Shown here: one piece after another, positions 1-34,115 of the stretch
How positions within the stretch are numbered: position 1 is the stretch's first letter
Layout: each line of letters starts with the position of its first letter
The notes under the pieces: model-generated
The model's database searches: none
Told to the model about the DNA's origin: nothing
Seen by the model: only the letters and a program-made list of their open reading frames with translations
Assembly: GCF_000758165.1 (NCBI RefSeq)
Contig: NZ_JNUP01000024.1
Location: 1-34,115, forward strand
Source: Spirochaeta lutea
GTDB taxonomy: Bacteria > Spirochaetota > Spirochaetia > DSM-27196 > Salinispiraceae
Direction of reading: 5' to 3'
DNA length: 34,115 bases
Program-made: the position numbers and the translations under genes

Positions 1-51
1 GCTTCAAGGGTGGGGGAAGGTTTGTAAAAAGTTACAGGGTTTTGCGCACTA
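1..51 (+). repeat. Right end of an interspersed ~105-bp repeat (copy 1, cut by window start)
   Basis: Positions 22-51 match the right end of the complete copy at 8164-8268: a GTAAAAAGTTACA stretch followed by TTTTGCGCACTA. The copy continues leftwards out of the window. Its final A is the first base of the ATG used here as the start of the first gene, so the element abuts or supplies the translation start. Confidence 0.75.
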
Positions 52-1070
52 TGATTGCAGATCAGCCCCGACCATGCTACGATTTCGAGGTGAAACGCCT
101 ACTGGTTCTCCCCCTGATATACATATTCTCATGGGCCCTCATCACTGCCTTGGGAGTCGGGTTGAGCCTTTCCTTACTTGCAGCAACCACCAGTCCCCAG
201 GCCCTGAATGCAGTACCCTTCGTGTACAGGCTGCACGCCCTCTCAGTGCTGCCCACTGCGGGACTCGCCGGATTCGCCGGAGCCTGGATCTTCAGCATGT
301 GGCTGCTAAAACGCTGGGGCCGGCCGGTGGTACCGGGGCTGATAATCCTGTTCCTCCTCAGCGTGGCCGGACTTACCTTCGGCAGCATGGGCCTGGCTGG
401 GCTGTTCCGGGGCTTTGACGAATCAGGGATTCCCGGGGTGGGCCACGGGGTGGAACCCGGACGGGTAGAAACCTATCCCCAGGGGTTTTTTATTACCAGA
501 AAGGCGGATCCCCTGCTGCTGCAGGATGTGTACTACCGCCACCGGGGAATGCCCGGGCAAATTGTTGGTCAGGTGTATTACGATACCCAGGCGGAAGAAC
601 TGATCTTCCCCGATCGGACGCTGGCTGTTACGGAGATCACCTCCTCCGCCCGAGGGCGGGTGGATACGCCACCGGTACTGGCAGCTCTGGCTGAATGGGG
701 CAGAGATGTATCGGGTGTGTTTCTACTCTACGGCCGGGAGCTGTCGGTGCGGCTGGCGGTGTTAGCCCTTGCGCTGAGTCTCTTTGCTCTGGGCGGCTGG
801 ACCCTCCAGAGGGCCAGGGCGTGGCCGTTTTTGGCGCCCTTCTACGGGCTGCTGCAATTCGGCGCCGGGTTGTTTGTATTACAGCTCTTTCAACGCCAGG
901 CGGTTCAGGAACTGGTGATGGCCTTTGTACAGTTCCGGGGATTAGCATACCTCGGCCCCGGGCTGCTCGCCCTGGCGGGGATTGTAATGTTGGTTCTGGG
1001 GGTCTTTCTGCCCGGTGACCCCCAGGAGGGGGCGGCGGAGCCGCGCCGGAAAAGGAGGGCCAATGCCTAA
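51..1070 (+). CDS. Polytopic membrane protein of unknown function
   Basis: I do not recognise the family. The 339-residue product has about three hydrophobic helices in the first 120 residues, a soluble stretch at about 120-225, and about three more helices at the C-terminus, so roughly six membrane segments around one large extracytoplasmic or cytoplasmic domain. The end is a short basic tail (RRKRRANA). The start is uncertain: TTG 42 and ATG 51 lie at the edge of the repeat without a clear Shine-Dalgarno sequence, and GTG 90 sits just before the first helix. The stop overlaps the next start by 8 bp, indicating translational coupling with the next two genes. The alternating hydrophobic and loop layout loosely recalls LptF/LptG-type permeases, but no motif supports that. 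Confidence 0.75.
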   Translation: MIADQPRPCYDFEVKRLLVLPLIYIFSWALITALGVGLSLSLLAATTSPQALNAVPFVYRLHALSVLPTAGLAGFAGAWIFSMWLLKRWGRPVVPGLIILFLLSVAGLTFGSMGLAGLFRGFDESGIPGVGHGVEPGRVETYPQGFFITRKADPLLLQDVYYRHRGMPGQIVGQVYYDTQAEELIFPDRTLAVTEITSSARGRVDTPPVLAALAEWGRDVSGVFLLYGRELSVRLAVLALALSLFALGGWTLQRARAWPFLAPFYGLLQFGAGLFVLQLFQRQAVQELVMAFVQFRGLAYLGPGLLALAGIVMLVLGVFLPGDPQEGAAEPRRKRRANA

Positions 1071-2787
1071 GGCAAGGCTTCTGGTAACCCTGATCATCCT
1101 GCATCTGGTAGCGGCCTTCGGGCTTTTGGTTTGGAATGGCCTGCATGTGCCGGATGCCTTGGTGGGTGATTTTCTTCTGCCCTGGCTGCTCCAGCGGACT
1201 GCCATGCAGTGGATAACCCTCTGGGTACCCGTTACCATGGTGGTGTTTCTCCTGCGTTACAGTCTCTTACCCGTTTTTTTCCATGAACATGATCTGACGT
1301 CTTTGCCTGAACCGAGAACCGCCCTGGGGTCGGTGGTTTTGCTGGTTCTGCTGATGACCCTTATCCGGTTGATCGCCCTGCCGGGCCTTGTTGCTGGGCA
1401 GGAGAGCTTTCAGAACACCTCCATTCTGGTTCGCCGGGGAGTGGAGGACGCCCAGACCTTGGCGCGCCAGGGGGAGTTGTACCAGGCGGTAACCAGGATA
1501 GAAAATGTTTTGAACCTCGCGCCGGGGTATCCCGAGGGTATTGCAGTGCGGGAGGATATCTATAATCGAATCTCCCGGGAAGAAACCGAGAAAACCCAGG
1601 ATCCCGAGACACCCCTACCCACCCTGCCCCTGAACCGGAGTTTCGCGGAGATACTGGAGCGATCCCGGACGGCTTTGGAGCAGGAGGACTTCTTCACCGC
1701 CCTCTACTACGCCGAAACGGCCCTTACCATGAAGGATATGCAGGAGGAGCCCCGAGCCCGGGCCCTGCGTGAACAGGCCCGGCGGGGCATTCTTCGAATG
1801 GAGCTGTCGGGGCAGGAACGACAGGATTACCAGGCCTTCGCTCAGAAACGCAGGGCCCTGGATGCCTACGAGCAGGGCCGGTATATCGAGGCCTACTATC
1901 TGCTTGCCGAGTTGGAGCAGCAGGATCCCCTGGATCCGGATGTTCAGGAATGGTTTCCCCTGGTCAAGGCCGGGTTGGAGCGGATGTCGTTTTTTATCCA
2001 GGACGCCCAGGCGGCCTTGGGCGGCCAGGTGCGGGGACCGGTGGTCTGGGTGGATTCGGAGAGCGGTCTTGTTATATCGGCCGATTCCATGGCACGGGAT
2101 GCCCTGGGGTTTTTCTTCTACGATCTGGAAATTATCGGCTTTGATTCTGCGGTTTGGTACCGGGGCGAAGCTCCCTATGCCAAGGTGGTGGTGGATAGTC
2201 CCCCGGAAGACTCCGAGGCAGAGTTGGGTTGGTATCTGTTGACCCGGGGAATTGACCGGGAACAGCCCGGGGTAGAGAGCAGTCTGGAGGCTCAGGTACC
2301 GGGAGAGCCGGACCTGGAGGTGGCACCCCAGATCCTTGCCCTGGCAAACGATCCCGAGGTGTTGTGGAATCTGGGGGCCGGGGCACAGGGAACCCGGGGC
2401 ATACCCACCGGAGCCTTGTTCGGCATGATAGGCCAGGCTTCCCGGCTCGGCCACGGGGTGCAGGCCTTGATCGTTGAAGCCGGGGACAGGATTCTCCGGG
2501 CCCTGGTGGATCTCGTTGTGTTAATGACCTTGATTATTACGGCTTGGCGGGGGCGGGTACGGGTTACCGGGAGTCGGATTATCGGCTCCTTTGTCATGCT
2601 GCCCCCTGGGGCCCTGGTCATGTGGGCCCTGTACCAGGGGACGGTGTGGTTAGTGGATGTAGGGGCGGCGCTTTTGGTGCAGCACGGCGGGCTGGCCTTG
2701 GTTCTGGCGGTTATCGGGCCGGTGCTGGGGCTGCTCTTTGTGGTGCTTCTGCTGCGGTTTTCGGTTTTATTCCATGCTAAGGGTTAG
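1063..2787 (+). CDS. Membrane protein with central TPR-like helical region, unknown function
   Basis: The 574-residue protein has about three N-terminal hydrophobic helices (residues 5-110), a long helical soluble region (about 115-310) with TPR-like pairs (GELYQAVTRIENVLNLAPGY; DFFTALYYAETAL; GRYIEAYYLLAELEQQDPLD), a soluble domain (about 310-460), and three C-terminal membrane helices. ATG 1063 is chosen because AAGGAGG lies just upstream and it overlaps the previous stop by 8 bp; a longer frame from 1015 adds only a low-complexity basic leader. It overlaps the next gene by 14 bp. TPR-type repeats usually scaffold protein complexes, so a role in an envelope complex with its two operon partners is plausible, but the function is unknown. 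Confidence 0.8.
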   Translation: MPKARLLVTLIILHLVAAFGLLVWNGLHVPDALVGDFLLPWLLQRTAMQWITLWVPVTMVVFLLRYSLLPVFFHEHDLTSLPEPRTALGSVVLLVLLMTLIRLIALPGLVAGQESFQNTSILVRRGVEDAQTLARQGELYQAVTRIENVLNLAPGYPEGIAVREDIYNRISREETEKTQDPETPLPTLPLNRSFAEILERSRTALEQEDFFTALYYAETALTMKDMQEEPRARALREQARRGILRMELSGQERQDYQAFAQKRRALDAYEQGRYIEAYYLLAELEQQDPLDPDVQEWFPLVKAGLERMSFFIQDAQAALGGQVRGPVVWVDSESGLVISADSMARDALGFFFYDLEIIGFDSAVWYRGEAPYAKVVVDSPPEDSEAELGWYLLTRGIDREQPGVESSLEAQVPGEPDLEVAPQILALANDPEVLWNLGAGAQGTRGIPTGALFGMIGQASRLGHGVQALIVEAGDRILRALVDLVVLMTLIITAWRGRVRVTGSRIIGSFVMLPPGALVMWALYQGTVWLVDVGAALLVQHGGLALVLAVIGPVLGLLFVVLLLRFSVLFHAKG

Positions 2788-3691
2788 ACGATTATTCCTC
2801 GGAGTTGTTCCATGGATTACCGCCGGGCTGGGGTTCGTCCTGGGGTGGTACGGTGCCTTGTTAGGGCTATTGTCGGGGTTATTGCTGGGACAATTGATGT
2901 ACGGTCAGTATGCCGCCCGGCAGATTAGAGGCGTCTTGGGCTGGAAGGGCCGGGACCCAGGGTCGGTGTATGACGATGAGCTTATTCTCCTGGCCTTGGG
3001 GGTAGGGGCGGTGTTTTTGGACGGGCCGCCGAAGGTCGCCCAGATCCAGGTGCTTCAGGGGTACATCGGTCAGGTGGTGGCCCTCAGGCCCTCGGAGATT
3101 CCCCTGCTCCGGCAGCTCAGCGACGATATGATCCGGCTGCAGGGACCCCGGGCTCCTCAGGCTCAGGTGCTCTGTTCCCTGGCACTGGCTCACGGCCGGT
3201 GGCTGGCCAGCTCCCGGGAGGCCATGGCCCAGAATCACTCCGGTCTTTCCAGACACCGCCTATCCGGGCCCCGGCCCCGGGTCTTGGGGCTTCCCAGGAC
3301 GGATCGCAGCCCGGAGAATCTGGCGATCTGGCTGTACCATCTGGCCGGCTCGGAACGGGAGGGCATGACCCGGAGTAAGCTGGAGGTGTTGCTGGGGATT
3401 TGCCGGTGTTTAGGGGTGCAGGAGCAGGCCATGCTCGCCAGGTTCCGTCAGGGGCCCCATCTATCCGGGGATGCGCTGGAGCGTCTGGGGCTTCCCGAGG
3501 ATTCCGGGGCTGAACAGATTAAACAGCGCTATCGGCGGTTGCAGCGGGATCTCCACCCCGACCGGCGCAACGGGGTGCCGGGCCAGGGCTATCAGGAGGT
3601 GCAGGATGCCTACCAGATTCTCCGGTGGCAGCTGGAGCTGCCGGAAGAATCGGCGGACCCTGCCCTCCAGAAGAGCGGCATCAGCCGGTAG
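2774..3691 (+). CDS. DjlA-like membrane-anchored J-domain co-chaperone
   Basis: Residues 5-40 form a Gly-rich membrane segment, as in DjlA. The middle (about residues 65-230) is helical and placed like a TerB domain. The C-terminus is a J-domain (about 243-290) containing the invariant HPD tripeptide at 261-263 (RDLHPDRRNG) and the usual YQEVQDAYQILR helix. J-domains stimulate the ATPase of DnaK; DjlA-type proteins do this at the inner membrane. ATG 2774 is preferred over GTG 2738 because the intervening residues look like out-of-frame read-through of the upstream gene. The start overlaps the upstream stop by 14 bp, making this the third gene of a coupled operon. Its 3' end overlaps the 3' end of convergent murA by 11 bp. 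Confidence 0.82.
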   Translation: MLRVRRLFLGVVPWITAGLGFVLGWYGALLGLLSGLLLGQLMYGQYAARQIRGVLGWKGRDPGSVYDDELILLALGVGAVFLDGPPKVAQIQVLQGYIGQVVALRPSEIPLLRQLSDDMIRLQGPRAPQAQVLCSLALAHGRWLASSREAMAQNHSGLSRHRLSGPRPRVLGLPRTDRSPENLAIWLYHLAGSEREGMTRSKLEVLLGICRCLGVQEQAMLARFRQGPHLSGDALERLGLPEDSGAEQIKQRYRRLQRDLHPDRRNGVPGQGYQEVQDAYQILRWQLELPEESADPALQKSGISR

Positions 3692-4967
3692 GCAGGCGTT
3701 GTATATTGGCCCCTAGGCTCTGCAGGCGGCTGGCGAGGTTCTCGTATCCCCGTTCAATCTGATAGACATTCTGGATAATACTCTGGCCTTCGGCCGCCAG
3801 GGCGGCTATGACCATGGCCATACCGGCCCGGACGTCGGGGCTTACCAATTCGCTGCCCGATAGGCGTGCGGGTCCGGAAATAACCGCCCGGTGGGGGTCG
3901 CAGAGGACGATCCGGGCCCCCATGCCGATAAGCTTGTCCACAAAGAACATCCGGCTTTCAAACATTTTCTCGTGGATCAGAACCGTGCCCTCGGCCTGGG
4001 TGGCCAGGGTGATGATGATGCTCATGAGATCCGGGGGAAAGCCCGGCCAGGGGGCGTCGTCAATCTTGGGAATCATCCCCCCTAAATCGGGAACAACCCG
4101 GAGAGACTGGCCCTTGGGCACGTGGATGGTGCTTCCCTCGGTTTCCCAATGGACCCCCAGTTTTGCCATGCCCAGCTTGACCATCTTGAGGTGCTGGGGG
4201 GCGGCATCGGTAATGGTGAGCTCACCCCGGGTGACTGCGGCCAGTCCTATGAAGCTGCCGACCTCCATAAAATCCGCGCTGATGGCAAAGTCGGTGCCGC
4301 CCAGTTTCTTTACACCCCGGATGGTCAGGATATTGCTGCCGATGCCCGAGATTCCGGCGCCCATGGCATTGAGCATATTGCAGAGATCCTGGACGTGGGG
4401 TTCGCTGGCGGCGTTCTCAATGACCGTGGTACCATCGGCCAGGACGGCCGCCATGATGGCGTTTTCGGTAGCGGTTACCGAGGCCTCATCGAGAAACAGA
4501 TCCACCCCCACCAGGCGGTTGCTGGTGAGCTTAAAGACGCCGTCCACCTCGACCCGGGCTCCCAATGCCTCCAATGCCAGAAAGTGGGTATCCAGCCGGC
4601 GACGGCCGATAACATCCCCTCCCGGAGGCGGTAGGATAATCTTTCCCGTCCGGGCTACCATGGGGCCGGCAAAGAGAATGCTGGCCCGGATGCGCCGGGA
4701 AAGATCAACGGGGATCTCGGAGGTTTTTATATCATGGGCGGTTATATGGTATTCTCCGTGACTGTCTCCGGGGATAACCGCCGCCCCCAGACGGGTGAGT
4801 ACCTGGAACATCACGTCCACATCTTCGATATCGGGAATATTGCGCAGGGTCACCTGCTCATCTGTCAGCAGGGCAGCCGCAATACAGGGCAGGGCGGCGT
4901 TCTTGTTTCCGCTGGCTTTCACGGTTCCCTTGATGGGGAACCCGCCTTCAACTACATACTTGTACAT
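3681..4967 (-). CDS. murA: UDP-N-acetylglucosamine 1-carboxyvinyltransferase (MurA), Asp at the catalytic Cys position
   Basis: This is the first committed cytoplasmic enzyme of peptidoglycan synthesis, transferring enolpyruvate from PEP to UDP-GlcNAc. The 428 residues match the family length (about 420) and the inside-out alpha/beta barrel pattern. Visible motifs are SGNKNAALP (Lys22, Asn23, substrate and PEP contacts), the active-site loop PPPGGDVIGRRRLDTH, DDAPWPGFPPDLMS (the aspartate-bearing segment) and DVRAGMAMVIAAL. In most bacteria the loop carries Cys (GGC, E. coli Cys115); here residue 118 is Asp, coded by GAT on the minus strand at 4614-4616. Asp at this site is known from Mycobacterium, Chlamydia and Borrelia and gives an active enzyme insensitive to fosfomycin. 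It is divergent from the aspartokinase gene and converges on the djlA-like gene. Confidence 0.96.
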   Translation of the reverse strand: MYKYVVEGGFPIKGTVKASGNKNAALPCIAAALLTDEQVTLRNIPDIEDVDVMFQVLTRLGAAVIPGDSHGEYHITAHDIKTSEIPVDLSRRIRASILFAGPMVARTGKIILPPPGGDVIGRRRLDTHFLALEALGARVEVDGVFKLTSNRLVGVDLFLDEASVTATENAIMAAVLADGTTVIENAASEPHVQDLCNMLNAMGAGISGIGSNILTIRGVKKLGGTDFAISADFMEVGSFIGLAAVTRGELTITDAAPQHLKMVKLGMAKLGVHWETEGSTIHVPKGQSLRVVPDLGGMIPKIDDAPWPGFPPDLMSIIITLATQAEGTVLIHEKMFESRMFFVDKLIGMGARIVLCDPHRAVISGPARLSGSELVSPDVRAGMAMVIAALAAEGQSIIQNVYQIERGYENLASRLQSLGANIQRLPTG

Positions 4968-5033
4968 GGCTGTGATAATCCCTTAAAAGGTAGGTTTCTG
5001 TCAACGTTTTGTCCAAAGCCGGCCCCTGCCCCT

Positions 5034-5061
5034 GGGACAGCCGCCGGGCATTTGGTATATT
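5034..5061 (+). promoter_or_regulatory. Candidate promoter of aspartokinase gene, possibly leaderless
   Basis: GGGACA at 5034-5039 and TATATT at 5056-5061 are 16 bp apart. The -10 ends 8 bp before ATG 5070, so transcription would start at or within two bases of the start codon. No Shine-Dalgarno sequence precedes the ATG. The call rests only on box similarity. Confidence 0.4.
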
Positions 5062-5069
5062 TTTAGACT

Positions 5070-6494
5070 ATGAAGATTATGAAATTTGGGGGAACCTCGG
5101 TGAAGGACGCAGGCCGGATCCGGGGGATGGTGGACATAGTTGCCCAAGCAGCCGACCGGTATCCGGTGCATATTGTCTGTTCAGCCATGAAGGGCATAAC
5201 CGACGATTTGATCCGTATCGCCCGGATGGCCGAGGACGGTGACGGCGGGTACAAACAGATTATCGAAGAAATCTGGACGCGTCAGCTGGATGCGGTGGAT
5301 GATCTGTTTGAACCCGACGGTCTGGGGGATGACGCCCCCCGGCGGTACCGCGAGGGGGTAATGAGTCAGCTCCAGGGACTGCTTAAGGAACTCCGGGAGA
5401 TCAGCCACGGGGTGTTCCTGGTGCGGGAGTGCAGCCCCCGCAGCCTGGATCTGGTCATGAGTTTCGGTGAGCGGATGAACAACAGTCTGATTGCCGCTTA
5501 TATGAATAGCATCGGCATTCCGGCCTTCTTCGTGGATGCCCGTCAGCTTGTGAAAACCGATACCTCCTACGGCCGGGGCGAGGTGAACTTTGCGAAGACC
5601 AACGACAACATCCGGCGCTTTTTTAATCAGCACGAGGATGATGGCATCGGCGTTATTACCGGGTTTGTGGCCAGTACCGATAAGGGTATCACCACCACCC
5701 TGGGGCGTAACGGCAGCGATTACTCCGCCAGCATCTTCGGGGCGGCCCTGGGTGCCAGCGATATTGAAATTTGGACCGATGTGGACGGGGTTCTGGAAGC
5801 CGATCCCCGGGTAGTGCCCGAGGCGGCGGTCATCGACGATCTGGGGATTGACGAGGCCATGGAAATGTCCTACTTCGGGGCGGAGGTCCTGCATCCCTAT
5901 ACCATGCTGCCTGCCGTGGAAACGGGGATTCCCATCTGGATTAAAAACACCATGAACCCCTCGGTGCGGGGGACCAGGATCGGGGGAGACGCCCCCCAGC
6001 GGGAGGCCTCTATTACCGGTATCGCCTCCATCCCCCGGGTTGCCATGATTAACGTGGTCGGCGGGGGAATGGTGGGTGCCCGGGGAATCGCCTCGAAGAT
6101 CTTCCTGGCCCTTGCCCGGTCCGAGGTGAATATCATCATGATAAGCCAGGCATCCAGCGAGCATTCCATCTGTGTGGTGCTGCGGGAGGATGAGGCGGAG
6201 ACTGCAGAAACCTGTCTGCGTCAGGACCTGGCCCATGAGCTGCGGATACGTCAGCTCCAGACCATCCAGGTTATCCGCGGGCTGGAGGTTGTATCCATCA
6301 TCGGGTCCGGGATGCGGGGTCGCCCGGGGGTAAGCGGGCGGCTCTTTCAGAGCCTGGGCCGCAAGGGAATCAACGTTCAAGCTATTGCCCAGGGAAGCTC
6401 GGAGATGAACATCTCCTTTGTCATCTCCTCCAAGGATCATAATCCCGCCCTGCAGTCCATCCATCAGGCATTCTTTCAGTCAGGAATAAACTAG
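5070..6494 (+). CDS. Aspartate kinase (monofunctional, two C-terminal ACT domains)
   Basis: It phosphorylates L-aspartate to 4-aspartyl phosphate, the first step toward lysine, threonine and methionine. Visible motifs are MKFGGTSV (residues 4-11, nucleotide and aspartate binding), SFGERMNN (131-138), TTLGRNGSDYSA (209-220) and WTDVDGV (235-241). Two ACT regulatory domains follow at about 320-390 and 400-470, with SQASSEHSI and GSGMRGRPGVSGRLF. The ISQxSSE-type ACT motif resembles ThrA-type threonine-sensitive kinases, but no homoserine dehydrogenase domain is fused (474 residues). Threonine synthase follows 9 bp downstream, so the pair probably serves threonine synthesis. Start ATG 5070 is chosen; ATG 5079 is the alternative, and neither has a Shine-Dalgarno sequence. 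lysC and thrA are both possible symbols, so none is given. Confidence 0.94.
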   Translation: MKIMKFGGTSVKDAGRIRGMVDIVAQAADRYPVHIVCSAMKGITDDLIRIARMAEDGDGGYKQIIEEIWTRQLDAVDDLFEPDGLGDDAPRRYREGVMSQLQGLLKELREISHGVFLVRECSPRSLDLVMSFGERMNNSLIAAYMNSIGIPAFFVDARQLVKTDTSYGRGEVNFAKTNDNIRRFFNQHEDDGIGVITGFVASTDKGITTTLGRNGSDYSASIFGAALGASDIEIWTDVDGVLEADPRVVPEAAVIDDLGIDEAMEMSYFGAEVLHPYTMLPAVETGIPIWIKNTMNPSVRGTRIGGDAPQREASITGIASIPRVAMINVVGGGMVGARGIASKIFLALARSEVNIIMISQASSEHSICVVLREDEAETAETCLRQDLAHELRIRQLQTIQVIRGLEVVSIIGSGMRGRPGVSGRLFQSLGRKGINVQAIAQGSSEMNISFVISSKDHNPALQSIHQAFFQSGIN

Positions 6495-6503
6495 GAGTCA
6501 GCT

Positions 6504-7913
6504 ATGCAATTTGTGTCTACCCGAGGCGGCGGCAAGGATGCCCCTGTGGGATTCCGTCAGGCCGTGTTCCAGGGGCTTGCCCCGGACGGCGGCTTATACC
6601 ATCCCTTGGAAGAGCCGGATCTCTCCGGGATCATCCGGGGGTTTAGTCCCAGTACCAGTTTTACCGAACTTGCCTTCCGGATGACCAGGGCCCTCTTTTC
6701 CCAGGAGCTCACCGAAGACCAGGCAGACCAGCTCTGCCGCCGGGCCTTTCCCTTTGAGCCGGCCCTTTCCCGTCTCGGCCCGGGCCACCTTCTGTTGGAG
6801 TTGTTTCATGGTCCAAGCTGTGCCTTTAAGGATTTTGGTGCAAGTTACCTGGCGAATGTTATGCAAACCTTCCTGGACGGCCGGAGTCAGCGGGCAATAA
6901 TCCTGACCGCCACCAGCGGAGACACCGGCAGCGCTGTGGCGCAAGCCTTCCACGGCAAGGACGCCATCGATGTGGTAATCCTGTACCCCTCCGGCCGGGT
7001 AAGCCCCAGCCAGGAACAACAGCTTACCACCCTGGGGGGCAACGTCCATGCCCTGGAGGTGCAGGGCAGCTTCGACGACTGCCAGAGCCTGGTAAAACAA
7101 GCCTTCACCGACCCGGCTCTCAGCAAAGACCTCCCCCTGACCAGTGCAAACTCGATAAATCTGGGCCGCCTCATCCCCCAGAGCTTTTATTACCTCTGGG
7201 CCGCCAGTCGGGACCTTGAGTCCCTGGATCCTGGATCCTCCGCCCCAGGAACCTCGGTACGTTCAGCCTCCGCCTCGGGCGCCTCTTCTTCAAGCCCCGC
7301 CGCCCCGCGCCCCGGGAAATCAGGCCCGGGGACCTTCTGTGTTCCCAGCGGCAACTTCGGCAACCTAACCGCCGGCATCCTGGCCCGCCGCTGGGGCATG
7401 GCCGCCGACGGCTTCATCGCGGCAACCAATGCCAATGACGTCGTGCCCCAGTACCTGGAAACCGGCGATTACCAACCCCGGCCCTCCATCCCCACCCATG
7501 CCAACGCCATGGATGTGGGCAGCCCCAGCAATTTTGAGCGGATGAGCGCCTTGTTTCAGGGTGATTTTCATGCCATGGCCCGGCTAATCCGGGGTGAATC
7601 CAGCAACAATCAACAGATCCTGGATACCATGAAGGACTACTACCAGCGCCAGGGGGTGTACCTCTGTCCGCATACCGCTGCCGGTGTCCGTGCCGGGGAC
7701 CGAGCCCTGAAGGAGGGCACCGCGCAGCGGGTTATTACCCTGGCAACCGCCCATCCTGCAAAGTTCCCGGAAATCGCCCGGCTGGCCACAGGCACCGAAC
7801 CCGCTATGCCCCAACGCCTGGCAGATGTCATGTCCAGAACCAAGCAAGCGACCCTCATTGACCCGACCCTGGAGGCCCTGGGAGCGTTCCTCCGGGACAG
7901 CTTTCGTTCCTAG
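6504..7913 (+). CDS. thrC: Threonine synthase
   Basis: This PLP enzyme converts O-phospho-L-homoserine to L-threonine. The N-terminus (FVSTRGG, APDGGLYHP) is typical of the long bacterial class. The PLP Schiff-base lysine is Lys109 in CAFKDFGASY, the phosphate-binding region includes TATSGDTGSA (135-144), and SGNFGNL is at 282-288. Length is 469 residues. Residues about 236-276 form a Ser/Ala/Pro/Gly-rich insertion (coding bases about 7209-7331) between FYYLWAASRDLE and GPGTFCVPSGNFGN; it is probably a surface loop, and I know of no function for it. AGGAGT lies upstream of ATG 6504. The gene is 9 bp after the aspartokinase, so likely co-transcribed. Confidence 0.95.
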   Translation: MQFVSTRGGGKDAPVGFRQAVFQGLAPDGGLYHPLEEPDLSGIIRGFSPSTSFTELAFRMTRALFSQELTEDQADQLCRRAFPFEPALSRLGPGHLLLELFHGPSCAFKDFGASYLANVMQTFLDGRSQRAIILTATSGDTGSAVAQAFHGKDAIDVVILYPSGRVSPSQEQQLTTLGGNVHALEVQGSFDDCQSLVKQAFTDPALSKDLPLTSANSINLGRLIPQSFYYLWAASRDLESLDPGSSAPGTSVRSASASGASSSSPAAPRPGKSGPGTFCVPSGNFGNLTAGILARRWGMAADGFIAATNANDVVPQYLETGDYQPRPSIPTHANAMDVGSPSNFERMSALFQGDFHAMARLIRGESSNNQQILDTMKDYYQRQGVYLCPHTAAGVRAGDRALKEGTAQRVITLATAHPAKFPEIARLATGTEPAMPQRLADVMSRTKQATLIDPTLEALGAFLRDSFRS

Positions 7914-8163
7914 CTTTAGGTAGGGCGACGACCGCACCCGGGCTGAGCATATGGGCCTGAGTCGGGAGCGCCTGACAGCGATCATCCGGGAGCTGGGGGA
8001 TCGCCGCCAGGTCCGGGGAACGGTAGCCCTGTGAAGGGAGGAACTGAAGACCTGGAACACGCAGTGGTGCAATCCCGGGGTAGCCTTCGGGACCTACGTG
8101 CCGAAGTACATTATGGCATGAGGGTGGTGTGCCCTGGGGTTTCAGAGGCCCAAAAAAGTTATG
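7914..8163. other. Gene-free intergenic segment, possible decayed coding remnant
   Basis: No full-length gene is visible. Short open stretches have coding-like composition: a + strand frame beginning at about 7950 reads MGLSRERLTAIIRELGDRR before stopping near 8034, and another open stretch runs about 8038-8120 without a start. These could be scraps of an older gene. They could equally be chance in GC-rich DNA. No terminator with a clear U-tract is seen. Confidence 0.3.
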
Positions 8164-8268
8164 TAGTGCGCAAAAGGTTGTAAACTACGCCAGATATAGT
8201 GGTGCAGTTCGAGAACAAACCCAGGGATGGTGTCGCCAGGGTAAAAAGTTACAAGGTTTTGCGCACTA
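8164..8268 (+). repeat. Interspersed 105-bp repeat, complete copy
   Basis: The copy begins TAGTGCGCAAAAGGTTGTAA and ends in an imperfect inverted copy (TTACAAGGTTTTGCGCACTA). The interior carries CCAGATATAGTGG and GGTGTCGCC. It sits between the convergent thrC and HD genes. Bases 8266-8268 form the TAG stop codon of the HD gene on the minus strand. Length equals that of the copy at 9556-9660. Confidence 0.9.
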
Positions 8269-9456
8269 AGTATCGGCCACATAGAGCCGTAGGAGTTTTT
8301 TGCCCTCGGAATCCCGGAAGGGATTCTTCTTGTAGCGCAGGAAACTCCGGTACACCGCACATGCGGTATGGTAATCACCCAGGTCCCTCCAGGTGGAGGC
8401 GATATCGCAGCGGTAGAGTTCAAGGAGCTTGGGAAACCAGGGATTGGAGAGGTAGGGTTCGGTCCGGTAGCCTGGCAGACTCCGGATGGCCCCGGGAATC
8501 ATGTGACTCTCGATGAGCCAAGAGACCTCACGGATAAACTCCCGGGGATAGTCCATGGATTGGAGAATATCCTCCGCCAGGGATGCCCCGATCTCGGCGT
8601 GTCCGTCGAAGAGCCGGTTTTTATTCCGCCGGGCCGAGGGTTTGCCGCAGTCGTGGAGGAACAGAGCGGTGGAAAAGGCCAAATCGAAGACTTTGCGGTG
8701 CTTCAGGCTTTCCAGACTATGCTCCCAGACGTTTCCCTCGGGATGGCATTCCTTGCTATGGCTGGTGCGGTCCATGGCTCCCAGCACCGGCCACAGCTCT
8801 CCAAGAACCCCTAGGCGGTAGAGAAACCGCAGTCCCCGGTGGGCCCACCGCCCGGTAATCACCATACCCCACAACCAGCGCAATTCCCCTGCCTCCAAGA
8901 ACGTCCACGAACGGCCCTCGGTCCTGCAGATTTCCGCCTGTTCAAGGAGCAGATCCGCCTGTTTCGGATCGACCGGATACCGGGCCAGGAGCACCCCCAG
9001 ATCCAGGAGCTGCCGGGAGGTTAATCCGGCCAGAACCCCCGGGCCGGCGCCGCTCTTAGCCGATGAGCCCCGGGCATCCGCCAGGGGACTTCCCTGAACG
9101 GTCAGGTGGCCCTTGCGCAGATCAAGGTAGCTGTCACGAGGGTCTGAGAAGGCATTTTCTTGGTACCGGTAGGTAAGGTTCAGGGAATCGATGGGGTGGG
9201 ATTCCAGGGATTCATCATCCAGGACGGTTAGATGGACCGTGGTGCTGCCAAGCCCCAGGGCGGCATCCACTCCAGGAAGTCCCGGAAACGAGAGATGGGG
9301 CACATCCCGGGCCAGATCCACCAGGCTGCCGTGGTAGGCCGCGTGCAGATAGGGGGACCAGGCATTGGGGCCCTTGATGCGGTACAGCCTATCCAGGGCC
9401 GAGAAACGAGTGAGAACAATGGGACGTGAAAGCTGCTGAACAAGGTCCTCAATCAT
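8266..9456 (-). CDS. HD-domain protein related to CCA-adding enzyme/poly(A) polymerase, degenerate N-terminal domain
   Basis: The 396-residue protein ends in an HD phosphohydrolase-type region: NVWEHSLESL (His246), LFLHDCGKP (His268-Asp269) and FDGHAEIGA (His286), followed by DYPREFIREVSWLIESHM. This arrangement is like the HD domain of bacterial tRNA nucleotidyltransferases. The first 130 residues keep a trace of the nucleotidyltransferase order (RYQENAFSDPRDSYLDLRKG where family members have RDFTINAL...), but the GS...DxD nucleotidyl-transfer motif is absent. A Ser/Gly/Ala-rich tract lies at about 124-140. A catalytically dead transferase with a working HD hydrolase is the likeliest reading; the substrate is unknown. 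No clear Shine-Dalgarno sequence precedes the ATG. The stop codon lies in the adjacent repeat. Confidence 0.75.
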   Translation of the reverse strand: MIEDLVQQLSRPIVLTRFSALDRLYRIKGPNAWSPYLHAAYHGSLVDLARDVPHLSFPGLPGVDAALGLGSTTVHLTVLDDESLESHPIDSLNLTYRYQENAFSDPRDSYLDLRKGHLTVQGSPLADARGSSAKSGAGPGVLAGLTSRQLLDLGVLLARYPVDPKQADLLLEQAEICRTEGRSWTFLEAGELRWLWGMVITGRWAHRGLRFLYRLGVLGELWPVLGAMDRTSHSKECHPEGNVWEHSLESLKHRKVFDLAFSTALFLHDCGKPSARRNKNRLFDGHAEIGASLAEDILQSMDYPREFIREVSWLIESHMIPGAIRSLPGYRTEPYLSNPWFPKLLELYRCDIASTWRDLGDYHTACAVYRSFLRYKKNPFRDSEGKKLLRLYVADT

Positions 9457-9555
9457 GGGAAATCAAGATACTCATTTTCTTTCCCGGCGTCTATCGGGGT
9501 TTCTTTCGGGGCCCCGCAGCCCTCCAGCCCACTGGCCGCCCCTGTGTCGGAAATG

Positions 9556-9660
9556 TAGTGCGCAAAAGGTTGTAAACGACACCGGATATAGCGGAGCACC
9601 CTATAAGTCTATCCACGGGTAGTGTCGCCGGGGTGCAATGGTACAACCTTTTGCGCACTA
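9556..9660 (+). repeat. Interspersed 105-bp repeat, complete copy
   Basis: The two ends are inverted copies of TAGTGCGCAAAAGGTTGTA, apparently perfect over at least 19 bp. The interior has CACCGGATATAGCGG and GGTAGTGTCGCC, in the same orientation as the 8164 copy. It lies between the HD gene start and the 3' end of the DUF4954-like gene, both on the minus strand, so the two copies bracket the HD gene. Confidence 0.92.
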
Positions 9661-9667
9661 TATTCTG

Positions 9668-11560
9668 CTAGGCCCCCGAGAGATACTCCAGGGCCTGGCG
9701 GGTACGGGACAACTCCAGCTCGACCTCCTGGCGGGTTTCTACCACGAAGGGATCTTCCTCGGCGGGGCAGTGGGTCTGCTGGTAATCGTCGATGATGGCC
9801 TTACCCCGGTCGATATCGCGCTGGCGGCTGGAGAGGGTCCGGGTCAGGAGCTCGGGAACCATGGTCAGGTAGCGCTCCAGGCCCGCGGTCTCCGCCCGGC
9901 GCTCCTCGGCGCTGCGGACCGCCTTGGGATTCGCCAGAATCCGGTCACGCATGGCCTTGAGGGAGGCTAGGGTAATGAAGAACCGGTAGGCCTCGATGGC
10001 CTTCAGGCGGTTAACATCCGTCATCATGTTTTTTCCCAACCCGGGAATATCCTTGGGCAGGTAGATGGTTTTCCGTTCGGTGATGGACTCCAGGTATTCC
10101 ACGGCTTTGCGCATGTAGGCGATGATCTCCGGGCGAAAGAGGGTCAGATCGAAGTGATTACGTTTCGCCTTGTTCCGGGCCTTGTATTTCCCCTCGTTGC
10201 GCTTCAAGCTGTAGAGGTTATCCGTCAGCCCCCAAGCCGGGATCAGATTGTTGAATCCCGGGGGAACCTCCAAATAGTATGCCACCGGCTCATTGATGAG
10301 AGAAAAGGGAAAGGAAATCTTCTGGGGAAGGGTGGTGACCCCCGCGGCGATGATGGTGTAGGGGGCCTCCCGGTAGTTGGCCGGATATTTAATCACCGAC
10401 GAAAGGCCGAAGAACATCCCCTCCCCGGGCCAGCACTCCTGGTCGGGCATCCGGCTTGTATGGTTGGAGCCCACGTTCGCCCCGTAGCCGATATTCCCCC
10501 GGCCCCCGGGCCAGTAGTTGGCGATGAGCAGACTCTGGTGATGAAACCCCACAAAGGGCCCCATAAAACTGGCCGTGGCCTCCCCAAGACTCACCCCGGA
10601 GTTAGGCCCCACGATGGTGTGCTGCACCTTTCCGTGTTCGGTTACATAGCTATGCTCAAAGAGCATGGAATCGAAGACCAGGGCCCCGGTATCCACGCTC
10701 ACCCCCTCCTGGATAATACTCCGCCGGATAACCGATGAGGGCCCCACCTCCGTGGGATCCGCCGGGGTCGAAAGGATGGTGGCCTCTTCGATACAGTCGC
10801 ATTGATGCACCCAGGCATGGGGACCGATGTACGCATCCTGAATATGCCGGGCATCCAACACCGCAGCATAGTCGTCCACGATGGTACAGTGTCCCTGAAT
10901 CCGGGAGCAGTACCGGTCCACCAGGGCATTAAAATCATCCTGAACCAAGGCATCCCCGGGGCGGTCCAGGACGAACTGGGCAAGCTCCAGGCTCAAATCT
11001 GCGAATATCCGGACCGGTCGTCCGCCGATTTCTACGCCTATGGGGATTTCAATGCCGTTACCGTAGATCGTGGCCCCCGAGGACCGCAGACTAGAGTTGG
11101 ATAGCAGTACCTCCCTGCCGGTCCGCACCCCTTGGAGCATGGGGCAGCGGTGCACCGCCGAGGCGCTGCCGATCCGGCAATCCGCCAGGGTGCTGCCGTA
11201 GACCCCCTGGGGCAGGCTCACCACCCCCCCGGGCACCGGGTAGGCGTGCATGGCGCCGGAAAAGACCCCCAGGTAGACCCTGCCGAAGAACTGGTTACCC
11301 CGCACCGACAGGACGTTAAAATCGGGATGCACCCGGACGGCGCTCCAGTCCTCGGCGCTGTTGCCCTGCTCCCGCAGAAGGCGGATCTCTTCGTCCCGGA
11401 GCTCCCGGCTCTCGGGCAGATCCTGTTCGGGGGTGTCGGGCTGATCCGCCGGAGCGGATTCCCGGGATGCCCCCTCATCGGTGCTGCAGGGACAGAAGTG
11501 GGCAATACGGTTTTGAAGATCGGAATAGATTATTTTTTGGGAAACGGTTTGCAGATGCAT
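9668..11560 (-). CDS. DUF4954-like protein with left-handed beta-helix (hexapeptide) repeats
   Basis: The 630-residue soluble protein has many hexapeptide-like turns across about residues 85-460 (for example SLPQGVYGSTLADCRIG, IQDAYIGPHAWVHQ, VIRRSIIQEGVSV, GYGANVGSN). These are typical of a left-handed parallel beta-helix as in acyltransferases and sugar-nucleotide transferases. The C-terminal third is helical and charged. Size and layout fit the DUF4954 family, which I recall from Bacteroidetes and spirochaetes and whose function is not established; that assignment is from memory of the family. Start ATG 11560 is preferred to TTG 11596. A TATAAT box lies 6 bp before it, so the transcript may be leaderless. 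The stop lies 8 bp from the repeat at 9556-9660. Confidence 0.75.
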   Translation of the reverse strand: MHLQTVSQKIIYSDLQNRIAHFCPCSTDEGASRESAPADQPDTPEQDLPESRELRDEEIRLLREQGNSAEDWSAVRVHPDFNVLSVRGNQFFGRVYLGVFSGAMHAYPVPGGVVSLPQGVYGSTLADCRIGSASAVHRCPMLQGVRTGREVLLSNSSLRSSGATIYGNGIEIPIGVEIGGRPVRIFADLSLELAQFVLDRPGDALVQDDFNALVDRYCSRIQGHCTIVDDYAAVLDARHIQDAYIGPHAWVHQCDCIEEATILSTPADPTEVGPSSVIRRSIIQEGVSVDTGALVFDSMLFEHSYVTEHGKVQHTIVGPNSGVSLGEATASFMGPFVGFHHQSLLIANYWPGGRGNIGYGANVGSNHTSRMPDQECWPGEGMFFGLSSVIKYPANYREAPYTIIAAGVTTLPQKISFPFSLINEPVAYYLEVPPGFNNLIPAWGLTDNLYSLKRNEGKYKARNKAKRNHFDLTLFRPEIIAYMRKAVEYLESITERKTIYLPKDIPGLGKNMMTDVNRLKAIEAYRFFITLASLKAMRDRILANPKAVRSAEERRAETAGLERYLTMVPELLTRTLSSRQRDIDRGKAIIDDYQQTHCPAEEDPFVVETRQEVELELSRTRQALEYLSGA

Positions 11561-11566
11561 GGCCTG

Positions 11567-11596
11567 ATTATAGACCCCGGAGGGATAGGTAGGCAA
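11567..11596 (-). promoter_or_regulatory. Candidate promoter of DUF4954-like gene, predicted leaderless
   Basis: On the minus strand TTGCCT (11596-11591) and a perfect TATAAT (11572-11567) are separated by 18 bp. Only six bases separate TATAAT from ATG 11560, so the A of the ATG falls at the expected +1. There is no Shine-Dalgarno sequence. Confidence 0.5.
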
Positions 11597-11621
11597 TTTT
11601 TACCCGAAACAGGGCAGATTA

Positions 11622-11936
11622 TTACTCGATCTCCACGGCCGTGCCGTAGACCATCAGCTCGGCAGCTCCCTGCATCATGCTGTTGGTGGAAAACCGCACG
11701 GCAACCACGGCATTAGCGCCCAGGGCCTCGGCATCCTCAATCAGCCGGTCGATGGCCTGCTCCCGGGCCTCGGACATCATCTTGGTGTAATCCCCGATTT
11801 CGCCCCCCACCATATTCTTGAAGCGCGCGGAAATATCGTAGCCGATGTGACGGGCCCGTATCGTATTCCCCCGGACCAGGCCTAGAACCTTTGTAATTCG
11901 CCGCCCCGGAACATCCGGTGTAGTAACCAAAATCAT
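11622..11936 (-). CDS. UPF0145 (YbjQ-like) family protein
   Basis: The 104-residue protein has the family's hallmarks: MILVTTPDVPGRRITKVLGLVRGNTIRAR at the N-terminus, a MVGGEIGDYTKMMSEAREQA helix, and LGANAVVAVRF followed by a C-terminal VYGTAVEIE strand. UPF0145/YbjQ proteins form oligomeric alpha/beta rings and were once called heavy-metal-binding, but no biochemical role is firmly assigned. The start overlaps the upstream putative anti-sigma stop by 4 bp, so it is translated as the last cistron of the sigma operon. That suggests a role in, or control by, the same stress response. Confidence 0.9.
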   Translation of the reverse strand: MILVTTPDVPGRRITKVLGLVRGNTIRARHIGYDISARFKNMVGGEIGDYTKMMSEAREQAIDRLIEDAEALGANAVVAVRFSTNSMMQGAAELMVYGTAVEIE

Positions 11937-12373
11937 CGTATAATCTCCTTATAGGATTTTCCCGCGTCCTCGGCGCGTTTCTGCCGGAAGGCATGTATAA
12001 GGAAGTGTACCACTCCCAGCAGAACCGAGACAATCCACAGGGTGCGGCCCCACTGGGGAATTCCCGTAATAAGGTCTAGTCCCAGGGCGACCTGGAACAC
12101 TAGGAAGACCGCCACCCCGATGCCGCCGAAGATACTCCCCAGGGTCAAAAATACGCGTTTTCCGGGGGAGCGGACAAAGGGGGCATACCAGTCCTGGGGC
12201 AGGGCGGGAAACTGCACATCCGCCATCCGACGTTTGAGCTGCAGCAGCTCGGCATACTCCTGGCGGTATTCATAGTCTGCTTGAATTGTATTGATAACCC
12301 CGGGAATCTGATCCTCGGGAAGTTCGTTGTCTACCAGTGCTTGGATTTTTAACACCATCTCTTCATCTCTCAT
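11933..12373 (-). CDS. Putative membrane anti-sigma factor
   Basis: The 146-residue protein has an N-terminal helical cytoplasmic part (MRDEEMVLKIQALVDNELP, then a Gln/Glu-rich helix to about residue 50) and two hydrophobic segments (about 73-98 and 108-125). The VDNELP opening followed by membrane helices, encoded directly after an ECF sigma gene, is the usual anti-sigma arrangement. The protein has no Cys, so it lacks the HxxxCxxC zinc motif of ZAS-type anti-sigmas. ATG 12373 has AAGGAGG upstream and overlaps the sigma stop by 4 bp; a longer frame to 12496 only reads through the sigma gene. Assignment rests mainly on context. Confidence 0.7.
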   Translation of the reverse strand: MRDEEMVLKIQALVDNELPEDQIPGVINTIQADYEYRQEYAELLQLKRRMADVQFPALPQDWYAPFVRSPGKRVFLTLGSIFGGIGVAVFLVFQVALGLDLITGIPQWGRTLWIVSVLLGVVHFLIHAFRQKRAEDAGKSYKEIIR

Positions 12374-12897
12374 ACCCCGCCTCCTTGGGTGTGATTTTGT
12401 AATAACTCGGCGAGTTTTTTCCGCGAGTAATAAAGTCTGGACATTACGGTGCCCAGGGGAATATCTAAAATCTGGGCCATCTCCTCGTAGGAGCACTCCT
12501 GAAAATGCTTCAGCTCCAGTATCTCCCGCTGCTCGGGCTTCAGCCGCGCCAGACAGTCTATGACCGCCTGGGAGGTTTCCCGCTGAATCAGCAGATCCTC
12601 CGGACCGTGCCCCGCTGAAATCACCTCCATCCCCTCCGGAAAACCCACATTCTGGCTCTCCTTTTTCCGGAGAAAGTTCCGGGCAAGGTTGCGCCCGATG
12701 GTGAGCAGCCAGGGGTATAGGGGCTTCGAGGGGTTGTACCGGGAGAGGTTCTGATAGGCCCTCAGCACCGTTTCCTGTAAGAGATCCTGAGCATCGTCGG
12801 TATTGCGCACAATCATATAGATGGCGCGGTACAGCCGCTGCTCGTAGGGTCTGAGATGGCCAACAAAGTCTGATGCCTGCAAGGTTTCCGTTGTCAT
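12370..12897 (-). CDS. ECF-family RNA polymerase sigma factor
   Basis: The 175-residue protein has sigma region 2 at about residues 10-80 (YEQRLYRAIYMIVRNTDDAQDLLQETVLRAYQNL, with the DAQDLLQE core-binding motif) and region 4 at about 115-168 (LKPEQREILELKHFQECSYEEMAQILDIPLGTVMSRLYYSRKKL, a helix-turn-helix for the -35 element). Regions 1 and 3 are absent, as expected for group 4 sigmas. ATG 12897 is chosen because the upstream 28 codons from 12981 do not align with sigma region 2. It is the first gene of a three-gene operon with 4-bp overlaps; the downstream membrane protein is the likely antagonist. The signal and regulon cannot be read from sequence. Confidence 0.93.
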   Translation of the reverse strand: MTTETLQASDFVGHLRPYEQRLYRAIYMIVRNTDDAQDLLQETVLRAYQNLSRYNPSKPLYPWLLTIGRNLARNFLRKKESQNVGFPEGMEVISAGHGPEDLLIQRETSQAVIDCLARLKPEQREILELKHFQECSYEEMAQILDIPLGTVMSRLYYSRKKLAELLQNHTQGGGV

Positions 12898-13096
12898 TCG
12901 TCCATAGTACCCCGGCTGTGGGAATTTATTCACCACTTTTTCTTGCAATGAAATCCACCCTGTTAGAACGCTGGTAGTCAATAAATCCTAGGAAAGTACA
13001 GAAATTCTGTATTTGTATGAAAGAATAGGAGGGGGAACCCCCGATAAAGAATAAAATTACAGATTTCTCATGTTTCGTCCTTTGAAAAACCCTCCC

Positions 13097-13123
13097 TACA
13101 ATTAACCAACCTAAATAAGGAGG
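13097..13123 (+). promoter_or_regulatory. Putative -10 box and strong ribosome-binding site of the sugar ABC operon
   Basis: TACAAT at 13097-13102 is a good -10 candidate in an AT-rich gap, but no convincing -35 lies 16-18 bp upstream, which would fit an activator-dependent promoter. AAGGAGG at 13118-13124 is well placed for ATG 13130. Confidence 0.35.
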
Positions 13124-13129
13124 CACAAG

Positions 13130-14542
13130 ATGAAGAAGCAAATTATTTCTGTTCTTCTTCTAGTTCTGGCTGCCACAGTGGTATGGGCAGCAGGACAAGG
13201 TGAATCAGCAAAACCGGGCGCATCGGGTTCGGTGGTTGAATTGAGGGTGCAGTTTCCCCGGGATAATGAGGAAAATCAGTACCGTATCCAAGCAGAGCTC
13301 GATAAAGCACGCCGGTTTGAAGCAGAGCATCCGAACATAAAAATAATTCCGGTTCATATTGAGTACGATAACACCGGAGAGTTTTTTGTACGGCAGGCTG
13401 CGAATCAGGCACCGGATGTCATGATGAGTGTGTGGGCAACGGAAGCACAGCTTTGGGTTAGTAAAGGTTGGGCTTTACCCTTGGATGACTATCTTGCTTC
13501 TTGGGAAAAAATGGATTGGTATAATCCGGCTTCCTTCGATCCCTTTATGGTGAATGGGGTACGCTACGGAATTCCAGAGAACAACTATGTAAAGCATGTA
13601 ATCTATAACAAGGATCTCTTTGATCAGGCGAATCAGCCCTATCCGAAGAATGACTGGACATGGAATGAATTTCTCGAAGCAGCACGAGCGACCACTAATA
13701 AGAGTGCTGGGGTGGCTGGTTTTGCTCCCATGGGGCGTGGCGGCGAAGGCGGCTGGGGATTTACAGATTTTATCTACCAAGCCGGCGGAGAAGTTGTCGA
13801 AATACGGGATGGTAAGTATTACTCAGTATTTGATTCACCCCAGGCCATCGCGGCAGCCCAGTTTTTTAAGGATCTGAAATGGAAACATGATGTAATCCCA
13901 TCTCAATGGGCAAACGGCTGGGGTGATGTATTTAACGTCTTCGGTGCGGGTCAGGCTGCCATGGTCTTTGATGCCGACTGGGGACGGGCAATTCCCATTA
14001 ATAGCTTTGGAATGGACCCTGATAACATTGGAGTTGTAATCATGCCAAAGGGGCCGGGATCTCAGGGCAGGCATGCCGGGGTTCTTGGTGGAACATTCAT
14101 GGTAATTAATGCAGCTTCCGCCCGTAGCAAGGCAGTGCAGGATGCGGCCTTCGCGTGGATAGATTTTGAACGCTATGATGAAGCGGGATTAGAGCGGATA
14201 GAATCAGAAATTGCGGACGCCCGATCTAATGGCCAATATAGGGCACAGTTTCAGTATTCACCCCTCTTGCCTGAAGCCCAGTATATCCAGCGGGAGACTG
14301 CTATTATGGCGGCGAACCCAGATGCGGCAGTTATCTGGGGGGATGATGAGTTCCTGGAATTATTGCCAGGAACAGCACATACCGAACCAGCTGTAGCTGC
14401 CCAAGATCTCTACGGTGAATACCTTGCAAATGTCGTGCAGCTTCTTCTGAGCGATGAAAATGCAGATCCAGAACGGATCATGAAGGAATACAATGATCGG
14501 TTCCAGAAGGAGGTTCTGGATCCCCTTAATGCCGCTCAATAA
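13130..14542 (+). CDS. ABC sugar transporter substrate-binding protein
   Basis: The 470-residue protein has a signal peptide (MKKQ, hydrophobic 5-19, VWAAGQGES) of the kind found on spirochaete binding proteins; cleavage is probably near residue 20-21, with no classical lipobox Cys. The mature part fits the family-1 (MalE/UgpB-type) solute-binding fold: FEAEHPNIKIIPVHIEYD, APDVMMSVWATEAQLW, GIPENNYVKHVIYNKDLFDQ, NDWTWNEFLEAA and GVLGGTFMVINAASARSKA are at the expected positions. It should deliver an oligosaccharide to the two permeases encoded next. A stem-loop after the stop may raise the level of its message over the permease part. Base composition is lower in GC than in the upstream genes. 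Confidence 0.93.
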   Translation: MKKQIISVLLLVLAATVVWAAGQGESAKPGASGSVVELRVQFPRDNEENQYRIQAELDKARRFEAEHPNIKIIPVHIEYDNTGEFFVRQAANQAPDVMMSVWATEAQLWVSKGWALPLDDYLASWEKMDWYNPASFDPFMVNGVRYGIPENNYVKHVIYNKDLFDQANQPYPKNDWTWNEFLEAARATTNKSAGVAGFAPMGRGGEGGWGFTDFIYQAGGEVVEIRDGKYYSVFDSPQAIAAAQFFKDLKWKHDVIPSQWANGWGDVFNVFGAGQAAMVFDADWGRAIPINSFGMDPDNIGVVIMPKGPGSQGRHAGVLGGTFMVINAASARSKAVQDAAFAWIDFERYDEAGLERIESEIADARSNGQYRAQFQYSPLLPEAQYIQRETAIMAANPDAAVIWGDDEFLELLPGTAHTEPAVAAQDLYGEYLANVVQLLLSDENADPERIMKEYNDRFQKEVLDPLNAAQ

Positions 14543-14561
14543 CTTGGCATTACTACTCTTC

Positions 14562-14592
14562 AGCTCCCGGGGCGGCTTCCGCCTCCGGGGCT
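14562..14592 (+). terminator. Intercistronic stem-loop between binding protein and permease genes
   Basis: AGCTCCCGGGGCGG and CGCCTCCGGGGCT pair around a short TTC loop with one bulge. It lies between the binding-protein stop (14542) and the permease start (14611), followed by only a weak TTTAATAAAA. As in malE-malF type operons it probably stabilises the upstream mRNA or attenuates read-through. Full termination is unlikely, given the downstream genes. Confidence 0.55.
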
Positions 14593-14610
14593 TTAATAAA
14601 AGGTACCGAA

Positions 14611-15507
14611 ATGATACGAGATCTACCAAATCCATCGAAAAAAAGACCCTACGCGGTAGGATTAGGATTTTTAGTCCCCGCCTTTATCGTGTTCGCGCTC
14701 TTCCAATGGCTGCCTATTCTGGCGAATTTTCTGCTAGCATTCACTGAATACAATCCAGGCTTTTTGCCGAAGTGGATCGGCATTGAAAACTTCCGGGCTA
14801 TTTTTAATGACCCGCGGTTTTTTACAGCTCTTTCAAACACAATCTTCTATGTACTGATTTGCTTAGTATTCGGTTTTATCATACCCATCATTGTTGCCCT
14901 GGCAATCTCTGAGTTGCGCTGGGGGAGGGGGTTTTTCCGTACTGCGATTTACATACCGAATATTCTCCCAGCTATCGCCACCTATATAATCTGGCGTTGG
15001 ATTTTCAACCCCCAGTTCGGACTGCTCAATGCTTTTCTAGGTATTTTCGGCGTTGAGCCCCAGTTATGGTTATTAAGCGGAAATCAGGTACTCCTCTCGA
15101 TCGCGATTATGGCAACCTGGCAAGGTTTTGGATCGACCGCGGTGTTGTACATGGCTAGTCTGACCTCTGTTAATCCGGAGCTTTATGAGAGTGCGGAGAT
15201 GGAAGGGGCTGGGTTTTTCCAGCGTATTTGGTACATCACTCTGCCCTCTATTTCTGGAACTATAAAGCTGCTTCTGGTATTACAGCTGATTGCAACCTTT
15301 CAGGTGCTCCAGGAGCCGTATGTTCTTACTCAAGGGGGTCCGAACGATGCAAGTCTTACCCTCATGCTTTTGACCCATCAATATGCCTTTGAAAAAATAG
15401 ATTTCGGGAGAGCAGGTGCCTTAGGCTCACTCTTCCTTCTGGCAATGATCGGACTCTCGGTCTTTTATGTACAGAAGACCGGTCTTGCCGAAACAAAAAG
15501 GAGCTAA
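14611..15507 (+). CDS. Sugar ABC transporter permease, MalF/UgpA type
   Basis: The 298-residue protein has about six membrane helices. The EAA loop (ELYESAEMEGAGFFQRIWYITLP, about residues 190-212) contacts the transporter ATPase on the cytoplasmic side, and GGPNDASLT is typical of the MalF/UgpA permease class. It works with the next permease and the upstream binding protein. Start ATG 14611 is the first in-frame ATG after the stem-loop. No ATP-binding subunit is encoded in the locus, so a shared MsmK/UgpC-like ATPase elsewhere is likely. Confidence 0.94.
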   Translation: MIRDLPNPSKKRPYAVGLGFLVPAFIVFALFQWLPILANFLLAFTEYNPGFLPKWIGIENFRAIFNDPRFFTALSNTIFYVLICLVFGFIIPIIVALAISELRWGRGFFRTAIYIPNILPAIATYIIWRWIFNPQFGLLNAFLGIFGVEPQLWLLSGNQVLLSIAIMATWQGFGSTAVLYMASLTSVNPELYESAEMEGAGFFQRIWYITLPSISGTIKLLLVLQLIATFQVLQEPYVLTQGGPNDASLTLMLLTHQYAFEKIDFGRAGALGSLFLLAMIGLSVFYVQKTGLAETKRS

Positions 15508-15510
15508 CCC

Positions 15511-16386
15511 ATGGCAAACACCCTTCGTGGTATTCTCTCATTTAATGAGTACCGGCAGCCCAGGAACAGGGCAGCGTACATTCTGTTTTTCATCATGGCG
15601 GTGTTGCTTTCCTTGGTAATGGTATTTCCGTTAATCTGGGTTTTTCTAACCTCTCTTAAAGCACCGGCGGATGTGTACAAAATTCCGGTAACCCTGCTGC
15701 CCGAAACCTGGAACCTGGGGAATTTCGCTACGGCCTGGCGAAGCTTCCGGTTCCCGTTGATGCTTTTCAATACCTTTGCGGTGTATCTGGCTACCCTCAC
15801 CGCTCGGCTTCTGGTTGTACTGTTAGCAGCCTATTCGTTGTCCAAACTGAAAGTGCCTTTTCGGCGGACTATTTACCTGTTGTTTTTATCCACCCTGGTG
15901 CTTCCGGTTTTCTCGTATATTATCCCAAGCTTTCTGGTTATTAATGCCTTCGGGCTCTATGACAACTGGTTAGCACTGATTTTACCCGGTGCAGCAAGTT
16001 CGTTTCCGCTGCTCCTGGCCAAGGGTTTTATGGATGAGATGCCCATCGAACTTTGTGAGTCCGCCAGGATCGACGGTTCTTCTGAGCTACGGATTCTGTG
16101 GAGCATTATTCTTCCGATTGCGAAACCGGTAATTGCTGTAATTTCTATACTCGCGTTTCTGGAGGTGTGGAATAACTTTTTTTGGCCGCAGCTGGTAATC
16201 ACTAGTTCGGAAAAATGGACCATGCCTATTATGCTCTGGTACCGCACCTCAGTAATCGGCGGCAATCCGCCCATGAACATCCAGTTGGCGGGTATGTTTT
16301 TCAGTATACTGCCGCCGTTGATCCTCTTCATGTTCTTTCAGAGGTACATCACTGAAGGGGTAACCTTCGCTGGTATTAAGGGCTAA
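15511..16386 (+). CDS. Sugar ABC transporter permease, MalG/UgpE type
   Basis: The 291-residue protein has about six membrane helices, the N-terminal pattern FPLIWVFLTSLKAPADVYK, and the EAA loop ELCESARIDGSSELRILWSIILPIAKP (about residues 184-210). It partners the preceding permease, from which it is separated by 3 bp. The C-terminus FFQRYITEGVTFAGIKG is the classical MalG-type ending (GLTAGAVKG in MalG). It is followed 17 bp later by the lipoprotein glycosidase, preceded by AAAGGAGG. Confidence 0.95.
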   Translation: MANTLRGILSFNEYRQPRNRAAYILFFIMAVLLSLVMVFPLIWVFLTSLKAPADVYKIPVTLLPETWNLGNFATAWRSFRFPLMLFNTFAVYLATLTARLLVVLLAAYSLSKLKVPFRRTIYLLFLSTLVLPVFSYIIPSFLVINAFGLYDNWLALILPGAASSFPLLLAKGFMDEMPIELCESARIDGSSELRILWSIILPIAKPVIAVISILAFLEVWNNFFWPQLVITSSEKWTMPIMLWYRTSVIGGNPPMNIQLAGMFFSILPPLILFMFFQRYITEGVTFAGIKG

Positions 16387-16403
16387 GGAGAAAGGAGGAT
16401 CGT

Positions 16404-18242
16404 ATGGCTGTGCATGCTTCAGTAGATCTCAGATTGGCTGGGATGGCATTGATTGTTCTGTTGGGATGGATTATGGGGTGTACCACCTCCAAGGTTCCTA
16501 GCAGTGAAGAACTATTTACCGACGCGGGGAATCGCCTGGATATACAAGAGCCCGAAGGGCGGGAAACCTCGGATCCCCTGATTATGGTTCATTATATGCC
16601 ATGGTTTGAGGCCCCGCCGATAAGCAGCGGCTTCGGCTTTCACTGGCATATGGGAGGTGGGGTGTTTGATCCCTATCGAATCCTCGAAAACGGACGAGTT
16701 GATATCGGTTCCCATTATTATCCCCTAACGGGTCCCTACGATTCTTCTGATCCCCAGCTTCTCCGGTACCAGGTTAGTCTCATGAAACTGGCGGGAATAG
16801 ACGGTGTCATTTTCGATTGGTACGGCATTGAAGATGCCTTAGATTATCGATCCATTCATGAGTCTACCCTGGCGATGATCAAGGTCTTGGGTGAAGCGGG
16901 ATTGAAATTCGCCATCTGTTATGAGGATCAAAGCATCGGGCATATGATTGAGGCCGGGGTCATTCCCAAGGATGGGGGGCTGGCTGCCGGGGAGAGGGTA
17001 ATGCAGTATATGCAGGATACCTGGTTTACCGATCCCGGGTACCTGACCCATGAGGGACGGCCGGTGCTCTTAACCTTCGGACCTCAGTACTTTGTGAACC
17101 CCGAGCACTGGGACCGGATGTTTTCCCGAGCCCAGCCGAGGCCTCTTTTTATGACCCTGGATGGCCACAGCGCGTCCATAGCGGACGGGTCCTTTGCCTG
17201 GCCACCAATGTGGGCATCAGAGGGAGGTGTTCTCGCAATTCCACGACTTGTCACGTATTTGAATGAGTATTACCGGCTCCAGAGAGATTCGCCCTTCCTG
17301 GTGACTACAGCATTTCCGGGCTTCCATGATATCTACCGGGAAGCCAGTACAGGGCCCAGCTATGGGTTCCTAGATGATTATGATGGCCGGACCTTCCAGT
17401 TGACCCTGGAGGCGGCTCTGAAATCCCAGGCCCAGGTCATTCAAATCGCAACCTGGAATGACTATGGAGAAGGTACCATGGTGGAGCCCACGGCAGAACG
17501 GGGGTACCGAGATCTGGAATATCTGCAAACCCTTCAGATACGGCAGAACCCGCGCTTTCTTTTTGGAACAAAGGATTTACGGATTCCCCTGGAACTCTAC
17601 CGGATCAGTACCGATGCTCAGGCCTCCGAGAAAGCACGAGTAGCTGCCGAGAATGCCACCACGGCCTTGTTAGCCGGAGACCTGGCGGCCTTCAGAACCT
17701 CCGTGTCTGAGGCGGGGGTCAAGATTCCCCCAACTGTTCTCCCCCTTTTACCGGACGCTTGGGCAGGGGCAGATGTAGGGGCATTAGAATCACCCCAAGA
17801 GGCAGCCTACAACCCCGGAGATAAACCTAACCTTGCCCTGGGCAGGCCTGTTTCCGCGAATTCCCATATTTATGATTTTATACCCCAGAATGCAGTAGAC
17901 GGCCAGACGACTACCTACTGGGAAGGGGGGGCGGACAGGTATCCTAACCGTATTACCGTCGATTTGGGTAGGGAAACCCAGCTCGAGGCGGTAGTGATAC
18001 GGCTTAATCCGGCCCGGATTTGGGCTACGCGGATTCAGCGCCTTGCCGTGTTGGGTAGTTCGGATGGTGAAGATTTTTCCATACTGGTTCCTGAGCAGGC
18101 AGCGGAGTTCGATCCCCAAACTAATGGAAACACATACAGCTTGCATCTGACGGGGGCCGCTCGGTATCTCCAGGTACTCATTACAGCTAATGACGGTGCT
18201 AATGCCGGACAGATTGCTGAGTTGGAAATCTACGGCCGGTAG
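16404..18242 (+). CDS. Surface lipoprotein with GH71/GH99-like catalytic domain and F5/8-type C domain
   Basis: The 612-residue protein has a lipobox (GWIMGC, Cys26), so it should be anchored in an envelope membrane. Residues about 58-400 resemble GH71/GH99-like hydrolases: VHYMPWFE, the segment IGSHYYPLTGPYDSSDPQ, AGIDGVIFDWYG and, at 351-357, WNDYGEG followed by TMVEPT. In GH99 the carboxylates in the WNxxxEG-type motif are catalytic; here they would be Asp353 and Glu356. Residues about 472-612 (NLALGRPVSANS, YWEGG, ITVDLGRETQLEAVVIRL, YLQVLI, IAELEIYG) form a discoidin/CBM32-like sugar-binding domain. GH99 enzymes cut alpha-mannans or glucosylated mannose chains; the substrate here is not known. 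It lies in the sugar ABC operon and probably generates the imported oligosaccharide. Confidence 0.82.
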   Translation: MAVHASVDLRLAGMALIVLLGWIMGCTTSKVPSSEELFTDAGNRLDIQEPEGRETSDPLIMVHYMPWFEAPPISSGFGFHWHMGGGVFDPYRILENGRVDIGSHYYPLTGPYDSSDPQLLRYQVSLMKLAGIDGVIFDWYGIEDALDYRSIHESTLAMIKVLGEAGLKFAICYEDQSIGHMIEAGVIPKDGGLAAGERVMQYMQDTWFTDPGYLTHEGRPVLLTFGPQYFVNPEHWDRMFSRAQPRPLFMTLDGHSASIADGSFAWPPMWASEGGVLAIPRLVTYLNEYYRLQRDSPFLVTTAFPGFHDIYREASTGPSYGFLDDYDGRTFQLTLEAALKSQAQVIQIATWNDYGEGTMVEPTAERGYRDLEYLQTLQIRQNPRFLFGTKDLRIPLELYRISTDAQASEKARVAAENATTALLAGDLAAFRTSVSEAGVKIPPTVLPLLPDAWAGADVGALESPQEAAYNPGDKPNLALGRPVSANSHIYDFIPQNAVDGQTTTYWEGGADRYPNRITVDLGRETQLEAVVIRLNPARIWATRIQRLAVLGSSDGEDFSILVPEQAAEFDPQTNGNTYSLHLTGAARYLQVLITANDGANAGQIAELEIYGR

Positions 18243-18245
18243 TAC

Positions 18246-18261
18246 CCCGGCTGCAGCCGGG
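18246..18261. other. 16-bp perfect palindrome in the convergent junction
   Basis: CCCGGCTGCAGCCGGG lies just after the glycosidase stop and before the 3' end of the AraC-type gene. A looser GC-rich inverted repeat follows at about 18280-18315. No U-tract follows, so a rho-independent terminator is uncertain; it may be a processed RNA end or a protein-binding palindrome. Confidence 0.4.
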
Positions 18262-18326
18262 CAATCCGGAAGCATTCTCGGCGGCGGGGCAACCACGGGC
18301 CCCGTTTCGCCGGGCTTGGGCGGGCT

Positions 18327-20612
18327 TCACTGCTGACCCAGGCGGTTCCGGAGCCGGAATTCTTTCGGGGTTTCTCCCATGTAGGCTTTAAAGATTTTCA
18401 CAAATGATCCCACGTTATCGTATCCGGTTTCTTTACCTATGGTCTCGACCTTGTGGTCCGTGGAAATTAAGAGCTCCCTGGCCTTGGCCAGGCGGAGGTT
18501 GGTAATGTACTGTTTTATAGTTTCCCCGTAGGCGGTTTTGAAAATGGCAGAAATGTGTGAGACGCTGTACCGCAGCTGATCCGCAATCTGATCCAGGCTG
18601 AGATTCCTGTCTGTATAGGTTTGGTCAATGATAGCCTTTACACTCTCGGCAATCATGACACTTGCCGAGCTTTGGGTATCGTCAAGCACATCAAGGATCT
18701 TGGCCAGCAACTGCTGAATCCCCTGGTGCATTTCTGTGGTATCAATGGTTTCTTCAATGGTCTGGCTAACCTCGGTAATCCTTTCCACCGTTTCTTGTTT
18801 TAAGGGCACATCAAATTCTTTAAGAATTTTTAACAGTGAATCTAACAGGTGAAAAACGGCGTGTTTCAGCTGGGTAAAGGGCAGGCCGGAGGCACCAAGA
18901 ATGGCATAAAACTGTTCCAACGCAGCCTCAGATTGGTTGCGATCCCGTTGCTTTACCGCATTGATTATCCGCATTTCTTCATTGTAGGGGTAAAAATGCA
19001 GCCGGGGCTGCCCGGATATAATCTGGGTGTAGGAGACTATAGTACGGTTGGGAAACAATGTGCGGTACTCAATGGCAATCCGTGCTTCTTTGTAGGCGTC
19101 GGAGAGCTCGTACAGAGAAGGGTGCAGGGTGCTGCAGCCCAGGTAAATGTTTCCGGTGATCTCTTCATCCAGGTGGAGATAATTGCAGATATCAAAGGTG
19201 CTCAGTGATGATTGATCCTGGCCTGATAGCAGACTGTGGGGTATTCGGCAGATGAAGACGAGTTTTGAATCATCGGTCAGTACGGTTTCATAGGCGATGT
19301 CTTGATGAAAATGGAACCACTTTGCAATGGTTGCATCCCGTTCCACCACCAGGAGCTTGCTTGGAGTCGTGCCTTCCTGGGTAAAACGGCTTTTCAATAA
19401 ACACTCAATAATCAGGAACTGGTCGCCGGACTGGGGTAGCAGGGAAAGCTGGGCTCGTTCCACTTCTCCTTCCAGAGATGAGCCCAGCAGCTCCGGGTCA
19501 TGGAGAAGTGCCTGGATTACCCCCTCCTTCTGGTAGGGGTTGCTGCTGTAAAGGGTGGTATTCAGGGCCTTGTTCCGGTCGCTCAGGCGCTTTATATGAA
19601 GTTGGATACGGGAAAACTCGTCTACATCCTGGAGTCCATCAGGATCTCCGAGGCTAAGCACCAGGTTTTCCAGGGGGCGGTACAGAGAGTTCACCAGCCA
19701 GGGTGCCAGAGCTGACAGAACCATCATAATGCCCGCGGTAATGAGGCCGGATTGAACCAGGAACCGGGCAAGATCATCATGAATGCTGGAATAATCAACG
19801 CCATACAAATAGCGCCAGCCGGTATCTGCGGACTGATTCGCGGTAATGAGATAGCGCCTTCCGTTCCTGTCGTGAATCACCGGACCCTGATCAGTTCCAT
19901 GATTCAGCCAGTCCTGGGAGAAGGAGGCCAGGGATAGGCTGCTTTTGGATTGGCGGATTATAACCGGTTCGTTGTACTGGTTGGTAATAATTACGAAGGA
20001 GTTATCGATTATAAAAATCTCATCGAGCAGGCTCTTAAAAAAGTTCTCGTTCAACTGGATGTACATGTAGAAGCTGCTCCCGTCAGCTGAGTTTTGTATG
20101 CTCCGGATGAGGAATACCCGGGAACTCGGCTGGCCGGGCAGGGAGAGCAGAATATCTTTTTCTCCCTGGAAGGATTCCAGGGTTTTATTCAGCCTCTGGA
20201 TGGTCGATCCGGCGCTGGAGTGCTCGATAGAGCTCACCAGCTTGTTTTTGAGATCCAGCATCAGATTATCCTTGGGGTGGACCAGGTAGGCCTCGTCATA
20301 ATAATCGGAAAGCCGGCTGAAGGGATCGAAATTTAGAAAGAAATTCCGCTTCTCGCGAAAGTCGGAGGTTTCGTACCATTGCTTCAGGTTTTTTAGCTCC
20401 GGCCGTGATGAAAGGTAGACTAAATCGGTCTGGATGCGGGTTACAAAATAATCCATGGTGCTTTGAAGCTGGGCATTGGTGCTGACTATGAACTTCCACC
20501 GCTCCCGTTCTGTTTGGTCGTACATCCGTACAAATAACACGATGGTATTCAAAATGACCGGAACAAGCAGGATTACGAGAATAGAAATGGAGATGCGTTT
20601 CTTATATTTCAT
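18327..20612 (-). CDS. Membrane-bound AraC-family transcriptional regulator
   Basis: The 761-residue protein has an N-terminal membrane helix (residues 5-29), an extracytoplasmic sensor-like region to about 275, a second helix (about 280-305), a cytoplasmic linker, and a C-terminal AraC/XylS DNA-binding domain (about 665-755) with both helix-turn-helices (SLDQIADQLRYSVSHISAIFK; KVETIGKETGYDNVGSFVKIFK) and the ending GETPKEFRLRN. This layout is like Bacillus YesN/LplR-type regulators next to sugar ABC genes, which sense extracellular ligand or transporter state. ATG 20612 is preferred to a start at 20654, which lies before the promoter-like boxes. It is divergent from the GH65 operon and converges on the ABC operon, so it is the probable activator of one or both. 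Confidence 0.9.
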   Translation of the reverse strand: MKYKKRISISILVILLVPVILNTIVLFVRMYDQTERERWKFIVSTNAQLQSTMDYFVTRIQTDLVYLSSRPELKNLKQWYETSDFREKRNFFLNFDPFSRLSDYYDEAYLVHPKDNLMLDLKNKLVSSIEHSSAGSTIQRLNKTLESFQGEKDILLSLPGQPSSRVFLIRSIQNSADGSSFYMYIQLNENFFKSLLDEIFIIDNSFVIITNQYNEPVIIRQSKSSLSLASFSQDWLNHGTDQGPVIHDRNGRRYLITANQSADTGWRYLYGVDYSSIHDDLARFLVQSGLITAGIMMVLSALAPWLVNSLYRPLENLVLSLGDPDGLQDVDEFSRIQLHIKRLSDRNKALNTTLYSSNPYQKEGVIQALLHDPELLGSSLEGEVERAQLSLLPQSGDQFLIIECLLKSRFTQEGTTPSKLLVVERDATIAKWFHFHQDIAYETVLTDDSKLVFICRIPHSLLSGQDQSSLSTFDICNYLHLDEEITGNIYLGCSTLHPSLYELSDAYKEARIAIEYRTLFPNRTIVSYTQIISGQPRLHFYPYNEEMRIINAVKQRDRNQSEAALEQFYAILGASGLPFTQLKHAVFHLLDSLLKILKEFDVPLKQETVERITEVSQTIEETIDTTEMHQGIQQLLAKILDVLDDTQSSASVMIAESVKAIIDQTYTDRNLSLDQIADQLRYSVSHISAIFKTAYGETIKQYITNLRLAKARELLISTDHKVETIGKETGYDNVGSFVKIFKAYMGETPKEFRLRNRLGQQ

Positions 20613-20639
20613 AGCCCACCGTTGTATCTGAGATGGTAA

Positions 20640-20667
20640 ATCATAGCATGGCATGTACCTGGCGCAA
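20640..20667 (-). promoter_or_regulatory. Candidate promoter of the AraC-type regulator
   Basis: On the minus strand TTGCGC (20667-20662) and TATGAT (20645-20640) are 16 bp apart, 27 bp before ATG 20612. On the opposite strand of the same gap, TTTACG (20771-20776) and CATACT (20795-20800), 18 bp apart, are a weaker candidate for the GH65 operon. The 217-bp divergent gap probably holds the regulator's sites, but no repeated operator was recognised. Confidence 0.4.
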
Positions 20668-20829
20668 GAAAATCATTGTAAATCAGCGGTAAGGACAATT
20701 TTTAGAAGAAAGGCAGCCTTGCCCCGGGATGGACATTTGGGAATCGCTACTAAATACCGGAAAAGTCAGGTTTACGCCGGGAATGAGGCCTCCGCATACT
20801 TGAGTCAACCACAAGTAAAGTAGGACGGC

Positions 20830-23100
20830 ATGAAAAAAGCAGACAAGTATTTGGCCCCAGAAGAATGGGGAATACGGGAAATTGGATTTGATCCCCAACG
20901 AAGCAGAGTGAGCGAATCCCTCTTCAGCCAGGCAAATGAGTATATGGGTGCCCGGGGCTTTTTTGAGGAAGGGTACAGTGGAGACAGCCTGGTGGGCTCG
21001 TATGTTAATCAGGTGTTCGAAGAAAAACGTGCCTCCGAACCTACCAGCTATCGAGGTGTGTCCAATCGGATGTGCTTCATGGTGAACACCGTGAATTGGT
21101 TTGCGGTGACCATCCGTATCGGCGGTGAGGTATTGGATCTGGCAAGCTCCCGGTTCTCCGACTATTCTCGGTTTCTGGATTTCCGAACAGGCTTGGTAAC
21201 CCGGTGTTTTACCTGGCAGGTTGATCCATCCCGGAAGGTGAGCCTCTGTTTTGAACGGTTTTTGAGTATGAAACGCCCCGAACGGGCGTACCAGAGAATC
21301 ACTTTAAAGCCCCTGGGATGTACCGCACCTGTGGAGCTGGATCTGTCCCTGGATTTTTCCCATATCCATGAGCAGCAGAAGGAAAATTACTGGTCCTGTA
21401 GCCAGCGGTCTGTGGCAGAGGACAGGGCAACCATTCACGGCACCTCGAAACATCTGAACAAACAGCTGGCCGCCTCTTTCGCCATGCATTCCAGCTTGAC
21501 CCTGGCTCAAACCCCCCTGGTGGAAGATCAGGCTGTAGGTATTCGGCTTACAGGTTTGGTAGATCCTGCTTCGACCCTTGTGGTGGAGCGGGAGATTAAC
21601 CTTCTGAGGGAAGGCCATTCTCCACGGTCCCGGGAGGGCTTGAGCTTTCATGACGCCCTGGAAGAAAACCGAGCGTACTGGGATGAAGTATGGCACCGGT
21701 CCGACATCCAGATTGAGGGAGACCTGGAGAATCAGCAGGGCATCCGGTACTGCATTTTCCAACTTGAGCAGACCTACCATGGGGCCTCCCCCGGGGCAAA
21801 TATTGGTGCCAAGGGCCTCAGCGGCGAGGCGTATAACGGCAATGCCTTCTGGGATACCGAGGTCTATTGCCTGCCCTACTACCTGTTTTCTAACCCGGAG
21901 GCGGCAAAACGGCTCCTGGACTTCCGTTACCGGACCCTGCCCCAGGCCTTGGACCGTGCCAAAGAGCTCGACTGCCGGGGGGCCTGTTATCCCGTGGCAA
22001 CCATTGACGGCACCGAAAGCTGCACCCTATGGCAGCATGCAAGTTTGCAGTTCCAGCCCAGCACGGGCGTTGCCTACGCATTATGGCATTATTGGAATAT
22101 AACCGGGGATACCGGCTACCTGGCTGACAAGGGATTGGAGATGCTTCTACAGATCAGCCGCTTTCTCACGAGCCGGGTACAGTGGTCCGAAACAAAACAG
22201 CAGTTCGGTTTTTTCGGCGTAATGGGTCCGGACGAATTCCAGATGATGGTGAATCATAACGCCTATACCAATTATATGGCCAAGAGATGCCTCGAATTTG
22301 CCCTGGAAATTCTATCCCATGTTTCAGAAACAGAACCGGAAGTCTGGAAATCCTTGGTGGAAAAAATCGGATTCTCCAACCGCGAGAGGGAGGAGTTCGC
22401 GGCCATCGCCGCTCAGATGTACATTCCCCAGGATTCCGCACGGGGACTCATCGAACAGCACGAGGGATTTTTTGATCTACCCCATATCGATCTGGATTGC
22501 ATACCCCAAGAAGACTTTCCCCTCTACCATTCCTGGAGCTACGATCGCATCTACCGGAATGACATGATCAAACAGCCCGACGTGCTCATGTTCATGTTCC
22601 TGTATAACCAGAGCTTTACCCGCCGGCAGAAACAGGTGAATTATGAGTACTACGAACCCCGCTGCATCCATGAATCGAGCCTCTCTCCCTCGGTTCACTC
22701 CATCTTGGCGGTGGAACTGGGAAAATACCGGGAAGCCTTAGAGTTTTTCCGATTCGCCACCCGGATCGATTTGGATAACTACAACCGTAATACCCGGGAG
22801 GGTCTGCACGGTACCGCCATCGCCGGTGCCTGGATGAATATTGTGTACGGCTTCGGGGGATTCAGATCTGACGGCCCAATACCGGTCATGAACCCCGTGT
22901 TGCCCGAAGACTGGACCGGGTACCGGTTCAACCTCCATATCCGGAATTCCCATATCCAAGTACTGGTAACCCGGGAGACGACCTCCGTGACCCTTGTCTC
23001 CGGGGATGGGCTGCCGTTAATTCTTGGGGGTGAATCCTGGAATTTGGGAGGGACAGCAGCTCCCAGAAGCATCCAGATACCCACAACGAGGGTGCAGTAG
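20830..23100 (+). CDS. Glycoside hydrolase family 65 disaccharide phosphorylase (first of a tandem pair)
   Basis: The 756-residue protein has GH65 architecture: N-terminal beta-sandwich (about 1-270), linker, (alpha/alpha)6 barrel (about 310-700) and a small C-terminal beta domain. The general acid should be Glu469 in MGPDEFQ; phosphate-binding elements are Lys581-Gln582 (IKQPDV) and His614-Ser616-Ser617 (HESSLS). GH65 phosphorylases invert alpha-glucosides (maltose, trehalose, kojibiose, nigerose and others) with phosphate to give beta-glucose 1-phosphate; the exact linkage cannot be read here. No signal peptide, so cytoplasmic. The gene starts the GH65-GH65-pgmB operon, with stop and next start adjacent. 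Confidence 0.92.
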   Translation: MKKADKYLAPEEWGIREIGFDPQRSRVSESLFSQANEYMGARGFFEEGYSGDSLVGSYVNQVFEEKRASEPTSYRGVSNRMCFMVNTVNWFAVTIRIGGEVLDLASSRFSDYSRFLDFRTGLVTRCFTWQVDPSRKVSLCFERFLSMKRPERAYQRITLKPLGCTAPVELDLSLDFSHIHEQQKENYWSCSQRSVAEDRATIHGTSKHLNKQLAASFAMHSSLTLAQTPLVEDQAVGIRLTGLVDPASTLVVEREINLLREGHSPRSREGLSFHDALEENRAYWDEVWHRSDIQIEGDLENQQGIRYCIFQLEQTYHGASPGANIGAKGLSGEAYNGNAFWDTEVYCLPYYLFSNPEAAKRLLDFRYRTLPQALDRAKELDCRGACYPVATIDGTESCTLWQHASLQFQPSTGVAYALWHYWNITGDTGYLADKGLEMLLQISRFLTSRVQWSETKQQFGFFGVMGPDEFQMMVNHNAYTNYMAKRCLEFALEILSHVSETEPEVWKSLVEKIGFSNREREEFAAIAAQMYIPQDSARGLIEQHEGFFDLPHIDLDCIPQEDFPLYHSWSYDRIYRNDMIKQPDVLMFMFLYNQSFTRRQKQVNYEYYEPRCIHESSLSPSVHSILAVELGKYREALEFFRFATRIDLDNYNRNTREGLHGTAIAGAWMNIVYGFGGFRSDGPIPVMNPVLPEDWTGYRFNLHIRNSHIQVLVTRETTSVTLVSGDGLPLILGGESWNLGGTAAPRSIQIPTTRVQ

Positions 23101-25368
23101 ATGGATGGCTGGATAATTCAAGAGCACGGCATCCCGTCGGAGGATCAGATAATTACCCGGGGTAATAATTTCCTCTGCGCCAACGGATTTATCGGGGTGC
23201 GCGGGACCCTGGAAGAGTATGGCAGCACCCAGAAAACCGGGGTTATGATCAACGGTATATACGACAGCCATGAAGGCCGATGGAGCGAGCCGGTCAACCT
23301 GCCCAATCCGCTGTATCTCAGGGTTCAGGATGACCAGGGCCGGGATCTGCAGATCTGTCCCTCCAGTCCGGCGAACCATAGTCACGGAATTGATTTGGCT
23401 GCGGGCATCCATTGGCGGAACTCCCTGCTTAGCAGGACAGAGAATCCCTCTGCGCCAGTGTTAGGACTCAAGAGCCAGCGCTTTGTCTCCCAAGAGGTGC
23501 CAGGTCTAATTTTACAGCGTCTTGAACTGGACTGGACCCACTCTCCCGGTAGCAGTTGGCAGCTCACCATGGGCGTTGATCCGGATATTTGGGATATCAA
23601 CGGTCCGCATCTACACAAGATCACTCCAAGGATGAAGCTCATTGATGGGGTCATGGTTGAAGAGATTCAAATGGAAACCCAGGAACGTGGCATTCCTATT
23701 CGTATAGCCCGTCATGCCCGGGTTGTGGAAGGTGGGTTGGAACCGCTTTCTCCGGCGTCTGAAGGTCGGGGGAGCAGTCCTACCGGGGGTTTGAGTGCCT
23801 TCAAAACGGTGGAATCCCCCCAAAACCGGCTGACGGTGGACGTGCATATCCTGGTGAGCTGGGGCGACCGGGAGGATTTTTCGAGGGTGTTCACCGATCT
23901 ACCCAGGCTGGCAGCCCGGAATTGGCAGTACTGGGAGGAGAATCAGCGGAAACACTGGCACCACCTCTGGCAGGCATCCGATGTTCGTATTTCTGGGGAC
24001 AGTGAAGCCATGAAGGCTCTGCGGTTCAGCCTGTACCACCTCCTGAGTTTGCTTCCGCCGGAGGGTGAGGCCTTGAGTGTTCCCGCCCGGGGACTTTCCG
24101 GGCAGGTGTATAAGGGGGCGATATTCTGGGATACAGAAATCTTCATGCAGCCCTTTTATGAGCTCACCCATCCCCGCCGGGCCCGTTCCCTCATCCTGAA
24201 TCGTATCCAGGGTCTGCCGGGCGCCTTGAAGAAGGCGGCCCAGTACGGCTATCGGGGTGCCTTCTATGCCTGGGAGGCCCAGGATCAAGGCGAGGAGGCC
24301 TGTACGGACTACAACATCACCGACGTTATTACCGGCCGGCCCATGAGAACCTTCTTCCGGGAAAAACAGATTCACATTAGCGCGGATATTGTTTTTGCCT
24401 TAGGGAACTACATTCTTCGGACCGGTGACCGGGAAATTTTGGACCAGGGGGGCAGGCAGGTTATCGGGGAATGCGCCCGGTTTTATCTGAGCCGCTGCCA
24501 TCTACGTCCGGATCTGAACCGGTATGAACTTCTGGATGTAACCGGTCCGGATGAATACCACGAACGTGTTCACAATAACTTTTTTACCAATCTCATGGTT
24601 AAGCACTGTTTAGAATTCGCCCTGGAAACCGGGAGCCTTCAAGATCCCGGGGAGGTGAGGTTGGCCGAAGATGTGGTTCAGCGGCTCTATATCCCCCAGC
24701 CTTGGGGGAGTGCTGGAATTATTCCGCAATTTGATGGGTACCTGACCCTTAGGCAGGTAGGCATCGAAGAAGTTCTGGAGGGTAGGTTGCATCCCAATGA
24801 ATACCTGGGAGGCGAGAACGGCTTAGCCCGATGGACCCAGGTTATTAAGCAGGCAGATGTGGTATTGGGGTTGTACCTCTTCCCTCAGGTGATTGAGGAC
24901 GAACTCATCCGGGCCAACTGGGAGTATTACGAGCAGCGAACTGAACACGGTTCCTCCCTGAGTGCCACCGCCTACGCCGGGATTGCCGCCCGGATTGGTA
25001 ATACCCAGGACGCTCTCCAGTACTTTTATACATCTGCCCGGATCGATTTAGACGGACGGGCCAAGCAGTATGTAGGCGATCTCTACATTGGAGGTACCCA
25101 TCCGGCTGCCCAGGGCGGGGCATGGCAGATTGTCGTCTTTGGTTTCCTGGGATTGCAGATTACCCGCCAGGGCCTTTCTCTGGACCCTCACCTGCCGTCC
25201 CACTGGCGGGAGGTTGAGTGCCCCTTGGTGCTTCGCGGGACGCAAATACGCATTACGGTTTCCGAGGATTCCATAGCCATTTATTACCGGGGAAAGACTC
25301 ATTATATCGAGCCGGGCACCGTACTAGCCTGGCAGAGCATCACTGGAGAAGGAGCGGACCATGCTTGA
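23101..25368 (+). CDS. Glycoside hydrolase family 65 disaccharide phosphorylase (second of a tandem pair)
   Basis: The 755-residue GH65 protein is clearly paralogous to, but divergent from, its neighbour. It keeps the N-terminal pattern of the family (NNFLCANGFIGVRGTLEEYG), the general-acid motif TGPDEYH (Glu485), Lys583-Gln584 in IKQADV and a phosphate loop changed to HGSSLS (His616-Gly-Ser-Ser). The first copy has HESSLS there. The barrel has AIFWDTEIF, as expected for the substrate pocket. Different loops suggest different linkage or acceptor specificity from the first enzyme. A Ser/Gly-rich insertion lies at about residues 215-230. The ATG directly follows the previous stop, and the stop overlaps the phosphoglucomutase start by 8 bp. 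Cytoplasmic. Confidence 0.92.
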   Translation: MDGWIIQEHGIPSEDQIITRGNNFLCANGFIGVRGTLEEYGSTQKTGVMINGIYDSHEGRWSEPVNLPNPLYLRVQDDQGRDLQICPSSPANHSHGIDLAAGIHWRNSLLSRTENPSAPVLGLKSQRFVSQEVPGLILQRLELDWTHSPGSSWQLTMGVDPDIWDINGPHLHKITPRMKLIDGVMVEEIQMETQERGIPIRIARHARVVEGGLEPLSPASEGRGSSPTGGLSAFKTVESPQNRLTVDVHILVSWGDREDFSRVFTDLPRLAARNWQYWEENQRKHWHHLWQASDVRISGDSEAMKALRFSLYHLLSLLPPEGEALSVPARGLSGQVYKGAIFWDTEIFMQPFYELTHPRRARSLILNRIQGLPGALKKAAQYGYRGAFYAWEAQDQGEEACTDYNITDVITGRPMRTFFREKQIHISADIVFALGNYILRTGDREILDQGGRQVIGECARFYLSRCHLRPDLNRYELLDVTGPDEYHERVHNNFFTNLMVKHCLEFALETGSLQDPGEVRLAEDVVQRLYIPQPWGSAGIIPQFDGYLTLRQVGIEEVLEGRLHPNEYLGGENGLARWTQVIKQADVVLGLYLFPQVIEDELIRANWEYYEQRTEHGSSLSATAYAGIAARIGNTQDALQYFYTSARIDLDGRAKQYVGDLYIGGTHPAAQGGAWQIVVFGFLGLQITRQGLSLDPHLPSHWREVECPLVLRGTQIRITVSEDSIAIYYRGKTHYIEPGTVLAWQSITGEGADHA

Positions 25369-26002
25369 ATCTATGAAGGGTGCCCTATTCGATCTTGACG
25401 GGGTACTGGTAGACACGGCTCGGTACCACTACCGGGCCTGGAAGCGGCTTGCGGCTGCCCTGGGGTTTGATTTTACCCCGGAACAGAACGAAGAGCTAAA
25501 AGGTATAAGCCGCCGGGATTCTCTAGAGCGGTTATTGGCCATCGGAGGGGTGAGCTTATCGGAGAATGAAAAGCTTCTTTGGCTGGAACGGAAGAACTCG
25601 TGGTACCTTGAGTACATTGATACCATGGGACCCGGGGAGGTTCTCCCCGGGGCTGCGGAGTTTCTGGGGCGCCTCAAGGGGCGTGGTATTAAAATCGCCC
25701 TGGGCTCCGCCAGCAAAAACGCCCCCCGGATCATCCAGCGGATCGGGTTGCTCTCGGTATTTGATGGTATAATTGACGGTACCAAGACCTCCCGGTCTAA
25801 GCCCGATCCGGAGGTCTTTCTACTCGGGTCCCGGGCCATCGGAGTGGCCCCTCGGGACTGTATCGTCTTTGAGGATGCCGCTGCGGGGGTCCAAGCGGGC
25901 AGGGCAGCCGGGATGCGGGTTGTGGGAATAGGAAGCCCCGGGATTCTTACCGAGGCAGACATGGTGGTTCCCGGTCTTTCTGAACTCGTCTGGGATCGTT
26001 AA
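25361..26002 (+). CDS. pgmB: Beta-phosphoglucomutase (HAD superfamily)
   Basis: It isomerises beta-glucose 1-phosphate, the GH65 product, to glucose 6-phosphate through beta-glucose 1,6-bisphosphate. The 213 residues contain the HAD nucleophile motif FDLDGVLVDT, the cap-domain HYRAWKRLA and KGISRRDSLERLL segments typical of beta-PGM, LGSASKNAP (motif II), KPDPEVFLLGSRAIG (motif III) and VFEDAAAGVQAGRAAGM (motif IV). Start ATG 25361 is preceded by AAGGAG and overlaps the GH65 stop by 8 bp. The pairing with two GH65 genes strongly supports a phosphorolytic catabolic route over a generic HAD phosphatase. Confidence 0.93.
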   Translation: MLESMKGALFDLDGVLVDTARYHYRAWKRLAAALGFDFTPEQNEELKGISRRDSLERLLAIGGVSLSENEKLLWLERKNSWYLEYIDTMGPGEVLPGAAEFLGRLKGRGIKIALGSASKNAPRIIQRIGLLSVFDGIIDGTKTSRSKPDPEVFLLGSRAIGVAPRDCIVFEDAAAGVQAGRAAGMRVVGIGSPGILTEADMVVPGLSELVWDR

Positions 26003-26010
26003 GGGGATGG

Positions 26011-26024
26011 TAGTGCGCAAAAGG
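26011..26024 (+). repeat. End fragment of the interspersed repeat (TAGTGCGCAAAAGG)
   Basis: Only the 14-bp terminus of the repeat family is present, between pgmB and the second binding protein. Its AAAAGG runs into AGAT to make AAAAGGAGAT, the only Shine-Dalgarno-like sequence for ATG 26038. No interior repeat sequence follows. Confidence 0.6.
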
Positions 26025-26037
26025 AGATACGTAATCT

Positions 26038-27468
26038 ATGAAACCTAGCCTGTACAGCCCCCTGGCAGCCCTTCTACTGGTAAGCATACTCTCCTGCGGG
26101 CAGCCGGACCAGCCCCGGAACGGCCAGGCAGGAACAGCCGACCCCCCCGGTACTGCTAGTCAGCTCATCGGTCACGCCCTCAAGTATGATCCCAACAAGA
26201 GCGTTAACGGCGGAAAGCCCATCCAGATTGAGTTTTGGACTCAGGTTGATTATGAGGATATATACCAGCAATTGGTTCAGGACTACATGGCCCTGCATCC
26301 CAATGTGGAAATAACCCTCTCCTCCCTATCGTGGTCTGATCATCGAAGCAGGTTGGCTGCCGCTCTTGAAACCGGCATTGGCCCGGATCTGTTTCACATG
26401 CATAACTCCATGAGCAGCCAGCTCATTGCCCATTTGGAGCCCTACCCTCGGACGGTCTTTCCCCTTGAGATTCTCGAACAGGACTTCCGGCAGGTCCGGT
26501 CTCACCTCCTGGACGGGCACCTGTATTTTATAGACACCGGGCTCATGACCGGCGCAATGCTCTATAACATCCAGCATTGGAAGGAAGCCGGACTGACCGA
26601 TGCGGATATACCAAAAAACTGGGATCAACTCTATGCCTTGGCTCAGAAGCTAACCATCCAGGATGATGATGGAACAGTCATCCGGGCGGGATTCAATCCC
26701 AACGGCATGGGGTATCCCCTGTTTGCAGCCCTGAATCTGCAACAAGGCCTCCCTCTCTTTTCCTACTCCAACCCCCGCCGCCCCCTGATTGCATTTCAGG
26801 AGAGTCTCAGGAGCCTGGAGTATATCCGGCGGTTTTACACCGAACCCCGGGTCACCGACCCCTACCTACCCGAAGCCCATGAATCCTTCGGTTTCGGATC
26901 CTCCTCTATTATTTATGCCTGGGGGTGGGTGCTTAACTGGCTGAACCGTAATGCTCCCCAGATAGACTTTGCTACCTTCCCCCTGCCCTCCTGGACCGGG
27001 GAGATTCCACCAGCTTACGATCGGAACAACGGTGAGGTCAGCATGGGAGTAAACCGCCATGCTCCTCTGGAGAACCAGGCAGTAGCCTTCGATCTGATCG
27101 CCTACTATCTCGCCAGTGATGCCTATTTATTAACTCTGAGCCAGCAGTTCGGAACCTATCCCAGCAAAATCAGCCTGGATGCCAACGACGGTATTGTTGA
27201 TGGCCAGAACCTATCTGCGTTCCAAACAATCCTGGAGCGCACCGTCTGGCCCGGGGCTCTACCTCAAACCTACGAAGAACATTTAGTACGCTACGTGCTG
27301 GATCCGGTCCTCATCGACGGCGCCGACCCCGTCATGGCCCTGGTAACCGCGGACCGGGTAATAACCCCCATCATGCGCTTTGAAAGCTTCCTATCCAGGG
27401 AACAGCGCTATGTTCATGCGGGGGAGTTCAAACGAGAGTATTATGCCATCCCTTCGGGGTCTGAATAA
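26038..27468 (+). CDS. Lipoprotein ABC sugar-binding protein (second)
   Basis: The 476-residue protein has a lipobox SILSC (Cys20) and a family-1 solute-binding fold: IEFWTQVDYEDIYQQLVQDYMALHPNVEITL, GIGPDLFHMHNSMSSQLI, GLMTGAMLYNIQHWKEAGL, DIPKNWDQLYALAQKLT, and a C-terminal substrate-side region. It is unlike the 13130-14542 protein in sequence and anchoring. No permease genes follow, so it may use the permeases encoded at 14611-16386, or it may act as a sensor partner of the membrane AraC regulator. It lies 35 bp after pgmB and is probably in that operon. The gap between them contains the repeat end fragment. Confidence 0.88.
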   Translation: MKPSLYSPLAALLLVSILSCGQPDQPRNGQAGTADPPGTASQLIGHALKYDPNKSVNGGKPIQIEFWTQVDYEDIYQQLVQDYMALHPNVEITLSSLSWSDHRSRLAAALETGIGPDLFHMHNSMSSQLIAHLEPYPRTVFPLEILEQDFRQVRSHLLDGHLYFIDTGLMTGAMLYNIQHWKEAGLTDADIPKNWDQLYALAQKLTIQDDDGTVIRAGFNPNGMGYPLFAALNLQQGLPLFSYSNPRRPLIAFQESLRSLEYIRRFYTEPRVTDPYLPEAHESFGFGSSSIIYAWGWVLNWLNRNAPQIDFATFPLPSWTGEIPPAYDRNNGEVSMGVNRHAPLENQAVAFDLIAYYLASDAYLLTLSQQFGTYPSKISLDANDGIVDGQNLSAFQTILERTVWPGALPQTYEEHLVRYVLDPVLIDGADPVMALVTADRVITPIMRFESFLSREQRYVHAGEFKREYYAIPSGSE

Positions 27469-27555
27469 CCGGGTCCCGGGCGGAATATCGTCAGGGCCCT
27501 CAGGGCCGGCCAGGGGCATCTAATTAGGGAGGGTTCATGGCTTGGGAATGATGAA

Positions 27556-27660
27556 TACTGCGCAAATGCTTGTAAATCGACCCATGGAGTACGCTACCCC
27601 TGGATCCATATTATTGGCAACACCCCTATATCAGGCATAGCCTACAACCTTTTACCCACT
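27556..27660 (-). repeat. Interspersed repeat, diverged copy in reverse orientation
   Basis: The left edge reads TACTGCGCAAATGCTTGTAA and the right CTACAACCTTTTACCCACT, both altered versions of the terminal repeat. Read on the minus strand the interior gives CTGATATAGGGGTG and later CCAGGGGTAGCG, aligning with CAGATATAGCGGTG and CTAGGGGTAGTG of the intact copies. It sits at the convergent junction of the second binding protein and the ATPase gene. Its length, 105 bp, is conserved despite divergence. Confidence 0.7.
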
Positions 27661-27668
27661 TAGGAGCG

Positions 27669-28841
27669 CTATAGACCAGCCAATAATTTCAGTCCATCTA
27701 CAGAATTGATCACGAGCTTCTTTTTAGCATTCATCCTATCGAAGAGCGCTTTTTGTTTCCCAGAAATCTCAGCATTGTATTTCGCTTCAATCAGTATGGT
27801 ATCGGATGTGATGAAATCAATTTCATTTCCATCTTCGTATAGGTAGAATACTTCCTTCTTATTTCTCAACTGAAGATAAATGTAGTTTTCAAAATAACTT
27901 CTAAGATCGCGATCACCTGTGAATAGGTATTTTATACCTAAATCACAAGCATATATTTTCTTTGATGAAAGGATTTTCTCATTAGTTTTTCCCCATCGGG
28001 GTAACAAATGAATCAGAAATGTTTCTTCAAAGTAATAGAGATATCGGCGTGACGTATCCGGTGAAATATGAAGGATATTGGCAATTTTATTGATGCTTAG
28101 TTGCTTTCCACCTCGTTCCATGAGCAAGGTAAAATAGTCTCTCATTATCTGATGGTTCTTGATTCCATGAAACGCCGTTATATCTTTCTGAATAATATCA
28201 TCCACCAGATTCATCAGATATTCTCGATTCGGATTCAAGACGTTTTCGGGTAGTCCCCCATCACGGATATAGTCCTTAAAATATTCCTCCTCTAAAGCCG
28301 AGTCTCTTTTCTTGAGATTGATATCTTTGAATACCATGTATTCTGGAAAATCCAACGGTTTTACTTCGATGGTGATTGATCTGCCCGTCAAAAAAGCCTT
28401 TTTATCTTTGAGCAATGAACTTGACGAGGAAGTAGCAACGATTTTGATGCTATACTTATCGTACAAGGTTTTTAGTTGATGGAAATAATCTTTCTGATAG
28501 GTAATTTCATCAAAAAATACGTATAGTTTGTGATCAAAGGTGAGGCGATGAATCTTTTTATATTCTTCGATGATCTCAAGAAGGTTCTTGTTTTTAAGAA
28601 GGTAGTCATCCACGCTGACATATAATATGAATTTACTTTCGATACCAGCATCGATAAGTTTTTTAATAAGGATTTTCATCAGGGTTGTTTTGCCGACACG
28701 ACGTAGTCCGGTCAGGAATAGTACATTGTCATTTCCGAGGTTCTCCGTTAGGAGATTTATATACTTCTCCCGGGGAAATATATCTTTAAGGGCAAAGTCC
28801 TCTTCCCACCAGGGGTTATATTGGTAGAGAATATCTTTCAT
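27669..28841 (-). CDS. AAA family ATPase with DUF4143 C-terminal domain
   Basis: The 390-residue protein has a Walker A motif (GLRRVGKTT, Lys51) and a Walker B motif (LYVFFDEI, Asp111-Glu112). It continues with the AAA_14/DUF4143 pattern: GRSITIEVKPLDFPEY, YFKDYIRDGGLPE, a winged-helix-like stretch (QLSINKIANILHISPDTSRRYLYYFEETF) and a C-terminal restriction-endonuclease-like core (GNEIDFI...LIEAKY). These ATPases are common in mobile and defence-related islands; their function is poorly known. Codon use is AT-rich, clearly unlike the GC-rich genes around it, suggesting acquisition. The 3' end lies next to the diverged repeat. An ATG-proximal inverted repeat is noted separately. Confidence 0.88.
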   Translation of the reverse strand: MKDILYQYNPWWEEDFALKDIFPREKYINLLTENLGNDNVLFLTGLRRVGKTTLMKILIKKLIDAGIESKFILYVSVDDYLLKNKNLLEIIEEYKKIHRLTFDHKLYVFFDEITYQKDYFHQLKTLYDKYSIKIVATSSSSSLLKDKKAFLTGRSITIEVKPLDFPEYMVFKDINLKKRDSALEEEYFKDYIRDGGLPENVLNPNREYLMNLVDDIIQKDITAFHGIKNHQIMRDYFTLLMERGGKQLSINKIANILHISPDTSRRYLYYFEETFLIHLLPRWGKTNEKILSSKKIYACDLGIKYLFTGDRDLRSYFENYIYLQLRNKKEVFYLYEDGNEIDFITSDTILIEAKYNAEISGKQKALFDRMNAKKKLVINSVDGLKLLAGL

Positions 28842-28854
28842 ATGGATTCTATTA

Positions 28855-28869
28855 TACGATACAATCGTA
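28855..28869. promoter_or_regulatory. Inverted repeat TACGAT-ACA-ATCGTA upstream of the ATPase gene
   Basis: A 6-bp perfect inverted repeat with a 3-bp spacer lies 13 bp before the ATPase start, with a further CATACGAT half-like copy at about 28887-28894. It could be an operator in the AT-rich promoter region shared with the downstream + strand gene. Inference only. Confidence 0.35.
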
Positions 28870-28928
28870 CAGAAATATAGTACTTCATACGATGGACTGG
28901 AAAAACTCGTTATACAGAGGAGGGCGCC

Positions 28929-29381
28929 ATGGCCCCAAAAGATACAGAGAAGACAGGATTTACCGCCGAGGAGCGGAAGGCAATGATGGCACGGTCCCGG
29001 GAGCTGGCCCGGGAGAAGAAGGCGGCCAAAAAACGCGAGGCGGGGGAGCAGGCCTTACTGGAGGCCATCGCCGAGATGACCGATGCCGATAAGGCCCTGG
29101 CCGAGCGAATCCACCAGCTGGTGACCGAGGCCGCGCCCGACCTGTGGCCCAAGACCTGGTACGGTATGCCCGCCTACGCCCAGGACGGGACGGTCATCTG
29201 CTTCTTCCAGGCTGCGGGGAAGTTCAATTCCCGCTACGCCACCTTCGGCTTTAACGATGCAGCACGGATCGATGACGGGGTCATGTGGCCCACCAGCTTT
29301 GCGGTAACCGAGCTAACTCCCCAGGGGGAAGAGCTTATTACCAAGCTTGTACGGAAAGCAGCGGGGTCGACTTTCAGCTAA
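28929..29381 (+). CDS. DUF1801 (YdhG-like) domain protein
   Basis: The 150-residue protein has a charged, Lys/Arg/Glu/Ala-rich helical N-terminus (residues 1-50) and a DUF1801-like domain: ERIHQLVTEAAPDLWPKTWYGMPAYAQDGTVICFFQAAGKFNSRYATFGFND, then ITKLVRKAA at the end. The WYGMPAY motif is typical of the family. Family members are small soluble proteins of unclear function, with YdhG of Bacillus described as an iron chaperone-like protein. GAGGAGG precedes ATG 28929. GC content is high again, in contrast to the flanking ATPase and toxin-antitoxin genes. Confidence 0.8.
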   Translation: MAPKDTEKTGFTAEERKAMMARSRELAREKKAAKKREAGEQALLEAIAEMTDADKALAERIHQLVTEAAPDLWPKTWYGMPAYAQDGTVICFFQAAGKFNSRYATFGFNDAARIDDGVMWPTSFAVTELTPQGEELITKLVRKAAGSTFS

Positions 29382-29408
29382 TGGAACAGTTCTTTTTGCC
29401 TATAGTTT

Positions 29409-29459
29409 CAAAATGTTTCAGCTGCTGAAATGAAATGTTTGCCCAGCTGAAACATTTTG
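29409..29459 (+). terminator. Perfect 16-bp inverted repeat, likely terminator or stable hairpin
   Basis: CAAAATGTTTCAGCTG (29409-29424) is exactly mirrored at 29444-29459 with a 19-base spacer, which itself contains a further AAATGTTT. It ends in ATTTTG, 28 bp after the DUF1801 stop. A third ACATTTTG copy follows at about 29472-29481. The hairpin would terminate the DUF1801 transcript, though the lack of a long U-run also allows a DNA-binding role. Confidence 0.55.
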
Positions 29460-29540
29460 TACCATTACTTAAAACATTTTGTTCAAAGCAACGAAATGTC
29501 AGGAATCCATATCAACGCCTGTACAGCCTGGTTTTGTATG

Positions 29541-29646
29541 TAGTGCGCAAAAGCTTGTAAACAACACCAGATATAGCGGTGGACCCCGGGGTCCGGTCCT
29601 AGGGGTAGTGCCGCCCCAGGGTAAAGTTACAACCTTTTGCGCACAA
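29541..29646 (+). repeat. Interspersed repeat, complete copy (106 bp)
   Basis: The left end TAGTGCGCAAAAGCTTGTAA mirrors the right end TTACAACCTTTTGCGCACAA with two or three changes. The interior carries ACACCAGATATAGCGGTGGA, the palindrome GGACCCCGGGGTCC and CCTAGGGGTAGTGCCGCCCC. Over its right 80 bases it is nearly identical to the copy ending at 30467, so these two share a recent origin. It lies between the DUF1801 gene and the toxin-antitoxin pair. Confidence 0.92.
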
Positions 29647-29717
29647 CATAATACTCAGCCTTTCCGAGTAACTTTCGTTTCTTGCTCAAACTAAATAAAA
29701 GGAATACACTTTAAACC

Positions 29718-30008
29718 ATGATTTCTCTCGCACCAGAAATACAGAAGGATATTGAAAAAGCAACAGCGATCCTGAAAGATGCGGGATGTCGGGAAATCTA
29801 CGTGTTTGGTTCACTTATTGAAGGGACTTTCTCTGAAAAATCAGATATAGATTTTGCCGTTATCGGCCTTCCAAAAGAAAATTTCTTTTCTGCTTACGGA
29901 CAGTTGCTTGAGCAGCTAAGCCGCAGTGTCGACCTAATCGGCCTGGATTATGATAATGACTTCAGTAAGAGAATAAAGCAAACTCGGAAGTTAGAACGTG
30001 TCGCATAG
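29718..30008 (+). CDS. mntA: MntA-type minimal nucleotidyltransferase antitoxin
   Basis: The 96-residue protein is a minimal DNA polymerase beta-like nucleotidyltransferase with the exact GSX10DXD motif (Gly31-Ser32 ... Asp43-Ile-Asp45) and a third acidic residue at about Asp72 (SVDLIGLDYD). In characterised MntA-HepT systems this enzyme transfers AMP to the tyrosine of the HEPN toxin motif and silences it. It overlaps the HEPN gene by 11 bp, the usual operon form. AT-rich composition suggests transfer. No strong Shine-Dalgarno sequence is visible before ATG 29718. Confidence 0.9.
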   Translation: MISLAPEIQKDIEKATAILKDAGCREIYVFGSLIEGTFSEKSDIDFAVIGLPKENFFSAYGQLLEQLSRSVDLIGLDYDNDFSKRIKQTRKLERVA

Positions 30009-30423
30009 ACTCCAAGATGATATCGAATTTGAATTTTCTCAAATAGTAAAAGAAGCTGATTTAGGATGTATTCTTATACCACTGTTCAAAGAGAATAGAA
30101 TCGACGAGTTACAATTGCGTGCTGCGGCGTCACTTATCCATTCGATATACAATGGAATGGAGAAAATACTCATACTACAGTTAAAAAATAAAGAGATACA
30201 AATTCCAACCAGTGCAAAATGGCATGCAGAATTATTAATGAGCGCTCATGAAAAGAGATTGATTTCTGCTGAAACATATGCAGTGTTGAGGAAGTATATG
30301 AGCTTCAGGCACTTTTATCGTCATGCTTATGGATTCATGTTGGATCAAGAGCTGCTCTATCCTCTCGTGAGAGATTCAAAAACCATACCAGATATAGCGG
30401 TGGACGCCGGGGTCGGGTCCTAG
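29998..30423 (+). CDS. hepT: HepT-like HEPN toxin, C-terminus supplied by a repeat
   Basis: The 141-residue helical protein carries the HEPN RNase motif RX4HXY: Arg104, His109, Tyr111 in SFRHFYRHAYGF. Tyr111 is the expected AMPylation site of the partner nucleotidyltransferase. HepT toxins are RNases that arrest growth when unneutralised. Start is GTG 29998, inside the mntA end (11-bp overlap). The last dozen or so residues (about IPDIAVDAGVGS) are coded by the repeat at 30383-30467, so the natural C-terminal helix has been replaced or cut. The catalytic motif is intact, so activity may survive. Confidence 0.88.
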   Translation: MSHRLQDDIEFEFSQIVKEADLGCILIPLFKENRIDELQLRAAASLIHSIYNGMEKILILQLKNKEIQIPTSAKWHAELLMSAHEKRLISAETYAVLRKYMSFRHFYRHAYGFMLDQELLYPLVRDSKTIPDIAVDAGVGS

Positions 30424-30467
30424 GGGTAGTGCCGCCCCAGGGCAAAGTTACAACCTTTTGTGCACTA
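30383..30467 (+). repeat. Interspersed repeat, left-truncated copy inside the hepT 3' end
   Basis: From ACCAGATATAGCGGTGGA to TTTTGTGCACTA this copy matches that at 29541-29646 with only a few substitutions. The first ~20 bases (TAGTGCGC...) are missing or eroded. Its TAG at 30421-30423 serves as the hepT stop, and its right end lies 2 bp from the fapA stop on the other strand, so it fills the convergent junction. Confidence 0.85.
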
Positions 30468-30469
30468 CC

Positions 30470-32005
30470 CTAGGACAACGGCCGGGGTACGATGCGCCCT
30501 TCGGACTTATCCAGGGCAAAGCGGGTGCGGGTCATCGGGCGGTTCACCAGGTAGGATACGTGGGAAATCTCGATGTAGACCCCGGGAAAGACGGTACCGT
30601 ACACATCCACCGAGGCGGTATCGTTTTTGTCCAGGGTCACTACCAGGGATGAGGCCTGGTCGTTCAGGGTGGAAATGGCTTGTTGGATCTTCGTCCGGGT
30701 GGCTAAGAGCTGCTCCAGGGTGTCGGGGTCAGGCATCCGGGAGATCTGCTCCTGGATCTTCCGCAGGGTGTAGGCAAGCTGGAGGCTCTTATCCTTGATC
30801 CATTGGAGTCTGTTTTTAGCCATAAAGTCTATGCCGCAGTAGATCTCCGTTTTCGGGGCCATGGAGCTGCCGATCTGGTAGGCGGTGATCCCGTTTTGGG
30901 CGGAGATGGTACCCCCGATAACCAAGCCCCGGGGCATGCAGGTTATGCGTCCGTTGCAGTACAGGGATGAGTGCAAGATACCTGAGCTGACCGTCATATC
31001 TCCGGCGGATTCGATGTAGCAGTTCTCGATAAACCGCGCTACTAGGCGGCCTCCAGCCTTTACCACCCCCTTCTTGCGACCGATGATTCCCTTGTTGACC
31101 ATCAGATCCCCGGCGCATTCCACCAGGGTGGCGTCTAGGGTGCCTTGGACGTACACGGATTTTTGGGATTTGACCGTGAAGTTGTCCCGGACGTCCCCGG
31201 TTATGTAGACGTCTCCGGGAAAGTCGATGTTTCCGGTTTTATAGCTGACCCCGGTTTTGACCTGGAGCACCTGGTTTACCCGGAACCCTCCGGGGTACAG
31301 CTCCAGCCTGCCGTCGCAGCCGGCCAGAATAACGTCGTTAGCGTATTCGGTGTTCTCCCCGGGCCTCAGGGTCGGGCGGGACTCTTTGGCAAAGGGAAGT
31401 ACGGTGCCATAGATGTCCGTGCCGGGTTTTCCGGGTTTTTCGGGGATGATCCGGGCCAACTGCTGATTCTTTTTGACCAGGATAAAGGAGCTCACCTCCC
31501 GGTAGTCGATCTGACTCTCCGAATCGGCCCGGGGTTTGGGATCCTCCAGGAAGCGCTCCTCTAATACGATGTGTTCGGGAATGTGGGGCTCGGGGGCTAT
31601 GCCCTTGGCTACGACTACGCCGGTCAGGGGTACCTTTTCCTGGTTGCATTTGTCGATGAGTTTTTCGAGAACATCCCAATCCACCCCGAAGGATATCCCC
31701 AGGTTTTCCAGAGCTGCGGCCAGGTGTTTTTTGGTGAGGGGGCGCATGCCGATGCTGGGGGGGTAGAGGTCGGCGAAGGCTGCCAGGCCGGCAGGATCGG
31801 CGGATACCTCCACATGGCCGTCCATGGGCATTTCCGCAGGCATATCGTTTTGGTCGTAGTAGCGGGAGAGCATCTGTTTTCCGGCTACCTCGGGAAGGTT
31901 GGCTATCTCGTCCTGGAGGGTGCGGTGGTAGGTTTCGAAGTCTTCTATATGCTGTCTGGCAGACTGGATGAGCTTATCCAGGTTATCTTTGCGATGGTCT
32001 TGCAT
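30470..32005 (-). CDS. FapA family (DUF342) protein
   Basis: The 511-residue protein has the DUF342/FapA core: GVVVAKGIAPEPH, EKPGKPGTDIYGTVLP, and a beta-helical stretch about residues 225-380 with repeats such as GDVYITGDVRDNFTVKS, VYVQGTLDATLVECAGDLMV, GGRLVARFIENCYIESAGDMTV and SLYCNGRITC. A coiled coil follows (about 395-450). The C-terminal SHVSYLVNRPMTRTRFALDKSEGRI closes the fold. FapA-like proteins occur widely and have been linked to polar localisation and surface polysaccharide or flagellar regulation, without an agreed biochemical activity. It lies 45 bp downstream of a receiver-domain gene on the same strand, so signalling-coupled function is likely. Start ATG 32005 has TTAGGAG upstream. 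Confidence 0.88.
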   Translation of the reverse strand: MQDHRKDNLDKLIQSARQHIEDFETYHRTLQDEIANLPEVAGKQMLSRYYDQNDMPAEMPMDGHVEVSADPAGLAAFADLYPPSIGMRPLTKKHLAAALENLGISFGVDWDVLEKLIDKCNQEKVPLTGVVVAKGIAPEPHIPEHIVLEERFLEDPKPRADSESQIDYREVSSFILVKKNQQLARIIPEKPGKPGTDIYGTVLPFAKESRPTLRPGENTEYANDVILAGCDGRLELYPGGFRVNQVLQVKTGVSYKTGNIDFPGDVYITGDVRDNFTVKSQKSVYVQGTLDATLVECAGDLMVNKGIIGRKKGVVKAGGRLVARFIENCYIESAGDMTVSSGILHSSLYCNGRITCMPRGLVIGGTISAQNGITAYQIGSSMAPKTEIYCGIDFMAKNRLQWIKDKSLQLAYTLRKIQEQISRMPDPDTLEQLLATRTKIQQAISTLNDQASSLVVTLDKNDTASVDVYGTVFPGVYIEISHVSYLVNRPMTRTRFALDKSEGRIVPRPLS

Positions 32006-32050
32006 GAATCATGGCTCCTAACGGGGCGTCAATGGGCGTTCCCGGGGCAA

Positions 32051-32401
32051 TTAATCCCCTAATAGATCCAGGATTTTCCCCACATCAAAGGGCTTTTTTA
32101 TGACCCCTACCGCACCGTAGTCCAGGGCCTGGCGGATCAGGGGATCGCTGGGGTAGCCGGTAATAATGAGGATGGTGGTTTCTGGTTGGTTCTGGCGGAT
32201 CTGACGGGTTACCTCGGCGCCGTCCATGTCGGGCATGCGCAGATCCACCAAAACCAGGTCGAAGAACTCCGCGCTGGCGGTATCGGCGCCCTCCCGGGCA
32301 TCGGCGCAGGTATTCACCTCAAAGCCGAAGTCGGCCAGGATGGTGGTAAAGGCTTCTAGGATGGGGAGTTCGTCATCAATCATGAGAATGCGTTTGCTCA
32401 C
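32051..32401 (-). CDS. Single-domain response regulator (CheY-like receiver)
   Basis: The 116-residue protein is a stand-alone receiver domain: acidic pair in LMIDDE, phospho-acceptor Asp in VLVDLRMPDMDG, Thr in IITGYPSD and the invariant Lys in GVIKKPFD. No output domain follows. GTG 32401 is chosen because AAGGAGGAG is ideally placed upstream; the longer frame from TTG 32434 would start within a repeat end and run through the ribosome-binding site. It is the first gene of an operon with fapA and probably acts by protein-protein contact. Confidence 0.9.
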   Translation of the reverse strand: MSKRILMIDDELPILEAFTTILADFGFEVNTCADAREGADTASAEFFDLVLVDLRMPDMDGAEVTRQIRQNQPETTILIITGYPSDPLIRQALDYGAVGVIKKPFDVGKILDLLGD

Positions 32402-32424
32402 AGGGCTACTCCTCCTTAGGTTTG

Positions 32425-32442
32425 TAGTGCGCAAAAGGTTGT
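32425..32442 (+). repeat. End fragment of the interspersed repeat
   Basis: TAGTGCGCAAAAGGTTGT, the terminal motif only, lies 23 bp upstream of the receiver gene start. The sequence beyond it (GTTCTGCCACCGAGCCTAGG) does not clearly match the interior, so it is a solo end or an eroded copy. Confidence 0.6.
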
Positions 32443-32512
32443 TCTGCCACCGAGCCTAGGGCGTACGGGGTTGTACCGTCCTCCACCGAACCTACCGGGG
32501 AGCGCCTGGCCC

Positions 32513-32820
32513 TCAGATGCAGAGACTGAGCTCCGCCAAGACCGACCGGATCTTCTCCATGGTGGGCGGCTTGGATACTACCATAGTAATATACTCCGGG
32601 AGATTCTTGCTATCCAAAAATACGCCCCATCCGGTAAGCAGCAGCACCGGCGTCTTCGGGGCCAGGCTGACCACCTCCTTGGCAACCTGAAGTCCGTCCA
32701 TATCCGGCATGCCCAGATCGGTAATCACCAGGTCAAAGGCCTCGGGGCCCCGGCTCTTTTGGGAAAAAATCTCCAGGGCCTCAGCGCCGGTTTTGGCATC
32801 GGTTACCCGGTGGCCGGATT
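32513..32820 (-). pseudogene. Receiver-domain protein truncated by the IS element
   Basis: The reading frame is open from the IS junction at about 32820 to TGA 32513. It starts GHRVTDAKTGAEALEIFSQ, has the phospho-acceptor segment LVITDLGMPDMDGLQVAKEVV, LLLTGWG and VVSKPPTMEKIRSVLAEL, and so covers a receiver domain from alpha-1 onward. The first beta strand and acidic pair (about 25-30 residues), plus any N-terminal partner such as a histidine kinase, are missing because the transposase end begins there. It was probably the upstream signalling partner of the receiver-FapA operon, perhaps a hybrid kinase. Confidence 0.82.
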
Positions 32821-34021
32821 AAGCAACCTTTTTTCTGTAAATTTCTTTAAAAGCAGGGCGATCATTAGACTCGGGTAAGTACCGTTTTTCATTCTGCCAT
32901 TGATCGTTCTGTTCGATCAGCATGGCCGCCGCAAGGCGAAGCAAACTATCGGCATTAGGGAATACGCCTACGACCTTTGTTCGCCTTTTTATTTCTTTCA
33001 TTTGACGTTCAGCCAAATTTGAGGTTCGTAACTTCCTCCTGTGGTTTTCCGGGATATGAAATACGCTTAATCCCTCCCGGAGATTTTCATCAGCCCACTG
33101 GGCAAGACGGGGCTGGGTCTTCTCATACTTTTCTACCAGGCTCTGCAAGTACCTTTCGGCGTTCTGTTCATCTGGGGCATTGAAAACCTTGCGGATTTCC
33201 GCCGCTACCGCCGGGACATCGTCTTTCCTTGTCACGTAACCACGAGCATTTTGCTGCAAGTGAAATTGACACCGTTGCCACAAGATTCCAGGAAACACAG
33301 CATCGATAGCTGCTCGAAGACCCGCATGGTCATCACTGGTAATCATGGTCAGACCATGGAGCCCTCTACGAACCAGGCCTTCTAGAAACGATCGCCAATT
33401 TACCTCCGCTTCGCTATTGGCTACTTCTGTGCCCAAAATCTGACGTTTGCCTTCATAATCGACGCCTATGGCCATCAGTAGGGACTGTTTGACCACTTTC
33501 GAGCCTACACGCACTGATTCATATGTAGCGTCGAGCACGAGATACTGTATTTGTCCTACCGGCGAGGATCGCCAGGATGTTGCCTCTTCATCCAGCTCCT
33601 TCGCCAATCGACTTACCTGTGAGGAGCTCACCTCGGTGCCGCATAGGATTTCTACGATATCTGAAACCCGTCTAGTACTGACCCCTTTTACGTACATCTC
33701 GGCTATCGCAAGTTTTAAGGCTCGTTCACTCCGAATACCCTTTTCGATACAGCTGGGATAGAATTCCAGTCCGCGGACTTGAGGTATCTTGAGTAATACC
33801 TTCCCGGTAGCCAAAGCCAAGGTTTTGTTCTTAAACCCGTTGGCGTAGCCCATTCGATCTTCGGTCCGCTCATAGGGTTCGGCCTGAAGGGTTTTGGCTC
33901 GCTCAAGTTTCATTGCTTCGTTCACTACCTTTTCTATCACCTTAGAAAATTTACTGTCTTCCTTGGTGGCTAACATTTGGATCACTTGCTCTAAAAGTGT
34001 ATACTCTGATTGGTAGGCCAT
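32819..34021 (-). CDS. IS256-family transposase
   Basis: The 400-residue transposase appears intact. The DDE residues are Asp164 (LVLDATYE), Asp230 (MITSDDHAGL) and Glu338 (SNLAERQMKEIKRRTKVVGVFPN), with the conserved WQRCQFHLQQN before the last helical insertion, and GYANGFKNKTLAL near the N-terminus, as in the family. ATG 34021 is preferred over 34057 because TAAGGAGAG lies just upstream. The stop codon lies at or across the left end of the element, and its last ten codons include part of the inverted repeat, so the C-terminus may have been altered at insertion. AT-richer than the host genes. Confidence 0.95.
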   Translation of the reverse strand: MAYQSEYTLLEQVIQMLATKEDSKFSKVIEKVVNEAMKLERAKTLQAEPYERTEDRMGYANGFKNKTLALATGKVLLKIPQVRGLEFYPSCIEKGIRSERALKLAIAEMYVKGVSTRRVSDIVEILCGTEVSSSQVSRLAKELDEEATSWRSSPVGQIQYLVLDATYESVRVGSKVVKQSLLMAIGVDYEGKRQILGTEVANSEAEVNWRSFLEGLVRRGLHGLTMITSDDHAGLRAAIDAVFPGILWQRCQFHLQQNARGYVTRKDDVPAVAAEIRKVFNAPDEQNAERYLQSLVEKYEKTQPRLAQWADENLREGLSVFHIPENHRRKLRTSNLAERQMKEIKRRTKVVGVFPNADSLLRLAAAMLIEQNDQWQNEKRYLPESNDRPAFKEIYRKKVA

Positions 34022-34115
34022 CGGGCTCTCCTTATGGTTTGTTTCGTCACTTACCATTTGAGCCTGATCGGCCTGCTTTCTTCAACCTAATTTACAGAAA
34101 GAATTGTACACCAAC
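32821..34115 (-). mobile_element. IS256-family insertion sequence, right end at window edge
   Basis: Imperfect inverted repeats flank the transposase: CTGTAAATT followed by AAAGCAGGGCGATC at about 32835-32863, mirrored by GATCGGCCTGCTTTC and AATTTACAG at about 34066-34097. By symmetry the right end should fall near 34115, the last base, so the target duplication cannot be checked. The left end interrupts a receiver-domain gene near 32820; the exact boundary is not resolved. Confidence 0.85.

Follow-up and report, generated by a model that had tools for sequence, protein, structure and literature searches.

A predicted alpha-1,3-glucan utilisation cluster in Spirochaeta lutea, with a GH71/99-superfamily lipoprotein and two GH65 phosphorylases

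Results

Gene content of the cluster

A gene cluster of Spirochaeta lutea was identified that probably (about 0.75) serves the depolymerisation of alpha-1,3-glucan at the cell surface, ABC import of the fragments, and their stepwise phosphorolysis to beta-glucose 1-phosphate and then glucose 6-phosphate; the enzyme activities are predictions. The assignment of alpha-1,3-glucan as the substrate is based on the DYGE dyad of the lipoprotein, the FAIT motif of GH65A, the adjacency of GH65A and GH65B, the co-occurrence with GH87, and an F5/8C module shared with GH87 enzymes. The window, i.e. the whole stretch of DNA analysed, comprised 34,115 nucleotides of contig NZ_JNUP01000024.1. The following features were determined:

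13130..14542, + strand: SBP1, extracellular solute-binding protein of a sugar ABC importer (PF01547, 4.7e-34; signal peptide)
14611..15507, + strand: ABC sugar permease A (PF00528; homologues within the same cluster in genomes G200, G272, G049 and G006)
15511..16386, + strand: ABC sugar permease B (PF00528; same conserved clusters in G200, G272, G049 and G006)
16404..18242, + strand: GH71/99-superfamily lipoprotein, putative surface endo-alpha-1,3-glucanase (PF16317, 2.1e-15; PF14307, 3.2e-10; PF03659, 1.4e-6)
17460..17471, + strand: catalytic dyad of the lipoprotein, D353-Y-G-E356 (DxxE), GH71 type (WNDYGEGT invariant in 7/7 sequences)
17853..18224, + strand: C-terminal F5/8 type C (discoidin-like) module of the lipoprotein, putative alpha-1,3-glucan binder (PF00754, 4.6e-14)
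18327..20654, - strand: membrane AraC-type transcriptional regulator, between the two gene groups (PF12833, 3.2e-21, residues 690-767)
20830..23100, + strand: GH65A, predicted alpha-1,3-oligoglucan phosphorylase (PF03632, 4.1e-115)
23101..25368, + strand: GH65B, predicted nigerose (DP2) phosphorylase (PF03632, 2.8e-90; motif EEQTF)
25361..26002, + strand: beta-phosphoglucomutase, overlapping the end of GH65B (TIGR01990, 219.2 bits against a cut-off of 189.4)
26038..27468, + strand: SBP2, lipoprotein-type solute-binding protein (PF01547, 2.7e-19; lipobox-like SILSC)

All the genes named in an earlier note on this DNA were confirmed as real, with open frames at or within their coordinates and with profile matches. 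No ABC ATPase was encoded among the genes of the cluster.

The GH71/99-superfamily lipoprotein

The lipoprotein scored 57.1 bits with the Pfam GH99 profile PF16317, above the gathering score of 33, and the same profile matched 7/7 lipoprotein homologues at E <= 0.001. With the Pfam GH71 profile PF03659 the score was 27.9 bits, below the gathering score of 34. The nearest solved structures by sequence were those of GH99 enzymes. A lipobox-like WIMGC was found, the Cys26 of which is invariant in 7/7 homologues.

The acidic dyad WNDYGE (DYGE) and the neighbouring active-site stretches were invariant in the alignment of the seven homologues. According to the available text of PMC12394665, PMC13421300 and PMC11025385, DYGE is the GH71 type of dyad and EWHE the GH99 type; DYGE has been reported in some GH99 proteins too. 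The GH99 motif EW[H/G]E was absent from the lipoprotein, its place being taken by WNDYGE in all seven sequences, and D353 and E356 correspond to the DxxE dyad and DYGE consensus of GH71. In contrast, the stretch between beta1 and alpha1 aligned with GH99: about 52 residues separate E59-64 (beta1) from H117-130 (alpha1), a GH99-like long segment that GH71 enzymes do not have and in which the model confidence was low. The structure model resembled both GH99 barrels (Z about 19-20) and GH71 barrels (Z about 17); with a mean pLDDT of 68 and weak regions at residues 69-112 and 352-364, it was used as support for the fold only. The Foldseek search with this model also returned GH29 and GH84 enzymes, through a match to two domains.

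Among the fetched loci, the best match of the F5/8C module was an F5/8C-bearing GH87 of locus L065 (1.7e-51; whole protein, two modules), and the module is also shared with the GH87 proteins of L024 and L073. The DS domains of the GH87 enzyme Agl-KA bind alpha-1,3-glucan.

The two GH65 phosphorylases

At the positions corresponding to CsKP 64/392/394/402, GH65A carries F/A/I/T, the same residues as the characterised alpha-1,3-oligoglucan phosphorylase (oligoNP) ChGP (FAITQA). The ChGP motif comprises CsKP positions 64, 392, 394, 402, 416 and 585; the last two fell in alignment gaps for GH65A, and a pairwise reading of Q and S resulted in a match to ChGP at no more than 5/6 positions. As a control of the mapping, 1H54 (maltose phosphorylase) gave KVFN and 3WIQ (kojibiose phosphorylase) gave EEAPWE. 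The stretches MGPDE and HESSLS of GH65A were invariant, and position 402 was D, not T, in most of the GH65A clade. By its motif, GH65A is predicted to be an alpha-1,3-oligoglucan phosphorylase (EC 2.4.1.334).

GH65B belonged to a separate clade with EEQ[TS][YF], its own motif, EEQTF, being unlike EEAP of the kojibiose phosphorylases (KP) and EIGP of the 2-O-glucosylglycerol phosphorylases (GGP), both of which are its neighbours in the tree. The kojibiose phosphorylase motif (EEAPxx, W391-E392-T417) was not found in GH65B, which reads EEQTF and WEF. Only from its genomic context, GH65B is predicted to be a nigerose phosphorylase (EC 2.4.1.279). The maltose motif KV[MF]NES was absent from both enzymes, which have FAIT (GH65A) and EEQT (GH65B) instead. 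The outcome that the earlier note had named as fatal to its proposal, ordinary maltose or trehalose phosphorylases, was thus not seen at the motif level, where neither GH65 has KV[MF]N (maltose) or TRIG (trehalose).

Co-occurrence with GH65A and GH87

The co-occurrence was studied in a phylum panel of 296 genomes and in a second set of 80 named GH65A loci. GH65A was present in 7/296 panel genomes, including 6/6 of those with the lipoprotein, and the two genes were close together in 5/6 of these genomes. The clustering exceeds chance by both co-occurrence (6/6) and proximity (5/6); the Fisher p-values for co-occurrence ignore shared ancestry. The pairing of the GH71/99-like protein with GH65, for which the earlier note had suggested a check in other genomes, is conserved. 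Support was also obtained for the energy-saving route of that note, in which a glycosidase at the surface and an ABC importer supply the GH65 phosphorylases and the beta-phosphoglucomutase.

The seventh GH65A genome, G074, had no lipoprotein, and one of its contigs carried a GH87 as well as GH65A/B. In the relative G049 a GH87 adjoins the whole cluster. GH87 was detected in 8/80 named GH65A loci; most of the 80 were without it, and some contained GH28-like or DUF6259 proteins instead. The lipoprotein-type catalytic domain was detected in 0/80 of these loci, while GH65B was less than 500 bp from GH65A in 62/80. The GH87 domain PF22816 had no match in the S. lutea genome (96% complete, 69 contigs), and the search of the same panel yielded G049 and G074; PF22815 had no match in S. 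lutea nor in 14 control genomes, so that this second negative has little weight by itself.

Importer and regulator

In L035 and L049, the binding proteins next to the homologues of GH65A and GH65B were 49-52% identical to SBP1. Relatives of SBP2 (284-298 bits) were found at 4/80 named loci, the Enterococcus GH65A/B/bPGM loci L044, L055, L060 and L091. A lipoprotein-type cysteine was present in SBP2 and not in SBP1, where a signal peptide was found and no lipobox cysteine was seen. The AraC-type protein has a hydrophobic segment at the N-terminus and is inferred to regulate the cluster. A promoter scan resulted in 7 sites compared with 12.9 expected. The structure model of a neighbouring unknown protein family had a mean pLDDT of 43.

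Discussion

Proposed route

In the proposed route, the surface lipoprotein would hold insoluble glucan by its F5/8C module and cut alpha-1,3-glucan in an endo fashion, probably by a GH71-type inverting DxxE mechanism. The resulting nigero-oligosaccharides may be imported by the single permease pair with two binding proteins, the specificity of transport being presumed. In the cytoplasm, GH65A would act on chains of at least three glucoses and GH65B on nigerose, the disaccharide left at the end. Phosphorolysis by either enzyme would release beta-glucose 1-phosphate, which the beta-phosphoglucomutase would convert to glucose 6-phosphate, and each chain would leave one free glucose. Expression of the gene set is probably induced through the AraC sensor.

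Alternative readings

The lipoprotein could instead be a GH99-type endo-mannosidase or mannanase that frees Glc-alpha-1,3-Man or a similar product for GH65 phosphorolysis. The Pfam GH99 match above the cut-off, GH99 enzymes as the closest solved structures by sequence, and the slightly higher score of the barrel model against GH99 than against GH71 agree with this reading. We nevertheless regard it as very improbable: the dyad is DYGE rather than EWHE, GH65A carries the motif of an alpha-1,3-oligoglucan phosphorylase, the genomic partners are GH87 alpha-1,3-glucanases, and the DYGE relative PmGH99 is described in the available text of PMC13421300 as without detectable activity on yeast cells. 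The endo-mannosidase chemistry assumed by the earlier note is not supported by the dyad, which is of GH71 type. Its glucosyl-1,3-mannose product is likewise not supported by the GH65A motif, nor by related loci, where the partner or substitute enzymes are GH87 alpha-1,3-glucanases; on these three grounds glucosyl-1,3-mannose was rejected as the substrate.

It is unlikely that the substrate is another alpha-glucan with mixed 1,3/1,6, mixed 1,3/1,4 or 1,2-branched linkages (alternan, nigeran, branched dextran), with GH65B cleaving alpha-1,2 links in the manner of a kojibiose phosphorylase. The tree places GH65B with GGP and KP, and W391-E392 of the kojibiose phosphorylase are retained, but it lacks A394, P402 and T417, and its close association with GH65A in most named loci parallels the NP/oligoNP pair. 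Least probable of all is that the GH71/99-like protein is a non-hydrolytic sugar-binding or scavenging protein supplied with oligosaccharides by the enzymes of other organisms. Against such a role stands the invariance of both acidic residues and the neighbouring active-site stretches in 7/7 homologues, whereas the low model confidence around the dyad, and the genome in which no other known alpha-1,3-glucanase domain (PF22815, PF22816) was detected, would suit it.

Significance of the proposed alpha-1,3-glucan route

We consider it rather likely that the bacterial DYGE GH71/99 lipoproteins form a third branch of the superfamily, neither GH99 mannanases nor fungal GH71 enzymes, and that they act as surface endo-alpha-1,3-glucanases interchangeable with GH87 and feeding a dedicated two-phosphorylase route. 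If so, the bacterial 71/99-like group would thereby receive its first physiological role; as stated in the available text of a 2026 paper, to its authors' knowledge no bacterial GH71 enzyme has been characterised (PMC13421300). The new element is the GH71/99-like entry enzyme, which has a predicted activity and is unusual in its relationship to both the fungal glucanases and the enzymes that cut mannan, while the phosphorolysis route is known in other bacteria and was earlier proposed with GH87. The cluster is accordingly a clear but not revolutionary extension of known glycoside-phosphorylase pathways. Its gene context leads to a direct prediction of an endo-alpha-1,3-glucanase and of the downstream enzymes by which its products would be consumed. 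As both the cell walls of fungi and dental biofilms contain alpha-1,3-glucan, new bacterial enzymes acting on it would be of practical use.

Comparison with known systems

PmGH99, from a Prevotella melaninogenica PUL, is likewise a DYGE protein of the bacterial GH71/99 type, and its PUL also encodes a GH87 mutanase, as judged from the description in PMC13421300. Its reported activity on alpha-glucan is weak: glucan fractions of S. mutans were attacked to a low extent only, and the preferred substrate is stated as undetermined. It differs in being a single barrel in a PUL with GH97, and GH65 is not mentioned in the available text of that source. The GH99 endo-alpha-mannosidases and mannanases (BtGH99, BxGH99, MANEA) share with the lipoprotein the Pfam GH99 match, the barrel and the long beta1-alpha1 segment; however, they have NEWHE in place of WNDYGE, the first dyad residue being Glu there and Asp in the lipoprotein. 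With fungal GH71 (AnGH71C, Agn1p) the DxxE dyad, the DYGE consensus and a related barrel (Z about 17) are common, but the identity in structural alignments was only 12-15% and the lipoprotein remained below the Pfam GH71 cut-off. The fungal enzymes have a beta-sandwich, whereas the S. lutea protein has an F5/8C module, a lipoprotein anchor and the GH99-like long beta1-alpha1 segment.

In the search listings of one open library, no paper was noticed that joins a GH71/99-like protein with GH65 in one cluster. The earlier statement that the pathway was not described holds for the entry enzyme and not for the route itself, as a pathway of GH87 and GH65 nigerose phosphorylase has already been proposed for L. 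phytofermentans, in which Cphy_1874 lies near a putative GH87. By locus tags and description, that system is similar in its GH65 pair with consecutive tags, of which Cphy_3313 is a nigerose phosphorylase and Cphy_3314 an alpha-1,3-oligoglucan phosphorylase, and in the proposed alpha-1,3-glucan/nigerose phosphorolysis with an ABC transporter. The difference lies in the entry step, for which the proposed endo-enzyme of L. phytofermentans is a GH87 and that of the S. lutea cluster a GH71/99-superfamily lipoprotein.

Gene cluster organization

The window is the entire contig G000:C22 (34,115 bases) of a 3.5 Mb genome, which comprises 69 contigs and is 96% complete. The gene set described in the earlier note was confirmed: the two solute-binding proteins (SBP1 and SBP2), permeases, lipoprotein, two GH65 enzymes, mutase and AraC regulator are all located within 13130-27468.

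13130-27468: cluster of two plus-strand gene groups with a minus-strand AraC regulator in between
First group (+), in order: SBP1, permease A, permease B, GH71/99-like lipoprotein (16404-18242)
18327-20654 (-): AraC regulator, long N-terminal part without a Pfam family match
Second group (+), in order: GH65A (20830-23100), GH65B (23101-25368), beta-phosphoglucomutase (start 25361), SBP2
27669-28841 (-): AAA_14/DUF4143 ATPase, directly past the cluster
32819-34057 (-): Mutator-type transposase, at the end of the contig

GH65A, GH65B and the mutase are probably co-translated, since the genes abut or overlap. GH65A and GH65B were the only GH65 matches in the genome. The AraC regulator is a probable membrane sensor of the oligosaccharide. 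No ABC ATPase was detected among the genes of the cluster; the importer is assumed to be served by a shared ATPase encoded elsewhere in the genome.

Family assignment of the lipoprotein

Pfam GH99 matched residues 60-242 of the lipoprotein with 57.1 bits (cut-off 33); parts of the barrel were also matched by WbsX and, under the Pfam cut-off, by GH71. By sequence, the nearest solved structures were those of GH99 enzymes, none with an E-value better than 2.5e-10. The AlphaFold model (mean pLDDT 68) resulted in Z values of about 19-20 with GH99 barrels and about 17 with GH71 barrels.

The TWNDYGEGT stretch contains D353 and E356 as a DxxE dyad, invariant across 7 aligned homologues. DYGE is described as the GH71 and EWHE as the GH99 consensus, or the dyads as headed by Asp and Glu, respectively (PMC12394665; PMC13421300; PMC11025385). 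In the case of AnGH71C, both dyad residues were shown to be necessary and an inverting mechanism was proposed (PMC12394665). A plain GH71 label was rejected due to the sub-cut-off GH71 score and the presence of the long beta1 to alpha1 segment described for GH99. As DYGE is reported in some GH99 proteins as well (PMC11025385), the lipoprotein was assigned to neither family and is, judged by sequence, a member of the GH71/99 superfamily whose dyad is of the GH71 type.

Among the fetched loci (L handles), the best match of its F5/8C module was the GH87 enzyme of L065 (1.7e-51 over the whole protein, which has two such modules); GH87 enzymes were matched in L024 and L073 as well. Modules of this type bind alpha-1,3-glucan in the GH87 enzyme Agl-KA, which links the lipoprotein to the GH87 polymer by a route independent of the barrel.

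Specificity motifs of the GH65 enzymes

The six GH65 specificity positions in CsKP numbering were taken from De Beul et al. (PMC8537180), according to whom the motifs are KV[MF]NES in maltose phosphorylases, EEAPxx in kojibiose phosphorylases and FAITQA in the tested alpha-1,3-oligoglucan phosphorylase ChGP. The positions were mapped by MAFFT alignment, and the mapping was considered valid at the first four because 1H54 and 3WIQ gave the expected KVFN and EEAPWE. GH65A and GH65B resulted to be FAIT and EEQTF, respectively; the fifth and sixth positions of GH65A were gaps in this alignment and Q and S by pairwise alignments. The commonest GH65A-type patterns in the fetched loci were FAID (23), FALD (13), YAID (7), FALT (6), FAIN (5) and FAIT (4). 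Position 402 is variable in the GH65A clade, therefore the fourth-position match alone carries little weight.

GH65B-type proteins were uniform, EEQ[TS][YF] with two being EEHSY (70 sequences). In a tree of a subset that included only every fifth of the other sequences, they formed one clade adjoining 2-O-glucosylglycerol phosphorylase (support 0.995), with kojibiose phosphorylase as the next neighbour. Both enzymes retained the PDE and SSLS stretches common to solved phosphorylases, which serve as the general acid and the phosphate loop, respectively.

Co-occurrence in the phylum

In the panel of 296 genomes of the phylum (G handles), the lipoprotein search at 1e-10 matched 8 genomes. The count was limited to the six in which the catalytic domain was matched with an identity of about 49% or higher; G036 (27%, distant) and G074 (F5/8C module match only) were left out. 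The GH65A search at 1e-60 matched 23 genomes: 7 had the full-length type at 48-51% identity (100% in the window's own genome) and 16 had other GH65s at <=37%. All six lipoprotein genomes, spanning four families, had GH65A (Fisher 7.9e-12; 5.5e-11 with G036 kept), where genomes were treated as independent, which they are not. GH87 was found in 2/296 genomes, both with GH65A (Fisher 4.8e-4, shared ancestry ignored).

In G200, G272, G049 and G006, the lipoprotein, permeases, SBP, GH65A, GH65B and mutase are within about 15 kb, like in the window; in G294 the lipoprotein and GH65A are on separate contigs. Past the cluster of G049 lies a GH87 that carries an F5/8C module. G074 has GH87, GH65A and GH65B on one contig and lacks the lipoprotein. 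Thus, the pattern of the lipoprotein and GH87 is that of entry enzymes, either alternative or joint, to a single downstream pathway.

A second, distant pairing was observed in L022 of G036 (277-10432, -), where a GH71/99-like protein (dyad stretch TWNDWGEGT), a different GH65 (AMSD at the first four positions), beta-phosphoglucomutase and an SBP share one contig.

A conserved protein of ~500 residues is encoded near the lipoprotein in 5/6 lipoprotein genomes:

L015:16420-17892 (+)
L017:15903-17429 (+)
L019:11787-13349 (+)
L020:7023-8555 (-)
L021:7347-8879 (-)

No Pfam match was obtained with the three members scanned (L015, L017, L020), and a search of the window's genome did not find this protein. 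In a low-confidence model (pLDDT 43), the part after a signal-like N-terminus consists almost entirely of strands, and the protein could be an outer-membrane channel for oligosaccharides. Small secreted proteins beside the lipoprotein, L015:15545-16348 (+) and the CBM11-like L020:8616-9365 (-), share about 35% identity and are possible surface glycan binders.

GH65A loci in named genomes

Contigs of named genomes were scanned with the GH65A alignment, and the best 80 of 399 relatives, some on stretches cut by contig ends, included Chloroflexi, Planctomycetes, Paenibacillus, Enterococcus, Clostridium, Lachnospiraceae and others. Among these best 80 loci, GH65B was present in 68 (<=500 bases from GH65A in 62), a beta-phosphoglucomutase relative in 61, the permease pair in 59 and a close SBP2 relative in 4. 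A GH87-type alpha-1,3-glucanase with both CatAgl domains was detected in 8/80 (L032, L036, L037, L038, L042, L043, L065, L073), and the lipoprotein's catalytic domain in 0/80.

The Pfam check of neighbours covered a few genes at a few of the 80 loci, so other partners may be missed. Proteins with DUF6259 and F5/8C were located <=10 kb from GH65A in L035:18482-21766 (-), L049:6776-9964 (+) and L073:2102-4831 (-), the first two with CARDB as well; these are candidate unrecognised alpha-1,3-glucan enzymes. GH28-like proteins beside GH65A clusters, L046:6856-9402 (+) with F5/8C and L058:16419-17993 (+) just preceding an F5/8C protein, may be another polysaccharide-cutting partner or a sign of a different substrate at these loci. 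Due to such neighbours, an alpha-1,3-glucanase is not indicated by every locus, though the GH65A clade is kept throughout.

Comparison with known systems

We consider the cluster to be an alpha-1,3-glucan utilisation cluster with a probability of roughly three in four; the exact substrate of GH65B is assigned with less surety. The earlier proposal of a glycan-to-phosphorolysis pathway was right in outline, and its substrate, mannan or glucosyl-mannose, is corrected to alpha-1,3-glucan.

For a DYGE protein of P. melaninogenica, encoded with a GH87 mutanase, activity is reported to be low on glucan material of S. mutans and below detection with yeast cells, its preferred substrate being undetermined according to that paper (PMC13421300). 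These data agree with the alpha-1,3-glucan reading for the lipoprotein and warn that its activity on this polymer may be weak.

In L. phytofermentans, Cphy_3313 and Cphy_3314 are listed in a review table as nigerose phosphorylase and alpha-1,3-oligoglucan phosphorylase, respectively (PMC8950772). As the tags are consecutive, the GH65A/GH65B tandem would, by gene order, most simply be a Cphy_3314/Cphy_3313-type pair. A pathway from alpha-1,3-glucan via GH87 to nigerose phosphorylase was proposed for that bacterium (PMC9061262). In contrast to this entry via GH87, the entry in the window would be via the GH71/99-superfamily lipoprotein; what is new is such a lipoprotein as the putative entry step in a bacterium without detected GH87.
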